This document shows, piece by piece, positions 1 through 64,000 of a DNA stretch of 64,000 bases. The notes under the pieces were generated by a model. It was not told the origin of the DNA. It did not search any database and saw only the letters and a program-made list of their open reading frames with translations. The stretch lies in IMG/VR virus record IMGVR_UViG_3300047095_000292, positions 1-64,000 of that record; one strand, given 5' to 3'. The stretch is from a virus. How positions within the stretch are numbered: the stretch's first letter is position 1; every line of letters starts with the position of its first letter. Both the position numbers and the translations under genes were made by a program.

Positions 1-4
1 AAGG

Positions 5-77
<73 letters not shown>

Positions 78-80
78 GTA

Positions 81-287
81 TTAATCAAATGGCCTTTCAT
101 AAAACTTCTTCTGTTCAGGTGTCATTGTTTTCATAATCTTTTTTGCGCCTCTGTCTGCACTAAATGCTAGTGCAATTACTTTAAAGAGATTATCATACAA
201 TGCCGAGGACGTACCTGAACCTAAGTACTCTATAAATTTTACAAAAGGTATGTCACCGCCTCTACTACCTTTCTTCTCCTTACTCAT
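81..287 (-). CDS. Hypothetical 68-residue protein
   Basis: Small basic protein with no recognised domain. The N-terminus is Lys/Gly rich (SKEKKGSRGGD) and the C-terminus carries MTPEQKKFYERPFD. The start overlaps the stop of the upstream gene by 4 bases (ATGA), so translation is probably coupled to the spanin-like gene. It is the last gene of the cluster before the long-T terminator. Function unknown. Confidence 0.6.
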   Translation of the reverse strand: MSKEKKGSRGGDIPFVKFIEYLGSGTSSALYDNLFKVIALAFSADRGAKKIMKTMTPEQKKFYERPFD

Positions 288-766
288 CTAAACCAATTTA
301 GGAAACTGTTATAAGCCATTACAGTCGCCTTGCTAAAAGATGGCCTTGCAATCTCCTCCTTTTCATCAGTAAATTTCTTAACAATTACTACTAGCTTAGT
401 TTGCGTATTTTTCAAGTCGCGCCCTAGCTTAACTACTTTCAGCTCTTTAGCAGTTACTGTAGCTTGCAACTCAGCATTTGCTGTTTGTAACGCTTTTAGA
501 TTAAATTGTAGCTGTTTGTTATCGAGTACGAGTGTATTAAGTTTGCCTTCAGTGAGTTCACGCTCGGCCAATTGTTTTGCATTTACAGCCTGCACCTGTT
601 GCTCTAGGCGCTTGATAGTCGTATCTGCCTTTTTCTCAGAAATACTGAGACTGACACCGGAAGCAAAGAGCATAATAAAGAAGCCCACAATAAGGCCAGT
701 TATTACTTTCAAGAGAAGTGAATTCTTCTCAAAGACAGTAAGATTATCATAATATTTAAGTTTCAT
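284..766 (-). CDS. Coiled-coil inner-membrane protein, spanin (Rz)-like
   Basis: 160 residues. One membrane segment at about residues 22-45 is followed by a long Lys/Glu/Gln-rich helix with heptad spacing (about 48-130), the layout of an Rz-type inner-membrane spanin. The RBS AAGGAGAA lies just before the start, which directly follows the stop of the 58-residue gene upstream (TAAATG). In a Gram-negative lysis region this protein would bridge to the outer membrane. No lipoprotein Rz1 partner with a clear lipobox is seen nearby, so the spanin role is inferred from architecture and context only. Confidence 0.55.
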   Translation of the reverse strand: MKLKYYDNLTVFEKNSLLLKVITGLIVGFFIMLFASGVSLSISEKKADTTIKRLEQQVQAVNAKQLAERELTEGKLNTLVLDNKQLQFNLKALQTANAELQATVTAKELKVVKLGRDLKNTQTKLVVIVKKFTDEKEEIARPSFSKATVMAYNSFLNWFR

Positions 767-943
767 TTATTTCTCCTTAATTTCAGTAGTCTGTGTATTG
801 ACAGGAACTTGTTGTGCTGCTGCTACATCCTTATTAACAACTATTGCAGAGGGTGGTGTGGCATGCTGCTTGTTTTCCCACATAGCGCCACCGACTGCGC
901 TAGCCAATACAATCATGGCAGTTACAAACATCGATTCAATCAT
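767..943 (-). CDS. Small membrane protein, 58 residues
   Basis: Begins MIESMFVTAMIVLASAVGGA, an N-terminal hydrophobic segment, followed by a polar Gln/Thr/Val-rich tail. Start at 943, stop TAA at 767-769 touching the next ATG. It could be a small holin, antiholin or spanin partner, but no family is recognised. Position in the lysis cluster is the only functional hint. Confidence 0.6.
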   Translation of the reverse strand: MIESMFVTAMIVLASAVGGAMWENKQHATPPSAIVVNKDVAAAQQVPVNTQTTEIKEK

Positions 944-951
944 GACAGCTC

Positions 952-1392
952 CTATTTAAAGAGATTCTTATAAAAGTCAATAGTAATATCAAATACAGGT
1001 TGATAATATGCAATAACCTCTTTATGATATCTCTTAATTCCTTTTTCTTGGATAGCATCTGCAACTACATATGACGATGACATTACAGCAGCTCCAGATA
1101 TTGCTCCAACAAAGCCTGAAGCAAGGATTGGTCCAAAAGGTGCGTAATATAATGGAGCTCCAGCAGCAGTAGTAGCCTGTACACCATTCACTAAAACTGG
1201 CTGTATTGAGGCAACCGCTCCAATGTACGAGCCACCAAAAGAGCCGATCACATATCCATACATTGCTGTAGCCGCTACATTATCGTAATCTGGATTTTTT
1301 GTTTCAGCACGCGTGTCTGTGATGTGTAACACTACAAGAAAAGCTATAATAACTAATAACCATTCCTTTGCAATTACTAATGCATTTTTCAT
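952..1392 (-). CDS. Putative exported or membrane protein, 146 residues
   Basis: The N-terminus (about residues 8-24, WLLVIIAFLVVLHI) is a signal-like or anchoring hydrophobic stretch. The middle is rich in Gly/Ala/Ser (GSFGGSYIGAVAS; GFVGAISGAAVMSSSY) and may form further membrane helices. The gene has its own upstream promoter-like element at 1411-1440, 18 bases before the ATG, and an RBS AAAGGAG. Family unknown; lysis or host-membrane modification is possible from context. Confidence 0.6.
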   Translation of the reverse strand: MKNALVIAKEWLLVIIAFLVVLHITDTRAETKNPDYDNVAATAMYGYVIGSFGGSYIGAVASIQPVLVNGVQATTAAGAPLYYAPFGPILASGFVGAISGAAVMSSSYVVADAIQEKGIKRYHKEVIAYYQPVFDITIDFYKNLFK

Positions 1393-1410
1393 TTGTATCT
1401 CCTTTGTGTT

Positions 1411-1440
1411 GTATTCATATAAGATATCCCGTTTTGCGCA
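1411..1440 (-). promoter_or_regulatory. Promoter-like element A, copy 1
   Basis: Minus strand reads TGCGCA, 8 bases, then TATCTTATATGAATAC. One of five copies, all on the coding strand and all 18-47 bases upstream of a start codon. This copy precedes the gene at 952-1392 and follows the terminator at 1458-1492. Confidence 0.65.
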
Positions 1441-1457
1441 ATTTCCTTTCAGATTAT

Positions 1458-1492
1458 CTTATATAAATACCTGTCTATTTTAACCCGACAGG
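1458..1492 (-). terminator. Terminator after the 66-residue gene
   Basis: On the minus strand CCTGTC (1487-1492) pairs with GACAGG (1470-1475) around an 11-base loop, followed by TATTTATAT. Directly downstream lies promoter-like element A copy 1, so this is a gene boundary. Confidence 0.55.
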
Positions 1493-1507
1493 CAGGGCTG
1501 CAGCTCA

Positions 1508-1708
1508 TTACTTATTAATAATTGCAAGCATCTTATCTTCTTCTCGCTTCTGGACTTCAGCAGTAACAGGTTGATTTGCATTTAGAGCCTGTGTAGCTAC
1601 AACTTGGCGTTCAGTGTGCTGGAGCACTTGCTTGTTGTAGTCAGCAGCATGTCCACCAAGCATTGCAGATACGTTCAGGACAACGAACGTGATGACAGCC
1701 TCAAGCAT
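1508..1708 (-). CDS. Small membrane-associated protein, 66 residues
   Basis: N-terminal hydrophobic stretch (LEAVITFVVLNVSAMLGG), then a polar helical tail rich in Gln/Glu/Lys. RBS TAGGAGGG just before the ATG. Looks like a one-pass small membrane protein; no lipobox seen. Followed by a terminator. Confidence 0.6.
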   Translation of the reverse strand: MLEAVITFVVLNVSAMLGGHAADYNKQVLQHTERQVVATQALNANQPVTAEVQKREEDKMLAIINK

Positions 1709-1717
1709 GATACCCTC

Positions 1718-1864
1718 CTAAGATTTAACAGGTTTGACGCAGATTAATTGCGGGATACCCCACTCTGTCACTGCAATGTTCCATGCATCGTACCAGCATG
1801 CAGCAATGCACTTATACTCGTGACGAACACCATCAACTACGATCTTGATCCAGTATGGTTTCAT
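1718..1864 (-). CDS. Hypothetical 48-residue protein
   Basis: Begins MKPYWIKIVVDGVRHEYKC and contains WYDAWN. Strong RBS AAAGGAGC at 1871-1878. Promoter-like element A copy 2 (1894-1923) lies 29 bases upstream. No family recognised. The spaced Trp/Cys content and good translation signals support a real gene. Confidence 0.6.
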   Translation of the reverse strand: MKPYWIKIVVDGVRHEYKCIAACWYDAWNIAVTEWGIPQLICVKPVKS

Positions 1865-1893
1865 TATGTAGCTCCTTTATTGGTTATTTGTTT

Positions 1894-1923
1894 CTACTCA
1901 TATAAGATACTTCATTTTGCGCA
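1894..1923 (-). promoter_or_regulatory. Promoter-like element A, copy 2
   Basis: TGCGCA, 8 bases, TATCTTATATGAGTAG on the minus strand, same spacing as the other copies. Its upstream end abuts one arm of the 16-bp inverted repeat 1925-2004. Confidence 0.65.
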
Positions 1924-1924
1924 G

Positions 1925-2004
1925 TTTATTTAAGCGTAATAAGGCTGTGTCTTTCCTTGCGATCACGTGCACCACGTCGTGTCTCCAGATTACGCTTAAA
2001 TAAA
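1925..2004. repeat. 16-bp perfect inverted repeat with 48-base spacer
   Basis: Arms at 1925-1940 and 1989-2004 are exact reverse complements. The repeat lies between a terminator (2001-2030) and promoter-like element A copy 2. The spacer itself contains the partly palindromic GTGCACGTG. It could fold in RNA or bind a dimeric regulator. Confidence 0.6.
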
Positions 2005-2030
2005 AACACTGCCAGTCTACCTGGGCAGTA
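2001..2030 (-). terminator. Rho-independent terminator after the 55-residue gene
   Basis: ACTGCC and GGCAGT pair around a 10-base loop on the minus strand, followed by GTTTTTATTT. It sits 13 bases after the stop codon of the gene at 2043-2210. Confidence 0.75.
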
Positions 2031-2042
2031 TCAGGTGTAGTT

Positions 2043-2210
2043 CTATACGTACAGCGAAAGATTAATTGGATTGAGCCTGTGTATAGCCTTTTCAAATTCA
2101 TCCATACACCAATTTAGCTTTGCCTCACGGTACAGTGCTGAGTTACGATCAGCCTGCTCCATGATAATGCCTTCAACTAATGCCAGGTCAATCTCCTCCG
2201 AGAGTACCAT
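2043..2210 (-). CDS. Hypothetical 55-residue protein
   Basis: Begins MVLSEEIDLALVEGIIMEQ, mostly helical and acidic, with WCMDEFEKAIHRL. AAGGGAA serves as the RBS. It starts two bases after the endolysin stop and ends before a strong terminator, so it is the last gene of the endolysin transcript. No family recognised. Confidence 0.55.
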   Translation of the reverse strand: MVLSEEIDLALVEGIIMEQADRNSALYREAKLNWCMDEFEKAIHRLNPINLSLYV

Positions 2211-2212
2211 TT

Positions 2213-2725
2213 TTATTTCCCTTTATAGAAAATGTGGTTGTTGATAATAATCGCTTCTTCATAGCTCCGAGCCCATTTCGGTCTCTTTAATTGCACTGTA
2301 TGAAAGAACAAGGCCCCTCCAGTTATATCTTCGCCGGTTGTCAAGGCGTATTTAGCTATTTCGACAGATTGCGCATAGGCAACTTTTTCGTAAATGCCAA
2401 GTTGATCTCTCATCAAGGTCCAGCTGAATTGTGAGGGCTGATGTACAACTTCACAGAGCGTATCTGGAAATCCTTTTGTAGACAGCCTGTTGAGTGTTAC
2501 GTTTGCCACAGCAAGCATTCCATAGAAACCCTCGCCGCGAGCTTCATGATAGATATTCTCTGCTAAGCATTTCAAGTCTCTCGTGGAGACATTAGTGTTA
2601 GCAGATTGTGATACTGCGACTACTTCTAGCTGTACTTTAGGAGCACTCATTTTAGGACGTACACCTTCAATGAATACTACGAGAGATGCGACTGCTATTA
2701 AAGTTAGGCTAATTGTTAATCTCAA
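2213..2725 (-). CDS. Endolysin, SleB-type cell wall hydrolase (Hydrolase_2 family)
   Basis: 170 residues. The N-terminus (about 4-20) is hydrophobic and may act as a signal or signal-anchor sequence. The catalytic domain (about 52-168) shows the family signature: CLAENIYHEARGEGFYG, then VANVTLNRL, QFSW and GGALFFH. The Glu of the ENxxxEARGE motif is the expected catalytic acid. It should cleave peptidoglycan glycan strands in the periplasm at the end of infection. The neighbours are lysis-type membrane genes, with an HNH gene inserted between it and the holin-like gene. Confidence 0.88.
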   Translation of the reverse strand: MRLTISLTLIAVASLVVFIEGVRPKMSAPKVQLEVVAVSQSANTNVSTRDLKCLAENIYHEARGEGFYGMLAVANVTLNRLSTKGFPDTLCEVVHQPSQFSWTLMRDQLGIYEKVAYAQSVEIAKYALTTGEDITGGALFFHTVQLKRPKWARSYEEAIIINNHIFYKGK

Positions 2726-2739
2726 TTAGGTTACTCCTT

Positions 2740-3192
2740 TTAATTATGAAAGAATTCCCCATGGAGCTCCTTCGCCTTCTTACAGTATGCCTCATAAGCA
2801 AGCTCCGGCGTAGTGAAGGAACCTATTTGCTTATAACTGCCATTAGTCTTAATTTGAGCACGCCATTTACCATCACGCTCATGCCATGTCACACCTTTAT
2901 AACCAGATGTGTTATTAGAGGGTTTTCCTCTATTTTGCATATTCTGTGCATGCGTACCTAGTCTAAGATTCTCAAGATTGTTATTAAGTTTATTTTCATC
3001 ACGATGCTCCACTATCATGCCAGGAGGTATCTCTGAATTAAACATTTCCCATATTATTCTGCTGGCAATATACAACCTACTATCAACCGTTACAGCAATA
3101 TAGCCGCTGCCGCTTCGATACCCAGCCAACTTGCCAGAATTTCTCCAGTATAGCTTGCCGTCTATATAATTAAATAAAGTATTCCAATTCAT
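2740..3192 (-). CDS. HNH homing endonuclease with AP2 DNA-binding domain
   Basis: 150 residues. HNH part: ASRIIWEMFN, then VEHRDENKLNNNLENLRLGT. AP2-like part: NTSGYKGVTWHERDGKWRA followed by IGSFTTPELAYEAYCKKA. Free-standing: it lies between the endolysin and the holin-like gene and does not interrupt a frame. Promoter-like element A copy 3 is 34 bases upstream, so it has its own transcription signal. Confidence 0.9.
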   Translation of the reverse strand: MNWNTLFNYIDGKLYWRNSGKLAGYRSGSGYIAVTVDSRLYIASRIIWEMFNSEIPPGMIVEHRDENKLNNNLENLRLGTHAQNMQNRGKPSNNTSGYKGVTWHERDGKWRAQIKTNGSYKQIGSFTTPELAYEAYCKKAKELHGEFFHN

Positions 3193-3226
3193 GATATCCT
3201 CTTTTTATTATTATAATACCTGATTG

Positions 3227-3256
3227 GTATTCATATAAGATACCTGGAAATGCGCA
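3227..3256 (-). promoter_or_regulatory. Promoter-like element A, copy 3
   Basis: TGCGCA, 8 bases, TATCTTATATGAATAC. Lies between the terminator of the holin-like gene and the HNH gene at 2740-3192. Confidence 0.65.
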
Positions 3257-3260
3257 GATT

Positions 3261-3297
3261 AAAAACCCCAGGTCGTCTATTATAGACAGCCCAGGGT
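3261..3297 (-). terminator. Terminator after holin-like gene
   Basis: Nested hairpin on the minus strand: inner GTCTA/TAGAC, outer CCTGGG arms pairing with two G-U wobbles, followed by TTTTT. It ends the transcript of 3301-3891 just before promoter-like element A copy 3. Confidence 0.6.
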
Positions 3298-3300
3298 GTA

Positions 3301-3891
3301 TTACTTTTGTGTTGCCTTGTTACGAGTTCCAAAATACCAGAGAGTAACAGTTGTGAATAGATATATAATACTATGGACAATGTAGTCTGTCAGATCCATA
3401 GCCTGCTTTACATCTAGATCTTCTTTTGATAGTAGATCTCTTGCCTGAAAGTAAATCAGTGTAGTCAGAACACAAAGATATATTGTTAACCCTGGACGTA
3501 CAAAGCCTCTAACAAAATCTAGTACTACCATTGCCCATCTTTGATTACTACTTAGATTTCCTGTAGTAAATTGTTTAGGCTCCAAATCGTATGACTTAGA
3601 AAAGGCCGCAGCGTCAGCCGCAGCTTCTATACCCTTTGTTTGGGCATCTGCAAGATTAACCGCATTCTCTCCTTCAAGAGTTACAACTTGGACTTTAGCA
3701 GCAGCTTCTTGCGCCATGATCTTTGCATCAACCTCACGCAAAGCTACAGCATTAGTATGGCGCTGATTCTCAAGCTGCATGTCTAGTTGTTTGTTTTTGT
3801 AGTCAGCAAATCTTTGCGCTACAACACCAATAATGCCCGTAGCACCACCACTAAAGATTGCCCCGAAGATTGTTCCTAGAGTTTCAAGCAT
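3301..3891 (-). CDS. Putative holin, 3TM-holin-like
   Basis: 196 residues. N-terminal hydrophobic Gly-rich segment (about 5-25), a charged Ala/Gln/Glu helix (30-95), then two C-terminal membrane segments (about 130-148 and 168-186) ending in LWYFGTRN. The order of short N-terminal helix, coiled linker, RPGLT, two membrane helices and W-x-F-G-x-R matches the 3TM holin family described from gene transfer agents and phages. It would permeabilise the inner membrane for the SleB hydrolase. Assignment is by architecture and context. Confidence 0.6.
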   Translation of the reverse strand: MLETLGTIFGAIFSGGATGIIGVVAQRFADYKNKQLDMQLENQRHTNAVALREVDAKIMAQEAAAKVQVVTLEGENAVNLADAQTKGIEAAADAAAFSKSYDLEPKQFTTGNLSSNQRWAMVVLDFVRGFVRPGLTIYLCVLTTLIYFQARDLLSKEDLDVKQAMDLTDYIVHSIIYLFTTVTLWYFGTRNKATQK

Positions 3892-3977
3892 TATTAAACC
3901 CTCTATAGTCAGAGAAAGAACACCTCATAACACCCGACTGCACTAACATTTGTACACTAGAGTGTATCAACTGCTTG

Positions 3978-4412
3978 TTAAAGCTTACTGTCATTCGCAT
4001 CCGTTATCTCCAATATAAATGGTAATTTCTGCATTATCAGGACAAAGTTGTCCATTGCAGGGCGTGAGAGAAGTAGCGCCTTTTGGTTTCGAATATAGCC
4101 CAGACGTTCTCCGAAAGATATACACCCAAGTAGCTGAGCTTTGTATCCTAACGTAGCATCACCCATAAGGTTCGACGAGTGCAGTCTTATACCGCCACGC
4201 TTAGGAACTTTTTGGACTTCATATGTAAATACTTTAAGCCTTGGCGATAATGTCCAAAGAACAATATAGGTACCTTTAGGAATACAAGAGATATTACTCT
4301 GATTATTTCTATCAGGTAACTCTCCTGTAAACCTTACATGGTCTGGATAATATATCTTTCCAAAGGTGCCTTGATCACTATAATCGAAACGGACTATTTT
4401 GACTTTATTAAT
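3978..4412 (-). CDS. DUF5675-like protein read from a probable AUU start
   Basis: The frame is open from 4439 to 3978 and contains the DUF5675 pattern GTFGKIYYPDHVRFTGELPDR, then ISCIPKGTY, then GGIRLHSSNL and LLGCISFGERLG. The only ATG in frame (4166) would delete half the domain. No GTG or TTG is available. GGGAGC at 4416-4421 lies 4 bases before ATT at 4410-4412, giving 144 residues that begin NKVKIVRFDYSDQGTFG as in the family. The frame is -1 to the upstream gene and overlaps it, so coupled translation is likely. Family function is unknown; it often sits in lysis modules. Confidence 0.6.
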   Translation of the reverse strand: MNKVKIVRFDYSDQGTFGKIYYPDHVRFTGELPDRNNQSNISCIPKGTYIVLWTLSPRLKVFTYEVQKVPKRGGIRLHSSNLMGDATLGYKAQLLGCISFGERLGYIRNQKALLLSRPAMDNFVLIMQKLPFILEITDANDSKL

Positions 4413-4657
4413 ATTAGCTCCCGTTGACCTTCGTCGTCTTCAATACAGTTTATACAGTGATTCCATCCCTGCCAACAAAATAGTACATTAATGAACCATG
4501 CTAATGGTGTAGCAGGGATACGAATCCACACACCATGATCCCCGCGCTGGCACTTGCCCACCCTGGACGAAAATGTCTCGTCGGGATCGCCGCCGATGAT
4601 CGTGTTGATCAGTTGATCGACGGCGAGGAACAGGTTGTGGAAGTAGTCGTACATCAT
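4394..4657 (-). CDS. Conserved phage lysis-region protein, 87 residues
   Basis: Contains LINTIIGGDPDETFSSRVGK and a C-terminal CWQGWNHCINCIEDDEGQR. This resembles a small protein common beside lysis genes of proteobacterial phages and prophages, whose hallmark is GGxPDETxSSR. Function unknown. The start overlaps the methyltransferase stop, and its 3' end overlaps the DUF5675-like frame. GC content is higher than in the genes downstream. Confidence 0.7.
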   Translation of the reverse strand: MMYDYFHNLFLAVDQLINTIIGGDPDETFSSRVGKCQRGDHGVWIRIPATPLAWFINVLFCWQGWNHCINCIEDDEGQRELILIKSK

Positions 4658-6096
4658 TTTCTCGCCACCAGCGTAACGAAACCAAACCGGGCATTCATTA
4701 CCTGAACTTCACGGAAACCGATTCTGTTCAGCACCGCCAGATACCATGTCAGTGGCCTGACCGTCAGCACACCTTTGATCGCATTTACCTTCTCTGCGAT
4801 CTCTGCATCAGACACACCGGCGTTGCGTTTGAAGTCGAGATACAGACTGTTAGCAAGATTTTCACAGTCCATTTTGTCAGTCAGCACCAACACGCCGTTG
4901 TCAATCAGATGGTCGTGTATGGCGGCAAGGTATGCTTCGCGCTCTGGAATGAAGTGCAGTGTCCAGTTCGCCAGTACAGCAGCCCACGACTGCGCAGGGA
5001 AGCTGTCGCTGAGAATGATTCGCTCCGTGTGCTGGCTTTTGTCCGCCATCGCCGCCGATGCTTCAACCCCGTAGGCATCATAGCCTGCGTCGATTAAGCG
5101 CCCTACTGTATAGCCGATGGCGCTGCCCACATCGAGCACCCGACCTGCGCCTTGCAGCGTGCAGTCGAGTATATCAATGCTCATGTCAATCACTCGCTCG
5201 TAGTCAGGGATGTGGGCCAGTGCCTCACGCTGAAACCTGTCTGCGACCGCCGCATCGAATGCCCATGTACCGGCAATGCGCGGCGGCGTTGCGTAAGTGA
5301 TCGGGGTATCTGTTGCCAAAGCTACAACCTGAGCTAGTTCGCGCAGATGTGATCCAGTACGAACAAAGCGCAGGGCGTAGCGGAACGGCACAGTTGATGT
5401 GGTGTCGCGTTCTAGCGGGTCGTGATAGGCGTCATGCACTCGCTTGTCGGTATTCGGTGCAGGCATCAAGGGTTCAGAATAGCCGAAGCCCAACCCCTTC
5501 ATAATCACCTTGAGGGCAGTTGGCGTTAGTCGCGTCCCGGTCGCCTTGAAATACTGGTCGCTGCGGTTGGCCGTCGCTACGTTAATAATCTGTGCATCCT
5601 CGCAGATTTCGATCAGTGCAATACCCTGATCTGCCGTACCCCACGGATACATGGCGTCGATCACCACTTCTTTACTTGATGCTTCCGCGATCAGCTTGAG
5701 AATAGCAAACGGGTCGATGAAGGCATTGATAATTCCGCACGCCAGAACGATGTCGTATTGCTTCGGATTAAGTTCGAGAAAAGCGCGAACATCCTGTCGG
5801 GCGACTTGAAAAGTGTTGGCATTGAGCTGCATGGCAAGAAGTTGCTCAGAGCGATCAGCGTATTCGGGTTGAACTTCAACACCTGTGTAGAAAGTTGCGC
5901 AGTGCGCCATTGCCCACATACCCATTGCGCCAAGGCCGCTACCGAGATCAAGCACAGACTTGCCTTGTACGTCAGGCATGAAAGCCATACAGCGATTGGT
6001 CAGAGATTCTTTCGTCACTGGTGCAAAGGCGCGAGTAGCCCTGTTGTCCTGTTCGACAAACTCAGGAAATCGGTCGAAGAATCTCATTGCAGCCAC
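4654..6096 (-). CDS. Tandem class I SAM-dependent methyltransferase, 480 residues
   Basis: Two Rossmann methyltransferase domains in one chain. Domain 1 (about 25-180) has VLDLGSGLGAMGMWAMA and an acidic GVEVQPE loop. Domain 2 (about 265-420) has RVLDVGSAIGYTVGRLIDAG, then GVEAS, and NWTLHFIPEREAYLAAI as in trans-aconitate-type enzymes. Both SAM-binding loops look intact. The substrate is unknown. The gene follows fibre genes and a cupin-like gene, so modification of a virion or host surface molecule is one idea. GC content is well above that of the tail genes, suggesting recent acquisition. Confidence 0.8.
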   Translation of the reverse strand: MAAMRFFDRFPEFVEQDNRATRAFAPVTKESLTNRCMAFMPDVQGKSVLDLGSGLGAMGMWAMAHCATFYTGVEVQPEYADRSEQLLAMQLNANTFQVARQDVRAFLELNPKQYDIVLACGIINAFIDPFAILKLIAEASSKEVVIDAMYPWGTADQGIALIEICEDAQIINVATANRSDQYFKATGTRLTPTALKVIMKGLGFGYSEPLMPAPNTDKRVHDAYHDPLERDTTSTVPFRYALRFVRTGSHLRELAQVVALATDTPITYATPPRIAGTWAFDAAVADRFQREALAHIPDYERVIDMSIDILDCTLQGAGRVLDVGSAIGYTVGRLIDAGYDAYGVEASAAMADKSQHTERIILSDSFPAQSWAAVLANWTLHFIPEREAYLAAIHDHLIDNGVLVLTDKMDCENLANSLYLDFKRNAGVSDAEIAEKVNAIKGVLTVRPLTWYLAVLNRIGFREVQVMNARFGFVTLVARK

Positions 6097-6584
6097 ATTT
6101 CCACAGCCACAAAGTCCGAACTAGCGATGATCTCGACGGGGCCAGATAGTGCATGAGCGACCAGCGGAGCAGATTTCACGACAGCATTCGCACTGAAGCC
6201 GCCTTTTGCCACGGCGAATGTTGCGCCCTGTCGAATGACGGCACTTTGACCCGCGCTCAACTCGATGCGCCGCGTGCCGTATGGTTTACCCTGCGATGAT
6301 AGACAGAGATAAATGCTGCCATCCTCAAGACTGATAATTGCTCGGTCGCCAATAGGACGCACCGCGTTCAGGTGTGATGAGTAGCCTTGCGACATTTCGA
6401 TGATGCTGGCATCGGGCATGGGGCCGTAAGAGAACCGCCCCGCCATAATCAAGTTGATTGCCGGCATTTTATTGGTTGGCGTCTCGGCTGAAAAGCTGAT
6501 GTCGTAGCGTTCGCCGACCTGACACACGGCTTCAGCAACGTCAAAATCGCCCACTTTCGTAACAACAAAGGCATTGAATTTCAC
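6084..6584 (-). CDS. Hypothetical protein, possible cupin-like fold, 166 residues
   Basis: The segment from about 45 to 135 (RPIGDRAIISLEDGSIYLCL, then IELSAGQSAVIRQGATF) has the strand-turn pattern of small beta-barrel proteins, including a G-x-S-A-V-I-R-x-G turn seen in cupins. No metal-binding His cluster is evident. It overlaps the tandem methyltransferase by 13 bases and the next gene by 4, so the three are co-translated. Function unknown; the fold assignment is tentative. Confidence 0.5.
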   Translation of the reverse strand: MKFNAFVVTKVGDFDVAEAVCQVGERYDISFSAETPTNKMPAINLIMAGRFSYGPMPDASIIEMSQGYSSHLNAVRPIGDRAIISLEDGSIYLCLSSQGKPYGTRRIELSAGQSAVIRQGATFAVAKGGFSANAVVKSAPLVAHALSGPVEIIASSDFVAVEMWLQ

Positions 6585-6961
6585 AATACTTCTACCGGAA
6601 CAACAGTCGGAGTTATTGTGTGATTACTCGGTGCGACCAATGGCGTAATTTGCCGAATCACTTCAAGACCCACCATTGGCAGAATTTCGGACATACTGGT
6701 ATCCTGATTTAGATCAGCCACGGCAGCTTTTATCTTAAAGAAATTAACAGGACAATTTTGCAGAATAATTGCCTCAAGTTCAGCACCCGAAGGTGTAGGA
6801 AGCGGAAGCGAAATAGCAACGTCTGTGCGACAGCGAAGCATGTTTCCATCACCATCAACTTGTGATGCCAGCGAAGCCTCTGGAACTTCATCTGAATAAA
6901 AGCGCACGACAATCTGCTGCTCGTCAGAATTTACTTCAATGATTTTATATTTGATTTGCAT
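6581..6961 (-). CDS. Hypothetical fibre-module protein, 126 residues
   Basis: Begins MQIKYKIIEVNSDEQQIVVRF, followed by a Pro-rich region (LPLPTPSGAE) and a helical C-terminus. Similar short N-termini occur in proteins encoded directly after phage fibre genes. It follows the glycine-rich receptor-binding gene by 15 bases. It may be a fibre-assembly or tip protein; no domain was recognised. Confidence 0.5.
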   Translation of the reverse strand: MQIKYKIIEVNSDEQQIVVRFYSDEVPEASLASQVDGDGNMLRCRTDVAISLPLPTPSGAELEAIILQNCPVNFFKIKAAVADLNQDTSMSEILPMVGLEVIRQITPLVAPSNHTITPTVVPVEVL

Positions 6962-6976
6962 GATAGCTCCTATTGA

Positions 6977-7921
6977 TTAAACAGCATTGCCAGTACGGGT
7001 TCCGTTGGATACCCACGTCACATAACTATTGCCGTTGATGTAATACCCAACAGACCCGGCAGAACCGGCAGCACCGCCCGATCCGTGGTAGTTGGCATTC
7101 ACGTTATTGCCAGCACTACCAGCAGCCCCTAGGTTGCCCCCATTACCACCTGTCGCATACGCGTGCGTGCCGCCAGCTCCGCCCGTAGTTGCTGCTCCAG
7201 AGCTACCGCCGCCGCCGCCGTTATAGCCTGTGCCGCCACCGCCATAAGCGGCACCGCCACCGCCACCAGCGCCAAAAATAGTACCCTTTGCGTCGTCGTA
7301 CATATCGCCGCCGCCGCCGCCGCCGCCGCCACTACCAGCTACGCCGCCAGCTAAAGTTCCGCCAGCATTTGTAACGGATATTGCAAATTGGGCCTTAAGC
7401 GCAATACCACCAGATCCGGCATTACTACCGCCGCCGCCCGTCTTATTGTAGCTGCCAGTTGTCCCGCTGTTTCCGCCAGTGCCTCCGGCACCGTTCGTTC
7501 CGGCTTGCCCCTGTACTACACCGCCACTAGTGTTGATCAGTGAGAGTGTGTCACCGGCAGACCAACCGCTGCCCGTATCGAGCGCAGGATTCCCGCCGCT
7601 GGCGCTGACCGTGTAAGCCCCTGTGATGGTCAGGATGATGTCGGTTATACCGGCGACGTAAGTGCCACCCTTGTTGGCCCAAATGCTGTAGTTGCTAGTG
7701 TTGGCGCTAATCGAGAGATTGACCACGATGCGATTTGTTGCACCATAGAAGCTACCCATGTTTATAGCACCAGACGTGGCAATATTATTATTGGCTGCAG
7801 GCCCGTTGGGAACACGAGCGCCACCACGATAGTACGCCGAGAGGCTGCGAGGGGCGTTTTGTCCGAACTCAGCCTCGATCTGAGTAAATAGTATTGGGGT
7901 TCCGCTGCCGTGAATAGCCAT
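6977..7921 (-). CDS. Glycine-rich receptor-binding tail protein, 314 residues
   Basis: The N-terminal domain (1-62) has the phage pattern FTQIEAEFGQNAPRSLSAYY, then SGAINMGSFYGA. The rest (about 105-300) is extremely rich in Gly with runs such as GGGGGGGGD and AGGGGGAAYGGGGTG, resembling the polyglycine-II layers of T-even gp38-type adhesins. Expected role: distal receptor binding. The GC-rich poly-Gly coding causes many long shadow frames on the other strand. It lies directly after the S74 fibre gene (8-base spacing or less). Confidence 0.75.
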   Translation of the reverse strand: MAIHGSGTPILFTQIEAEFGQNAPRSLSAYYRGGARVPNGPAANNNIATSGAINMGSFYGATNRIVVNLSISANTSNYSIWANKGGTYVAGITDIILTITGAYTVSASGGNPALDTGSGWSAGDTLSLINTSGGVVQGQAGTNGAGGTGGNSGTTGSYNKTGGGGSNAGSGGIALKAQFAISVTNAGGTLAGGVAGSGGGGGGGGDMYDDAKGTIFGAGGGGGAAYGGGGTGYNGGGGGSSGAATTGGAGGTHAYATGGNGGNLGAAGSAGNNVNANYHGSGGAAGSAGSVGYYINGNSYVTWVSNGTRTGNAV

Positions 7922-8680
7922 TTACTTACCCTCCAATGCATCCAATCTAGCACGCAGCGATATTACCTCTTTTGCAAGCTCAACACAAGCAGCAAGTGCG
8001 GCATTTCCGTAGGCTACTGAGAGTTTGCCCTTTTCATCAGCGATAATAGCTTCTGGCATTGTCTTTGCAAGGGATTGAGCAGACACGCCAATCATTCTGC
8101 GATTAGTCTTATCACTCTTTAGCTGGTAAGTACCATAACGAGTCTTAGCGAACTGCCCTAAAAAGTCCTCTCCAAATACCTTCCAACTCTTCTTATAACG
8201 ATTATCAGAGTAAGCAGTTACGTTACCCGCAGAAGTCAAATCACCAGTAGATGGATTATATGTTAAAGGTTTAGTGGTAGAACTTATAGATAGCGCTGCA
8301 TTGCCACTAGTTGTTGCACTTTGCATTACTAACTGGTAAGTAGCAGAAGCACTTTGCGCAGTCGTGTATGCATTAGTAGTATTTGTAGCATTTGTAGCAT
8401 TTGTAGCATTAGTAGCATTAGTAGCATTAGTAACAGCTGTAGCCCCAATTGCAGCCACAATCTCAGCAGCACTAGCTACCTTAATCTTACGACCAGTGGT
8501 TCCAGACATTGCCAAGATAGTGCCATCAGTGCTAGTAGTATGAGCACTCTCTGCTTTGCTATTATTTAATGTGATAAGGTTTGCATCAAGCTCAGCATTA
8601 GTTAGTGCTGCACCTTTGTTTGTAACTGTGCCTGACACCTCTGAAGTATTGGTTGTTGCACGTGTAGTTAAATTTGACAT
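7922..8680 (-). CDS. Tail fibre with C-terminal S74 intramolecular chaperone
   Basis: 252 residues. The N-terminal part is Thr/Asn/Ser rich with a repeated NAT triplet (about 90-110). The C-terminal part (about 155-252) shows the Peptidase_S74 pattern: SDNRYKKSWKVFGEDFL, then GVSAQSLAKTMPEAI, then SVAYGNAALAACVELAKEV and a coiled end. Such domains trimerise fibres and then cleave themselves at a Ser, here in the SDNR motif. RBS AGGAAAT precedes the ATG. Confidence 0.85.
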   Translation of the reverse strand: MSNLTTRATTNTSEVSGTVTNKGAALTNAELDANLITLNNSKAESAHTTSTDGTILAMSGTTGRKIKVASAAEIVAAIGATAVTNATNATNATNATNATNTTNAYTTAQSASATYQLVMQSATTSGNAALSISSTTKPLTYNPSTGDLTSAGNVTAYSDNRYKKSWKVFGEDFLGQFAKTRYGTYQLKSDKTNRRMIGVSAQSLAKTMPEAIIADEKGKLSVAYGNAALAACVELAKEVISLRARLDALEGK

Positions 8681-8704
8681 ATTTATTTCCTATTAAAAGA
8701 GAAT

Positions 8705-8735
8705 CACCTCGAGTACACACTCAAGGTGTGCTCTA
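8705..8735 (-). terminator. Terminator in the fibre operon
   Basis: Ten-base arms CACCTTGAGT and ACTCGAGGTG (one G-T) around GTGT on the minus strand, followed by ATTCTCTTTT. It lies between 8739-9245 and the S74 fibre gene and may lower fibre expression. Confidence 0.65.
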
Positions 8736-8738
8736 ATA

Positions 8739-9245
8739 TTAAGCTATTGTCACTTTCCATGCCACGGTTAATGTATCATTAACGCCCTTGTTAATCACAG
8801 CGTACACAATCCGATTTAGCATAAATACAGTATTTGCAGTCACAACGTTGAAGATACCCGCTTCTGTCAATGCACCGGTTCCGGTACCTGCAGGAAAGGT
8901 TGCGGCATATGAAACGCTATCGCTTACTACGTTACCGGATACAATAGTAGGCGTAGCTACAACACGTGAGGCACCCACTGGTGTAATCAAAAGTGTATCT
9001 GCTGCTGCTGCCGTTTGCGTAGACGTTCCAACTTCCATCCAACCCATTGTTACAGCATTAGATGTAGTATATAAGCCTGATAATTTAGCTGCAATATGCT
9101 GACGGCCAGAAGTAGTGATAAGATTAGAGCCTTCACGTTCTGCAATAACATTTCCATTTTTATCTGTAAGTACAAGTTCTACGTAGCCCTTCATACCTAC
9201 ACTGTCTTCTTTCCAACCGTTAGGTCGAATGATGATATTGCTCAT
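8739..9245 (-). CDS. Virion-associated fibre/tail protein, 168 residues
   Basis: The N-terminal motif VGMKGYVELVLTDKNGNVI, followed by NLITTSGRQHIA, and the C-terminal pattern TEAGIFN and VNDTLTVAWKVTIA recur in minor structural proteins placed next to phage tail fibres. Predicted to be mostly beta. Likely a fibre base or connector. A terminator follows the stop. Confidence 0.65.
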   Translation of the reverse strand: MSNIIIRPNGWKEDSVGMKGYVELVLTDKNGNVIAEREGSNLITTSGRQHIAAKLSGLYTTSNAVTMGWMEVGTSTQTAAAADTLLITPVGASRVVATPTIVSGNVVSDSVSYAATFPAGTGTGALTEAGIFNVVTANTVFMLNRIVYAVINKGVNDTLTVAWKVTIA

Positions 9246-9255
9246 TTGTTATCCT

Positions 9256-10224
9256 TTAAAATGTTAAGTTTGTACCTGCGTAAACTTCAGAGAAGTATGT
9301 AAGGTCAACATAATCGAGATTCATAAAGACACCACTTTCACCGATACTTGTAGTATCTAATTCACTAAGATTTACAACGTATGCAGCAGCCTCAATTATT
9401 GCGGAGGTATCAATTAATGATCTATCAAACATAGCAGTATTATCCACTATCTCAGCAATTGATGTTGCATCTACGTATATCTTATCTAGCCCGCTTATAA
9501 GGGCTTCTGTAGCAGACGTCACATCTGTACCCAATACCTTGCTAGGTATGATACTTAATACTTCGGAAACAGAAGTGGCATCTGCAAACGGTTTAGTAAG
9601 ATCATTACTTATAGAATCGATGTTAGAAAGCGAATCATCATATATCCTATCAAAAACAGAAAGGGTATCAAGAATCTCAGCAATTGATGTATTATCATCT
9701 ATGGCCTTATTACTAACGAACAAAAGACTATCAATAACACTAAAGCCATCTGCAACTAAAAGAGGCTGTATCAGTGTAATCAATACCTGCTCACTTAGAT
9801 ATGCAAAGTCTGTTGATGAAAGCGGGTACCAGATTCCATTAATATAGTCGAAGGTTTCGCTAGTAATAGCTGTTTCATCGAAGTTCGCGAATACATATTT
9901 GATATACGAGAATATATCAGTGACGTCAATAGTAGAATCTTTCATGACATCTACATGCTGTACAAGACTCTCAGAAATACTCGCATATATCAGTTTCGAT
10001 AGATACAAGTCAGGTCCGGGATGTATACTATTGACACCAGGTATTACAATCTCAAAGACGGGCTGTACAACTTGCTCACTAATGGCTAGAGCTGACACAT
10101 TGGTAGTTAAAGCGACAACAGGCAAGACTACCGTGTTTGTACGCTCAACTGTTGAAGTAGATACTGTCGAGCTTTCGGGTAGATTTACAGTTATACGCTT
10201 AACAACTTCAGTTGGCGTATACAT
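9256..10224 (-). CDS. Repeat-containing putative tail protein, 322 residues
   Basis: From about residue 85 the chain is an imperfect repeat of D-x-T-S-x-x-E with periods of about 25-35 residues (for example DDNTSIAEILD, ADATSVSEVLS, VDATSIAEIVD, LDTTSIGESG). The C-terminus YVDLTYFSEVYAG closely matches YVDLSYYNEVYC in the tail-tip protein at 11326-14892, suggesting a shared module. No known family was recognised. Location among fibre genes implies a virion role. Confidence 0.6.
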   Translation of the reverse strand: MYTPTEVVKRITVNLPESSTVSTSTVERTNTVVLPVVALTTNVSALAISEQVVQPVFEIVIPGVNSIHPGPDLYLSKLIYASISESLVQHVDVMKDSTIDVTDIFSYIKYVFANFDETAITSETFDYINGIWYPLSSTDFAYLSEQVLITLIQPLLVADGFSVIDSLLFVSNKAIDDNTSIAEILDTLSVFDRIYDDSLSNIDSISNDLTKPFADATSVSEVLSIIPSKVLGTDVTSATEALISGLDKIYVDATSIAEIVDNTAMFDRSLIDTSAIIEAAAYVVNLSELDTTSIGESGVFMNLDYVDLTYFSEVYAGTNLTF

Positions 10225-10234
10225 ACCACCCCCT

Positions 10235-11065
10235 TTAAACTAGCTTAGTCGGACTATATAAAACTTCTACAATGCCACGCATAGGCTTCCATGTTCTTTG
10301 AAAGATACCACCTGCAGGTTCTGTTACTCGTAACTCAAAGTAACCATAAACAGAAGATACAAATGTAGGCTGAACAACCCAACCGGCATTTACAACGCAT
10401 GTACCGGCGACTGTCTGAGGACCAGCTGTAGCGTTAGCGAAAGACACACTATTTATAGTAGCTGCAGTAATTGTATATGTTCCATTAAAACCTACTGGCG
10501 ATACACCTGAGATAGTTACAGTAGTACCGACAGCTGGAATTTGAGGCATGTTACTACCAAGCGTAATAGTAGCCACGCCACCTGCGCTAGATGCAGCTGT
10601 AGTCGAAATAGGAGAAGCTGCAACGACTTGTGAAAGTGACTCTGGGAATTGTATAAACACTTGATTAGGTACGTAAGATGCCCAGTACGCAGTATTAGTA
10701 GCAGGCGTATTTGCAAGGTTTGAGCCTACTTTTGATTTAAAGTATAGCCCAGAGCTTGCAGGATGCTCTACAACTTCTTCCCTTGCATAAGTAGTACCTG
10801 CAGAATATACACCCATTTCAACAGGAACTCTTGTCACTAACGTTGTATTAATACCATTAGTTCTTGCTTGAGTCGGAAGAGCATCTACACCGGAGACATT
10901 TAAAGCTTCCATGACAACGGCTTCAAATGTATAGCCGTAAGCATTCGTTAAAAAATTGAGAGAAATTGGGAATTCTAATTGCTCTCCCTGTACGACAGAC
11001 CATAACACACCACCAGTGTCAGATGTTGCATCAGTCGAGATCGTACTAAGTTGTGATCTAGCCAT
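10235..11065 (-). CDS. Putative tail/fibre-base protein with carbohydrate-binding-like segment, 276 residues
   Basis: The segment around 90-130 (GTTYAREEVVEHPASSGLYF, then TNTAYW) resembles chitin-binding CBM5/12-type repeats common in phage fibres. A similar segment occurs in the tail-tip protein (FGDVVQFTTDSGPRLFRSKV, then TTYW). The middle is Ser/Thr/Ala rich and beta-like (TVTISGVSPVGFNGTYTIT). It is first in the fibre group and follows promoter-like element B copy 1. Confidence 0.6.
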   Translation of the reverse strand: MARSQLSTISTDATSDTGGVLWSVVQGEQLEFPISLNFLTNAYGYTFEAVVMEALNVSGVDALPTQARTNGINTTLVTRVPVEMGVYSAGTTYAREEVVEHPASSGLYFKSKVGSNLANTPATNTAYWASYVPNQVFIQFPESLSQVVAASPISTTAASSAGGVATITLGSNMPQIPAVGTTVTISGVSPVGFNGTYTITAATINSVSFANATAGPQTVAGTCVVNAGWVVQPTFVSSVYGYFELRVTEPAGGIFQRTWKPMRGIVEVLYSPTKLV

Positions 11066-11127
11066 ATTATTTCCTTTTGTTGATACAACGACACATTGAT
11101 CCGATTAGTATATAGGGGGAGGGCACC

Positions 11128-11178
11128 CTTATCATTAATTTAGCGGGTTCGAGCTTTACAGAAAGTGCTTATTTGTTA
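11128..11178 (-). promoter_or_regulatory. Promoter-like element B, copy 1
   Basis: The 24 bases at 11128-11151 are identical to 52153-52176. In both places a 9-mer (TATTTGTTA on the plus strand) follows after exactly 18 bases. This copy is in the 260-base intergenic gap upstream of the fibre genes. No gene was found in that gap. Confidence 0.55.
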
Positions 11179-11325
11179 TGCGACTCTACTATTGAAATAT
11201 GCAAAGATTTTCGTTGCAAAAATTCGAAACTCTGCCACTCGAAAGCTGACACATAGGGCAGTCATGCTGACCACCCAATTGCTGCGTCTACGCCCGATTT
11301 GCTTGACTCTTGAAGATTTCTGAGG

Positions 11326-14300
11326 TTATATCACCCCTGTAATCTGATAGCTTGCATTACCACTAACCCTTGCTCCAGCAAGATCAAACAGAAGTATCTT
11401 AAATGAAGTAGGGTTAGGAACATCTGTAAAATCATATATCGCAATCACCGGTGTAGTTGCATTTGCATTTACAGTAATTGATGAGATATCAACAAATGCA
11501 TTCGCAAAGGTAACCATTGTACCGCCGCTATCTGTAGACACGCATGCAATATTACCTGCTTCTTTTATAGTAGTAGAGGATAGCTGCAACTTAAGTGCTT
11601 TCAGTTCTACAACACCTGTACCTGTCACCTCTATTCTTACCTTAACATACCTAAAATTATATAAACCAGCAGAGGTGCCATTGATTGCTGTACTCCATGA
11701 CGAGCCATCTAGTGAACCACTTATATACACTGTTACTATAGGCGTTGGTGTGATAACTGCTGTATTCAATGTTACTAGCGCAGTACTTAATGGAATGTCT
11801 AAAGATGAACCCTCTCCGAGATCAAAGATCTCCTGATGCCAGGATCCATTTACTAATGTGAAGTCAGTGTAGCAATAGACCTCATTATAGTATGAAAGAT
11901 CAACATAATAGTTAGAGGGTGTAACCCCGGAATCCGTAACATCTATATATGTCTCGTCTTGCAAAGAGCTATCAATTTCATTTCGTAATGAGTAATCACG
12001 AGGCGCTGCAACCACCGCAACAGTACTGGCAGGTTCACTACAGTTGCCACCGATGTCAATGGCAGTTACCCAGTACTTAAATATTCCGCCGTTAATTTCA
12101 AATACAGTTGTAAATAAGCCTGACTTTTCCCCGATGTACGTAGATGTAGCATACGTATCTCCTCTTCGTATTTCATGCGTTCGAATAGGTTGATTTGATA
12201 GGCTGGCAGTCCACATTAACAGTACATTATTATCAATAACTTGATTTGTCAGCTCTACAGCAGCTGGTGTATTTACTATTCTAGAAAATGTAGTCTCGTT
12301 TAAGGAATAACGTCCATTTATATCTATTGACTTTATACGATATACATGTGTTGAGGCAAGTAATGGCGGTTGCTGTACTTCTGTCGTTTTTACTGTACAA
12401 ATGTAATCAGATGTCTCCCAAGATGCTCCATTCTCTCTTAGCTCATACTGGGATATTCGAGGACTTGCAACAGCATTCCAATTAACACGTACGCCTGCTT
12501 CAGTAAAGGCTGCAGTTAAACCTGTTACTGCTGCAGGAAGACTGTATGGAATAAACTTTATAGGCCAATTTATTATAGATGGCTTTCTGTCGTCGTAAGT
12601 AACAGGCACTATCGTTACGTAGTAATCTGTGCTATATAAGTCAGGAAAATCATATCGGGTTGCAGTAACTGTACCACGACCAATCCATTCTGTACTAACA
12701 CCCGCATTTACAGCTGCTGTTAATATTTGGTAGCCAATTACTCTATTATCAGTAAGAGCTGGCCATGTAATGTATCCATTAAAGCCATCATCTACGAATA
12801 CAATATCACCTACAGCAACGCTTGTAACATCTGATATAAATATATTTCTAATAGGGGAAAGCTCGTTATCCGCCACATTCCAAGCAAGATCATTTGCATC
12901 ATACTTGTAAGCAGATACTCGTATAACGCCGGTAGCCTCTGGTTTTAGTTCAGTTATCTTTACTAGTTCACCGGGAATATTTAGAATATCTGAGTTAATC
13001 TGTAGAAAATCACCAGGCTCTAAGTGAATGAATTCATGGTTTAGGCTAAAACTATATGTCACGCCAGTTCTACTAGACCTTACCTTCTGCTCTGCCAATG
13101 CTCTGGCATGGTACGATGAAGTACAACCTTCTGCAAACATTTCAAGTTCTAGCGGTAAGCCACTGTCTTGCGCTAAATACGCAGCATATACACTTTCTGT
13201 CTTAGGAGGCCAGAAGACATTATCTTCTTTAAAATCTTTAGCCTCATTCAGATATCTTATCACGCAGTAATTAAAACGAGTACCCGCATTAGGCCAGCTT
13301 ATACTCGTCTGTCCTTCTCTGATTATGTCGTTATCAGAGATATCCGCACTTATAATGTCTTCCCAATAAGTTGTATTGGTCGGCAGGGCTACATTATTGC
13401 TAACCTTTGATCTAAAAAGTCTAGGTCCAGAATCTGTAGTAAATTGCACGACATCGCCGAAGTTATAGGGTATGTATGATGTGAGTGTACTCGCAGGAGT
13501 CGTCGATGTTATATAAGTAGGCGGTGTTTCTACAACCTGTGCTACTGCTGCAGTGAAAGCAACTCCAAAAACTGAGAGGATATCTATTCCAAAGAAAGTG
13601 CTAATTCCTCCAAAGATACCAGTAGGGTCTATAAAGACATCAGGCTGGTTAACAGGGGCGACAGTAGTAGTAGGTAAGATAGTTGTAACAGTTGTGGTTA
13701 CTGGAAACACCTGTGTAATAGATATACCATTAGTACCCCAAATTGTTGGGTAGTTTAGCTTTAGTGAGTATTGCCCAGCTGACCATACTAGCTGTGCATC
13801 TCCCATTGTATTTAATATTATTTCTATATTGTCTCTAAGTGGTTTTGAAGTATCTAAAGCTATATTACACTCGTATAACTTAACGTTTCGGGTACCACCT
13901 TTGTTTCGCCACAAGGCACCCTCAAGCGGTACTGTCATTACTACGCGCTCGCATACTTGAGCTGCTCTATAGAAGGATCCTAGATTAATTTCTGGGCAAT
14001 TATAGGAAGTTCCTGTATTTACGATAGCAAGACCGCGTCCATACGTTGTATCAATAAGATAGTCTAAAAGAACTAATGCAGGATTATTAGAATAATTTCT
14101 TGTAAATGAAATACCATAACCCGACGGATTCTCTCCAGTTGTTCCAATACCACGTATCTTCATACCTTCTACATAGAACTGGGCAGAGGGTACTCCTCCG
14201 AACTGAGGGTCATCACGGTTATAACGATAGATACCTGTCGCATATGCTGTCTTCGTAAATAGCGCAGTAGACCGTGTAGCATCATTTGCAGTAGCGAGTT

Positions 14301-14892
14301 CATCAGCAATATTACCATCAGGATAGATGTGCAGCCTTGCCCCATGCGTGTAAGGATCGATTAGTGTAACACCCGTCTTTAGTGCTCCACTTACTCCGTT
14401 TGCAAAGCGTTCAGATGCTTCATAAATTACGTCATTATACTCGTTAACGTAGTCACCATTTAAATTTCTGTCATCTAGTGAGATTGCGTATGCACCGTTA
14501 ATGCCACCCATACAGATTGCTTGTTGTGCCATTAGAAATTCATGTTTTGACCCAGATATATTGCTATCGAGGCTTGTGCCTGACTGAAACAACTGACCAC
14601 CAGTAGATATACCTTTAGTAGTGTAGCTGTTAAAAGTTGTATGGTACACTCGAACACCACCTACTAATGCTCTACCATATACTACTCTTAGTGAAACAGA
14701 TTCACTAGCTATTACAACCTTTGTACCCTTAGCAGCATCTGCAGCAGCATCCATCGCAGCTTGTTGAGCAGCTGCTCTTGCTTGTGCCTCTTGCTGTGCT
14801 CGTTGTGCTGCTTCTCGTGCATCATCCGCAGCCTGCTGTTGAATAACGTAGGAGACAACTGTTACAACTATCGATGCTACGAAGCTTGACAT
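11326..14892 (-). CDS. Tail-tip / central fibre protein (lambda gpJ-like), 1188 residues
   Basis: The N-terminus has a hydrophobic segment (4-17) and an Ala/Gln-rich helix (18-55). It continues VSLRVVYGRALVGGVRVYHT, as in gpJ/TipJ-type hub proteins. A TipJ-like core extends to about 650 (including ISDNDIIREGQTSISWP). Several fibronectin-III-like repeats follow at about 715-1000 (for example LTAAFTEAGVRVNWNAVASP). The C-terminal 150 residues look like a beta domain. It forms the tail tip and contacts the host. Its start overlaps the cupin-SET gene by 16 bases. Confidence 0.82.
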   Translation of the reverse strand: MSSFVASIVVTVVSYVIQQQAADDAREAAQRAQQEAQARAAAQQAAMDAAADAAKGTKVVIASESVSLRVVYGRALVGGVRVYHTTFNSYTTKGISTGGQLFQSGTSLDSNISGSKHEFLMAQQAICMGGINGAYAISLDDRNLNGDYVNEYNDVIYEASERFANGVSGALKTGVTLIDPYTHGARLHIYPDGNIADELATANDATRSTALFTKTAYATGIYRYNRDDPQFGGVPSAQFYVEGMKIRGIGTTGENPSGYGISFTRNYSNNPALVLLDYLIDTTYGRGLAIVNTGTSYNCPEINLGSFYRAAQVCERVVMTVPLEGALWRNKGGTRNVKLYECNIALDTSKPLRDNIEIILNTMGDAQLVWSAGQYSLKLNYPTIWGTNGISITQVFPVTTTVTTILPTTTVAPVNQPDVFIDPTGIFGGISTFFGIDILSVFGVAFTAAVAQVVETPPTYITSTTPASTLTSYIPYNFGDVVQFTTDSGPRLFRSKVSNNVALPTNTTYWEDIISADISDNDIIREGQTSISWPNAGTRFNYCVIRYLNEAKDFKEDNVFWPPKTESVYAAYLAQDSGLPLELEMFAEGCTSSYHARALAEQKVRSSRTGVTYSFSLNHEFIHLEPGDFLQINSDILNIPGELVKITELKPEATGVIRVSAYKYDANDLAWNVADNELSPIRNIFISDVTSVAVGDIVFVDDGFNGYITWPALTDNRVIGYQILTAAVNAGVSTEWIGRGTVTATRYDFPDLYSTDYYVTIVPVTYDDRKPSIINWPIKFIPYSLPAAVTGLTAAFTEAGVRVNWNAVASPRISQYELRENGASWETSDYICTVKTTEVQQPPLLASTHVYRIKSIDINGRYSLNETTFSRIVNTPAAVELTNQVIDNNVLLMWTASLSNQPIRTHEIRRGDTYATSTYIGEKSGLFTTVFEINGGIFKYWVTAIDIGGNCSEPASTVAVVAAPRDYSLRNEIDSSLQDETYIDVTDSGVTPSNYYVDLSYYNEVYCYTDFTLVNGSWHQEIFDLGEGSSLDIPLSTALVTLNTAVITPTPIVTVYISGSLDGSSWSTAINGTSAGLYNFRYVKVRIEVTGTGVVELKALKLQLSSTTIKEAGNIACVSTDSGGTMVTFANAFVDISSITVNANATTPVIAIYDFTDVPNPTSFKILLFDLAGARVSGNASYQITGVI

Positions 14893-15830
14893 AGTGCCTT
14901 CCTCCCATTAGTCTGTAAGGGTACTCTGTAATTTATGGTAATCTCTTCTCCATTTTTTCCGCCTGTGCAACCTCTAATATCTCTATTTGCTATCAGCAGC
15001 GAATCTCCGTTTTCAAGAAGTAGAATCTCTGCATTAGGTTTAATAGAGTGATTAGTATATCTACCTGCTATTGTTCGTTTACCGTTTATCTTAGCCGGTG
15101 CAATGATATCACCAGCTGCAATATTTGCGGTTGCGAATAACCCCTTACCGGATATAGGTGACTGATCTACTTTTATCTTATAGCTACTCTTAGGTAATCC
15201 TATCATGTCTTCAATTTGATGAGTCTCAGCAAGCGCCGTTTCTTCAGAGATACCAAACTCCTCTAGTACATGTCTATAGTCCTCTCTGTTGACACTCTCT
15301 AGAAGTCTTGCCTTCTCTAATTCAAGCTCCTCAAGTTCTCGCCACTCATCTGTCTTGACTAGAAAATATTCTTCTAGTTTTGAAATATCAGTTTCATCAG
15401 TTGCGTATACATTTAACCAAACCATATCTTCTACTACAAAGCCAATCTTCTTTCCAGGCTTTCCAGTAAACATTGCAGGAGCAATTATATCGCGAAGTGT
15501 GCCATCCTCTGTTATAACTTTTACATGCCCTTTAAGTACTATGTTAAGATGCTCGTAGCGTTGATGATGTCCGATTGCAAACGTATTCTTTGCAGCAGAA
15601 ACCTCTCGGATATATACACCTGGTCCGAAGCTATGTACAACAGGTGCATCAGCTTGTTCTTCAGCAAGTACCGCAGTTTCCAGTGCCGCTAAATACCCAG
15701 CCTTCGATGTATCATATATAACATTATTTAGCTTAAGTCTTACAACCTTATCACCAGCAATCGCAACATCTGTCTTTTTAGTTAATGAGGATAACTTCTT
15801 AGCATTAGATACAATCATGCTTTTCCCCAT
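14877..15830 (-). CDS. Cupin-SET domain fusion protein, 317 residues
   Basis: The N-terminal cupin-like domain (about 60-155) includes FAIGHHQRYEHLNIVLKGHV, with several His that could bind metal. A helical linker follows. The C-terminal SET-like domain (about 215-310) includes SPISGKGLFATANIAAGDII, then GRYTNHSIKPNAEIL, then NRDIRGCTGGKNGEEITINY. The NHS and EEITINY strings match the SET motifs that bind SAM and place the target lysine. It could methylate a lysine of a virion or host protein. It overlaps the tail-tip gene and the preceding tail gene. Confidence 0.75.
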   Translation of the reverse strand: MGKSMIVSNAKKLSSLTKKTDVAIAGDKVVRLKLNNVIYDTSKAGYLAALETAVLAEEQADAPVVHSFGPGVYIREVSAAKNTFAIGHHQRYEHLNIVLKGHVKVITEDGTLRDIIAPAMFTGKPGKKIGFVVEDMVWLNVYATDETDISKLEEYFLVKTDEWRELEELELEKARLLESVNREDYRHVLEEFGISEETALAETHQIEDMIGLPKSSYKIKVDQSPISGKGLFATANIAAGDIIAPAKINGKRTIAGRYTNHSIKPNAEILLLENGDSLLIANRDIRGCTGGKNGEEITINYRVPLQTNGRKALCQAS

Positions 15831-16468
15831 AAATAAGTTGTCTTTGATTGATTAACTGAAACTTGATCAAAGGCTGTATCTGCAGGATTTATTTGCTTCA
15901 TTGCTTCGCGGGATGTATAGAATGATTTAACAAGACCGAGGCTAGCCATAGGACTTGAGCATTCTATTACTACTACTACCTCTCCACTTGCAGGATCTAT
16001 TGTATAACCATGCGTATCTATAACACCTGCATACGCTATTAGCATGTCAGCTACATTTAGGATGGGCATATCTGGTAATGTTCCACTAAGTATGCCAGAA
16101 CTTGTATTGTAAAAACCAACTATTACCTTAAGTTTTGAGCCTGTAACTCCAGCCTCAAATAATGCTCTCTTTTCAAAGGAAGGGTCAATATATGTCAAGA
16201 TATATGTTTCTCTATCGACAGACGATGATTGCCTCGGTCCCTGAACTATTTTAATGCCATTATTAGAATAGAATGTTCCTAATGTTGGCACTACTAAATC
16301 TATAGGTGTAGTTGTTTCTCTTACCACAGTGTAACTACCCTCTACTACACTATTCGCAACAAATATTCCTGTAAGGTTTGCTGAGGGAATTTGTGTCTCT
16401 ATTAAGAAAAAAGGACTTACATCACCTGACAGAATTAGAGTCCTAACAGTTTCGCTAAAGACTCTCAT
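15815..16468 (-). CDS. Distal tail / hub-associated protein, 217 residues
   Basis: Beta-rich protein: IKIVQGPRQSSSVDRETYIL, then LKVIVGFYN, then SGEVVVVIECSSPMASLGLV. The pattern resembles small tail proteins (gpL/DUF2163-like) encoded between the minor tail and tip proteins. It overlaps both neighbours (4 bases upstream, 16 downstream), showing tight operon structure. Likely joins the tip to the tube. Confidence 0.6.
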   Translation of the reverse strand: MRVFSETVRTLILSGDVSPFFLIETQIPSANLTGIFVANSVVEGSYTVVRETTTPIDLVVPTLGTFYSNNGIKIVQGPRQSSSVDRETYILTYIDPSFEKRALFEAGVTGSKLKVIVGFYNTSSGILSGTLPDMPILNVADMLIAYAGVIDTHGYTIDPASGEVVVVIECSSPMASLGLVKSFYTSREAMKQINPADTAFDQVSVNQSKTTYLWGKA

Positions 16469-17076
16469 GATAGTGCCTCAATTAGGGTAACACTACCTGG
16501 ATCACTCAGCACACCATCAATGTATGTGATTCCTAATCTTACTGTAGCATCATAGTACGCGCGTAATGTAACGTTTGCACCTTTTATGAGTAATGTAGTA
16601 TCTGGCACAGTTTGCCGAAGTTGTGGCAGAACTCTTATTGTGTCTACACTACTTTCAATAGTAAGATATACCTTTGTATCTCCTGTGAACTGTATAAACT
16701 CACCTACAATAGGTAGTCCGCCAGCTAACACGAGAGTATCTGAACCTTGGTTTACTGTGCCTACTACTTGCGAGGGCAAATGTGCTGTACTTGAGATACC
16801 ATATACCTGTGGCATTCTTACAGATATTGGTGTATTATGACCATTTACTACACTATGAACTAAATGATTCGCACTATCATTCGTTGGCTCTAAGTTAGCC
16901 TCAATCTCCCATCTTTGCACATTCTGTGAGTTTGTCTTACGCTTTAGACTCATCATATCCTGTACATAGGAGGGCTGATTACTAATGACTGAAAGTGGTG
17001 TACTAAAAGCACATTGTAACTCTGAATCTAGTCCTGTATTAACTGCACTCTTTAAAATACCATATTTATAACTCAT
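16465..17076 (-). CDS. Minor tail protein (gpM-like position), 203 residues
   Basis: Begins MSYKYGILKSAVNTGLDSEL. Beta-rich, with LKRKTNSQNVQRWEIEANLE and VVGTVNQGSDTLVLAGG. Phage proteins with this pattern occur directly after the tape measure gene. No clear Pfam family can be named by eye. The location suggests a distal tail component. Confidence 0.6.
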   Translation of the reverse strand: MSYKYGILKSAVNTGLDSELQCAFSTPLSVISNQPSYVQDMMSLKRKTNSQNVQRWEIEANLEPTNDSANHLVHSVVNGHNTPISVRMPQVYGISSTAHLPSQVVGTVNQGSDTLVLAGGLPIVGEFIQFTGDTKVYLTIESSVDTIRVLPQLRQTVPDTTLLIKGANVTLRAYYDATVRLGITYIDGVLSDPGSVTLIEALS

Positions 17077-17100
17077 TAATCATCCTTCCTAAATAGGAGA

Positions 17101-17122
17101 CGGGGTGAGCCATTGCCCACCC
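17101..17122 (-). terminator. Hairpin after tape measure gene
   Basis: GGGGTG and CACCCC arms enclose a 10-base loop. A T run is present only on the plus-strand side. On the minus strand it may be a weak terminator or an mRNA-stabilising hairpin. Confidence 0.35.
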
Positions 17123-17130
17123 CTTTTATA

Positions 17131-20100
17131 CTATCTCTTCGAGCCTCTCTCTCTGTTAACCTGTCCTACACCAACTGCAATCTCAGGTAACATCTTCTGA
17201 ATTTCTGATCGAGTTTGACGGGAGATATCTCCAGTTATATTTATATTAAACACAGATGTTTGTGTTATTGGTTCCTTATTACTTTCCTTAACATTACCTA
17301 AGCTGCCAAGAGCGGGGGCTAATACATCTGCCCCAACAAGGCCACCATCTGCAAATCTAGCAATACTGTTATTATTTATATTCTCTAATAAATTTCTATA
17401 TTTGCTAGCTGCGACAGCATTTACTACGTACTCGCCATTGGAAAGCATTGCAGGAATTGAGTCTGAAGTACCTGAACCTGGTCCATAGATGGAACCACCT
17501 GCTGCGTGTAGTCTAACTGGAGCACCACTAGAGAATATAGGATTTGTATAAGTATCTAAAGTATTTGCTGTAAATCCACCTTGCGGTGTTCCAATAGATG
17601 ATAGCTGTGAACCTCCACCAAACATTCCGCCTTTAAAAGCAATACCTGCTAGGGATACTCCCAAGCCAAGCAAGCTTCCAAAACTCCAACCTCCTTCAGG
17701 TATTTGCATATTATCAGCTTCATACTTAGCATTATCAATCTGCTGTTGCTGAATGCTCATGCTCAGATGTTCGATAGTCTTATCGACAGTTTGGAAGCCC
17801 TTAATTGTTCCCTCAATGGTGGTATTAATACCATTAGCTAACATTTGTGTTTTCTCTTCTAAGCTCTGGTTTACTGTATTTATATTATCAGATAGAAGAG
17901 ATATTGGTTTATTAATATCAGCTATACCAACATTAGAGCTCAGGTTAGCAACAGCAGGACTTGCGGCTATTGAAGGTATTGCAGCTAATGCTTCACCACC
18001 TTCTGCAAAATGAGCGACATTGCCATTATTGATAGCATGCAGTAATGCCTTATTTCTAGCAGTTGCATTCGCATTAACAACGAACTCACCATTGGAGAGC
18101 ATTGCAGGAATTGAGTCTGAGGTACCTGAACCTGGACCTGAGATAGGACCACCTGATGCAAATCCAAAGCTGTTCTTGAACCATCCTCCAACATTATCAA
18201 GCATCTTACCGAGACCACTTGACTCACCCTCACCGAGTCCAATTCCAAAGAATCCACCAACACCTTTTAGTGCATCAAATAGTGCATTCTTCACAGAGAT
18301 TCCGAGTCTTGATAGTGTAGCTAGAAGACCGCCATTACCACTCTCAATATCTTTACCAGCAGCACTCAATGCCATACTCGTATCACCTGCAGCATTATCT
18401 ATTGCGGTTACAACAGAGTCACTTGATGTCTCTACCAATTTAACAGCACTTCCTGCATCAGTTTTTCGAATAGGCTCTCCACCACCAACGCGTACTCCTA
18501 GATCTCTTACACTTCCAAATACAAAGTCTAGCATATTATTTGCAGTAGATCCAAATATTTGCTTAGTAAGTCCATCTACTGCACTCTCTAGTATCTTGGC
18601 GGTAAAGCTATCAATCTGCTGTGTCATGAATGTTTTAAAGGTTATCTTTCCCTTTACTAGCTCTTTCAGACCGGCAGAGAGACCCTCAGTAAAGCTTCTA
18701 GTAACAGCACCTGCTGCAGCTTTTGACTCAGCTGATATTCTTGGAAGATTTGCCATCCAGCCTTTTTCACCATCAATAAGGCCTTCTTTAGTTTTCTCAA
18801 GAAGCTCATTAATATCCTTGACTGCATTAGTATAAAGTGTTCGTTCCCATGCTGGAAGTTTAGGATTTTCAATACGCTTATTATAATCCTCCTTCATGGA
18901 CATCAAATTAAGCGTAGCTTTATATTCCTTCTCACCGAGCTTCTGATACAGACTATCAAATGTCAGACCAGGGACACCAAACTGTGATAAGTTAGGTCCA
19001 TTATTAATAGTCGGTTTAGAACCCTTTACCTCAATTAAGTCCTTATACGACGCAGCAGCAGACGCCAGACCCTCAGCAGCTAGCCTAAATTTTGCTTCCT
19101 TATTGAGAGCTTCTGTTATCTGTTCAGTGGGGACACTCTGAGCTTTCAGCTTTACGGTTAGTTCGTCTACAGTCTTATTGTATAACGCAAGCGAACCTTT
19201 TAACTCATTATATTGATTATTTATCTGATCAAGTGACTTATTACTAATCATTGTATTGATCATTTCTGCAGTAATGTTCTCAGGCAACTTGATATCTATT
19301 GAGGCAAGACCTAAATTACCTTCTCCCCGATTAATAGACTTAGACTGCTTTGACAATTCTTCTGCCATTTTGTCAGTAGTCTCAAATGCAAAAAGGCCTG
19401 GATCACCCTTCATCATATTGCCAAGACCTTCAGTCATTTTACCAAATACTGTAACAGCGGCAGTTTTAAAGAGACTAGCAGCCTTCTCTAAATCACCTGA
19501 CATTAATGCATCACCAATACCGTCAAATAATGCTGTCGCTTTCGCTATCTTAGATTTGACCTTTTCAGCAATTGTAGCAGGTTCATCAGATTTAGATTCA
19601 TTACCTTTAAGCAATGCATACTTTTTAAGTACACTGTCAGCATAGTCAGTTGTCTTGGTACCGCCACCATTTTCCAGATGCTCTTTGTATCCGGGTTTTA
19701 TATTACCTACTGCGTCCAGCGCGTTTGGGCCTCCATGATATACTGCTGCAATCTTAGTAACATTTCCATTATACTTACTGCTCAGGTCTTCCACATGCCT
19801 TAGGGCAGCTTTTACTCTATCTGCCTCTATTTCAAAAGATAATGAACCTCTAAAAAACTCTTTATTAACTCCGTCAAAAGTTTTCTTTATAATTTGGGCA
19901 GTCCCAACAGCGCCTTTCTCACTTATAGCCTCAGGGCCACTTCGCTCTGTTCCTAGGATTGCTTTAAATAATAACTTGATATCCTCGGGTGTGGATGCAG
20001 TAGGACTACCTGTGCTGAACTTGCTAAAAGATATTCCACTATTAATGCTATCTAACAATGCACGGTTTTTCTTAGCTGATTTTGCATTAACAACGAATTC

Positions 20101-23100
20101 ACCATTAGACAACATAGCAGGAATATCATCCGATGTACCTGATCCTGGACCCTGTATAAAACCACCTGTGGCATAGCCAGCGGGAACAATTCCTGATGAA
20201 GATGCGCCTGAAGCAAAGAATGTACCTAGTAATTCAGATGATAAATCCTGTAATACTAATTTCTTTGTAACATCATATGAATCATTTAGATAACCGTCAT
20301 CTACGAAATCTTTAAATATATCTATATAGTTTCCTGTACGTGGATATGGTGGCATTCCTGTCTGCTTATCTAGATAGGAGCGTTGAGCAACAGCTAATCC
20401 CTTTCTAGAGAAATCGGTTATCCATTTAGCATTCTGCAAGGCATAATCAGTAGCTACCCACTCTTCATCCACAGGATTTAGTATATAAGGTACAGTTTTC
20501 ATTAGTCCTTTATACTTTTCTATATCAACATCTGATATCTTGCTAGCTAGAAAGTCTAGAGTAGTTCTCAGAGGAACACCATCAACTTCAGATACACCTT
20601 GTTTTTGTAATTCTAAATTTCTATTATATTCTTGTATAATAACATCACGTTTGATTGTATTCTTATCGATTAAATCTAATATATCAGATGGCATCCGTTT
20701 TTCAAAATCTCTTAGGTGACCTATCTCATGCATACCAATTAAATAGGCTAAATCTAGACCGTTTCCTTCAAACTGCATAGGATCCGGTATATTCAAGATG
20801 CGACTCCACCAGAAATACTTAGAGTCGGCCATATTGCCTAAATAATTTATTTGTCTAGCACCCGTTGCTCTTCCAGTCAAATCGGCTAATGCAGCATTCC
20901 TAGCATCACCTAACGGCATATCTACAAGACCGCCTTCGGCGAATTTAGCTACGCGTCCGCTATTGATAGACTCTAATAGGCTTCTATTCTTTTTAGTAGA
21001 CTTGGCATTTACAACAAATTCACCATTAGATAACAATGCTGGTATAGAATCAGAGGTCTCAGTTCCTGGACCAGTAATATGCCCACCTGATGCCTTCTTA
21101 ATAACACCCTCTGTCTGCGAATCCTTTTGCAGTACTGAGACTTGATTATTAGTAAAGAGAGCACTAAACATCTGATACTTAGAATCTATCCAATTTCCCA
21201 TTGTTGAGAATGTATCCGATATGCTTTTAGTAGTCTTTGTTAATACATTATCAGTCATTAGTACCCATAGTTCATACTGTTTGCTTGACTTACCGTCCTG
21301 TGAAACTACTTTATACTGCTCATTCAAACTCTTAAGTAGTTCAATATAAGTTTCTATGTTTGCATTTGCAGCAGGGATATTGAAACTAATATCACCGTTA
21401 GACTTCGCTGCGGATACTTGATTCTGTAAGACTTTAATTACCCGCATTGTCTCTATCATCTGAGAGTCGTATGCATCAGGTGTAAGATACGCTGTACCGC
21501 CACCACCACCGATCTTACCTACTGAAGTTCTAGATATATCCTTTGGAGGTTCTCCGGTAAGGGCAGCTAGACGTTCCTTCTTACTAGAGCCTGAGCTGTC
21601 CTTATTAGTCCACCAATCTCGCAATGCCTGTACAATAATATTAGCGCCCTGCGTCATTCCATCTACAATTGCATCTAAAAGGAAACCACCAATCATCATA
21701 GCTTCTTTTGGATTAAATATAATAGCAGCTAATAATCCGGCCATTAGAAGCATTGGAGAAGTTAGTGCAGCTATTAACATAGTAGATAATACTGCTGCAC
21801 CTGTGGCACCTACTAACTGGCCAAGGATACCACCTCCTATAATGTAGCCAATCTTACTATACTCAGGCAAGTCTAATCTATCTTTAACATGAGCTTGCCC
21901 TGCTGCAAATCCGGCATAACCTCCAACGAAACCACCTACTGCCGACAATGCTGAGATTGTACCTTGTTTAGCGGTAGACATAGATTCTGCCATCCCTGCG
22001 CGTATCTTGTCAGCATTAGATCTAACAGCGTTAAGCTCAGGTGTTAGCCTTGCTACTTCAGCCTTCGCAGAAGCTACAACAGCAGCAGATATTGCTGGAT
22101 TATTAAGTCTAGCAGTAGCGGCAGTCATAGCCTCACGATGTTGTGCTATTATAGGATTACTCAATGATACCGCAGTAGCATTAGCCTGTGTAGCCCTTGT
22201 AAGAGATTGCAATGACTGTGTATAGACTTTAGCAGCAGCAGCACGTTCAGCAGGATCTGCTGCAGCGCGTTCAGCTTGCTTTAATCTTGTTTCAATACCT
22301 GCTATTCCTGCAAAAGAGGTATTTCCAGGTATCCGATTTAATAATGGCGTACCTTTTTCTATTGCGCTAAGCTCCATCTTCTTTGCAAGGAAACCACCTA
22401 CAGTAGTAGGTGCTGATATAAACTTCATCAAGGCTGGTCCGATTGCTTCTCTATTACTTGAAGAGAATATTACAGCAATGGCACCAACTTTAAGAATCAT
22501 TTCCATTAGGCCTTGCCCAATAGCTAGAGCCTTCTCTCCTGCAGAGTTTGCGCCATCCATCAATCTAGATATAGGTCCAAATATTCCCTCGCCAAAGATG
22601 CCTATCTTAATACTATTTAGTACACTTAACATTGATTTAACAGTAGCTACAAGTGCACTAATAAGAGTATTACTATCAACATTATCAGCCAGCATTTTTG
22701 CAGTAAATGCTGCGCCGCCCACTGCTGCTAGCTTCAGCGGCATCATGGAACCTGTATAATGTGAAACCAATGCACCTACTGCGGTTGCCAAGACAGTAAT
22801 AGCTGCTCCTAGTGATACTGTAGCCTTAACCTGATCTTCAGGCTTAAAGAGACTAATTATATCATGCGCAAAAGGTCGATTCACTTCTGTTCTGTGAATA
22901 CCGAAAGGAACCTTATTTACACCATCACTGTCCTGTATTCCAACTACCTGTCTTATCTTTTTACCTGTATCAGATGTTTGTAACTTCTCTAGCTGATTTG
23001 CAACAAACGGAATATTAGAAATTTTATCAAGAAGCGCTTCATACTTTTCTTTGGTCCAAATAGCTGCAGATCTTACGAAAGCAGCAGTAGCCTCCCCAAG

Positions 23101-25251
23101 ATTAATAATACCATCATAGAGGACAGATCCTGTTGCCTTTAGTGCACTCCATGTCTTAGACAAGATACCTTCACTACTGCTAAATATCTCAGCAAGTGTA
23201 ATAATGTACTTTCCAAAAGCATCAGTTGTGGCTTTAGCATTAGCAATATTAGCAACAGAGGTCTGTTCTGTAGCAAGATTAGAGGCCAGCTGCGGTGTCT
23301 CTATTCTATCAAGTACTACAAGTTTCTTAGCCTTTCTTCGCTTTACTCTTAGTTCCTCATCTTTTGCTAATGTCTGCGCAGCTAGAGTGTCACTAAAATT
23401 ATAGGGCTTAGCCTCTTCTACCTGATCACCTGCTCCACCAACACGTGCCCTTATCATGATTCTGTTTGGATCAGGCGGCAATGCAGCTAGCGCAGCCCTT
23501 ACCTGAGCAGCTGTCATCTTGCTCCAGTCATTATTAGTACGTGTATCTTTTATTTCTTTTATCTTTGTATTAGTCTCAAGTACAGCTGGTGTTATTGTGT
23601 CATTTACCAGAGTAACTTGTTGCACAGTGGGTGTGCTATTCTCGAGCTTCTTGTCAATACTAGTTAACAATGCAGTGGCTTTTGGTGATTCAGTCACAGT
23701 AGCTGTTGCTGTATCTTCAAAGCTAGCAGCAACCGCAGAAGTTATACTATTAACAGTATTTGCATTATTTGCTGCGGTGATTTCTGCAACCTCTTTTAGC
23801 TGAGTTGCCACTATTGTTGCTGTATCCTGCACAGGTACATTTCTTATAGTAGATGTAGAAACATCTGCCATTTGTACCACTTCAGCTAATCGATCAGCTA
23901 TAATTAATGCAGCATCACGGCCTACTCCACTATTTTGTGAAGGTGCGCTAGTTGAAGTAACACCTGTCACTTTAATGTTAGCATCTCGTACTATATCTTT
24001 GAATGTGTCTTTCTTAAACAGACCTATAATACTAGTAAATTTATTAGAGAGTTTATCGAAGATAGTACCAACGTACCCGCTGAAGTCCTCAAAGGCTGAT
24101 ATAACACTACTTATAAAAGAGTTTATAAGTGCTAGCGGTGCATCTGAAAGTTTACCAAACCACTCCACAATCCCATTTACAATATCAGGGATATATGAGT
24201 GTCCAATTAACTTGTCATACAGCCAAGCAAATAGACCTTCTACCTTAGTTGTAAAATTAGTAATTAAAGCTAGTGTATCTGTTATGCCAAAATCAAATTT
24301 AAAGGTCTTTCCAGCAAAGCCGGTAAGTATATCAAAAAAGTCTAGAAACTTCTGCTGCAGACCTCCTATAAGATCCAATACAGGCATCATGGAGTGCAGC
24401 ATTTCTAGCTTAAATGTCTTAGTATCTCTTAAGATTCGCAGTCCGAAGTCTGCAACACCTTTGGCAATATTATTCAAGAATACAGCTATCGGATTATTAG
24501 TGCCAAGAACTTGAAACAGCACTTGACTCCATACAGTCATAGCATTACCCATGTTGTTAAACATAGATGCAAAAGTTACCATCTCTTGCATGTTAGACCG
24601 TATTGCACCGGATTGCTTTAGAATGGCATCAAAGATCTGAGAAGAAGTTAACTTACCTTCTTGACCAAGTGCTCTTAACTTAGCAAATGGGACGTCCATC
24701 CCTCTTGAGATAACACGCGCGAGTTCTGGAATGTTTTCTAAAATTGACCTAAGTTCATCACCTTGCAGTACGCCAGAGCTAAGTGCCTGACCTAGCTGCA
24801 TCACACCTGCAGATGCCTGCTGCGCACCAACACCCGATTGCTTAATAACTAATGCAACGTTTTGAGTAACTTTTAAGGCCTCACTTTGTGTTGCTCCTAG
24901 TGCTTCGGATGCTCTGTTCAACTTAATAAACAGATCACCAATATCCTCAATAGCTGCCCCTGCTTCTACTGCAGTCCTCGCAACGTCCTTAAATGAGCCC
25001 ATTGCACCTGCGGCACTTTTATTAACGCTAAGTAACCTGGCGTTTAGAACAGTTAACTTGTCTGACATATTTACAATAGCAGTTGTGCCTATTGCGAACA
25101 TTGCAATATTCTTAACAGTATTCATCAAGTTGCTGAAACTCATAGACGTTTTGTCTACAGTTCCTGCAATACTTGATACAGCCATTTCTAATTTCTTTAA
25201 GTCAGATTCAGCTTTTTGCGTATTTGCTTGTACATCAATCTGTAGTGCCAT
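17131..25251 (-). CDS. Tape measure protein with embedded metallopeptidase-like and lytic transglycosylase domains, 2706 residues
   Basis: The N-terminus (about 1-260) is a tape-measure domain with LGQALSSGVLQGDELRSILE. Central membrane segments lie at about 800-1250. Four copies of a module GPGxxTSDxIPAxLSNGEFV plus VNA and LLxxINxG start near residues 1394, 1704, 2377 and 2594. Between copies 1 and 2 is HEIGH (about 1508) followed by NPVDEEWVATDYAL, an HExxH-x-E zinc-peptidase pattern. Between copies 2 and 3 (about 1760-1870) is an SLT-type transglycosylase: GTERSGPEAISEKGAVGTAQ and IAAVYHGGPNALD. Tape length predicts a tail of a few hundred nanometres. The enzymes would help cross the cell wall. 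Confidence 0.92.
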   Translation of the reverse strand: MALQIDVQANTQKAESDLKKLEMAVSSIAGTVDKTSMSFSNLMNTVKNIAMFAIGTTAIVNMSDKLTVLNARLLSVNKSAAGAMGSFKDVARTAVEAGAAIEDIGDLFIKLNRASEALGATQSEALKVTQNVALVIKQSGVGAQQASAGVMQLGQALSSGVLQGDELRSILENIPELARVISRGMDVPFAKLRALGQEGKLTSSQIFDAILKQSGAIRSNMQEMVTFASMFNNMGNAMTVWSQVLFQVLGTNNPIAVFLNNIAKGVADFGLRILRDTKTFKLEMLHSMMPVLDLIGGLQQKFLDFFDILTGFAGKTFKFDFGITDTLALITNFTTKVEGLFAWLYDKLIGHSYIPDIVNGIVEWFGKLSDAPLALINSFISSVISAFEDFSGYVGTIFDKLSNKFTSIIGLFKKDTFKDIVRDANIKVTGVTSTSAPSQNSGVGRDAALIIADRLAEVVQMADVSTSTIRNVPVQDTATIVATQLKEVAEITAANNANTVNSITSAVAASFEDTATATVTESPKATALLTSIDKKLENSTPTVQQVTLVNDTITPAVLETNTKIKEIKDTRTNNDWSKMTAAQVRAALAALPPDPNRIMIRARVGGAGDQVEEAKPYNFSDTLAAQTLAKDEELRVKRRKAKKLVVLDRIETPQLASNLATEQTSVANIANAKATTDAFGKYIITLAEIFSSSEGILSKTWSALKATGSVLYDGIINLGEATAAFVRSAAIWTKEKYEALLDKISNIPFVANQLEKLQTSDTGKKIRQVVGIQDSDGVNKVPFGIHRTEVNRPFAHDIISLFKPEDQVKATVSLGAAITVLATAVGALVSHYTGSMMPLKLAAVGGAAFTAKMLADNVDSNTLISALVATVKSMLSVLNSIKIGIFGEGIFGPISRLMDGANSAGEKALAIGQGLMEMILKVGAIAVIFSSSNREAIGPALMKFISAPTTVGGFLAKKMELSAIEKGTPLLNRIPGNTSFAGIAGIETRLKQAERAAADPAERAAAAKVYTQSLQSLTRATQANATAVSLSNPIIAQHREAMTAATARLNNPAISAAVVASAKAEVARLTPELNAVRSNADKIRAGMAESMSTAKQGTISALSAVGGFVGGYAGFAAGQAHVKDRLDLPEYSKIGYIIGGGILGQLVGATGAAVLSTMLIAALTSPMLLMAGLLAAIIFNPKEAMMIGGFLLDAIVDGMTQGANIIVQALRDWWTNKDSSGSSKKERLAALTGEPPKDISRTSVGKIGGGGGTAYLTPDAYDSQMIETMRVIKVLQNQVSAAKSNGDISFNIPAANANIETYIELLKSLNEQYKVVSQDGKSSKQYELWVLMTDNVLTKTTKSISDTFSTMGNWIDSKYQMFSALFTNNQVSVLQKDSQTEGVIKKASGGHITGPGTETSDSIPALLSNGEFVVNAKSTKKNRSLLESINSGRVAKFAEGGLVDMPLGDARNAALADLTGRATGARQINYLGNMADSKYFWWSRILNIPDPMQFEGNGLDLAYLIGMHEIGHLRDFEKRMPSDILDLIDKNTIKRDVIIQEYNRNLELQKQGVSEVDGVPLRTTLDFLASKISDVDIEKYKGLMKTVPYILNPVDEEWVATDYALQNAKWITDFSRKGLAVAQRSYLDKQTGMPPYPRTGNYIDIFKDFVDDGYLNDSYDVTKKLVLQDLSSELLGTFFASGASSSGIVPAGYATGGFIQGPGSGTSDDIPAMLSNGEFVVNAKSAKKNRALLDSINSGISFSKFSTGSPTASTPEDIKLLFKAILGTERSGPEAISEKGAVGTAQIIKKTFDGVNKEFFRGSLSFEIEADRVKAALRHVEDLSSKYNGNVTKIAAVYHGGPNALDAVGNIKPGYKEHLENGGGTKTTDYADSVLKKYALLKGNESKSDEPATIAEKVKSKIAKATALFDGIGDALMSGDLEKAASLFKTAAVTVFGKMTEGLGNMMKGDPGLFAFETTDKMAEELSKQSKSINRGEGNLGLASIDIKLPENITAEMINTMISNKSLDQINNQYNELKGSLALYNKTVDELTVKLKAQSVPTEQITEALNKEAKFRLAAEGLASAAASYKDLIEVKGSKPTINNGPNLSQFGVPGLTFDSLYQKLGEKEYKATLNLMSMKEDYNKRIENPKLPAWERTLYTNAVKDINELLEKTKEGLIDGEKGWMANLPRISAESKAAAGAVTRSFTEGLSAGLKELVKGKITFKTFMTQQIDSFTAKILESAVDGLTKQIFGSTANNMLDFVFGSVRDLGVRVGGGEPIRKTDAGSAVKLVETSSDSVVTAIDNAAGDTSMALSAAGKDIESGNGGLLATLSRLGISVKNALFDALKGVGGFFGIGLGEGESSGLGKMLDNVGGWFKNSFGFASGGPISGPGSGTSDSIPAMLSNGEFVVNANATARNKALLHAINNGNVAHFAEGGEALAAIPSIAASPAVANLSSNVGIADINKPISLLSDNINTVNQSLEEKTQMLANGINTTIEGTIKGFQTVDKTIEHLSMSIQQQQIDNAKYEADNMQIPEGGWSFGSLLGLGVSLAGIAFKGGMFGGGSQLSSIGTPQGGFTANTLDTYTNPIFSSGAPVRLHAAGGSIYGPGSGTSDSIPAMLSNGEYVVNAVAASKYRNLLENINNNSIARFADGGLVGADVLAPALGSLGNVKESNKEPITQTSVFNINITGDISRQTRSEIQKMLPEIAVGVGQVNRERGSKR

Positions 25252-25280
25252 TATCTTTCCTCTCGGACGTAATTATCAAC

Positions 25281-25607
25281 TCACGTAGTTTCTTTAACAA
25301 TTACGCCAGCAGGTTTTCCATATGCTAACGCTGTTTTTTCAATGAAGTAAGCCGGTGCCTGCTTTGAGGAACCTCTATTCAGATATGGCAGATATTCTGC
25401 GTCATTCTTTACTTCATACTTCATAGAACCAATCTTACGGTAGATCCATCTAGACTTAGCATACCCTGTATCTATAGGTGTATTCTCAATAAGTTTAGTA
25501 TTCAACAGCTTTACTTTTGTTTCTACCTTAGAGTCTATATCAGATAAGTAATCCCTCTTAAGGTCAGCTAGTACTTTTGCAACATTATTCACAGATATTG
25601 AAAACAT
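25281..25607 (-). CDS. Tail completion / minor tail protein, HK97 gp10-like
   Basis: 108 residues from the ATG at 25607, chosen because AAAGGAGGC lies 4 bases upstream. A longer in-frame start at 25634 has no RBS. The pattern ENTPIDTGYAKSRWIYR, then NDAEYLPYLNRGSSKQAPAY, is typical of the HK97-gp10/tail-component family that joins head completion proteins to the tail tube. Here it follows the chaperones rather than the connectors, a known alternative order. Confidence 0.7.
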   Translation of the reverse strand: MFSISVNNVAKVLADLKRDYLSDIDSKVETKVKLLNTKLIENTPIDTGYAKSRWIYRKIGSMKYEVKNDAEYLPYLNRGSSKQAPAYFIEKTALAYGKPAGVIVKETT

Positions 25608-25661
25608 ATAGCCTCCTTTTAAAATTAAACCCAAATGTCATTAAAGACACTTGGGTATGGT

Positions 25662-26347
25662 TTACTTATCAATTATATCTATTTTATCACCACCTACTGC
25701 GCCTACTATCTTTGAAAAGAATGCAGACTTTCTTAGGCTTACAGCTAAGTCACTTTCTTTGTTATTCGCGCGAAGTGCAGCTAAACTAGGAAAGACTTCA
25801 TCAGCCTTTATCTTAGCACCGCTGGCCAGTAATAGCATGGAGGTTCTATTATCTTCCCTCCAGCCTATCGGCCTTTTCTTAAAGTAATCAAACCAGCCTA
25901 GGATTTCCTCGTATGACATACTCGCATACACATCTGATACTGGAATCCGTAAATTATAAGCTAGCTCGAATAACTCTATATCTTCCCTAGAAAGATTTAC
26001 TTCGCTTCTTTGTTTCCCAAGCCAGAATATTTCATAATCTCATTAGATAGAGTAGTTAGCTCATCCATTGGGAATTCATACAACTGCTCTGCGGTAAGCT
26101 CTGAAAGTTCTTTAGCACCTTCCTGCACAACAATAGATAGTAACTTAAGATTCTCAGTCTCTGATGCATTCTCTTCAAGCACCTTAGCCTGAGCCTGAAT
26201 ACGCATAACCTGCGTAATGGTAAGCTTACAGATGTCAAGATCTTGACCCATAAACTTTGTCTTCTTAGTTACTTTAGTACCAACGAAACGATTTTCAGCC
26301 ATTTTCTTTTCCTGTTCACCTGGGAGATTGAATTTAGGAGCAGTCAT
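25662..26347 (-). CDS. Tail assembly chaperone long form (G-GT-like) by -1 frameshift
   Basis: Reading starts in the 116-residue G frame and shifts -1 at GGGAAAC (26012-26018). It then continues through 116 more residues (QRSEVNLSREDIELFELAYN onward) for a total of 228. The extension contains SYEEILGWFDYFKKRPIGWR, typical of tail-chaperone C-termini. The extension frame has no good ATG of its own before 25927, and it is open to 26039, past the slip site. The long form should bind the tape measure and the short form the tube, as in lambda. Confidence 0.85.
25997..26347 (-). CDS. Tail assembly chaperone short form (gpG-like), 116 residues
   Basis: Ends at TAA 25997-25999, shortly after the slip site. 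Contains LPGEQEKKMAENRFVG and a helical C-terminus (TAEQLYEFPMDELTTLSNEI). Placed between the tube gene and the tape measure, where chaperones occur in nearly all siphophages. Confidence 0.85.
   Translation of the reverse strand: MTAPKFNLPGEQEKKMAENRFVGTKVTKKTKFMGQDLDICKLTITQVMRIQAQAKVLEENASETENLKLLSIVVQEGAKELSELTAEQLYEFPMDELTTLSNEIMKYSGLGNKEAK
26012..26018 (-). promoter_or_regulatory. Programmed -1 frameshift site GGGAAAC
   Basis: The heptamer fits X XXY YYZ in the G frame (TTG GGA AAC). Lambda uses GGGAAAG at the same step. Shift leads directly into the conserved chaperone extension. Confidence 0.85.
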
Positions 26348-26348
26348 G

Positions 26349-26585
26349 TTACACTCCTGAGAATTCCTCTTTATTGTTTAATTGAAAGTCATCAATTTGT
26401 TTACGCATAGCATGTAGCTGTGATAGCGTTGAAAAGACTTCCTTAGATTTTTCTTGATTACCATCAAACTCGGCAATACGTTCAAATGTCTTACGAATAC
26501 TAATTTCAATGCTCTTACGCATATGTTTAGCAGTAGTACGTAGAACGTAGCCTTGACTGAATGGCTTAGCTTCTTTATCAGCCAT
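26349..26585 (-). CDS. Hypothetical tail-module protein, 78 residues
   Basis: Helical, charged protein (KHMRKSIEISIRKTFERIAE, then FSTLSQLHAMRKQ). Sits one base from the chaperone start and after the tube gene. RBS AAGGAAATC. It may be an additional small chaperone; no family recognised. Confidence 0.6.
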   Translation of the reverse strand: MADKEAKPFSQGYVLRTTAKHMRKSIEISIRKTFERIAEFDGNQEKSKEVFSTLSQLHAMRKQIDDFQLNNKEEFSGV

Positions 26586-26688
26586 GATTTCCTTTTAATA
26601 TAGCAATGTAGAACGATGATTAAGGGCACAGTTTATTGTCGTTTGAGAATAGGCGATACTACTGGCCACTCCCCTTAAAATTTATAGA

Positions 26689-27264
26689 TTAGGCGTAAGT
26701 GAATGCACCGTAGAAGTCAGAGCTAATTGACAGCGTCAGGGTTGCAGTAATTGCATCTGTCAGTGTTGGCTTAACTAAGATAGCTTCCATCTTACCTACC
26801 CAATAGTACACGGTGTGCTCTTTACTACCGTAGCCTACAGCAGAGCTTGCCCAGGTAGCGCCAGCGCCAGGGTCAGCGCCTAGCAATGAGAAACGGAATG
26901 CACGAGTTACACCGTCGCCTACCATTGCACCATAACCTGTAGTCCTATCCCAATCACTTGCGACAAAGTTTAGGTTAATCTGAAGCTGCGGAGCATCAGC
27001 TTGGCCTTGAATGGTCTTTGACTGCTTCTGACCATATACAGGAACCTTGACGATGTTCGGAGGAGTGCCCATTTCAGGGAAATCACGAACGTTAGTAATA
27101 CGGACAAAGCCACCAGCTACCGGAGTAGACAGAGGTGATGCGTCAAGTGAAGTGAAAAGTGCAGCAAAGCCAGTACTGTCATAAGTTACAGGAACAGTAG
27201 CAGTACCAACTGCTACGGAAAGGTCAGAGAACAGACCAGCGCCGATTGAAGAAATATGTGCCAT
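26689..27264 (-). CDS. Major tail tube protein, 191 residues
   Basis: Contains GQADAPQLQINLNFVASDWD and ends in beta-rich STLTLSISSDFYGAFTYA-like sequence (LTLSISSDFYGAFTYA). Location between tail terminator and chaperones, size and Ala/Gly/Thr-rich beta composition match siphophage tube proteins of the gpV/phi29-like fold. It polymerises around the tape measure. The 103-base gap after it may slow transcription of the chaperones. Confidence 0.78.
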   Translation of the reverse strand: MAHISSIGAGLFSDLSVAVGTATVPVTYDSTGFAALFTSLDASPLSTPVAGGFVRITNVRDFPEMGTPPNIVKVPVYGQKQSKTIQGQADAPQLQINLNFVASDWDRTTGYGAMVGDGVTRAFRFSLLGADPGAGATWASSAVGYGSKEHTVYYWVGKMEAILVKPTLTDAITATLTLSISSDFYGAFTYA

Positions 27265-27269
27265 TTGTG

Positions 27270-27683
27270 TTAAACTCCAAAATAATTAAAAGGTATAGAA
27301 TAATGAAAACGATAAAGTGAAGCATTATCTCTATCATTTCCAAGAGGGGACATTGCACTTATCCCGAACTGTGTATTTCCATTCGAAGTAAGTTTCTTGC
27401 TTTGTCCCGCTAGATATTTGTCTAGCTTATCTGCAATTGTAGCAGCCCTTCTAGGGCCAGCTCCAGCAGGTATAAATATATCTATAATCAACAATCCTGA
27501 AACAGATCCGATTCTCTTATCGCCAGTGTTACCGCTGGCAACAATATTTACTCTTACATATTCATCACCAACAACACTTCCTACAAAGTTCTCAGGAAAT
27601 GTCTTAATGTTTTCTGCCTTCCATCCCGCGAGATCAAAGATTGCATAAATGTCACCATACAGTGAACTGTACTTATCAGCCAT
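27270..27683 (-). CDS. Tail terminator protein (gpU-like), 137 residues
   Basis: Alpha/beta protein with YGDIYAIFDLAGWKAENIKT, then VRVNIVASG, then GLLIIDIFIPAGAGPRRAAT and IADKLDKYL. This corresponds to the phage tail-terminator/DUF4128 layout in which an initial helix is followed by strands. It caps the tube for joining to the head. Shares one base with the next gene upstream. Confidence 0.7.
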   Translation of the reverse strand: MADKYSSLYGDIYAIFDLAGWKAENIKTFPENFVGSVVGDEYVRVNIVASGNTGDKRIGSVSGLLIIDIFIPAGAGPRRAATIADKLDKYLAGQSKKLTSNGNTQFGISAMSPLGNDRDNASLYRFHYSIPFNYFGV

Positions 27684-28066
27684 TATGCCTCCTTTGCTAC
27701 ATTAACAGTTATAATATACCCGTCATCTTTATAAGGCGGTACCATCCTCCAGACATCTCCATTGGCCATCGTAATAGTATCGTAGATATCAGGGTTTTGC
27801 AGATCCACTGACTGAAACTGAAACGACATACCCATAGAAGAGCCTAAATTAGATCCGCTCTGTTGACTGTTATCATTTCTCTGTCGCTTTTGCTCCACTA
27901 GAAGACCTTTTATTGTCTTCGTTACTGTACTAGTAGCTGTGACTGCATCAGTGCCAAAATTATATGCGGTATTATTCTTTTGTGTCAATGTAACATTAGA
28001 AGCAAGATCTTTAACAGCATTAAATGCTTTCTTAATCTGCGTCTTGATCATGCTATTGTAACCCAT
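27683..28066 (-). CDS. Head-closure / neck protein, 127 residues
   Basis: N-terminal helix then beta strands: LASNVTLTQKNNTAYNF, GTDAVTATSTVTKTIKGLLV, and DIYDTITMANGDVWRMVPPY. The last string resembles neck proteins that seal the connector. Located between adaptor and tail terminator, as expected. Name based mainly on gene order. Confidence 0.6.
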   Translation of the reverse strand: MGYNSMIKTQIKKAFNAVKDLASNVTLTQKNNTAYNFGTDAVTATSTVTKTIKGLLVEQKRQRNDNSQQSGSNLGSSMGMSFQFQSVDLQNPDIYDTITMANGDVWRMVPPYKDDGYIITVNVAKEA

Positions 28067-28545
28067 TAGTTAGCCCTCCACCAGCTATTAGCGCCAGCGT
28101 TAACTAGTAATGGTTTGATCAATCGGCGAACGTTTGCCGGAATCAGACTAGGTGGAATGATTGTTGTAAGAGCAACTGAGCCTACCTTAAGATCATTTAC
28201 AACACCGGTATCATCAAGCAAACCATCATTTAAAAGCATATGATGTGCAAGCTCAATATTAGCAGTTATAATACGACTTGGTACCTCAGTCTCTGACAGA
28301 GTAATATTAGTACCAAGACGTGGATCGAAGTAATAGGCAGAACGCGGAAAAGCTAAAGGTTGTGATTCACCTATGGCTGTGCCTGCCCAAGATTGATCAT
28401 TCAATACACTTGCAGCAGTGACCAATGCTTGAGCTTTGGTGGCAGCGTCTGCTGATGTCCATGCTGCTACATCAAGACGATCCGCAAAGTAAGTATCAGC
28501 TTCAGCCACAGTAGCGTATGAATTTGTTCCTTTGGATAGAGCCAT
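28066..28545 (-). CDS. Head-tail adaptor (DnaT-like family), 159 residues
   Basis: N-terminal pattern NSYATVAEADTYFADRLDVA, then ATKAQALVTAASVLND and LAFPRSAYYFDPR, is typical of the phage adaptor family often labelled DnaT-like. Follows the major capsid gene. It should bind the portal ring to form the connector. Confidence 0.7.
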   Translation of the reverse strand: MALSKGTNSYATVAEADTYFADRLDVAAWTSADAATKAQALVTAASVLNDQSWAGTAIGESQPLAFPRSAYYFDPRLGTNITLSETEVPSRIITANIELAHHMLLNDGLLDDTGVVNDLKVGSVALTTIIPPSLIPANVRRLIKPLLVNAGANSWWRAN

Positions 28546-28562
28546 AGGTGTTTCCTTTAATC

Positions 28563-29819
28563 TTAGGAGTGGAACACTGGCAGAATGCCAAGACTTAGAG
28601 CAGAACTGGCCTTACGCTTCCAAGTACCGGAAGTAGTGGTAGTCATTGCAGTCAGGTCAGTCAGCAGCTGAGGCATAGAAGCAGCGATAGCACCGGCAGT
28701 GTGCACATCGGTAGTTGCAGGAGTACCACCAGTACAGCCTGCGGTATCAACCACGTAACCATAATGTGCATCTGACGGGAACTGAGTCGTTAGACCGTTC
28801 CAATCGTAACCGCCTGGATGTGCAACATAACCCCAACGATACCAGATGTCGGTAGTACCACCACCACCATATGCGCGAGCATCACGATAGATTTCAACTG
28901 GAGTAGGAACAGCCAGTGATTCCATAGCAATAGAGCCAGGCAGTACGATGAAGGAGGTCTTAGTACCAACGATATCAACACCAGCACCAGCATTAAGCTT
29001 AGCTAGTTGTGCAGTGCTAAAACTCTGAGCAGCACGAGTCTGGATCAGACGGAACTTACCACCGAAGATAGTGTCAAAAGTGACATTGGCTTCAGTTACT
29101 TTGGTCTCATCTACTAGATTAGCTGAACGCAATGATGCGAGCGTCTCTGGACTAACAACTAGATAAGCAAAGTCTGGCTCGTAGTCTTTCCATGCCATAC
29201 CGACAGCATTCAGGAAGCCTTCTGCACGAGCAGCACCTTGGATAGCAGTAGTAGCGGCAATAACAGGTTGAGCAGCACCGAGGTCCACGTAAAAGCCATA
29301 CTTCATATCAGTAGGATCATTGGTGAAGCTTTGACCACCTAGACCAGTTGCGGTAGAACCAGTAGCAGTACCATATAGAGCTTCGGAGGTTGCTACACCT
29401 TTCAGAACAGCAAGAATAGCATTGTGCTCATCCTGTGAACGAGTCTCACCGAAGTCACGACCAATCTTGGCCAGACCATCAACCTGAGTAATAACTTGCT
29501 GCATATTTACTTGGTTAGCGCCATGCGTACGGACAGTCTTGACATAGGTCGAGAAATCTGACGTGTAGTTAGTAGCAACACCAGCAGTAGAGGCGGTCAG
29601 TGAAGCAACGTTAATGGTAGGGTTAATTGGCTTGAACCAACGAACTTGTCCAATGAAGGTCTCAGTGGAAGTGTCAATGTTAGGGTTCGGGCCAACAATA
29701 CCTGTGCCTGAAAGCTTCTTTGCATTGGTATAAGCCTCGTCACTATAAGCACCAATAGCTGCTTGTAGAGCATAGGTGTTATTACTAGGGGATGCTGCTT
29801 GGGTGTAAATTTGAGCCAT
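28563..29819 (-). CDS. Major capsid protein, 418 residues
   Basis: Placed directly after the scaffold and before the connectors. The body shows HK97-like composition: an N-terminal segment with FIGQVRWFKPINPTINVASL, a long helix with RDFGETRSQDEHNAILAVLK, and YEPDFAYLVVSPETLASLRS. Later come GGKFRLIQTRAAQ and a large insertion ending GGYDWNGLTTQFPSDAHYGY. RBS AAGGAATTAAA. Codon use is regular and the gene is probably highly expressed. No delta domain is visible; a separate scaffold is encoded. Confidence 0.85.
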   Translation of the reverse strand: MAQIYTQAASPSNNTYALQAAIGAYSDEAYTNAKKLSGTGIVGPNPNIDTSTETFIGQVRWFKPINPTINVASLTASTAGVATNYTSDFSTYVKTVRTHGANQVNMQQVITQVDGLAKIGRDFGETRSQDEHNAILAVLKGVATSEALYGTATGSTATGLGGQSFTNDPTDMKYGFYVDLGAAQPVIAATTAIQGAARAEGFLNAVGMAWKDYEPDFAYLVVSPETLASLRSANLVDETKVTEANVTFDTIFGGKFRLIQTRAAQSFSTAQLAKLNAGAGVDIVGTKTSFIVLPGSIAMESLAVPTPVEIYRDARAYGGGGTTDIWYRWGYVAHPGGYDWNGLTTQFPSDAHYGYVVDTAGCTGGTPATTDVHTAGAIAASMPQLLTDLTAMTTTTSGTWKRKASSALSLGILPVFHS

Positions 29820-29831
29820 TTTAATTCCTTG

Positions 29832-30554
29832 TTAGAGTTTGCCCTCCGCTGCGAGTTTTAGAACTTCAGCTTGGGACATATTAAATAGAGATTTCTTACC
29901 AGTAGGTGCTTCGCCAGTTCCAGCACCGGAACCTTGACTACCACCACCAGTATTTACCTTTGCTTTGAATAGAAATGACTGTTCATCGTCTCTTGAAAAG
30001 GCTTCACAATAGTCCTTGATAGAGATGCCAGTACGATGTACCCACTGGCCTTGCTCATTCTGAACCAGGTTACTAACAATCTCCTTATATGCCATATCAG
30101 AAGCTTTATCGTTTCTGAAGGTGTAACTCTTAAGTGCATCGCGCACAGCAACATCACGGCTTAGTTCCGTGTTTTGCTTTCTAAGAGCTTCATTTGTGGC
30201 TTTTTCTTCAGCAAGACGCATTTCAAAAGCTTCTTTGTGTTTGCCATCTTCCTCAAGTTTCTTTAGAGTTTGTTCCCTTTCCTTTGCTTCGAACTCTGCA
30301 TTCTTTTTAAGTGCAGCATCTCGTGCAGCGTAAGCTTTATCGAGATTTGCCTTAATAGGTGCTAGTTCTTTCTCAAGTCGATCTTTGACCAGTTTAGAGA
30401 TCATATCCTGATCACGCTCTTCCTGAGATAGACGCGACAAACGTGCTGTCTCTGCCTCTTGCTCTGCAGCAACTCGTGCGGCTTCCGCTTCTGCGTCCTT
30501 TACGGCTTGTGCAGCAGCTTCAGCTTCGGCAGCAATCTTTTCTTCTTCAGTCAT
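29832..30554 (-). CDS. Capsid scaffolding protein, 240 residues
   Basis: Almost entirely charged helix: Glu/Ala/Lys-rich coiled coil at about 1-150, then a Gly/Ser linker (GGGSQGSGAGTGE) and a C-terminal capsid-binding-like helix FNMSQAEVLKLAAEG. This is the classic arrangement of phage scaffolds encoded immediately before the capsid gene. Confidence 0.85.
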   Translation of the reverse strand: MTEEEKIAAEAEAAAQAVKDAEAEAARVAAEQEAETARLSRLSQEERDQDMISKLVKDRLEKELAPIKANLDKAYAARDAALKKNAEFEAKEREQTLKKLEEDGKHKEAFEMRLAEEKATNEALRKQNTELSRDVAVRDALKSYTFRNDKASDMAYKEIVSNLVQNEQGQWVHRTGISIKDYCEAFSRDDEQSFLFKAKVNTGGGSQGSGAGTGEAPTGKKSLFNMSQAEVLKLAAEGKL

Positions 30555-30558
30555 TTTA

Positions 30559-30612
30559 TTTTCCTTTACGAGTACAACTCGCTTTAATTATAAGAGTTAC
30601 AAACTCTAAGAT
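30559..30612 (-). promoter_or_regulatory. Two short hairpins with TGT loops before the scaffold gene
   Basis: AGAGTT-TGT-AACTCT (followed by TATAATT) and CGAGT-TGT-ACTCG lie between the polymerase stop and the scaffold RBS. The first could be a weak terminator. The small stems with 3-base loops also resemble the hairpin promoters used by N4 virion RNA polymerase, but only two copies are seen. Confidence 0.35.
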
Positions 30613-30925
30613 TTAACCGATTCCATACCAGTACCTGTTATCTTTAAACTGTCCAGGGACAGCTGCAAGGATATCTTCTCTGGTTAGAATATCTGCCTGC
30701 GTTAATAGCTTACCATCGATCCTTGACCTTCCAGCCACAGGTATCAGACCAATATCGATAGCTTCATTCATGTACTTTAGATATAACTCACGCGGCATTC
30801 CGCGAGCGTACATTTCATCTAGAGTAGCTTTTATTGATTCACTTTGTACTGCTCTTGCATAGATTTCTTTTAAGGCCTGACGAGATTCTAACATATCTGC
30901 TGCATTTGTAAAGAAGGCGTCGTGT
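30613..30925 (-). CDS. MuF-RNAP exon 5 (residues 1436-1539)
   Basis: Completes Val1436 and begins HDAFFTNAADMLESR, motif C of single-subunit polymerases with catalytic Asp1438. Continues with helical thumb/C-terminal sequence and ends FKDNRYWYGIG. Confidence 0.88.
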
Positions 30926-33900
30926 CTTTGTGTTCAAAAATGTTCGTTAAACATTCTCAGTATTGTCGAGTTAGTTATTTAATAATTCTTCCAAGTGTTA
31001 CCAATTCTTATTTGCCTAATAGTGCTAGGATGCGCATTGTAGCTAACTGCAATTTCAGCATCAGATATTCCATTCTTAATTTTAGATCTTATATCAGGAA
31101 TGTTCTCTGCTGTTATCTTGCGGGTCCGCAACTTACCACCATAACGACCAATCACTTCAAGACCTAAATGTGTCCAGCTCTCGCCAAGGCGTATTGCGTT
31201 AATAGATTGACGTGTGACACCATACATAGCAGCAATCGCGGTATCTTTATACCCTACTGACATATAGTATATAATATCAGGAATATCGTCCTCTACTAAA
31301 ACAGATTCCGGTCTACCAGAACCATTTAGCATAAGACCTGTATCATACGCATGTTGGACGTTTTCACGAGGTGTTGCCCACGCTAGATTACCAACTACGT
31401 TATTATCTCTAATTCCGTCTAAATGATTTACTTGTGTTTTGTTTTCTGGATTAGGTATAAAAGCTTCTGCTACAAGTCTATGTACTTTCGCCCTGAATGG
31501 TTTACCATCTACTTCTATTTTAAAATGTCTATAACCATTTTGCAATGAACCATACGTAAGCAAACCAGTGCTTTCGCGCCTTAATCGCCCCAAACTGCTT
31601 ACAGCATATCTCTTATCTTTATTGCATATACACCAAAATTCTTCCATTACATTTACTCCTTGTGTCTCGACAACACATCTGCATATTACTGTGCAGAACA
31701 GACTATATCTTCAACAGCCTTATTGCTAGCTGTTGCCCCGCGTTTCGAGCAGACTTCTGCCCTACTCTACTTGGTAGTTACACCGTTCGATAGTCGTTGC
31801 ACCTTGCTCTTGCGAGCCTTGGCTCAGGATTGCCCTTATGAGGGTGTCCCCTGAATTAGCGGAGTTTTACTACGGCAAGTTATTCACCGTACCTGTTTGA
31901 ATATTATTCTTTTGTCCCCATAGATGAAATTGCTTTACGATAACCGCATCGTTCAGTTTGTTCAATAGTGTTCGTTAAACGCTATCGGTATTGCGCCAAT
32001 TAGCATTTTACTTCCTTTAATGTTGCTTGGCGCGCAACACCTGCATGTCACCATGCAGCTCAGACTATCTCTTATACTATTACTAGTATCTCTACGTTTC
32101 GAGCAGACTACTGCCCTATGGACTTCATCTTCTGTTCTAGAAGGTATGTCCTAGTCGTTGCACCTTCAAAACCATTCCTGGTTAAGCTTGGCTCAGGATT
32201 GACTCATGGAGTGTTTCCCTGAATTAGTAGAGTTTATTCACAGCATTTTGTTTACTGTGATTACCGTTTACGGCGTAAGCCGTTCTAGCCTTGCCAGTAT
32301 CTACAATATCGTTAATAGTACCTTTCTTATTTAGGAAGTACTGTTCCCATGTTGTAGGCTCTGTCTTTTGCTGTACCTGAATAATATTATTTATCCATTT
32401 ACCTTCAGCATTTTTGTATGCAAGCTTCTCTTCAAAGGTCTGCGTAAATACCTGTTCCAGAGTTTTACCATCAAAGTTTACCCATGGAATATTAGTCCAA
32501 GACTTTGGTAGCTTATTATCGTAACCAACCTCAATACCTTTGGTAACATCGATACCGGCTATATCAAACTTACCGATTGTAAAGCCAGTCTTTCGATCAA
32601 CAGGAGATTTATAACCCATGATAATATTAGAGACAGTACTGTCTGGCACATATCCGGGAATACGATTAAGTATCTTTTCTTTAATACTTTCATCCTTAAT
32701 CCCAAGTGTACGGCTTAACCATTTAGGTAGTCTCTTACCTGCTTTATAATCACCGTATATTGCAGTCTTTAGAGTAGACACAGGGGCAATACTAGCTGCC
32801 TTTGGTTTAGCATGTAAGGCATAATCCTCAGCAAGTCTACCGAAGAACTTAGTAAAGTCCTTTAAGATAGGTACTTGTGATCTTAAATTCTCGGACATGA
32901 TCATTGCAATCTGTTGAAAATCGTCAGGTGTCACGACCTTGCCATATTCCCTGCTAAGTTTCTCAACAAAGTCTCTTGTACGGGGTTCAAGGAAATATAG
33001 TTGTTCAAGCATATCATCACCAGGAGCTAAGCCCTTATTGAACATATCCTTCACATCTTGTCGCAATGCCTTCAGTTCTCGATACATATCTGGATCGAAT
33101 TTTTCATATCGAGCCATCCTTGCACTGATCTCCGACATGACAGCATCACGCTCACTGGCCTTTACAACAAGAAAATTTTCCTGCTTCTCTAATACCTTAG
33201 CAAGTTTGTTTTCTACGTTCATAATGCCTGTACGCTCGCCTGCTCCGTAAAATGTTACCATATTTTGCATTTATGTTTAGTATGATTCGTTAAGTCATAC
33301 TGGTGTTATTGTCAAGTTTGTTAATTAGTAATTAGTCCAAGTTTTCTTTGCTATTCTTAATACTACCCATATTACTTACGAAGTATGGTAAGTTGTCTAT
33401 CTGTTTCCAAATCTCGTCCATTTTATACTTTCACATGTGTCTTGACAACACCCTGCATGTTACCATACAGATCAGACTATATCTTCAAAGTAGCATAGCT
33501 ACGATGTCCCCCGTTTCGAACTCACTTGAGTCCTACGTCTTTCGACTAGTCGTTGAACCTTCAAAAGTGTTTCCACTTAAGCTTGGCTGCTGATTGTCCT
33601 GCAACAGGAGTTTCCAGCAATTAAAGGGATTTTACAAGACCAAAAATTAGCCTTGGAAGCCTTACGCAAATCTTTCTCTGTCAGACCTAGCTTCTTGTTA
33701 AGTTCTCTGAACCTTGGATCATTAAAGGTACTTGCTGCTATCTCGTCGTATAACCTCTGCTTCTGATTAGTAGGTACCACATTACTAAGTTGAGCTAATT
33801 GTTTATTCTTTGTGGCAAGTGCAATAATCTGTGCTCCAGAAGAGCTAGCATCTTGCTCTAGTGCGATGGCTATCTTATAGCTGTTAAGCCTCTTCAAGCT

Positions 33901-36900
33901 AGCCGCAGAATAATCACCTCCTAAGTATTCGTTTATCTTAGACATCTCTAAAGCAAACCGTAGGACTTTTCCCTGTTCCTCTCCGTCGATCTCCTGTAAA
34001 AATTTTGATTCTAATATTTTGCGTATATCATTAGGCTTACCACGACGCATCTGATCACCAAGTTGTATCATGTCTTTGCGCCACAGTGTAGCAATCTGTT
34101 GTCTACCAAGTACTGATAGCGAGTTATACCTGTCTTCTAGATGATCAGATGCTCCACCTAGAAAGGCTCCTATCTGGTCCTGGAAGTTAGCAAACTCAAT
34201 ATCGCTAAAGTTCTTAGCCTGCGCCGTGTTTAAAAACGGTCTACGTTTATGTTCAACAGTATTCGTTAGATACTGCCAGTACTTACCAAGCATTGTTATT
34301 GTTTAATAGTTTTTCCAGGTCTTACCAGATATAATGCCAGAGATAGTGCCGCTATGCACATTATAATCTCTGCCAATAGAAGCTAAACTTTCTCCAAGTT
34401 CGTGTCTAGTTCGTATATCTGGAATATCCTTACCTGATAGTTTTTTCTCACATATGCTACTTTTAGGACTCTTAGCTGGAAACACTAAGTCTGGTCTAAC
34501 TTGTTTCCATGTATCCAAGGTTCGTATCTTAGATATTGTTCCTTTATTAACACCAAACAGCAATCCTATTTCGGTATTATTTAACTCATATTCTACAAAT
34601 AGCTTTTTAATATTTTCGACATTCTCTTCATTTAGAACAGCTATGTATGTATCCGAACCAGAAACGCACATATCATTTGACCAAGCGTGTTTCATATTAT
34701 CTACATGCGAAAGCCATTCTAAGTTTTCTACTCGATTATCCGTTTTCACTCCATTGATATGATTAACTTCAAGTGATAGATCTTTATTTTCTATAAACGT
34801 TATTGCAACCAGACGATGCACTGCAATCGTAATATCATCTATATTTACAGCTAGATAACCTTTGCAGTTATCTTTAACTTTTAGCAGTTTCTCACTTTTA
34901 TTCGACCATACATTTCCTAGAGTGCTAATTAAATACTGCGTATTCTTATACTGTTTCCAAATTTCTGTCATGTTAATCTTCCATGTCGTGCTTGGCAGCA
35001 CTTCTGCAATTTCGTTTCCTTATATGCAGACCAGACTATATCATCACCGCTGTCATAACAGTACGGTGTTGCGCGCTTCCATCGGACTTCCGATGTACTC
35101 CCGTAGGATAGTCGTTGAACCTTCAAATTCATTTCTGAATAAGCTTGGCTGCTGATTGTCCATTAACGTATGGAGTTTCCAGCAATTCACGCAATTTTCG
35201 ATGTATATTACTATACAAAGCTTCTGATAACAAAAGTTTCTCCGCTTTGAGGCCCAATAAAGCCTCGTTCATATATACGTGCGCGATGATCTAGGAAGGG
35301 ATGATTGCTGAATGCAACATCCTTTGTCCTAAGCCATTTCATTGACTTAAGCCTCTCATATGCATCACCACGTTCAATCATATACTCACGATACTTGTTC
35401 AAATCATTGTAATACTTAGCTGCACCCTTATCATCTTGAAAGTTTATAAGCTTCTCAATGAAATCATGAAAGTCTGGATCTACCTTGTATTTTGCTGACG
35501 CTGCCCAATTAAGAGCCCTTGTCATATCTTTATCAATTAACTTGGCAGGGAAATCGCTAAAGGAACTTGTAGATGTAATAGGAATTCGAGTATCCATTAG
35601 TCCATACATACCCCTATCAACAAAGTATGTTTTATAGCCCTCACGTATCAAGAGTCTATTACTATCTACAGTAACACCAACACGAAGACCCACATCTACC
35701 TTTCGAGTAAGTCTAGCATACTCTTGAATCCTGGGATCTACAATTCGTAGATTCACTGAGAATGTATCATAGTATGGACCAAAATATGCTCCAAAGTTTC
35801 TACTCTTCATTCTACGTTTCTGTACGCCAAAGGTCTCTAATTCATAGAAGCCCTTACCATGCGCGTCATCTAACAGCTTTACTCCAAGATTATACCATTC
35901 GTTACGGCTACCACGATAGTTAGCCATATTATATAAGTCACGGCCTAGTGCAACTGCTAATTGGTCTCTATCAGGTGAGTCTGCTAGACTAAGACGCCTT
36001 GCAAACTTTAAATAGAAATTATCCAACTGTTCATCATCTAGCCTTATCTTTAATTTAGCGGGTAGCCTGAAGTCTAGTATGTTACGTAACTCTTTAGCGA
36101 TCTTCGGAGCAGTGCGATCTTCCCATTTATTCTTAGCAATTATATTAGAAATAAAGTTATCATGTAGCTCTTGTAACTGAGTTGGACCAAGAACTGGATC
36201 AATATAATTAGCTTGCTTTAATTTGAAAAGAAGATTAGCATCTTTTCTAATTTGAGTCTCGATATAATCAGATACGTTCATAATATCAAACTTAATCTGA
36301 CCTTGTAAGACAGCCTTCATGTTAGTCCATGGCTCTTTGTTATCACGAAAACGCCCAAAAGTTATCCGGAGATTTTCAGTAATTACTGCCCTCTCGTTAA
36401 CACCCATGTGATCTTCAAGGCCATCTACAAAGTTCTTAATGAACTCTTTATCTCTAGGTAGAAGAGACTCACTCTCATCTACAAGTTTATACGTATTACG
36501 CAATGTATCAGGACTTGGTTGGTACATACGGGAATCATCGTACCTGCCAGTGATCGGATTATATTTTAAATTCTCTTCTCTAGGTGGTGATCCAAGTACT
36601 CTTGCCTTAGTATTCTTTTTATTATGTAGTAAAGTGCCTCGATAATTCGTAAGAGAAAGCGTACCATCTAGCTCTCCTGATTGCAATATGTAATATTCTT
36701 TAAGAGCTTTCTGGAGTTCCTTATTGTCATAAAATTCATCAGGTCTTGCTGCACCTAACTTAATTACATCCAGTCTCTCCTTCGCCAACGCGAATCTTCG
36801 AGTGTCACCTGGAATTCCATACCCAGAGTCAGTAAGACCTCTAAGCTCTCTAATCCCGACGCTATTGCCGCCTGCATTAGAGAACTTGTCCAAGGTAAGC

Positions 36901-37862
36901 TGTCCTGATCTAAATAGCTCAAGCTTTGTTGTATCGCCAATGTGCTTGAATTGCACCTCAACGGGTTGTCGTTGTAGCCACGCATTATATGATTCCTTAA
37001 GAGGAGTTTGTCCATCGTATAAGGCAATCTGTTTAGCTGACAATCCTTCAAAATTCCTTTTGCGAATTTGTGCAATACCCTCTAACGAACCGAGTTGGTC
37101 ATAGCTCTTAACTATTGGTATTGTCGTCGATCTGCAGTACCAGTGTGCTGGTGGCAGATGCTCATGGTCACTTATCGGGTAGATAGTTCCATCCCTTGAC
37201 GCACATAAAGGGGTAGTCCTAGAATCTAATACGGCAACATATTGCCATCCTTGTAATGCCTTTTCATTAGCTTTGTAAACTTCATGGTCAGCCTGAGCAT
37301 ATACACTTGTCGTAGCTGTAACTGTAAGGCCTTTAGCCTGATTCTTTGTTATATTAAAGGTAGACTTAGATATAGACTTAGCAATTTCATTTTCATTAAG
37401 ACCTTCTGCTATACCTTTTCTAATCAGCCCTTCAATACGTATCTTCTCATTCTTTCCAATCCCTGCCCAGCCCTGATCTAGTGTTTTATCAAGGTATATC
37501 GGCCTGTGCAATACAATATCCTCTGCAACACGCCTAGGCGGTTGTGATACTCGCCAGATACGTCCAATTGCATCATCCATATTTTGAACAGCATAGGAAG
37601 TCTGATCCTTGAACAAGTCTAAGAGAGAACGGCTAGACACATTGTGTGCATCTGCCATTGTCTTTATAATTTCTTTATCGAGACTTGCTTGAAAGCCTTT
37701 AAAGCCTGTTCCACGTAACTTTGATTCTTTGATAAGACTATCAACGCGCACTGCATGTCCATCAATAATTAACTCTACTTTATTAGAAGTACGTTGCTCA
37801 TATAAGCGTATCATTGCTGCACGATTGATACTCTTATCATAAATCTGTGTATTAACATTCAT
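30613..37862 (-). CDS. Intron-interrupted MuF-single-subunit RNA polymerase fusion, 1539 residues after splicing
   Basis: Join of 37862-35233, 34243-33649, 33267-32254, 31953-31886 and 30925-30613 on the minus strand: 4620 nt, one frame. Residues about 120-250 form a MuF head domain (VLDSRTTPLCASRDGTIYP, then HLPPAHWYCRSTTIP). The polymerase part has DHRARIY (858-864; T7 DxxGR), DASSSGAQ (motif A, Asp1008), K1074-x7-Y1082-G (motif B), HSND (His1412; T7 HSQD) and HDAFFT (motif C, Asp1438). All catalytic positions are present. It sits between portal and scaffold, so the enzyme is likely packaged and injected to transcribe the phage genome, as N4 virion polymerase does; that role is inferred. 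Confidence 0.9.
30926..31885 (-). ncRNA. Group I intron 4 (960 nt) with HNH ORF
   Basis: P1: exon UACGGU pairs perfectly with GCCGUA, closing U-G, loop GAAUAACUU. Core: CAATCCTGAGCC at 31821-31832, GTGCAACGACTA at 31791-31802, AAGATATAGTC at 31701-31711. The HNH ORF is 3' of the core. Ends ACACAAAG, just before HDAFFT of motif C. Confidence 0.88.
30979..31647 (-). CDS. HNH homing endonuclease inside intron 4, 222 residues
   Basis: NUMOD4-like N-terminus (EEFWCICNKDKRYAVSSLGR), HNH core (VHRLVAEAFIPNPENKTQVN, then HLDGIRDNNVVGNLAWAT) and two C-terminal helix-turn-helix-like repeats ending TWKNY. RBS AAGGAG. Located 3' of the ribozyme core. Expected to cut intronless alleles at motif C and so spread the intron. 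Confidence 0.9.
   Translation of the reverse strand: MEEFWCICNKDKRYAVSSLGRLRRESTGLLTYGSLQNGYRHFKIEVDGKPFRAKVHRLVAEAFIPNPENKTQVNHLDGIRDNNVVGNLAWATPRENVQHAYDTGLMLNGSGRPESVLVEDDIPDIIYYMSVGYKDTAIAAMYGVTRQSINAIRLGESWTHLGLEVIGRYGGKLRTRKITAENIPDIRSKIKNGISDAEIAVSYNAHPSTIRQIRIGNTWKNY
31886..31953 (-). CDS. MuF-RNAP exon 4 (68 nt, residues 1414-1435 plus two bases)
   Basis: Encodes NDAVIVKQFHLWGQKNNIQT then GT and two bases of Val1436. It aligns with the T7 helix between HSQD and motif C. A frame this short would be missed without the splice model. Confidence 0.85.
31954..32253 (-). ncRNA. Group I intron 3 (300 nt), no ORF
   Basis: P1: exon CACAGU pairs perfectly with GCUGUG, closing U-G, loop AAACAAAAU. 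Core GTGCAACGACTA at 32152-32163 and AGATAGTCT near 32062-32071. Ends AACAAACTG. A near-minimal group I ribozyme lying one codon after the conserved His. Confidence 0.88.
32254..33267 (-). CDS. MuF-RNAP exon 3 (residues 1076-1413)
   Basis: Begins QNMVTFYGAGERTG, supplying Tyr1082 and Gly1083 of motif B. A long middle part between motifs B and C follows. Ends AYAVNGNHS, where His1412 aligns with the T7 His of HSQD. Length 1014 nt, a whole number of codons. Confidence 0.88.
33268..33648 (-). ncRNA. Group I intron 2 (381 nt) with decayed HNH remnant
   Basis: P1: exon AAGGCU pairs with GGUCUU, closing with U-G, loop AAUUUUU. Core motifs GTTCAACGACTA near 33548-33559 and ATAGTCT near 33474-33482. 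Ends ACATAAATG. It interrupts motif B one residue after the catalytic Lys. Confidence 0.88.
33332..33421 (-). pseudogene. Remnant of a NUMOD4-HNH endonuclease in intron 2
   Basis: An open frame of 29 codons beginning MDEIWKQIDNLPYFVSNMGS ends at TAA. It matches the N-terminus of the intact intron-1 endonuclease (MTEIWKQYKNTQYLISTLGN), but the HNH domain is gone. Indicates a homing ORF that has been lost. Confidence 0.75.
33649..34243 (-). CDS. MuF-RNAP exon 2 (residues 877-1075)
   Basis: Begins by completing Phe877, then RPFLNTAQAKNF. Contains motif A, ALEQDASSSGAQIIALAT, with catalytic Asp1008. Ends LRKASKA, giving Lys1074 of motif B. Confidence 0.88.
34244..35232 (-). ncRNA. Group I intron 1 (989 nt) with HNH ORF
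   Basis: P1: exon GAAACUUU pairs with GAAGCUUU at 35217-35224, closing with U-G at the 5' splice site (one A-C mismatch inside). Core strings: TTGCTGGAAACTCC near 35172-35185, CAATCAGCAGCCAAGC near 35144-35157, GTTCAACGACTA at 35109-35120, ATATAGTCT near 35034-35042. The HNH ORF lies 3' of the core. Ends at ACATAAACG; the next exon completes Phe877. Confidence 0.85.
34303..34971 (-). CDS. HNH homing endonuclease inside intron 1, 222 residues
   Basis: Start ATG at 34971 is chosen because GGAAG lies 6 bases upstream. NUMOD4: TEIWKQYKNTQYLISTLGN. HNH: VHRLVAITFIENKDLSLEVN, then HINGVKTDNRVENLEWLSHV. C-terminal DNA-binding repeats end GKTWKNY, the same ending as the intron-4 enzyme, so the two are related. 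Confidence 0.9.
   Translation of the reverse strand: MTEIWKQYKNTQYLISTLGNVWSNKSEKLLKVKDNCKGYLAVNIDDITIAVHRLVAITFIENKDLSLEVNHINGVKTDNRVENLEWLSHVDNMKHAWSNDMCVSGSDTYIAVLNEENVENIKKLFVEYELNNTEIGLLFGVNKGTISKIRTLDTWKQVRPDLVFPAKSPKSSICEKKLSGKDIPDIRTRHELGESLASIGRDYNVHSGTISGIISGKTWKNY
35233..37862 (-). CDS. MuF-RNAP exon 1 (residues 1-876 plus two bases)
   Basis: Carries the MuF domain, a long middle region (about 260-850, no recognised family) and the T/DxxGR motif followed by GFIGPQSGETF. The unspliced frame stops at 35211, 22 bases into the intron. The start has a neighbouring HNH gene 8 bases upstream. Confidence 0.88.
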
Positions 37863-37870
37863 GATAATCC

Positions 37871-38347
37871 TTAGGACGGCTTATGAAATTCCCCATGATG
37901 TTCAGCCGTAACAGCATCACGAGCCTTGCTTGCTTCCTCTGCAGTATCGTATAGACCGATAGTATGGCGGTTTCCATCAACCACCACCCTCGCCCTCCAC
38001 TTACCACTAAATTTATCTATCCCTTTAAATCCTGACGTGTTAGTACTAGGTGCATTTCTATTCTGCATATTTTGTTCGGCAGTAGCAGGTCGCAAATTTT
38101 TTATACGGTTATTGAGACGATTAGTATCTCTATGATCAACTTTCTCAGGTATGTCGTCATGATGCAACATATAGATCAATCGATGGACCTTATATGTTTT
38201 ACCACCATATTTCACCTGCAGATAGCCTTCGCTATTCTTAGTGCCCACAGGAGAACCCTTAACTATTGAAGGGCCTCCATTAATATTCCAGAACAATTGA
38301 CCGTCTTTATAGTAGAATGTTTCTTTAATCTGCTTCTGGGTCAGCAT
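37871..38347 (-). CDS. Free-standing HNH-AP2 homing endonuclease, about 158 residues
   Basis: Start taken at 38347 (MLTQKQIKETFYYKDGQLFW) after AAGAAGG; it overlaps the portal stop by 23 bases. HNH: KVHRLIYMLHHDDIPEKVDH, then RDTNRLNNRIKNLRPAT. AP2: NTSGFKGIDKFSGKWRARVV, then YDTAEEASKARDAV. Lies between portal and MuF-RNAP and interrupts neither. Confidence 0.88.
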   Translation of the reverse strand: MLTQKQIKETFYYKDGQLFWNINGGPSIVKGSPVGTKNSEGYLQVKYGGKTYKVHRLIYMLHHDDIPEKVDHRDTNRLNNRIKNLRPATAEQNMQNRNAPSTNTSGFKGIDKFSGKWRARVVVDGNRHTIGLYDTAEEASKARDAVTAEHHGEFHKPS

Positions 38348-39983
38348 TAGGCTTAGCCTTCTTAAGTGGTGTCTTAGCTTTAGGTGTTGATATACCAGCC
38401 ATGTCTGCAACCTTGCTAGCATAGCTGTCGGCATCAACTTGGCCCATCACCATATCATCTTCAGTAATCTCGATCTGACCCTCTTCGTCATTATAATCAG
38501 GACTAATCATATCATTAACTTTGAGAATCTGTAGCCAAATAGAACGAGGAATGAGTCCACTCTGATACCATTCAGTAGCAAGACGTAGCCAATCAGCACC
38601 AAGTGGGGTTGGATTAAAGTCAGCAGACAACTCAAACTCAATATCAGTATTTTTAAGCTGTAAATCATAGCGCCAGTTAAGCATAAATGCAATAATAGAC
38701 GCCATCTGATTACTTACTTTAATATTAAGAGTTCCTAATTGAGCAGTCTGAGCAGCATTACGAATGTCCAGTGCAACACCTGACTGTTGAGTTTCTGGTG
38801 TCAGCATACGAATACCCAGCTTAGCCATATCCTCAATAGCAGATGCAATAGCTCTATCCATGTCTGTAAGTGCAGCAGTAGGTGTATCAAGGACAGTAGC
38901 TGTAGCACCTTCTGGGAGCTTAAGCCAGGTGCCTAAACCGGCATCTACAATTGCATCAAAAGCATCATCAGTTATATTTCCCGTCAATACAGGTGTATAC
39001 GTAGACGCGCCATACAACAGATGATTACGTCGGCTCATTTTATTATATAGTGCAACTTCCTTATCAATAAAAGGAGATAGCATAGGTTCAATAACACGAA
39101 TTGAACCATTTAATGGCCATGCAGGAATCTGTGTAAGACGCTCGCCATTCATTAGAATAGTTTCAAGTGTCTCGACTAGCTCATAAGCTGACAATTTAGG
39201 ATCAGCCCCAGCTGCATTCTGCGTATACTTCTGTTGTAGTTTGCCGTTAACAACAATCACCTGCGCATCTTCTACCTTCTTCTCATATCTACGGATACGA
39301 TAGAAACCTTCTACGATTTCATGTACGATAACAGTATCTATATAAGACGGATGAAATTCGTTTTCTTCAACGCGCTCTACGTAGTTTCTAACGATAATCT
39401 GTTCTAGAGACTGTACACCAGTATCCTCTCGAGTCGATACTCGCCAATTAATTATAGATTCAGCGTTCCATATTACAGGATAGGGTTTCAGTTCAGCATA
39501 CTGTTCCCTAGTAAGATCTTCTGGGTTTAATATCTTAGGATAGTCTACATACACCCATGCTCTGCTTGTCTGAACTTCTTCCCATAGAATTTCATCAAGA
39601 AAAGAGACCAGCGGTGAGCTATTATGGCTAAAGTGATTCATTATCCATTCATATGCTCCAGCTGGCACCTTACCTTCTGGAAGCTTAAGCTGAGGTTGTT
39701 TCCTTAACAGACCACCAATAATAATGCGAGCATATTGAGAGACAATACCTGGGAGTTCTGCTTCTGCCTTGTAGAATTCATATTGCTTTGCATCCATTGA
39801 GGGCGAGAAAGGGATCAGCAAATTGCTAAATGTCAGTACATCAAGGTAGCCATCAAAGTCCTTAGCAAAACGCTCACCACCTATAATTGCTCTCGATTTT
39901 TCCCATAAACCTCTCATTGACTCGTATGAAGATGTTGGATCTGCTACTGAACGCTTGTGTTGAACTGCATTGACTACTGACAT
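38325..39983 (-). CDS. Portal protein (DUF4055-type), 552 residues
   Basis: Matches the pattern of DUF4055 phage portals: N-terminal MRGLWEKSRAIIGGERFAKD, then FYKAEAELPGIVSQYARIII, GLLRKQPQLKLP, and SFLDEILWEEVQTSRAWVYV. Further on come SPFIDKEVALYNKMSRRNHL and QSGVALDIRNAAQTAQLGTL. The dodecameric portal forms the DNA channel. HNH genes overlap both its ends. Confidence 0.85.
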   Translation of the reverse strand: MSVVNAVQHKRSVADPTSSYESMRGLWEKSRAIIGGERFAKDFDGYLDVLTFSNLLIPFSPSMDAKQYEFYKAEAELPGIVSQYARIIIGGLLRKQPQLKLPEGKVPAGAYEWIMNHFSHNSSPLVSFLDEILWEEVQTSRAWVYVDYPKILNPEDLTREQYAELKPYPVIWNAESIINWRVSTREDTGVQSLEQIIVRNYVERVEENEFHPSYIDTVIVHEIVEGFYRIRRYEKKVEDAQVIVVNGKLQQKYTQNAAGADPKLSAYELVETLETILMNGERLTQIPAWPLNGSIRVIEPMLSPFIDKEVALYNKMSRRNHLLYGASTYTPVLTGNITDDAFDAIVDAGLGTWLKLPEGATATVLDTPTAALTDMDRAIASAIEDMAKLGIRMLTPETQQSGVALDIRNAAQTAQLGTLNIKVSNQMASIIAFMLNWRYDLQLKNTDIEFELSADFNPTPLGADWLRLATEWYQSGLIPRSIWLQILKVNDMISPDYNDEEGQIEITEDDMVMGQVDADSYASKVADMAGISTPKAKTPLKKAKPNADPEAD

Positions 39984-40495
39984 AATGTGGAGTCCCCTGT
40001 CTGCAAACCTGGATTAAAAAACTCACCGTAATTAGAGATAGCCGCAAGGCAGTACGCTTTATAAGCTTCTTCAGGTGTTTCAAAAAATCCTATAAATTTT
40101 CGTTTACCTTCTATCCCAATCTTAGCAACCCATTTGCTAAATTGAGAGTTCCACGATACTCCTTTATAACCTGAAGTATTATTAGATCTTAGACTCTGAT
40201 TATGGTTATTATCAGAAAAAGAAGCAGCTCTTAGGTTACAAATTCTATTATCGGTTCGTATGGTATTTACATGATCTATGTTTTCTGCAGGAAATTCGCC
40301 ATACACATATAGCCACGCTAATCTGTGAGCCTTATATGTAACATTTTGTACTCTTATACGTAAGTATCCTGTGTCTGTTAAGCTCCCAGCAATATCACCT
40401 GCCTTTACACGATTACTTGAAGAAATTCTACGTGTAAACACACCTGTATTACTATCATATATTAGATATTCTTTTAACACAGCTTGTGTTAGCAT
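39974..40495 (-). CDS. Free-standing HNH-AP2 homing endonuclease, 173 residues
   Basis: HNH: YKAHRLAWLYVYGEFPAENI, then DHVNTIRTDNRICNLRAASF. AP2: NTSGYKGVSWNSQFSKWVAK, then FFETPEEAYKAYCLAA. Its 3' end overlaps the portal start by 10 bases, so it was inserted exactly at the gene boundary. Confidence 0.88.
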   Translation of the reverse strand: MLTQAVLKEYLIYDSNTGVFTRRISSSNRVKAGDIAGSLTDTGYLRIRVQNVTYKAHRLAWLYVYGEFPAENIDHVNTIRTDNRICNLRAASFSDNNHNQSLRSNNTSGYKGVSWNSQFSKWVAKIGIEGKRKFIGFFETPEEAYKAYCLAAISNYGEFFNPGLQTGDSTLCQ

Positions 40496-40510
40496 TGTAA
40501 TTATTCTCCG

Positions 40511-40786
40511 TTATTCACCACGTAGCATAGCACTGAATTCTTTATGTGTACCCTTAAAGACATTGCCTGTTATGTTATTAACAGCCTGTACCTTATCACC
40601 GTCCGGTGTAATGTTCCAGTTTGAGGGGATATTATCAGCACCACCAAGAGGTGTACTAGCTTGTCCTCGTACTTGTTGTAGCTTAGAAGTATCTACAGAT
40701 ACCGCAGCACCTGGAATATTAGGTGCTCGTGCTTGTGGTTCTTCCTGAAGTGTCTTCTTAGAGCCTGGAATATTTAATGCAGCCAT
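40511..40786 (-). CDS. Hypothetical protein with shared W-x(n)-G-F module, 91 residues
   Basis: Pro/Gly/Gln-rich N-terminal half. The C-terminal module NWNITPDGDKVQAVNNITGN, then VFKGTHKEFSAML, is paralogous to segments of 46240-46515 and 46518-47360. RBS AGGAG. Located before the portal; probably virion-associated. Confidence 0.6.
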   Translation of the reverse strand: MAALNIPGSKKTLQEEPQARAPNIPGAAVSVDTSKLQQVRGQASTPLGGADNIPSNWNITPDGDKVQAVNNITGNVFKGTHKEFSAMLRGE

Positions 40787-40788
40787 CT

Positions 40789-40950
40789 TTATCTCCTAAA
40801 TCGATTTCTCATAATATACATTGAAGGCATTGCACCTGCAATACGTTTACCAATATTTATAGCAACAGCAACTACACCTGCCACCATTCCTCGCCAGCTA
40901 CCTACACGCCAGCAACCTGTGCGCCAACAGCCCTGTCTCCAAGTACTCAT
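40789..40950 (-). CDS. Small WR-repeat membrane protein, 53 residues
   Basis: Begins MSTWRQGCWRTGCWRVGSWR, four W-R units with two Cys, followed by a hydrophobic segment GMVAGVVAVAINIGKRIAGA. Starts with an ATGG overlapping the stop of the upstream gene. Not in a family I recognise. Could be a small capsid or membrane-interacting protein. Confidence 0.6.
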   Translation of the reverse strand: MSTWRQGCWRTGCWRVGSWRGMVAGVVAVAINIGKRIAGAMPSMYIMRNRFRR

Positions 40951-41666
40951 GGCACTTCCCTAAATGGATCTAAATCGGTACCTGTGCCATAGATAGTAGT
41001 GCCATTCACTTGCTGAACATTAGCATTTACAATACCAGATGCTAGGCGTGAACTAATTGCTGCATCTAGGCGAGCTAATTCAGTAGCAAGCTCAGAGCGT
41101 ACTGCTAGAGCGTTATCAATAGCAGAGGGTGCGTTAGACGATGCTATACTACTAATAGCAGCATCAATCCTTGCTAGTTCTACAGCTAGCTCTACTCTAA
41201 CCTGAGCAGCAATAGCTGAGGCACTCGGTGCGGCACCAGAGGTTAGCGCACGTGTACTGTAACCCCATACCTCTGCAGCACTTGCGCCACTACCACCGCC
41301 TGTTGCAACTGTAATAGCTTGCACAGGTTGTGAGTAGTTGATACGTACTATGTAGCTTCCAAGTGTATCTACAAATGGATCACCACCACCATCCACAAGA
41401 AGGATGCCATCACTAACATTAAGTGTATGACTGCTCTCCTGTGGTCTAACACGCCAGTCATTTATTAAGTAAATATACGGTGGAATAGATGTGCCAGCTG
41501 ATAAGTCAATAGTATTACCACCTACTTGACTCATCGCCGGTAGCCATTTACTGTTAGTAGAAATAGCCATCCAATCACACCACCTGCTCCAAAGATCTTT
41601 CACTGACAACGAACTAGTCGCTGACAATGAAATGATCTTTGTTGAACCGTCAAATGTGATTGTCAC
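40947..41666 (-). CDS. Putative virion protein, 239 residues
   Basis: N-terminal beta domain (VKDLWSRWCDWMAISTNSKW, then YIYLINDWRVRPQESSHTLN) and a C-terminal helical region with two similar repeats: RVELAVELARIDAAISSIAS and RSELATELARLDAAISSRLA. Ends with TGTDLDPFREVP. The coiled repeats suggest a trimeric fibre or spike. Positioned with other large beta proteins upstream of portal. Confidence 0.6.
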   Translation of the reverse strand: MTITFDGSTKIISLSATSSLSVKDLWSRWCDWMAISTNSKWLPAMSQVGGNTIDLSAGTSIPPYIYLINDWRVRPQESSHTLNVSDGILLVDGGGDPFVDTLGSYIVRINYSQPVQAITVATGGGSGASAAEVWGYSTRALTSGAAPSASAIAAQVRVELAVELARIDAAISSIASSNAPSAIDNALAVRSELATELARLDAAISSRLASGIVNANVQQVNGTTIYGTGTDLDPFREVP

Positions 41667-41675
41667 ATTAACTCC

Positions 41676-43337
41676 TTAGACGTAGGCACGATCCGTTTCT
41701 GCCGTAGCTGTAATCTTGATTGCCTTAGAAGCAGTTAGACCACTTGCTGCAACAACTGAGACTACAACTGGCTTAGCAGAGCCAGATTTACCTGCTACTA
41801 GCGTTACAGCAGTATCAGTGCCACCTGTACGTTTACCACCTTCGGTCTGATTGGTGTAATCGTAGGTAAATGCAATAGATGCTGAGCCAACAGTACCAGA
41901 GATATTCACATTATCTTTATCACGAACAACTACAGCTGTAGCAGTACCCCAGTCATTGGTAGTTGTAAGGTCTGTGTAATACAATACATACCAGCCACCT
42001 ACTAAGTTAGCGGAGAACTCTAGTGTACCCGCACTTGCGTAGGGATATTCACGAAGAACAGCTGTATTGTCATAGAACTGGATAGTATTAATATCAGCAG
42101 CACTTACACCTTCTACAGCAACACCAGTACCACCACCTGCAGGGTTAGTTGGAGCATATACACCACAGACTAGTTTAGCAGTCCAATTCATTAACAGTGA
42201 AGCTGTCTTACCAATTACGCTAGTGGCTTGACTGTTAATAGAGGTAGCTTGCAATAGCTTTGCCTGCACATATGAGTAGATCTGGCGCAGAGTAGCAGTA
42301 GATGCAACAGTTGGATACAGCGTGAATGATGCACCTGATGCAGCAGGAATCGTAGCAGTCGTAGTAACAGTACCGGCGGCAGGGCTACCAGAGATAGTGT
42401 AAGTGCCAGCACCTGCGCCACTATGAACAACTAGGGTACCGCCTGTAAAGTTAGCACCAGTAATGCCAGCAGCAGCAGTGGTGAAGGAGGTAGTACCATT
42501 AGATACGCCATCTACACCTGAGTGTGTGCCTACGTCGACTACAATACCGTAATGATTAACTGAACCCGCCACACCTGCACCATCTACGTTCTTGATAAAT
42601 GCAGAGGCAAAGTAGTTAATACGCATCTTGTCATATGGAGCAACAGGAGTCGTAATAATATCAGCATATACACCAGTAGCATCAAGGTCGTCTGAGTTAG
42701 ACAATAGCAAGTTGATCAAGTACGAGCCAGTTGCACTCTTACCTGTATCTGCCAAGACTGACTCAGTGTACTTCTTGCCATATACGCGACAGAAGCCTTT
42801 TAGATAATTTGCATTACTAAGGCTACCATGTGTTGCATCACCATACACCTGTACGCCTAAGTTAGCAGCGTCAGTGTAGGTAAAGTCAATAGCAGTACCA
42901 GCAGAGATCTTCTGATAGTATAGCTGAGCTGAAGCTGATACAGTGCCTAGTGACACAACACCTGCATAGGTTGAATTAACGGTACCCGCAGTGGCAGTAC
43001 CATCTGCTCCAGGCGTAGTAGCGGTATACTCATTCCAGCCACCATCACGCAAGTACAGCCGCGAACTACCCGCAAATGTCCATGTATTGTATCGGGTGCC
43101 ATCGAAGCCAATATTAAACTGACCTGACAGGGCGTCGATTGTATAGAACGGAAAGGGATATGCGTTGTATGTTGCAGATTCCCATAGCTGAATCAGCTTA
43201 GAGTATAATGCTTGCCATTGAACGCCATCTTTAGCTACTAAATTGCCTGCTACGTTTAGTGTAATCTCGCGTGTCGTTGTATTGACTGTCAGCTCAGTAC
43301 CTATATTTAATGACGACTTATTTGTAATTTTTGCCAT
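41676..43337 (-). CDS. Large beta-rich virion protein, 553 residues
   Basis: Thr/Gly/Ala-rich with YNAYPFPFYTIDALSGQFNI and GGWNEYTATT early in the chain. Its C-terminus TATAETDRAYV has the same last residues, DRAYV, as the 875-residue protein upstream. No catalytic motif was seen. Possible capsid spike, decoration or adsorption protein. Confidence 0.6.
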   Translation of the reverse strand: MAKITNKSSLNIGTELTVNTTTREITLNVAGNLVAKDGVQWQALYSKLIQLWESATYNAYPFPFYTIDALSGQFNIGFDGTRYNTWTFAGSSRLYLRDGGWNEYTATTPGADGTATAGTVNSTYAGVVSLGTVSASAQLYYQKISAGTAIDFTYTDAANLGVQVYGDATHGSLSNANYLKGFCRVYGKKYTESVLADTGKSATGSYLINLLLSNSDDLDATGVYADIITTPVAPYDKMRINYFASAFIKNVDGAGVAGSVNHYGIVVDVGTHSGVDGVSNGTTSFTTAAAGITGANFTGGTLVVHSGAGAGTYTISGSPAAGTVTTTATIPAASGASFTLYPTVASTATLRQIYSYVQAKLLQATSINSQATSVIGKTASLLMNWTAKLVCGVYAPTNPAGGGTGVAVEGVSAADINTIQFYDNTAVLREYPYASAGTLEFSANLVGGWYVLYYTDLTTTNDWGTATAVVVRDKDNVNISGTVGSASIAFTYDYTNQTEGGKRTGGTDTAVTLVAGKSGSAKPVVVSVVAASGLTASKAIKITATAETDRAYV

Positions 43338-43517
43338 TTAAATCTCCTGTGCGTCTATGATATAAGAGCTGCTGATAAACCGAAGTCCATCGCTCATTGT
43401 GAGTACACGCTCAACGTTTACATTTACATCGTTATCTAGCACGATAGGATTGTCGTCTGAGTCAAATATATGACCGAGATATTGGCGATCGGTCGTCGCT
43501 GTTATTTGCATTTTCAT
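43338..43517 (-). CDS. Hypothetical 59-residue protein
   Basis: Begins MKMQITATTDRQYLGHIFDS, followed by DDNPIVLDNDVNVNVER. Start overlaps the upstream stop (ATGA) and its own stop directly precedes the next gene, so it is translationally coupled between two large virion genes. Function unknown. Confidence 0.6.
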   Translation of the reverse strand: MKMQITATTDRQYLGHIFDSDDNPIVLDNDVNVNVERVLTMSDGLRFISSSYIIDAQEI

Positions 43518-46141
43518 ACGTAAGCCCTATCTATCCGTTGCGCAATTGGTAAGCTTGAGTCTGTTGTAGTTAATGCAAGGTCATAAACTGTATAAACCTC
43601 GTAACCAGCCTTGATAATTTTAATATCGACTGTTTGCGCACCTGAATAGACGTAAGCCCAGCTTGTTGGTGTCGTCTGAGCAATACTACCTACTACAGTA
43701 TTAGTATCACTGGTTGTTATTGTTACATCTGAACCCGTTACTAACCCAGTAAGCGTCAGCGTATTAACATCAAGGGGATACTGTAAGCCCTGCGCTGTAC
43801 TATTACTGTCTGTCAGGCAGGAGATACGTGTGAGTAAGTTTGCAGCATTAGTTGCATTGGCTGAACATTTGATCTTAAAGTAGAATCCAGCAACTTCATC
43901 TACGGTTTCAGTATTCAGATTAGCTCCTGTAAATGCTGTCCATGCCCCATACCCTGACCCAGTGTTGATTGCGTATTCAATGGTCATATTGGTGCTTGTT
44001 GTGATGGTCACGGCACCAGAATTGAACGTATCAATACCAATGATCTTCCAAGGGAACTCACAAATTATATAATCGCCGGAATTAATCAGTGCAACACCAC
44101 CGCCTGAGTTAAAGCCAGAAGTACCAGTAGCAGATGTGGTAAAGTTCTTTGTAATGTAGGCTGCGTTAGCTGCACTGTCCTCATTGAAGAGTAATTGCAA
44201 ACGTCCAGCAGTAGCTGATGTAAAAATATGTGCAAACATACTACCGTAGATGGATAGTAAAGATGCTGGTACTACACCGAAGCCTGTTCCTAGTATGCCG
44301 CAGTTCTTTACTTCCATGTCAAGCGCGCCAGCAACTAGAGCCTTATATGCTGTCACGTTACCTTCACAATTGGCAATCTCAACCTTCTTTGTAGAGTTCA
44401 CGCAGTTAAAGAAAGTTGTTGCAATCAAGTCCATATAGATGCGCTTGAACTGTAAGTTATACGAGTTACCTGCGTCGTTACAGAAGTAAAGCATTGCATT
44501 AGAAGAACCGGCAGTAAGTTTACTAGCATTAGTACCGATATTACGCATCTTACAGTTCTGTGTAAATGATGTATACACAATGCAGGTATCAGGATGCTGG
44601 TTTGCAGTAGATGTGTACCACGAGAAACCATCTATCAAGATGCCATTCGAGTTAGTCAGAATGAGTGCGCCTACAGGAGCATTAGTTACACTAGAGATAC
44701 CTGCATAGTTATCAGCGTATTGAGTATCGTTCAAGATCGTATTCGTACAGTTCTGGATAATAATACCTGAACCTACAATTACACAATCGTTAAATGTCAA
44801 GCCGTCACAGTATTGGAAGTTAGCAGGGTATGCAGCCGCATTAGTGCGCAATGTACGATTTTGAAAATGGCATCCGCTAAATGTGATGTTATTACAGTAA
44901 GTTACACTTGTACCGTAGTCATTGGCGGCAATAGTACCTGTTCTGCCTAGCTTGCAATTAGCAATCGTGCCACCTGCGTAATTGTTAGCTAACACAAATG
45001 TGGCAGCGTCTTGGGCAATAATATAATTACCTACATGGACATTATCAAAGTCAAGTGCAGTAGCAGTCTCAGATATGTTGTAGATATCAAATAAAGCGAG
45101 ATTCTTTAACGTCAATGCGTACGCCTGACTTGACACAATATTCCAATGGCCTATAGCTCCATTAATTCTAATGGAACCTGCATTAGTCATTGCAAAGTCT
45201 GGGCGTGATGTAGTTGTTGCATGCGGTACAGAATCAGATGCGCGTGACGCTGTTGCTGCAGATTTGAGAAATACGTTAGGTACTCTAAACTTAGCACCTG
45301 ATGTAGGTATCTTTCCCCAAGCAGTAGTACCATTCCCACCGAACCTGATAATGCCACCTGCTAGACACTCGCAAAATTTATTCTTAGTCTCCGTAAGCAT
45401 ATTGGCTGCTGACCAGAAAGTACCTGTGCCTGTAATACAGGCAGGCCAGAACTCCCATGTGCCATTAGCTGCCTCATCTACCCAACATCCAGGAAGAAAG
45501 AAACCTGCGCCACCGTAGTTAGGAAATTGTACTTGCTGATGTGCAGCACCACTGCCAGTAGTCTCTGATTCGAACCAATATGTTGTGTTATCATTATTGA
45601 TTACAAACTCTTGCGCACGACCTATAGTGAATGCAGCGGCATCATCCACTACTATCTCAAGCCAACCAGTTTGTATTGTACCATTTGCTAGGCATAAGTC
45701 AAGGCCACCTGATTGAACTTCAATCGTCTCATTATCCTGCCACGTGCCTGTTATCGACTTAAACTTGATAATACCAGTAGCTGGCATAGCCGCACCAGCA
45801 GCTGTAGGCACTGCACTAATAGCTGAGGATATACTCATCAGTTCACCAGTAGCGCCAGATGTGACGCCTTGCAGAATAGCGCCTATAGTAGGAACGTTAG
45901 GGGTTCCTGTTAGAGTATCATACTTTATATATTTAACCTTACTACTATCTACAACTACCTTACCGCCAGTAGCAGCAGTCATTGTAAATGAACTCATTGA
46001 GCCAGCCCTAGCTGCTGCTGAGTTCTTACCGTCACGAGTATCAGAATCTATGGTAAATACCGCACCGGAGTTAATAGTAAATGCTTCACCCGCAGTTCTT
46101 GCAGCTGAATCAAATGTCTGACTTGTACTAATAGTCGCCAT
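43514..46141 (-). CDS. Beta-helix-like virion protein, 875 residues
   Basis: From about 350 to 620 the chain has regular short strands with N/C/I stacks: YCNNITFSGCHFQ, YCDGLTFNDCVIVGSGIIIQ, NCTNTILND, LTNSNGILIDGFSW. This is the look of a right-handed parallel beta-helix as in tailspikes. N-terminal Ala/Thr/Gly-rich region; C-terminus IAQRIDRAYV. No polysaccharide-lyase motif was recognised. Encoded between terminase and portal, so it may be a head fibre rather than a tailspike. Confidence 0.65.
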   Translation of the reverse strand: MATISTSQTFDSAARTAGEAFTINSGAVFTIDSDTRDGKNSAAARAGSMSSFTMTAATGGKVVVDSSKVKYIKYDTLTGTPNVPTIGAILQGVTSGATGELMSISSAISAVPTAAGAAMPATGIIKFKSITGTWQDNETIEVQSGGLDLCLANGTIQTGWLEIVVDDAAAFTIGRAQEFVINNDNTTYWFESETTGSGAAHQQVQFPNYGGAGFFLPGCWVDEAANGTWEFWPACITGTGTFWSAANMLTETKNKFCECLAGGIIRFGGNGTTAWGKIPTSGAKFRVPNVFLKSAATASRASDSVPHATTTSRPDFAMTNAGSIRINGAIGHWNIVSSQAYALTLKNLALFDIYNISETATALDFDNVHVGNYIIAQDAATFVLANNYAGGTIANCKLGRTGTIAANDYGTSVTYCNNITFSGCHFQNRTLRTNAAAYPANFQYCDGLTFNDCVIVGSGIIIQNCTNTILNDTQYADNYAGISSVTNAPVGALILTNSNGILIDGFSWYTSTANQHPDTCIVYTSFTQNCKMRNIGTNASKLTAGSSNAMLYFCNDAGNSYNLQFKRIYMDLIATTFFNCVNSTKKVEIANCEGNVTAYKALVAGALDMEVKNCGILGTGFGVVPASLLSIYGSMFAHIFTSATAGRLQLLFNEDSAANAAYITKNFTTSATGTSGFNSGGGVALINSGDYIICEFPWKIIGIDTFNSGAVTITTSTNMTIEYAINTGSGYGAWTAFTGANLNTETVDEVAGFYFKIKCSANATNAANLLTRISCLTDSNSTAQGLQYPLDVNTLTLTGLVTGSDVTITTSDTNTVVGSIAQTTPTSWAYVYSGAQTVDIKIIKAGYEVYTVYDLALTTTDSSLPIAQRIDRAYV

Positions 46142-46197
46142 ACTTGTTCTCCTTTAGAGGAATCTATGTTCCTCCGTAGAGGTTTGTTTAAATACAC

Positions 46198-46226
46198 TTT
46201 CAACAAAAGTCTCGAAAGAGACCTTT
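46198..46226 (-). terminator. Terminator before the beta-helix gene
   Basis: AAAGGTCTC-TTTC-GAGACTTTT hairpin on the minus strand followed by GTTG. Lies 14 bases after the stop of 46240-46515. Confidence 0.55.
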
Positions 46227-46239
46227 GCAGGGAGCATAT

Positions 46240-46515
46240 TTAGCCGCCGAATTTTTCTCTTACAGTTGTCTTATCTGCAACATTCAGTGAAAGACTGTTA
46301 CCACGAGACAATGTTACTGTCTCTATACTTACCACAGCCTCAGGCTTAATTACAGGAGCAGGTTCCGTAGGACTAACTACTACTGGAACTGCAGCAGGTG
46401 TAGCCTGTTTAGCCACCATAGCCTTGTAATCATAACCTCTACCACGAAACTTTTCACCAGTTTCAGTATTCTCAGCAAGGATCTCTTCTTGAACCTGTCC
46501 TGTAATCTTCCACAT
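46240..46515 (-). CDS. Hypothetical protein with shared W-x(n)-G-F module, 91 residues
   Basis: N-terminal module MWKITGQVQEEILAENTETG, then EKFRGRGYDYKAM, is paralogous to parts of 40511-40786 and 46518-47360. The rest is Pro/Val rich and ends in LSRGNSLSLNVADKTTVREK. Probably virion-associated. Confidence 0.6.
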   Translation of the reverse strand: MWKITGQVQEEILAENTETGEKFRGRGYDYKAMVAKQATPAAVPVVVSPTEPAPVIKPEAVVSIETVTLSRGNSLSLNVADKTTVREKFGG

Positions 46516-46517
46516 GA

Positions 46518-47360
46518 TTAGCTCAATGCAATCTTAACACGGTCAAGAACACAATGTGCAGTAGTTGCACCTGAGGCTAGTTCTACAGTAACAGCTACAT
46601 CAGCATTAGTGTCAATGGCCATGTAGACATTAGCAGGTACTAGGCTTTGTGCAACCTGACGACCAGTGGAACCACGGTTGGATACAGCAGCACCAGTCTT
46701 TGACAGGGTAGTAGTAGTCTGCGAAGAGCTACATACAGAAGTACCGCCAAACTTAGTAGTAGTAGTCTTGGTAGCGCCAGTACCGTCATTGCTTGAACAT
46801 ACTAAGATATCGGCATTACCAAAGGCACCCATTGCAGAACCTGGGATAGTTGCACGGAATGCTGCAATAGCAGTAGTAACAGCGGTGTACTGTGAGCCAG
46901 TACCGATAGTAGTTACCAGAGCACCTGTAGGCTTAGCACCAGTGAACTCAGCAGAGGTAGCTGGATCGAAATAATTAGTGTATACAGTACCAACAGTGGT
47001 AGTTGACATTACACAATAATAGAATCCAGCAGCAGTTGACGGATTGAACGCCGCTGCAGGAAAGTACATCCAACAGCCACCATCATAAATCTGCGGAAGA
47101 GCTACAGTAAGAGTCAATGCACCACCAGCAGTAATAGTACCTGCATTAGGCATAATGATTGGCAGTGATGTATCTACTAACGTACCTTCACTAAGACCGG
47201 CTGCATTCTGTTTCACTGCAAAGATCGCGTTGAAGTTAGCGATAGTATCGTTGAATGACTCACCGGTAACATTGTTCTTTGCTACCACAGTGCCATTGTT
47301 TGAGACTACGTTCCAGTTACCTGGGGAGGTACGTGCTGCTTTACGTTGACTAATATCCAT
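46518..47360 (-). CDS. Putative capsid decoration or virion protein, 280 residues
   Basis: N-terminal module GNWNVVSNNGTVVAKNNVTG, then ESFNDTIANFNAIF. Middle contains YDGGCWMYFPAAAFNPSTAA, then FYYCVMSTTTVGTVYTNYFD. Beta-rich C-terminus. The Gly/Thr/Ala content and position with structural genes suggest decoration of the head. Family unknown. Confidence 0.6.
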   Translation of the reverse strand: MDISQRKAARTSPGNWNVVSNNGTVVAKNNVTGESFNDTIANFNAIFAVKQNAAGLSEGTLVDTSLPIIMPNAGTITAGGALTLTVALPQIYDGGCWMYFPAAAFNPSTAAGFYYCVMSTTTVGTVYTNYFDPATSAEFTGAKPTGALVTTIGTGSQYTAVTTAIAAFRATIPGSAMGAFGNADILVCSSNDGTGATKTTTTKFGGTSVCSSSQTTTTLSKTGAAVSNRGSTGRQVAQSLVPANVYMAIDTNADVAVTVELASGATTAHCVLDRVKIALS

Positions 47361-47436
47361 GCTAGTTGTTCCTTTAATTATTAGTTTACTTCAAAAATGC
47401 TGTAATGAGCGTTGTACTAGATCATATCTAGCGATA

Positions 47437-47577
47437 TCATTTACCCTGTTCTCTGGCTAATTGTTGGATCTGCCGAAGGATATTGTCATATTCTGTTTTT
47501 AAAGCTGTTGTAGGATTCTTGCGTAGTTTTACCTCTATCTCTAGCTTAGCTTTAAGTAAGTCTTTCAGTGTCTTCAT
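47437..47577 (-). CDS. Hypothetical 46-residue helical protein
   Basis: Single charged helix, MKTLKDLLKAKLEIEVKLRK, continuing to IQQLAREQGK. ATGA overlap with the zinc-ribbon gene. Function unknown. Confidence 0.55.
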   Translation of the reverse strand: MKTLKDLLKAKLEIEVKLRKNPTTALKTEYDNILRQIQQLAREQGK

Positions 47578-47780
47578 GATTTACGATCATACAAATGTTT
47601 ATACTTAGACATAAACGCAGGATTATCTACTACACCCATTACAGGAGTAAGTATCCTGTCCATCTCCACATCAACGCATTTTTGTTTATTGCATAAAGGT
47701 GTGTTGTCACGTTCTGCAATACGTGCAGAGTATTCTTCAATACTACCACATACGGAACATTTGGCTGTGTATAGAGGCAT
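47574..47780 (-). CDS. FmdB-like zinc ribbon protein, 68 residues
   Basis: MPLYTAKCSVCGSIEEYSAR has the first CxxC. A second Cys pair, CNKQKC, follows at about 31-36. The C-terminal tail is basic. It resembles small FmdB/CxxC zinc ribbons common in phage structural regions. Role unknown. Confidence 0.65.
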   Translation of the reverse strand: MPLYTAKCSVCGSIEEYSARIAERDNTPLCNKQKCVDVEMDRILTPVMGVVDNPAFMSKYKHLYDRKS

Positions 47781-48071
47781 TTACTTAGCCTTCGGTTTCT
47801 TCTTAGGAAATCCCTTTGTTACAAAATCACCTATAATTGGAAGATCTGCCTTTAGACATCTTTTTATAAGCTTACGTGTAAGGTATCCTGGACGACCGAT
47901 AGTCAATACAATATCCTCATGCCTGTCAGTAGTCTTAGGATACTTCCAAGACTTAAATCTACGAGTAGCCTTGACTGTGAACTTAGCATCCCTGATGTAT
48001 TCAATAGTCTTAATTGTAGGATCATTTTGTATAGCAAATAACAATTCGCCAAGTTTCATTGCTGTAATCAA
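47781..48071 (-). CDS. Hypothetical 96-residue protein
   Basis: TTG start at 48071, with AAGGAG 7 bases upstream; an ATG at 48059 is too far from any RBS. Basic C-terminus (KGFPKKKPKAK) and VKATRRFKSWKYPKTTDRHE suggest nucleic-acid or protein binding. Follows the large terminase gene. Confidence 0.6.
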   Translation of the reverse strand: MITAMKLGELLFAIQNDPTIKTIEYIRDAKFTVKATRRFKSWKYPKTTDRHEDIVLTIGRPGYLTRKLIKRCLKADLPIIGDFVTKGFPKKKPKAK

Positions 48072-48126
48072 GTCATACTCCTTTAATTAGGGGCTTCTGT
48101 AAATGTCATATAATACTTCTTACCTG

Positions 48127-49491
48127 TTAAAACGCAAATCCTCTCTTAGTTACTTTCGTCCCAGTCCTGATAGGAAACATATACTCAGTAAAATAGCGTA
48201 CGCCGTCAGTATAGTGTTCAATACCTTCTTTTTTATCAATAACAGCTGTATCTGCATTATTATCCACCCATGATGTACGCTCAAGGCTCGTTATTACACC
48301 TTGGCATTTACTTGATATATACATATTAGTCTCACCCGCAGCAGTCTTAAACATACGATTAACGCATGCTACACTGTCTACTATGGAAGGAGCCTTAGAA
48401 TGAGCGCAAAGTTCAAAACCATTATTACGAAGAATAGAAAAGTCAGTAGTTCCAACGACAGCAGAAGTCTTTCTACTGTTTCCAGACGGATCCGGGTAGA
48501 CAAATATCTTACAATTCTTTTGACCATTTGGCCAGTACCTTCCCTTAATCGCATCACATAATTGCTGTGTGTCTGCTGCACCTTTAAATTCATCTAGACA
48601 ATGTGCTTGTCCTCCACGTATAGCCCATGCGCTAGAAGCTTGGATCATAACGTTAAAGTCAATTGCTATATGTATATTCTCAGTGATCTGTCCATTACTA
48701 TTCCGCTCCCACTCAGGCAAATCATTCTTTACATGTTCTTTGCGTTTGAAGCAATAGAAGACTGTATTGCCTGATTCTTCAAATGAGGCCAGATATTCCC
48801 TTGCCCACCTGAGGGGGTCAATTGTGTGTCTAATCGCTTCTGTCTCTTCAATGTCAAGGAGAGGGGATCGTGTGTAATCGAAGTGGTATGACTTCCAGGC
48901 AGGATCTTGTTCTTGCTTATTATACATATCATATAAGTAATCATAGCCTTTCGGTGTGGATATTGTCAAGGATCTACCTTGAGAAGGAGCACCTAGCTGT
49001 TTAGCTCTCTTTGCACCCCATCGTGTAGTAATACAAGGTTGAATAATACCTTCCCAAGCCTCCTTAAATCCGATTCCTTTAGTCCAGTCGCGTACTTCAT
49101 CATTAACAACGAAATAAGCTCCTTTGCCGCGTAACCTTGCGACAGCCTCATAAGAAACCAGTCTAAGATTGACATCCTTTGGGAACCACAAAGCTCCACC
49201 GTCTCTGCTATGTTTGACGACATAGTGTTCCATCCCTAATTGATACATTAACAGTGGATAATAAATATCTGTTACTTGATCATAAGTAGGTGCTATGATA
49301 TAGACATTCTTATTAGGAACTTCTTCCCTTAGCTGGATAAGTTCAAAGACTGCCTGTATCGCAGCAACTGCCCCTAAGTGACTCTTACCAAAGCCTCGAC
49401 TGCATACAGCTACACTATTAACAACTGATTTGTTTACAAACAAGTCTGAGAATATTTGGCTCTGACCATGGTGTAGCTTGATTGTTGTCAT
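48127..49491 (-). CDS. terL: Terminase large subunit
   Basis: 454 residues. ATPase: Walker A-like CSRGFGKSHLG (about 31-41), IIAPTYDQVT, Walker B GAYFVVNDEVRDW (about 125), and TISTPKGYDYLYDMY (motif III region). Nuclease: IHIAIDFNV (about 275), IFVYPDPSG and EGIEHYTDGVRYF with the acidic residues expected of an RNase H-like fold. It packages DNA into the prohead through the portal. Confidence 0.92.
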   Translation of the reverse strand: MTTIKLHHGQSQIFSDLFVNKSVVNSVAVCSRGFGKSHLGAVAAIQAVFELIQLREEVPNKNVYIIAPTYDQVTDIYYPLLMYQLGMEHYVVKHSRDGGALWFPKDVNLRLVSYEAVARLRGKGAYFVVNDEVRDWTKGIGFKEAWEGIIQPCITTRWGAKRAKQLGAPSQGRSLTISTPKGYDYLYDMYNKQEQDPAWKSYHFDYTRSPLLDIEETEAIRHTIDPLRWAREYLASFEESGNTVFYCFKRKEHVKNDLPEWERNSNGQITENIHIAIDFNVMIQASSAWAIRGGQAHCLDEFKGAADTQQLCDAIKGRYWPNGQKNCKIFVYPDPSGNSRKTSAVVGTTDFSILRNNGFELCAHSKAPSIVDSVACVNRMFKTAAGETNMYISSKCQGVITSLERTSWVDNNADTAVIDKKEGIEHYTDGVRYFTEYMFPIRTGTKVTKRGFAF

Positions 49492-49634
49492 CTAGTATTA
49501 TCCCACACTGCTCTTACAGCAATGCGAGCCTCCTGTAGTGTTTTAAATTTACCAAGATCAGTCCGTACTGATTTCAAATAGAAATGTACACTATATTCAT
49601 TACTGCGGACCATAAGGTATATAATTGGTTTCAT
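49488..49634 (-). CDS. Hypothetical 48-residue protein
   Basis: Begins MKPIIYLMVRSNEYSVHFYL, then KTLQEARIAVRAVWDNTR. Overlaps the terL start (ATGA) and the preceding gene. Coupled to terminase translation; function unknown. Confidence 0.55.
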   Translation of the reverse strand: MKPIIYLMVRSNEYSVHFYLKSVRTDLGKFKTLQEARIAVRAVWDNTR

Positions 49635-49822
49635 GCACTTAATCCTTCCGGTACACTAAATTTATACTTTTCTTTTCTAGGAACAATGACAAGAGCACGT
49701 GTTGCACCAAGGACTTCTTTCTTAACAAGTGCAATGATCTTATCATACCCTTCAGAAGGATGAAGATCAATATCATACTTTCTAAAGGAGCCATCCTGCA
49801 TACGTACGCCTACTGTTAACAT
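49631..49822 (-). CDS. Hypothetical 63-residue protein
   Basis: Begins MLTVGVRMQDGSFRKYDIDL; alternates beta and charged segments. Four-base overlap with the next gene. Lies between the probable small and large terminase genes. Confidence 0.55.
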   Translation of the reverse strand: MLTVGVRMQDGSFRKYDIDLHPSEGYDKIIALVKKEVLGATRALVIVPRKEKYKFSVPEGLSA

Positions 49823-49824
49823 GG

Positions 49825-50280
49825 CTATTCCTCCGGTCCCTTGAAGGACATATTATCTTCCTCATTACGGTCTACACCTAGAACACTTGTGTCAAAATCT
49901 ACGGGTGATCCAGCTAATTGAATTGTTACAGGAGCTAGTGCTTGTGTGGTAACTTCAACACCTTCAGTTACGCGTGCATAGCCATAACGCATTAGTTCTG
50001 TAATACAGCGTTGCTGTGTGGCAGTTAATTGTGCATGTGCCATTGTCGAGTATTTTGTTCTAGGTAGGTCAAACTCGTCATGTGTCATGTTATATAGTTG
50101 CCTAGTAACTTCCTTATATAACTTTACCATTTCTGCAATAGGGTCAAAGCCTAGTTCCTCTAGCTTTTTAGCTGCTCTACGTGATGCAATATTAACACTA
50201 CCGACTGGCCTACCAATGCCTGTCTTAGAATTCTCACCGCCTGGGAGGTTGAATCTGGGCTTATCAGTCTTTTCTTCCAT
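49825..50280 (-). CDS. Probable terminase small subunit, 151 residues
   Basis: N-terminal FNLPGGENSKTGIGRPVGSV, then RRAAKKLEELGFDPIAEMVK and a helical region ending in TATQQRCITELMRYGYARV. This is the pattern of phage small terminase-like proteins preceding terL. No classic helix-turn-helix was confirmed. Good RBS AGGAGG. Confidence 0.6.
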   Translation of the reverse strand: MEEKTDKPRFNLPGGENSKTGIGRPVGSVNIASRRAAKKLEELGFDPIAEMVKLYKEVTRQLYNMTHDEFDLPRTKYSTMAHAQLTATQQRCITELMRYGYARVTEGVEVTTQALAPVTIQLAGSPVDFDTSVLGVDRNEEDNMSFKGPEE

Positions 50281-50373
50281 TATTTACCTCCTTCTTTATA
50301 TAAGTTAGATATTTCGTTATAGACTTCTAAACTGCACGTTGTCTCGTGAGTATAGGTTTGTAGAAGTTTCACC

Positions 50374-50568
50374 CTACGGGCATCCGCTCGTCCTTCTGCT
50401 ACAATCTCTTACTGCCATTCTCAAGGCCTCTATCTCTTTAACCAACTCAGCTTCTCGCTCAAGTAACTCCTCAAGAGTCCTATCATGTGCAGTTGGTGGC
50501 TTCACTCTCATTGAAAATAGAAAGGCTAATGCGGTCAGTATAGCTCCTAGAGCAAGATCGTAACTCAT
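50374..50568 (-). CDS. Small membrane protein with coiled tail, 64 residues
   Basis: Start ATG at 50568 (ATGA overlap). MSYDLALGAILTALAFLFSM is one membrane helix, followed by a Glu-rich helix (ERTEELLEREAELV-like, here TLEELLEREAELVKEIEALR). Last of four overlapping membrane genes. Confidence 0.6.
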   Translation of the reverse strand: MSYDLALGAILTALAFLFSMRVKPPTAHDRTLEELLEREAELVKEIEALRMAVRDCSRRTSGCP

Positions 50569-51020
50569 TTCTTGCCCCCTACAGAGTATCGCATCAGAAC
50601 AGCAAAGCATCCTAATGTAAGTGTAAGCTCACCGGACATTGCAGCAGGCGGTGGGTATGCCGCTAATGCCTCCAGAAAGGTCTCCTTCTGTGGCCAGTGT
50701 GCTGCAAAACAGGCAATCGTAGAGGTGCTCCATAGGAGGCTACCTAGTATGCTTTCGAAGACTAGCGTAATATAGTTTCTGATATTCATAACGACACTAT
50801 ACATACCTACGGATCCACTTATAAGAAAAGCAATAGCCCATAGATTCTCGTTTGCAATAGCTGCCATCAATGTGTATGTAGTACGACTCGGTGTAAACAA
50901 TACAACTGGCAGTAATAGTTGAAATGCCCAGAAAAGTGAACTAAGAGCGATAAGATATCGCACTGCAATAAAGTCAGCTTTCCAGAAGATACATGCATTT
51001 TTTCTAAGTAATGCTCTCAT
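50565..51020 (-). CDS. Polytopic membrane protein, 151 residues
   Basis: Start chosen at 51020 because it overlaps the upstream stop (ATGA). Three to four membrane segments, for example YLIALSSLFWAFQLLLPVVL, NLWAIAFLISGSVGMYSVVM and GELTLTLGCFAVLM. No family recognised; possible holin-like or superinfection-exclusion role from type only. Confidence 0.6.
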   Translation of the reverse strand: MRALLRKNACIFWKADFIAVRYLIALSSLFWAFQLLLPVVLFTPSRTTYTLMAAIANENLWAIAFLISGSVGMYSVVMNIRNYITLVFESILGSLLWSTSTIACFAAHWPQKETFLEALAAYPPPAAMSGELTLTLGCFAVLMRYSVGGKK

Positions 51021-51418
51021 AGATCTACACACCTTTCCTTGAGACGTACATTATGCTCTCTCAGACTGAATCTATATTTGTAACTTACAGTAGCTACCAC
51101 ACACCACTTTCCTGATAGACCTGGAGGAATTGGATGTACCTTTGTGTAATTAGTAGATCTGAGCGTTATTTCGGATAGGCTTATAACTCTACCATTTCCA
51201 TTAATAAGATCAGTTGTTATCTTGACAGTGTTATTATTAATATGCGTAAACTGCCTGGTAATAACAAGATGACCAGATGCTGTTGCTATTGTAACATTAG
51301 TTTCCTGCTCAACCAAAGGTGCCTCTAGATAGACAGTATCAACACCAGTCAGGAGAATACAAAATGTTAATACAAATACAATTATACCTATTCCTTTGGC
51401 GATTAGATTAGTGCTCAT
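51017..51418 (-). CDS. Membrane-anchored periplasmic protein, 133 residues
   Basis: One N-terminal membrane helix (IGIIVFVLTFCILLTG), then a beta-rich outside domain (TIATASGHLVITRQFTHINN, then GKWCVVATVSYKYRFSLREH). Overlaps both neighbours by 4 bases. Function unknown. Confidence 0.6.
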   Translation of the reverse strand: MSTNLIAKGIGIIVFVLTFCILLTGVDTVYLEAPLVEQETNVTIATASGHLVITRQFTHINNNTVKITTDLINGNGRVISLSEITLRSTNYTKVHPIPPGLSGKWCVVATVSYKYRFSLREHNVRLKERCVDL

Positions 51419-51864
51419 AATGCCACCTGTATCTTAAAGTATGACCATATAGCTAGCCCAGTAACTACTATGGCAGCCCATACAATACTCTTTACAACAA
51501 ATGTTGTAACTTCTATAATTAATTTCTTTCTATCAGCCTTAGAGTCTATGATGTCGACATGATAGTCATGATGACGAATAGGATCTTTCTGAGGAAATCC
51601 TGAGAGTACCTTCTCCTCTACATTATTCACGGCAGATAATAAAGTATCCTTAATAATCTTTATCTCCTTGTCTTCTTCATACATATGTCTATCTAATGTA
51701 TCCACTACTGACCTTAATTGGTGAGACATATCATCGAACTTTGCATCCATCGTTTCAAATTTCTGAAGCATTACCTGATGGTGTCCCTTAATTTCAGTGA
51801 CAAATAATTGTAATTCGTTAGTCTCATGATCATTGTCATGATTACCTTTATCTCGGATAACCAT
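51415..51864 (-). CDS. Coiled-coil C-tail-anchored membrane protein, 149 residues
   Basis: His/Asp-rich N-terminus, long helix (HHQVMLQKFETMDAKFDDMS, then QLRSVVDTLDRHMYEEDKEI) and a single C-terminal membrane segment (SIVWAAIVVTGLAIWSYF). First of the four-gene membrane cluster; RBS AAGGGAAA. The upstream 500 bases contain its control region. Confidence 0.6.
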   Translation of the reverse strand: MVIRDKGNHDNDHETNELQLFVTEIKGHHQVMLQKFETMDAKFDDMSHQLRSVVDTLDRHMYEEDKEIKIIKDTLLSAVNNVEEKVLSGFPQKDPIRHHDYHVDIIDSKADRKKLIIEVTTFVVKSIVWAAIVVTGLAIWSYFKIQVAL

Positions 51865-51940
51865 GGTATTTCCCTTGAATGTTAATGTAATTGTCTATTG
51901 AAAAATAATTATAATTACTATAATGATTATTTGTTATAAT

Positions 51941-52020
51941 GATTATATTTGTAATGATTATAATAATTAGTTATTATTAGTATTATATTTGTAATGATTA
52001 TAATAATTAGTTATTATTGT
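51941..52020. repeat. Two 40-bp AT-rich tandem repeats
   Basis: 51941-51980 and 51981-52020 match over at least 37 consecutive positions. A third partial copy continues to about 52042. Composition is almost only A and T. Confidence 0.8.
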
Positions 52021-52152
52021 TCTTATTTGTAATAATGATTATTTAGATAACTTAGGTTGGTATAGCTATTGACAGTAATATTGATAGTATTACTGATAGT
52101 ATAATTATACCCTTTACTCTTATATAGCTGCTGGTAATAAAGGGGGGACAGG

Positions 52153-52203
52153 CTTATCATTAATTTAGCGGGTTCGTGTAAGGAAATCTTTGACTATTTG
52201 TTA
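52153..52203 (-). promoter_or_regulatory. Promoter-like element B, copy 2
   Basis: 24 bases identical to 11128-11151 plus the same 9-mer after 18 bases. Also shares a flanking GGGGGA-type run on the plus strand. Lies after a terminator and about 290 bases before the first membrane gene. Confidence 0.55.
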
Positions 52204-52231
52204 CTAAAATCCCCCGTAGGAACTTGAAAAC

Positions 52232-52337
52232 AAAAAAAAAAAAAAAATAAAGGAGACCCTCTAACTAACACTATACCTACCCAATTAAGGGCAAGTATAG
52301 TGTTAGTTAGAGGGTCTCCAATTTTTATTTTTTTAAT
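52232..52337. terminator. Bidirectional terminator with 25-bp perfect stem
   Basis: Arms 52252-52276 and 52295-52319 are exact reverse complements with an 18-base loop. On the minus strand a T16 run follows (52232-52247). On the plus strand T-rich sequence follows (52321-52335). It separates the GC-rich cassette from the membrane/terminase genes. Confidence 0.85.
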
Positions 52338-52367
52338 AGCTTCAAGACAGACCGAGTTGCGCCTCCA

Positions 52368-52781
52368 TCACCTTTCCCGTTCCTGTGCCAGTCGCGCATC
52401 AAGCGCAGAAGTGTCTTGTGGGAGGGCGAGGGCGTCAACTGCCGCGTCAAGTATGTGATCCAGTGCATCATACGCAGCAAGATCATTCCTATTTCCGCAC
52501 CAATGTTCGCTAATATGCAGCAACGCCGCCCGCAGCCTCGCATTGTCGGCCTGTGCTTCTGTACGCAGCCTATACTCGTTCTCCCATAGTTTCGTCATGG
52601 CGGCGAGTTGTTCTTGCAACGTATCGTTCCAGTTGTCCAGCTTCACGCCATACTGCGTCAGGTCATCCACCTGTCGGCGCAGGGTTTCGTATTCCTCGAC
52701 CGGGATCATCACTGTGTTGCAGACTCGGTTACTCATGTCCTGCTCGTACTGGGTCTGGCCTTGATCTGTGTCCTTGAACAT
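52368..52781 (-). CDS. Hypothetical coiled protein, 137 residues
   Basis: Start at 52781 after AAGGAGAAG. Helical, Gln/Asp/Arg-rich (VEEYETLRRQVDDLTQYGVK, then EAQADNARLRAALLHISEHW), typical of accessory proteins of enterobacterial-like phages. GC content is higher than in neighbouring modules. Last gene before the large terminator. Confidence 0.6.
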   Translation of the reverse strand: MFKDTDQGQTQYEQDMSNRVCNTVMIPVEEYETLRRQVDDLTQYGVKLDNWNDTLQEQLAAMTKLWENEYRLRTEAQADNARLRAALLHISEHWCGNRNDLAAYDALDHILDAAVDALALPQDTSALDARLAQERER

Positions 52782-53017
52782 CACACTTCTCCTTCTGGTA
52801 GGCGGTAGAGGGGTTCTGCTTCGTACCACATCAACGGGCCATTCCTCTTAATCTCCGCAATCAGCGCGGCGCGGGAGGCTTGCCATGCTTCCCAATCGGT
52901 TTGCAGTGCTGAGAATTCGGTGTAGCGTTGCTCATCCTCATGCCATTTGCCATACATCTCAAGCGGTAACTTTGCCCGAGATACGAACCACTTCTCAAAC
53001 GCTTCTCGGCTAGTCAT
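52781..53017 (-). CDS. Conserved phage hypothetical protein, 78 residues
   Basis: Pattern MTSREAFEKWFVSRAKLPLE, then LQTDWEAWQASRAALIAEIK, recurs in short proteins of many proteobacterial phages. Function unknown. Overlaps both neighbours. Confidence 0.65.
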   Translation of the reverse strand: MTSREAFEKWFVSRAKLPLEMYGKWHEDEQRYTEFSALQTDWEAWQASRAALIAEIKRNGPLMWYEAEPLYRLPEGEV

Positions 53018-53270
53018 CGTTCAACTCCTTTCTTGCCTTGTTCCAATGCTCGTAGGCGGCACCACTTGCGCCGCTAGGAAATGCGGCCTTGAGTGCCGCT
53101 TCGTAGTGTTCTATTGCTGCGATCAGCTTAAGGATGGTGGCGGGGTTGGCTAACCGACGGAACCTAGCTCCACACATAAGATCATTAGCAATAGCTTCAT
53201 CGTCATCGCCATTGGTCTTTGCATCTATCGCCGCCTCCGCAGCGGCCTTCAGTTCAGCGAGCTTGTTCAT
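53010..53270 (-). CDS. Hypothetical protein, 86 residues
   Basis: Start ATG at 53270 with GGGAGAA upstream. Ala-rich helical (MNKLAELKAAAEAAIDAKTN, then ILKLIAAIEHYEAALKAAFP). Overlaps the upstream gene by 17 bases. Accessory cassette member; role unknown. Confidence 0.6.
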   Translation of the reverse strand: MNKLAELKAAAEAAIDAKTNGDDDEAIANDLMCGARFRRLANPATILKLIAAIEHYEAALKAAFPSGASGAAYEHWNKARKELNDD

Positions 53271-53985
53271 CGTGTTCTCCCATTGCTGCGTCGATGGCGT
53301 CACGCAGTTTGACCAACTCCGCGCAACTGATTCCGTAAAACACGCAGTCGGTGGCTCTACTTTCAATCAGAATCTGAGCGTGGCGTGGATTTGATTCAAG
53401 CCAATCCAACCGTGCAGCATCCTTCCGCAGTTCGGCGTTCTCAGCTCTCATATTTCCAATCTGTGTTAGCAGTAATTCCTCTCGCCTGATGGAGGCCATT
53501 AGATCGGCTTCCAGTTTAGCAATGCGCTCCTCGTAGAACGCTGTACTTCTACTGTGTAAGGTGTTCATCACTTCCCCTCCTTGCGCGGCGTCGATCATAT
53601 AGCGCCACGCTTTCTTAGCGTCGTGTCTCATGCCTTTAACTTGAACAGGCTCCCACGAATCGGGCCAGACACTGTTCTCTTGAAATGAAGCCATACCCAT
53701 AGCGCCTTGCTCAATCATCGCCTCAGTCGGCTCCCTCGGCACAAGCACCATGCCTTCAGGTATCGCGGCTGCGAGCGGGAAGGTGTACAAGTACATATCC
53801 TCCTCGTCATCCTTCGGTTCTTTTGAGGCAATCCAATACAACTCGCGCCCTTCTGCTATTGCCACCGGCTCCTGCGCTTCCTGTACTGCTGCGATCAGGC
53901 GGTGTGCGAAGTCGAGCATCTGTAGTTCAGGGGCTATGTTCAATTCCCTAACCACGCGCAGCGCAATCTCGTCAATGTTCATCAT
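53254..53985 (-). CDS. Hypothetical composite protein, 243 residues
   Basis: N-terminal half contains YWIASKEPKDDEEDMYLYTF, then EGMVLVPREPTEAMIEQGAM, as in phage proteins with a VPxEPTxxMxxAG motif. C-terminal half is a coiled coil with LRKDAARLDWLESN. An internal ATG at 53568 has a strong RBS (AAGGAGGGG), so a second product of about 104 residues may start there. Likely two joined accessory ORFs. Confidence 0.6.
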   Translation of the reverse strand: MMNIDEIALRVVRELNIAPELQMLDFAHRLIAAVQEAQEPVAIAEGRELYWIASKEPKDDEEDMYLYTFPLAAAIPEGMVLVPREPTEAMIEQGAMGMASFQENSVWPDSWEPVQVKGMRHDAKKAWRYMIDAAQGGEVMNTLHSRSTAFYEERIAKLEADLMASIRREELLLTQIGNMRAENAELRKDAARLDWLESNPRHAQILIESRATDCVFYGISCAELVKLRDAIDAAMGEHDEQAR

Positions 53986-54043
53986 TTCTCCTTGGTGTAT
54001 AACTCAGTGGACGCACCATCTAGGGTACACATCGCGTTAGCCG

Positions 54044-54262
54044 TCATCTGTATGTTGCGGGCGGTATCACCCAAAAGTGTTTCACGTCACCGTCCAGCCG
54101 GACCGCCAAGCCGTCACAAATGTGCTTTTGGCCCGTCGCTTCACTTTCATCCTCGACATAGAGGAAATAGTTAAGGGATCGGTCTGCGAGTTTCTTTATC
54201 TCGCCGCCTGTAAGTGCGGTTTGGTCAGTTTCGTAAGCAACCGCATCAACGGTATTCCACAC
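54044..54262 (-). CDS. Hypothetical 72-residue protein with GTG start
   Basis: GTG at 54262 preceded by AAGGAT. Contains ALTGGEIKKLADRSLNYFLY and HFWVIPPATY. Last gene of the GC-richer cassette on its upstream side. Function unknown. Confidence 0.5.
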   Translation of the reverse strand: MWNTVDAVAYETDQTALTGGEIKKLADRSLNYFLYVEDESEATGQKHICDGLAVRLDGDVKHFWVIPPATYR

Positions 54263-54272
54263 AGAGTTATCC

Positions 54273-54431
54273 TTAAAAGTTCATTTCAAGAAAGTCCAGC
54301 AGATCTTCCATCTTTTCAAATGTCTTGCTCTGAGGACGATCTTCTGCTTGGAACCATTTAATCATAATCTTACCGGATGCTGTAGGAACAACTGTGAAAT
54401 TCGTCCAATCAAATACTGGAAGGTCAGACAT
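54273..54431 (-). CDS. Hypothetical 52-residue protein
   Basis: Begins MSDLPVFDWTNFTVVPTASG; acidic C-terminus EKMEDLLDFLEMNF. AAGGAAA RBS; start overlaps the upstream gene. Function unknown. Confidence 0.6.
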   Translation of the reverse strand: MSDLPVFDWTNFTVVPTASGKIMIKWFQAEDRPQSKTFEKMEDLLDFLEMNF

Positions 54432-54594
54432 TTTTAATTTCCTTTTGTTTGCTCTTCAATAGTGCTTTAGAAAAAGCGATAAGTTCATCATTATTGCTCA
54501 TGAATGTATGCAGCCTTAAAACATTATTGCGTCTATCTACAATGTGCTTGTCAGCTATCTTTAATATTGCCTTGCGAAGTTTACTTTCATCCAT
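54424..54594 (-). CDS. Hypothetical 56-residue basic protein
   Basis: Begins MDESKLRKAILKIADKHIVD; Lys-rich C-terminus SKALLKSKQKEIKNV. RBS AGGAGAAGAA. Overlaps the next gene by 8 bases. Function unknown. Confidence 0.6.
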   Translation of the reverse strand: MDESKLRKAILKIADKHIVDRRNNVLRLHTFMSNNDELIAFSKALLKSKQKEIKNV

Positions 54595-54686
54595 CTTTTC
54601 TTCTCCTGTTTACTACGTAAAATCCTTATAGATAACTACGGTATTCTATAGTTATACTAAAGACTCTCCTAGTCTGCTAAGCTCTA

Positions 54687-55697
54687 CTAGTATCGCCCAG
54701 CGATCACTGTCTTAATATCCTTCAGGTGACGATAGAATCCGCCTCCAGTTATCTTAAACTTATTCTGGATACGACCACTAATCCATTTAGCAAGTTCGTC
54801 TGCATCATTGTTTGACATATCTTTTGGATACTCAATACGAATACTTGCGCCTTGTTGAATTTTACTAAGCAGCTCTTCAACTTCTAACTGATAAGGTGTC
54901 CATGTACTTGGTCCCCTAGATTTCTTATAAGGAGCATCTGTTGTTTCCATCTTAGGTTCCTTACGTAGCTCTGCCAAGATTTCCTTCAACAACTGTGTTT
55001 GTTCTTCTACCATAGCCTTCCATATAGGATGCACTTCTGCATTTGAAGCAATATCTTTTAATAGCCTGTCAGTAGCTTTCTTAAGATCCTCTTTATCAGC
55101 CGTAACATTCATTGTTTTCATTCCTTTGTTTTGATTAGGGATATGTGGTATTTTTAATTCACTAGGCAATTTATATAGTAAATTCGGAAATGTACCAGAC
55201 TCTACAATATCACCTGTCTTAATTAAATACTGTACCCATTCTTTAACAGTTGCATCTGGCATATGCAATGCTTGGATACTTGAGTCTCTTGCTAATTTCT
55301 TTACGCTTTTAGGACCTACTGCAAGCGCAGCTTTAAATGTCTTCGCTACAATATCAGCTCTAAATTTCTCAGACTCTGGTAGAGCTTCGTAAAATTTCAT
55401 ACAAGCGAAGCAAAAGCTGCTTCCATCCTCATATTCTTGTCTTGAGTCTTTATTACCACACTTACAGGGTAAATTGCGTTTTACTATTAATCCCATTTGG
55501 GATTCCCATTTTGTAATGCGGCGAATATCTCGTCTGACACTTAGCAGGAATTGTTTATCGCTAGAGGTACCTGCGATAGATATGACCTGTCCTTTGGGTG
55601 ATTTTAGCTTGTAATGCTTGCCTCCATTTGTAAGTTCCCAACCTGTTTTAAGTAGTGGCGCGAGTAGCTCATCTAGCTCTTTAGACTGTGTCTGCAT
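54687..55697 (-). CDS. HicA-like / primase-type zinc ribbon protein, 336 residues
   Basis: Residues 1-60 (GWELTNGGKHYKLKSPKGQV, then SVRRDIRRI) resemble the HicA/YcfA dsRNA-binding-like fold. Residues about 77-100, CKCGNKDSRQEYEDGSSFCF then ACMKF, match the zinc ribbon of T7-type primases. The middle has a winged-helix-like region (DATVKEWVQYLIKTGDIV). No TOPRIM catalytic motif is present, so it is not a primase. A nucleic-acid-binding regulator or nuclease is plausible; HicA activity would need its His, which is present at about 27. Confidence 0.6.
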   Translation of the reverse strand: MQTQSKELDELLAPLLKTGWELTNGGKHYKLKSPKGQVISIAGTSSDKQFLLSVRRDIRRITKWESQMGLIVKRNLPCKCGNKDSRQEYEDGSSFCFACMKFYEALPESEKFRADIVAKTFKAALAVGPKSVKKLARDSSIQALHMPDATVKEWVQYLIKTGDIVESGTFPNLLYKLPSELKIPHIPNQNKGMKTMNVTADKEDLKKATDRLLKDIASNAEVHPIWKAMVEEQTQLLKEILAELRKEPKMETTDAPYKKSRGPSTWTPYQLEVEELLSKIQQGASIRIEYPKDMSNNDADELAKWISGRIQNKFKITGGGFYRHLKDIKTVIAGRY

Positions 55698-55751
55698 GAT
55701 ATTCCTTTAAATAAGAGAAGGTTTATAGTATAAAGCATATCACTATTTTCC

Positions 55752-56633
55752 TTAATCACTCGGTCGTAGTCTGTAAGTCTTTTCTACTTTATATCCAACA
55801 CCTGCATTAACTATCGTATCCTGTATCCAGTATGTGACATACCCATCTTTGGTTTTAAAGCGATGGTCATGTCCCATGCGAATATGTTCTCCTGGTCGAT
55901 ATCTTTCAACTATATCAGTCTCATCTGGAGCTTCAGCGTTGCTGCTGCTAATCTTGTTCTTAACCTCTATGACTAGCTCCTTATAATGTGTACCAATCCG
56001 TTCCTTCAGCTTACAACCCTTCTTAAGTCTAGGGGTAGAATCCCTCACTGTCACATTCTTACAAGCAAGCAGCATCATCATTTGTAGCACACTGGTAAAT
56101 ACCCAGTTCATTCTGCCGACATAAACTTCACTACCTTTAAATTGGTACAGGCCTACCTTTTGTCCACCTAAGTTTTTAGGGCGATAGTAACCAACTATGC
56201 GGCCATCTTCCATTGGAACTGTAGGATTTCCTTCTACAACAATTTCAACCTCATCTTCTTTTAGAACAAAAGTCGCAAGAATTGGAGCAAATAGCCAGCT
56301 AGCACCTATGGTACGGGTAATATAGAGCATCTGTATTGCTTCACCAGGTCCGGTTTGCGAGAGCATAAGAATATCACACAGATCACCTTTTTCAAAGCCC
56401 TCTTGAAACTCAAGTACCATATGTCTATACGGAAGACAGAAGCGTCTCACTGTAAACTTCTTTGAACTAATCAATACACCGTTATTAGGCAACTTAAATA
56501 CTGGAGCCTTTTTATATACACGCAGTGCATTTTCAAGTATATCACTAGCTTGCATAAAGGCAGTATCAGCCCCTGCAGGCTCTTTAGGAAGGTAGACATC
56601 ATCCTTCTTGATCTGACTAATAAACGTCTTCAT
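55752..56633 (-). CDS. Hypothetical protein, 293 residues
   Basis: Globular mixed alpha/beta sequence with KKFTVRRFCLPYRHMVLEFQ, QTGPGEAIQMLYITRTIGAS, and a basic region RDSTPRLKKGCKLKERIGTH. C-terminal HIRMGHDHRFKTKDGYVTYW. No known family. Good RBS AAAGGAGAAAA. Possibly a replication or regulatory gene judging from its neighbour. Confidence 0.6.
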   Translation of the reverse strand: MKTFISQIKKDDVYLPKEPAGADTAFMQASDILENALRVYKKAPVFKLPNNGVLISSKKFTVRRFCLPYRHMVLEFQEGFEKGDLCDILMLSQTGPGEAIQMLYITRTIGASWLFAPILATFVLKEDEVEIVVEGNPTVPMEDGRIVGYYRPKNLGGQKVGLYQFKGSEVYVGRMNWVFTSVLQMMMLLACKNVTVRDSTPRLKKGCKLKERIGTHYKELVIEVKNKISSSNAEAPDETDIVERYRPGEHIRMGHDHRFKTKDGYVTYWIQDTIVNAGVGYKVEKTYRLRPSD

Positions 56634-57064
56634 TTCTCTTTTCTCCTTTTATTGTACTCGAGAAGAACTCTAGAAAGGTGCACTCCCAAACGATCTGAAA
56701 TGCTAACGTAGAGTCTTCCGACCCCGATCATATCTCACGTAACAGGGCATTCTAAAGTTCAACCGGCTACAAGCTAGAGAGCGACTCTAACATGACGCTA
56801 GGGTTACTTGCTTCCCTTTGTCCCTTCTATGACTCCCCAAATTTCCCATCTCTAGGTCTTTGAAAAGGCGGACAGGTTAGACTCTAGGAATCTCTTATAT
56901 AACCCGATCCATGCCTAGAACATGGACTTTTTTGCGCGTTCTCTCGCTAAAGAGAACATCTCAATTAAACTTCCTTTTCAGGTTAGTCAGGGTATCTTTA
57001 AGCGTAGCAAACACTGTTAAGTGTCTGACCCTGACTTTCACAGGGTTGTACCTAGCAGATCTTG
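56634..57064 (-). ncRNA. 431-base structured non-coding interval
   Basis: Minus strand contains hairpins AGTCAGGGT/ACCCTGACT enclosing ACACT/AGTGT, an alternative pairing ACCCTG/CAGGGT, GTTCTCT/AGAGAAC and CCATG/CATGG. No open frame above 20 codons is convincing except a 14-codon frame with AAGGAAG upstream. Could be a long 5' leader or ncRNA; no Rfam family recognised. Confidence 0.4.
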
Positions 57065-57313
57065 TTACCTTGCTACACAGAGTACATGCATTAAATCTGA
57101 GTGATCATTATCAGCATTGAATAGCAATTTGAAACGTTGACCAGTCTTGCTATTAACCATGATAATATAAGCAGGGTCTACATCACCTATATGCTTATCA
57201 TACATTGCAGTCCAGGCACCACTAACTTGTACACCCATGTTATATGCATCATGATTGAATGGGTTAGCACCTACTGGAATTGGGTCCATTTGAACTATTT
57301 GCGGTAGTTTCAT
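57065..57313 (-). CDS. Hypothetical protein, 82 residues
   Basis: Start ATG at 57313 with RBS AAAGGAGAAAC. Contains DPIPVGANPFNHDAYNMGVQ, then TGQRFKLLFNADNDHSDLMH. A longer frame exists upstream but crosses a T26 tract of a terminator and is rejected. Function unknown. Confidence 0.65.
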   Translation of the reverse strand: MKLPQIVQMDPIPVGANPFNHDAYNMGVQVSGAWTAMYDKHIGDVDPAYIIMVNSKTGQRFKLLFNADNDHSDLMHVLCVAR

Positions 57314-57333
57314 TTTGTTTCTCCTTTGTAAAC

Positions 57334-57390
57334 AAAAAAAAAAAAAAAAAAAAAAAAAATAATGGACAGGTACTGTTTCCAATCCCTGTC
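57334..57390 (-). terminator. Terminator with T26 tract
   Basis: GACAGG (57385-57390) pairs with CCTGTC (57365-57370), followed by CATTAT and 26 T on the minus strand (A run 57334-57359). Ends the 43-residue gene transcript. Confidence 0.75.
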
Positions 57391-57401
57391 TATATTCCCT
57401 T

Positions 57402-57533
57402 TTAAAGAATCGTCCACTCAGCATCTTCGCGTTTAAAGCCAAGGTCATCTACAAGACCTTCAATCAGTTCATTTCGGTTCATATAGGAATGTTCCTTGAT
57501 GTACTGTACAACTTGCCAGTCGCGTTCACTCAT
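57402..57533 (-). CDS. Hypothetical 43-residue protein
   Basis: Begins MSERDWQVVQYIKEHSYMNR, then a winged-helix-like GFKREDAEWTIL end. RBS AAAGGAGAGCACC. May be a small DNA-binding protein; unproven. Confidence 0.55.
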   Translation of the reverse strand: MSERDWQVVQYIKEHSYMNRNELIEGLVDDLGFKREDAEWTIL

Positions 57534-57619
57534 GGTGCTCTCCTTTGGTTATGAAACAAAGTATTCATGGTAAGCCCTAGCTCCCAGTATTGCGCTAGGA
57601 TTTACACTAAAGCTTTTCT

Positions 57620-57727
57620 TTACAGGTCAAACAGCTTCATGGCTTCTTCGCGTGATGCGAAGATTCCCATTACAACGTGGTCTGCGGACATGACCAGGAA
57701 ACCGTGATGTGTTTTGCGGATTGCCAT
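57620..57727 (-). CDS. Hypothetical 35-residue protein
   Basis: Start ATG at 57727 with AAGGAGC. Sequence MAIRKTHHGFLVMSADHVVM then GIFASREEAMKLFDL. Promoter-like element A copy 4 lies 27 bases upstream. Short, but translation and transcription signals are good. Confidence 0.55.
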   Translation of the reverse strand: MAIRKTHHGFLVMSADHVVMGIFASREEAMKLFDL

Positions 57728-57754
57728 TTTAAAGCTCCTTTTGTGGTGGTGGTT

Positions 57755-57784
57755 GTATTCATATAAGATACCACAAAAGCCGCA
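57755..57784 (-). promoter_or_regulatory. Promoter-like element A, copy 4
   Basis: TGCGGC, 8 bases, TATCTTATATGAATAC on the minus strand. Upstream of the 35-residue gene and just after the FkbM gene. Confidence 0.6.
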
Positions 57785-57786
57785 GT

Positions 57787-58494
57787 TTAAAGAGGCCGAC
57801 AAATGATATTAAATGACACTATATTTTCTTTCCAGATACTCTTCTCATTCTTGAAGAAATTATTTGGTCTGAATAAAGGAGGTTGATGCAGCTTTGTACG
57901 GTATCCCAGATCCCAAATATACTTTCGAAGCATTGGGCTATTTTCCTTTCGGTCATCCTCAAGGTAAATAATAGGACGACAACGTTTAATTGTCTCAGTT
58001 GCTCCTTTTAGGACTTCTAACTCAAATCCCTCAACGTCAATTTTCATAAAGCCAACATCAGGGTATTCAAGTGCATCAATTGCGACTACAGGTACCTTGA
58101 TACTTCCAAGTTCTCCCATCTTTCCTACAGATACGCCACCATGATTTACCTTTGTATCCGTAGCAAGTAGAGGCATAATTGTTTCACCAAGGCAACTACC
58201 CACTGCTGCATTATGAATTACGCCTTTGACATTCATTGCAGTAACTTTTACAATATTAGGTTGTGGCTCAAATGCCTCACAGGTAAAGCCAGCTACTTCT
58301 AGAGCCTGACTAATGCATCCGAAGTTAGAGCCAATGTCCAGACACAGACGATTCTTACCAGCCTCTGTAGCAAGACTAATAATCATCTCTGTTTCTTCTG
58401 GACTGAACTCTCCGTAATTTTCAAGGCTAGGCGCAATGTAAATATCATTCTCTAGATAGTAGGTTGTTCCCCAACGGCCCTCAATACTCTTCAT
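57787..58494 (-). CDS. FkbM-family methyltransferase, 235 residues
   Basis: Start ATG at 58494 chosen for GAGGAG at 9-base spacing. SAM site LCLDIGSNFGCISQAL (about 50), EPQPN, and the family hallmark FMKIDVEGFELEVLKGA (about 158-174). FkbM enzymes methylate hydroxyl groups, often of sugars. Overlaps the deaminase gene. Phage role unknown; could modify glycan or small molecules. Confidence 0.82.
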   Translation of the reverse strand: MKSIEGRWGTTYYLENDIYIAPSLENYGEFSPEETEMIISLATEAGKNRLCLDIGSNFGCISQALEVAGFTCEAFEPQPNIVKVTAMNVKGVIHNAAVGSCLGETIMPLLATDTKVNHGGVSVGKMGELGSIKVPVVAIDALEYPDVGFMKIDVEGFELEVLKGATETIKRCRPIIYLEDDRKENSPMLRKYIWDLGYRTKLHQPPLFRPNNFFKNEKSIWKENIVSFNIICRPL

Positions 58495-58825
58495 GTACCA
58501 TTTCTCCTCTTGCATTACTATAAATTACATTCCTAATTCCAAATGCCTTGATAGCAGCCATACAGATAGGGCATGGCTTAGCATTACGAAGATACTGATC
58601 TTTATTATAACGAGTAACCCAGATAGTATGTATCTGCTTAGTCTTACATTTAAGAATGGCTGCGATCTCTGCATGCAGGTTGATCTTATTAGGCAACCCT
58701 ACTTTACGTGCAAAGTGAGCTTGCAAGGGATGCGACTTACTATAATTGTTTACAGCTGTTGCTATCATTTGATTGCCACGATTAAAGCATGCTGCATGTA
58801 TTTTGTACAGTGTTTTCTTTCGCAT
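58481..58825 (-). CDS. Cytidine/dCMP deaminase-like protein, 114 residues
   Basis: Zinc-binding motifs HAEIAAI (about 51-57) and PCPICMAAIKAFGI (about 84-97) with catalytic Glu in HAE. Short length and GNQMIATAVNNYSKSHPLQA suit the phage dCMP/cytidine deaminase-like family. Would feed pyrimidine nucleotides for phage DNA synthesis. Confidence 0.82.
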   Translation of the reverse strand: MRKKTLYKIHAACFNRGNQMIATAVNNYSKSHPLQAHFARKVGLPNKINLHAEIAAILKCKTKQIHTIWVTRYNKDQYLRNAKPCPICMAAIKAFGIRNVIYSNARGEMVHEEY

Positions 58826-58956
58826 TATATAATCTTAAGCCCATTTAAGACAGCACCTAGTAAAAATAGAATACCTAAAGTAAGAGCTACGGGTGGTCTA
58901 AGATGCGGTGCAATGTAGATAACTCCAATTATTACTAAGAACTGTCCGTTTGTCAT
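58825..58956 (-). CDS. Small membrane protein, 43 residues
   Basis: Two hydrophobic helices (GQFLVIIGVIYIA, then ALTLGILFLLGAVLNGL). Stop and the deaminase start overlap as TAATG. Function unknown. Confidence 0.6.
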   Translation of the reverse strand: MTNGQFLVIIGVIYIAPHLRPPVALTLGILFLLGAVLNGLKII

Positions 58957-59508
58957 TTATCGCTTTCGTAGTATAAATTCAATAGCACATTCAGGGCCGT
59001 CTATTGGCATCGTTTGGTCATTGAAGTTATTATGATCATAGCCAGCTTCCAAACGTAGAACACTAATAACATCTACAAGTTCACCTACGTTCTTTAACAT
59101 AGATAAGACGGCTATGGTGTGCTTAGTTGGGGTACGCTCCATCCTGAATGACCATTTGTGATCTGAGTTGAATCTACTAGGCCATGCATTGTGCTCATAC
59201 ATCTCTTCATCAGGAATAGTGACAACAATATAGCCACCAGGTTTACATATACGGATCCAGTTCCTAAGTGCAATATGTGGATCCTTCATATGTTCCAGGC
59301 AATGACTGCTATGCACGAATGAATATTGATTATCCTTTGCAGCCTTCATATATTGCGCATCACCATCCTTTAGATCCCAATTGTATGCGTCATAACCATG
59401 CTGAGATATACAGTCAGGACCAGCGCCAATATCAACGCCCTCCCCTGTAAAATACCTATCATTGTCAGCCTTGTATCTGCGTCTGATTGCCTTGGAAGCC
59501 TCATACAT
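58957..59508 (-). CDS. Class I SAM methyltransferase, 183 residues
   Basis: GEGVDIGAGPDCISQHGYDA (SAM loop), FVHSSHCLEHMKDPHIALRN, and ICKPGGYIVVTIPDE are standard Methyltransf_11 motifs. Substrate unknown. Two methyltransferases around a deaminase suggest a small-molecule or nucleotide-modification group. Confidence 0.8.
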   Translation of the reverse strand: MYEASKAIRRRYKADNDRYFTGEGVDIGAGPDCISQHGYDAYNWDLKDGDAQYMKAAKDNQYSFVHSSHCLEHMKDPHIALRNWIRICKPGGYIVVTIPDEEMYEHNAWPSRFNSDHKWSFRMERTPTKHTIAVLSMLKNVGELVDVISVLRLEAGYDHNNFNDQTMPIDGPECAIEFILRKR

Positions 59509-59680
59509 CTCTTTTATCCTTTATAAATCCGATAGCCCTTAAATAGTTTTGACGAAGCTTTTCAAATTCCTCTAAGTCCTTTTTACTAGCAAGACATATT
59601 TCTTCATCACAGAAAGGGCCATCATCTCCTAGCTGAGATGCATGATAGATACAGCGATCATAATAACATTCAGTTGTCAT
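59501..59680 (-). CDS. Cysteine-containing small protein, 59 residues
   Basis: Begins MTTECYYDRCIYHASQLGDD, then FCDEEICLASKKDLEEFEKL. Four Cys in two pairs (C-x4-C and C-x4-C) could bind zinc. Overlaps both neighbours. Function unknown. Confidence 0.55.
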   Translation of the reverse strand: MTTECYYDRCIYHASQLGDDGPFCDEEICLASKKDLEEFEKLRQNYLRAIGFIKDKRDV

Positions 59681-59843
59681 TTCGCATACTTTCTATTGCA
59701 TCAGAAAGTCTGATAAGAAATTCAGAATGTGACATTTGATTTAATTGATTATCAATTTCAGTATCATACCATACAGGGCGTTCCTCATATCCTTGCCCTT
59801 GCCATTCTTCAAACTGATAGCGTACGGTTGCCTCTAGACTCAT
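59670..59843 (-). CDS. Hypothetical 57-residue acidic protein
   Basis: Begins MSLEATVRYQFEEWQGQGYE; helical C-terminus. ATGA overlap with the preceding gene. Function unknown. Confidence 0.55.
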   Translation of the reverse strand: MSLEATVRYQFEEWQGQGYEERPVWYDTEIDNQLNQMSHSEFLIRLSDAIESMRNDN

Positions 59844-60118
59844 TTTATCACCTTAAGGTTTGCACTGCTAACAGGGCGTACTATTTCAGTACCTTCAATA
59901 AAGTAACAAGTACCCTCATTAAGATTCAGGATAAGTGGCTTAGCTTTATTTACATTCTCTTGTACTGTCTTAGAGTTCAATAAGTAGCTAGTAGGACTGA
60001 TCCTCATAAAGTAACCTGGTCTACGATTTCGAGTAAAGATCTGTCTTACAGATAAATCAGATGCTAGAATTTCTGTCTTGCCTTTTGGTTCGTTCTTTTT
60101 GATTGTCAGTACGCTCAT
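59840..60118 (-). CDS. Hypothetical 92-residue protein
   Basis: Start ATG at 60118 (AAAGGGA upstream) chosen over a longer frame without RBS. Basic N-terminus MSVLTIKKNEPKGKTEILAS, then RQIFTRNRRPGYFMRISPTS. Overlaps the zinc-finger gene by 62 bases in another frame. Function unknown. Confidence 0.55.
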   Translation of the reverse strand: MSVLTIKKNEPKGKTEILASDLSVRQIFTRNRRPGYFMRISPTSYLLNSKTVQENVNKAKPLILNLNEGTCYFIEGTEIVRPVSSANLKVIK

Positions 60119-60230
60119 TTTGCTGTATCCCTTTGGTTGCTTGCTTACGTTTAACAGAGCACAGGCTATGATTAGCTGCGCTGCGATGCTTTCCACAGTA
60201 CTCACAGAGTGTTGTTGTATTGAACTTCAT
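60057..60230 (-). CDS. Small zinc-finger-like basic protein, 57 residues
   Basis: CEYCGKHRSAANHSLC gives C-x2-C and H/C ligands; the C-terminal half is very basic and Gln/Arg rich. Strong RBS AAAGGAGG. A 12-bp-stem hairpin lies just upstream (60248-60280). Likely nucleic-acid binding. Confidence 0.6.
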   Translation of the reverse strand: MKFNTTTLCEYCGKHRSAANHSLCSVKRKQATKGIQQNERTDNQKERTKRQDRNSSI

Positions 60231-60247
60231 TGCTACCTCCTTTAAGT

Positions 60248-60280
60248 GACATCACTAGATTCACGACGTCTAATGATGTC
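60248..60280 (-). promoter_or_regulatory. Leader hairpin with 12-bp stem
   Basis: Arms 60248-60259 and 60269-60280 pair (one G-T) around a 9-base loop, 9 bases before the RBS of the zinc-finger gene. May control translation or stabilise mRNA. Confidence 0.45.
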
Positions 60281-60319
60281 AATTAAAGGCCCTACAACAC
60301 TCTTTAGAATGTGTAGGGC
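60281..60319 (-). terminator. Terminator-like hairpin
   Basis: GCCCTACA pairs with TGTAGGGC (arms 60312-60319 and 60289-60296), followed by CTTTAATT on the minus strand. Confidence 0.5.
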
Positions 60320-60494
60320 AATTAATCCATAATCTTTTAAACTTATTCCCTTGCGGGTGTAAAGTCTAATAGTCATTATGATAACTATGTGCTAACGTTG
60401 CGTTAGCGAAAGGTGAGTGTTTTCTATAAAGCTTCAGAAGGGAGGAGACTTCAGCAATATATGGATTACACACAACCAATAAGGAAAGCCTATA

Positions 60495-60528
60495 TCATGC
60501 TTGTTTATCAAAGATAGCTTAAGCATGA
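60495..60528 (-). terminator. Hairpin downstream of the 203-residue gene
   Basis: TCATGCTT and AAGCATGA pair, with TATC/GATA inside. Only weak T content follows. Possible terminator. Confidence 0.45.
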
Positions 60529-60555
60529 CACAGGACTTATATCCTTAGTGGTTTC

Positions 60556-61167
60556 TTAAGCAGCCTTCTTAGCAGCAGCTTTCGCATCGGCCTTAGCTTT
60601 TGCACGCTTAGCTTGGTAAGCCTCAAATACAGCACCGCCAGCCTTCTTAGCAGCTTGATACTCTTCCAGACCACCACCGGCAGGAGCTTGACGCTTCTCA
60701 ACGCCAGCCTCGTAAGCCTCTTCAATCTTTTCACGATTGGCAATGATCCACTTAGCTGCATTAGCATCAGCCAGAGCAGTTAGTGCAGCCATCGTAGCAG
60801 CAGCCTTTTCTTCATCCTTCATACGCTTGACAGAAGGCCAACGGAAGGAATCAAGAACTGCAGCAGCATTGTCTTGAATGAAACGCAGCTTGTTATCAGT
60901 GATAGTAGCAAGATGTGCAAGTGCCTTCTCTAGCTTGTTCTTTTCAGCCTTAGTTACACGAGCAACAGTACCAACTTCGAAACTCTTCATGATCTCATCT
61001 TCGTTCTCATACAGGAACGTAGCAAGATTAGCATCACCACCAGCAACCTTCTTCAGAGCGGCCTCGACCATTGGCTTACGCAGATAGTCACGAGCTTCCG
61101 TAACAGTGCTGAACCATTTGCCATCAGGAGTCATAACGCCTTTTTGAAGTTGAAGATTGTTTGACAT
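60556..61167 (-). CDS. Hypothetical protein with Lys/Ala-rich tail, 203 residues
   Basis: Globular N-terminal part (QKGVMTPDGKWFSTVTEARD, YLRKPMVEAALKKVAGGDAN), helical middle, and a histone-like C-terminus of repeated AK units (AKRAKAKADAKAAAKKAA). The tail suggests DNA binding. Promoter-like element A copy 5 is 47 bases upstream and the gene is monocistronic-looking. RBS AAGGAAATAAA. Function unknown. Confidence 0.65.
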   Translation of the reverse strand: MSNNLQLQKGVMTPDGKWFSTVTEARDYLRKPMVEAALKKVAGGDANLATFLYENEDEIMKSFEVGTVARVTKAEKNKLEKALAHLATITDNKLRFIQDNAAAVLDSFRWPSVKRMKDEEKAAATMAALTALADANAAKWIIANREKIEEAYEAGVEKRQAPAGGGLEEYQAAKKAGGAVFEAYQAKRAKAKADAKAAAKKAA

Positions 61168-61214
61168 AGCTTTTATTTCCTTTTAATATAATTAAATACG
61201 GTACACGATGTTGT

Positions 61215-61243
61215 GTACCATATAAGATACCCCGTATTGCACA
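61215..61243 (-). promoter_or_regulatory. Promoter-like element A, copy 5
   Basis: TGTGCA, 8 bases, TATCTTATATGGTAC on the minus strand. Slightly diverged copy with the same spacing. Confidence 0.6.
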
Positions 61244-61341
61244 ATTGCAGTACTAGGGTTAAAACGCCAACCGTCCTCCAGTTGGATTACAAACGGCCTT
61301 TTCAGACCAATTTTTATATCATTAATTTTGCTAGGTGTATT

Positions 61342-61845
61342 TTAATTACAACGCAGAAACTCACCCTGCACCTTTTCAGCAGCGGATACCCAGGCTTTAT
61401 ATGCCTCAACCTCATCAGTAAATACTCCTAAATATTTAGTAGTACCTCCTATCGAAATAGATGCCTGCCATTTCTTAATATCCTTTCTCCAATATATTCC
61501 TTTCAGCTTGCTAGAACAGTCTTTAAACTTTCCGCGATTTCGCAAGTTCTCAGAGCGTGTAGCCAACCTCAGATTTTCTATTCGGTTGTCGGATAAGTCA
61601 TTATTTATATGATCTATATCACCTTCATACTGCCCATTATGATATAGCCAGATAAATCTATGTAGGGCTGCTTTAACACCTTTAAAGTTCATTGCTTTAT
61701 ATCCGTTGCCCATGACATACGTACCGCCACAGACTTCGCCTATCTTGCAAGTTGCCTTATCTTTTATCCAAAAAAGAACACCGTTATCATATCTGGTGTA
61801 TTCTCTTAACTCTTCCTTGGTGATATCTTTAAATTTTTTCTTCAA
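61342..61845 (-). CDS. HNH-AP2 homing endonuclease with TTG start, 167 residues
   Basis: TTG at 61845 with AAAGGAG 6 bases upstream; upstream in-frame codons are GC-rich and unlike the protein. HNH: AALHRFIWLYHNGQYEGDID, then HINNDLSDNRIENLRLATRS. AP2: SSKLKGIYWRKDIKKWQASI, then FTDEVEAYKAWVSAA. Free-standing. Confidence 0.85.
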   Translation of the reverse strand: MKKKFKDITKEELREYTRYDNGVLFWIKDKATCKIGEVCGGTYVMGNGYKAMNFKGVKAALHRFIWLYHNGQYEGDIDHINNDLSDNRIENLRLATRSENLRNRGKFKDCSSKLKGIYWRKDIKKWQASISIGGTTKYLGVFTDEVEAYKAWVSAAEKVQGEFLRCN

Positions 61846-62002
61846 AGTATCTCCTTTAATTGTGCGCCACGGTTCCAGCTTTTGCGTTTCTGGGCTTCCA
61901 CTTTTGTAGGACACTTGCCCCTGCCTGACCGCCAGTTGCCTCACCTTGCCCCAACCTGCTACCCTGCCGGTGCACGCCTGTCGCACCCGCCAGACCTCCG
62001 GA
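61846..62002 (-). other. GC-rich, G-rich non-coding block
   Basis: About 155 bases with strong G bias on the coding strand (multiple GG/GGG/GGGG runs) between the stop of 62003-62401 and the HNH gene. Composition contrasts sharply with both sides. An open frame through it is probably chance. Confidence 0.45.
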
Positions 62003-62401
62003 CTAACCAAATACGATATTCATTTGATTATCTTTTGCAGCCTTAAGCATCATTATCAATGTATCAAGCCTTCGTAAAACATATTGCGAATCCCTACCAC
62101 AATCAATAAAGTTTCCAACACGAGTTGTTGCCTTTTCGAAATGATCCTTCTCTCGTGTATTGCGTATTTTAGTTACTTTACGCAGAACCTTACTGATCTT
62201 ATCCTGCTCCCACTTACCATATAGCTCATTTGCTTCCTTATACTGCCCTAGAAGGATGAGTAAATCTGCTGCATTTACATTTGAAAGATTCATTTCATAG
62301 AATCCCTCGCATGGTCTTGTATCCCACCACTCAGGCTCATTATTTGGATCAGGTTGATAACGTTCCGTTGGTGCACCTTCAATGTGAAACGTTATGCTCA
62401 T
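62003..62401 (-). CDS. Hypothetical protein, 132 residues
   Basis: Contains RPCEGFYEMNLSNVNAADLL, then a charged helix (KVLRKVTKIRNTREKDHFEK) and VLRRLDTLIMMLKAAKDNQM. Overlaps the HAD gene by 4 bases. Family not recognised. Confidence 0.65.
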   Translation of the reverse strand: MSITFHIEGAPTERYQPDPNNEPEWWDTRPCEGFYEMNLSNVNAADLLILLGQYKEANELYGKWEQDKISKVLRKVTKIRNTREKDHFEKATTRVGNFIDCGRDSQYVLRRLDTLIMMLKAAKDNQMNIVFG

Positions 62402-62745
62402 CGTACCTCCGTTGCGTTACGGGAATCTAGCTGACCCTCTGGTAGTACATTATGTGCACCCCAAATAGTTTCAGCATCCATAAATACAGACTGTGGATGG
62501 TCATCGATCCAGATGCTAGGGTGAATACCTAAATTAGCCATGAAAGGCTTCTTAGCCATGCGACCTGTAAAGAACACATTTTCTTCACCAATGAAACTGA
62601 GAAACTTAGGATCAATTCCTTCTGATTGGTAACGCATTGTAACTGCTACAATACGATGATCCCGCATCTCAGCTGTAAAGATGAAGCGTTCCCATAGAGC
62701 CGGATCTTCTGTAAATGTACCATCATAATCAAGTGCTATGATCAT
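62398..62745 (-). CDS. HAD-superfamily phosphatase-like protein, 115 residues
   Basis: Motif I MIIALDYDGTFTEDP with nucleophile Asp and second Asp, motif II-like VAVTMRYQSEG, motif IV-like WIDDHPQSV. Short, cap-less HAD as in phage and bacterial small phosphatases. Substrate unknown; nucleotide metabolism is likely from the nearby deaminase. Confidence 0.8.
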   Translation of the reverse strand: MIIALDYDGTFTEDPALWERFIFTAEMRDHRIVAVTMRYQSEGIDPKFLSFIGEENVFFTGRMAKKPFMANLGIHPSIWIDDHPQSVFMDAETIWGAHNVLPEGQLDSRNATEVR

Positions 62746-63326
62746 GCAGCTTCTCCAAATGATAAAATTGTTGCATGCATTGTAGGTACTCTTTCTTGCC
62801 TTTGTTTAGCCCGAATAGAGGCCTGTGCGGGTGATTGCAAGCGTATAATCTGTTCAAGCAATGTTGCTACCTCTTGCGGTTCAACGATTAATTCCTTTGC
62901 TGGAGGCTTTTCAAGGGCAGTGAATAGTGGCAATTCAGATAGCCTCATTTCATGCATACTAAATTCCATCATAGTCGGTCTAGTGTCTGCCCACGCATTG
63001 AAGGTGGGCATTAACCCTGGATCGCTAACTCTGAACATGATATCACTAGCTGCTTGTATTACAGTGAAGTCAGGACCATTCCAACGTTGCTCGTACTTGT
63101 CTCGAAAGTCATTGAAACGATCTCGTTCCATGTACCTATAGTACTCTTTACTAATAGCAAGCATCTTCAGATTTGATGCGGGATGATACAGGAGCAGACG
63201 CTTCTCTTCCCTGTAAATATCATCTTCCAAGGATATTTTCCAACCACTGCGCCCTAAGGCAACAGTGGTGGTCTCCCATCCTGCAAAGTAGACAGGGCAG
63301 GGCGGATTAACCTGTAGGAGCGCCAT
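62742..63326 (-). CDS. Hypothetical protein, 194 residues
   Basis: YFAGWETTTVALGRSGWKIS, then ISKEYYRYMERDRFNDFRDK and a Pro/Gln-rich C-terminus. Overlaps the HAD gene (ATGA). No family recognised. Confidence 0.65.
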   Translation of the reverse strand: MALLQVNPPCPVYFAGWETTTVALGRSGWKISLEDDIYREEKRLLLYHPASNLKMLAISKEYYRYMERDRFNDFRDKYEQRWNGPDFTVIQAASDIMFRVSDPGLMPTFNAWADTRPTMMEFSMHEMRLSELPLFTALEKPPAKELIVEPQEVATLLEQIIRLQSPAQASIRAKQRQERVPTMHATILSFGEAA

Positions 63327-63860
63327 TTATTGCGGCCATTCTATATGTTGCCATGTCCGTCCTTTCTGTATTTGGTAAATAGCACCCCGATGTACTCCAA
63401 ACTCTCTTGCAATATCGGGAATATGCTCTCCGGCCGCAATTAGACCTTTTATGATCCTTACGCTTGCATCAGTTAGTTTCGCTGTTGCGTTTTGCTCACC
63501 GACTCCATGTAGACCGCTTTCAATAGCATGTGTCCTGTTCTCCTCGCCTGTCATCCAGACTAATGAGCAAGCCCGATTATCAGACTTGTCTATTCGTCCT
63601 TCAGAGTCAACACCAATATGACCTACCTCAGGTTTGTTACCAGGGTTAGGAATAAATGCAATCGCTACTAATCTGTTCACACGGTGCGTTGCATGATTCT
63701 CGCCTAAGCCAATACCTACATTTAAGTAGCCTTCATTATTTGCGATTAGCTTAAGTATGCGACTCTTTTTAAACTTTGTATCAGGACTCTTGACTCTACC
63801 GAGGGTTGAGACGAAATAACCGTCTATTATATGGCGCCACTCTTCTGTTAGCTCTGCCAT
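63327..63860 (-). CDS. NUMOD4-HNH homing endonuclease, 177 residues
   Basis: Start ATG at 63860. NUMOD4: EEWRHIIDGYFVSTLGRVKS. HNH: VNRLVAIAFIPNPGNKPEVG, then HIGVDSEGRIDKSDNRACSL. C-terminal HTH-like segment HIPDIAREFGVHRGAIYQIQ. Free-standing, directly after the partial gene at the window edge. Confidence 0.88.
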   Translation of the reverse strand: MAELTEEWRHIIDGYFVSTLGRVKSPDTKFKKSRILKLIANNEGYLNVGIGLGENHATHRVNRLVAIAFIPNPGNKPEVGHIGVDSEGRIDKSDNRACSLVWMTGEENRTHAIESGLHGVGEQNATAKLTDASVRIIKGLIAAGEHIPDIAREFGVHRGAIYQIQKGRTWQHIEWPQ

Positions 63861-63864
63861 AATA

Positions 63865-64000
63865 TTAACCTGCGAATGAACCGTCGGAGATACTCTGCTG
63901 TAGGTCCTCGATTTCACGCTCAATGTTACGTACGATACTCTTCGCAGCATCAAGTTCGCGAAGTTTCTTTACAAGTGCAGTTGTAGCCTTCTTTGCCTTT
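63865..64000 (-). CDS. Partial coiled-coil protein (C-terminal 44 residues in window)
   Basis: The frame enters from beyond the window: KAKKATTALVKKLRELDAAK, then SIVRNIEREIEDLQQSISDG, stop at 63865. Charged helix with heptad pattern. The start is outside the window. Confidence 0.6.
   Translation of the reverse strand, partial: KAKKATTALVKKLRELDAAKSIVRNIEREIEDLQQSISDGSFAG

Follow-up and report, generated by a model that had tools for sequence, protein, structure and literature searches.

Does a phage tape measure protein that carries an HExxH motif close to a lytic transglycosylase domain hold a genuine peptidase, and what do the repeated modules around these domains do? These questions are raised by a stretch of 64,000 nucleotides, referred to here as the window, within a 91.9-kb virus record (IMGVR_UViG_3300047095_000292). 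A sequence-only reading had proposed that four near-identical modules act in one tape measure as plug-in joints for enzymatic cargo, both peptidase-like and glycan-cleaving, and had called this combination uncommon.

The Tape Measure Protein and Its Modules

The protein in question has 2706 aa and is encoded by a single intact ORF (17131-25251, minus strand, as are all window features below). It matches many PHROG tape-measure families and belongs to the Pfam family TMP_3 (PF20155; E 7e-46), the match covering an N-terminal tape-measure domain at aa 58-241 (24529-25080, 156.8 bits). Two TM-like stretches (aa 810-830 and 1146-1180) are followed in the C-terminal half by module 1, the HExxH domain (hereafter the zincin), module 2, the SLT domain, a helical stretch, modules 3 and 4, and the C-terminus. 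The C-terminal segment INITGDISRQTRSEIQKMLPEIAVGV... (17143-17253) recurs in eight other module-bearing tape measures; it occupies the position of the baseplate coiled coil in other siphophage tape measures and, by position only, may have the role described for that element in JBD30 (PMC11445458) and T5 (PMC10038345). The genes for terminase, portal, head-morphogenesis and major head proteins lie upstream of the tape measure gene, and the gene that follows downstream weakly matches a distal tail protein. The window also encodes a tail-fibre-like protein downstream of the tape measure with a C-terminal SET-domain match (14877-15830, E 2e-6), a tail host-specificity protein with a HEFIH sequence that may be due to chance (13024-13038), an 883-aa head-morphogenesis protein of the Mu F type whose C-terminal extension of about 600 aa has no Pfam match (35211-37862), and a 480-aa protein with two methyltransferase domains (4654-6096).

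The four modules, delimited by alignment A1 and an HMM, lie at aa 1382-1440 (20932-21108), 1689-1748 (20008-20187), 2359-2418 (17998-18177) and 2578-2636 (17344-17520), with the GPGxxTSD motif at aa 1394, 1701, 2372 and 2590 (21049-21072, 20128-20151, 18115-18138 and 17461-17484, respectively); two of them fall outside the range covered by the sequence-only reading (19630-21080). The repeats are clear, yet "near-identical" overstates their likeness, as copy 1 shares 64, 63 and 58% of its residues with copies 2, 3 and 4, respectively, in an alignment of about 60 aa in which 27 columns are invariant. The family, of which copy 1 is a hook-like member, matches by sequence two tape measures with PDB entries, those of JBD30 (residues 1016-1056) and Douge (963-1012 and 1411-1461), with E-values of 8e-24 and 7e-15. 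The JBD30 match spans most of a hook predicted at 1022-1066 by the authors of that work, who propose a cut at 1066, with the hook then holding the tape measure in the baseplate (PMC11445458). We treat this hook as predicted, because the maps of the Douge (PMC13033339) and JBD30 (PMC11445458) tape measures trace only short C-terminal ends. JBD30 has one such region and Douge two copies, compared with four in the window, where enzymes occupy two intervals between modules, whereas the JBD30 authors identified no peptidase motif (PMC11445458). A segment of T5 pb2 considered as a possible module homologue was dropped, since pb2 did not match the module profile.

The HExxH Domain: Relatives and Predicted Fold

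The HEIGH motif (aa 1508-1512, 20716-20730) lies between modules 1 and 2, with a DEEW motif downstream, exactly where the sequence-only reading had placed it. H1508, E1509 and H1512 would form the zinc-binding and catalytic motif, and an Asp (D1515) is found three residues past it. DEEW (aa 1595-1598, 20458-20469) opens the sequence DEEWVATDYA (20440-20469) on a second predicted helix, in which the second Glu, E1597, within E-x-x-A-x-x-Y-A, is the candidate third zinc ligand. The GC content of the domain is 0.352 versus about 0.40.

No direct homologue of the 257-aa domain turned up in searches of viral contigs, bacterial genomes, cultured phages, Pfam or PHROGs, and the PDB gave no significant match. 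Because the domain lacks near relatives, we turned to three baits that do not select on HExxH, namely the modules, the major head protein and the SLT domain. The tape measures with HExGH found in this way were those of loci L042, L098/L099/L171, L198, L199, L233, L247 and L248; that of L199 contains a tandem pair of zincin domains between two modules (5133-6293). L271 and the L256/L275/L299 group came from a pattern scan and are thus motif-selected. In an alignment of seven tape-measure zincins (A4), comprising the window domain and six others found via module, head-protein or SLT baits, H1508, E1509, G1511, H1512, D1515, E1597 and A1600 are invariant; in alignment A6, the HEIGH ligand and catalytic residues are again invariant, and E1597 and A1600 are conserved to at least 90%. 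Identity between the window zincin and the other tape-measure zincins is 19-29%. In a translated search, the window domain matched both motif regions of L233 (best E 2e-4) and of L199 (best E 4e-4), and the alignment with L233 (30% identity over 184 aa) scored 123, compared with a maximum of 64 after shuffling. The ligand set shared by seven domains and the matches to L233 and L199 argue that the window domain is, at the sequence level, a diverged member of a recurrent family and no chance occurrence of HExxH. The Asp is absent from L042 and L247, which are less certain members.

A4 was too divergent for scanning, a scan with alignment A5 recovered the contig of L233 and nothing else, and the pattern HE.GHLRD[FY] returned Mu-F-type head-protein fusions and a single further protein, but no domain of the window type. 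Mu-F-type head proteins with a C-terminal zincin-like HEIGHLRDY end are encoded in L084, L085 and L086. The tape measures of the nearest named phages, EBPR siphovirus 1 and DSS3_VP1, are without HExxH, and the zincins of L098, L233 and L275 had no match among cultured phages.

An AlphaFold2 model of aa 1448-1679 (20215-20910), built on 26 sequences, reached a pLDDT of 71.4 and a pTM of 0.70, with 10-residue blocks of about 90 at HExxH and just past E1597; a single-sequence prediction (pLDDT 35) was discarded. Motif patterns served to choose 17 of the 26 sequences, so that conservation in this alignment is partly by construction, most of its non-tape-measure rows being pattern-selected. In model numbering, the prediction comprises a helix (2-14), three strands (20-24, 31-33 and 38-42), a helix (49-72) bearing HEIGH at 61-65, and a helix (146-160) bearing E1597 at 150. 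It therefore displays the features expected of a zincin fold, namely an N-terminal helix and three strands, HExxH in a helix, and a Glu on a second helix. Conserved ligands and predicted core together make a genuine metallopeptidase of the gluzincin type the most likely identity of the HExxH stretch, in line with the peptidase-like nature first ascribed to it; as far as sequence and model reach, the HExxH helix is not lodged in an unrelated fold without ligands. Foldseek gave no significant match for the modelled domain, the best PDB entries being the minigluzincins selecase and abylysin (E 1.5-2.8).

With respect to family placement, the window domain shares the pattern HExGHxxD ... ExxAxxF/YA with the ATLF-like/Pro-Pro endopeptidase (M34-like) group, PDB chains of which are matched by the A6 profile with E-values down to 2e-9, largely through pattern-selected rows, versus about 0.06 for a tape-measure-only profile. 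The metallopeptidase (MPTase) domains of phage polyvalent proteins likewise have HExxH, a third-ligand Glu on a second helix and a variable insert between the two helices (PMC5512222). We rejected membership in the ATLF-like (M34) family because the window domain itself has no Pfam match, and in the polyvalent-protein MPTase family (PF18818) because there is no PF18818 match and the carrier is a TMP_3 tape measure with modules, whereas the zincin-like MPTases of PMC5512222 reside in polyvalent proteins. Given that the A6 match is carried by pattern-selected rows, we call the domain gluzincin-type and file it in neither family.

Enzymatic Cargo around the Modules

The second enzyme also proved to be where the sequence-only reading had it, after module 2: Pfam PF01464 matches aa 1761-1848 (19708-19971) with 27.2 bits, above the gathering cut-off of 21.3, which identifies a GH23-type SLT lytic transglycosylase domain. 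Within it, TERSGPEAISEKGAVGTAQI (aa 1768-1787) has the shape of the E-S-x...S-x-x-GA-x-G-x-x-Q-I motif, the Glu of which is the candidate catalytic residue. This domain is 65.7% identical to the SLT domain of L171, which likewise follows a module-zincin-module block.

To what extent is such an arrangement general? Among 134 clusters of module-bearing tape measures, a set that contains the loci from all three bait scans and involved no selection on HExxH, HExGH occurs eight times (in seven tape measures) in the 56,245 aa that follow the first module and never in the 133,905 aa that precede it; with shuffled residues, 0.01 would be expected on average. Seven have a module on either side, and the eighth belongs to L198, whose contig ends early. 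No HExxH was found in 80 module ORFs from bacterial genome contigs. Pfam matches in 62 between-module segments included SLT (3), phage lysozyme (3), pesticin-type lysozyme (2) and GH108 (2), as well as single peptidoglycan-binding repeats or domains (CW_7, LysM), an HAD-type phosphatase and weak zincin families, among them weak PF18818 and DUF6782 matches in some segments; since these families overlap within segments, the numbers do not add up to an exact segment count. No peptidoglycan-directed Pfam match was obtained in 38 control segments, each comprising the 400 aa that immediately precede the first module. Enzymatic cargo thus lies preferentially between or after modules, as had been suggested. 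A DFDDTL stretch, HAD-like by eye, is found in a between-module segment of L043 (10172-11503).

The cargo itself differs between tape measures. L098 and L171 have the same order of module, zincin, module and SLT as the window with a different zincin, and between the window and L171 the SLT domains are 66% identical, compared with only 33% for the N-terminus and a zincin alignment that does not exceed the shuffle level. At the sequence level, this cargo is a mosaic exchanged between tape measures. L174 has a different cargo of about 336 aa (3927-4934) ahead of SLT, where the window has its zincin. Because other uncultured phages put different predicted protein-cutting enzymes in the same type of slot, these tails seem to possess exchangeable slots for entry enzymes. 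The SLT domain of L173, however, lies outside its module pair, and the slot is therefore a tendency and not a rule. Moreover, a single module was found in 91 of the 134 viral clusters, some of which are cut short where the contig or locus stops, and in 75 of the 80 module ORFs of bacterial genome contigs (prophages or prophage-like regions). The preponderance of single modules and the position of the L173 SLT domain, together with the match to the predicted JBD30 hook and the two copies in Douge, indicate that the basic job of the module is probably structural, as a baseplate hook, and that cargo was added around it. Of the plug-in joint idea, the preferential placement of cargo stands, but mostly single modules and the L173 exception speak against joining as the modules' general purpose.

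A Putative Entry Peptidase

What could a gluzincin do in such a tail? With middling confidence, we propose that it is a zinc metallopeptidase that the tail delivers and that works alongside the transglycosylase during entry. The tape measure would be the carrier of these enzymes; upon opening of the baseplate, its C-terminal half would leave the tail first, by extrapolation from JBD30, T5 and Douge, and because of this C-terminus-first exit known from the literature, the enzymes would reach the envelope ahead of the channel-forming part. The SLT domain, judging by its Pfam family, would cut wall glycan, and the zincin, as an HExxH+E zinc metallopeptidase, would cleave an adjacent peptide bond of the envelope, in a host envelope protein or a wall-associated peptide, clearing the way for the tape-measure channel and the DNA. 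For the zincin, we infer that it binds metal and is active, and likewise when, where and on what it acts; candidate substrates are an envelope protein, a wall peptide or the tape measure itself. The neighbouring wall hydrolases favour the envelope as its site of action. Proteins, and not peptidoglycan, are the usual targets of HExxH gluzincins, and this neighbourhood may therefore mislead about the substrate.

The strongest rival, which we nevertheless consider unlikely, is that the zincin cuts its own tape measure near the modules during maturation or ejection, which would release the SLT domain along with other cargo, while fragments ending in hooks would stay in the baseplate. Tape measures of T5 and lambda are indeed cleaved in morphogenesis; in T5 pb2 the cut follows R1127 and separates the hydrophobic stretch from the enzymatic motif (PMC10038345), the cut predicted in JBD30 falls directly past the hook (PMC11445458), and autoprocessing has been proposed for polyvalent-protein zincins (PMC5512222). 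However, most module-bearing tape measures are without a zincin, no conserved basic residue suggestive of cleavage precedes the modules, and pb2, as noted above, did not match the module profile. Quite improbable, in our view, is an effector injected into the cytoplasm that would cut a host protein early, as proposed for the polyvalent-protein zincins. These have an N-terminal helix, three strands and two helices, one set also bearing an Asp three residues past HExxH (PMC5512222), features that the window domain reproduces, and the weak PF18818 and DUF6782 matches of some cargo segments point the same way; yet the neighbours here are tape-measure and peptidoglycan-directed domains instead of the nucleic-acid domains of polyvalent proteins, and tape measures are described as acting mainly in the envelope. 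That the zincin has decayed into a catalytically dead spacer kept for length or structure, as its strong divergence might suggest, is highly improbable because the predicted ligand and catalytic residues are all intact and invariant across divergent copies.

An entry peptidase beside a glycanase, the reading we prefer, would not be the first of its kind. The endopeptidase of the Bacillus protein CwlP belongs to M23, for which the window tape measure has no Pfam match. CwlP (YomI), from prophage SP-beta, resembles the window protein in combining glycan-cleaving (lysozyme) and endopeptidase domains in one large tail protein, but its endopeptidase is of another type, a DD-endopeptidase as opposed to an HExxH gluzincin (PMC5380687). 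T5 pb2, like the window protein, has a hydrophobic stretch followed by an enzyme-bearing C-terminal part, in its case described as a muralytic metallopeptidase motif, and its C-terminus lies in the baseplate (PMC10038345); unlike the window domain, pb2 is without HExxH, one pb2 record annotating an M14-type match. In view of these precedents, "uncommon" was an overstatement, and the unusual features are the peptidase type, an HExxH gluzincin, and its slot delimited by modules. In the open-access literature on tape measures with zincins, we found nothing of this kind, and the gluzincin variant of a peptidase-plus-glycanase tape measure appears to be undescribed. As a long shot, tandem baseplate-hook modules might, as a general feature of environmental siphophages, frame exchangeable entry enzymes such as zincins, transglycosylases and lysozymes, some zincins cutting the tape at the hooks so that each hook would anchor or release an enzyme in turn during expulsion of the tape.

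These data place a predicted gluzincin-type peptidase in the cell-entry machinery of uncultured siphophages and tie it to a putatively structural module. They make testable both the processing of tape measures and the way in which phages come to equip their tails with differing sets of entry enzymes, and the modules may be used as markers for unknown entry enzymes in metagenomes.
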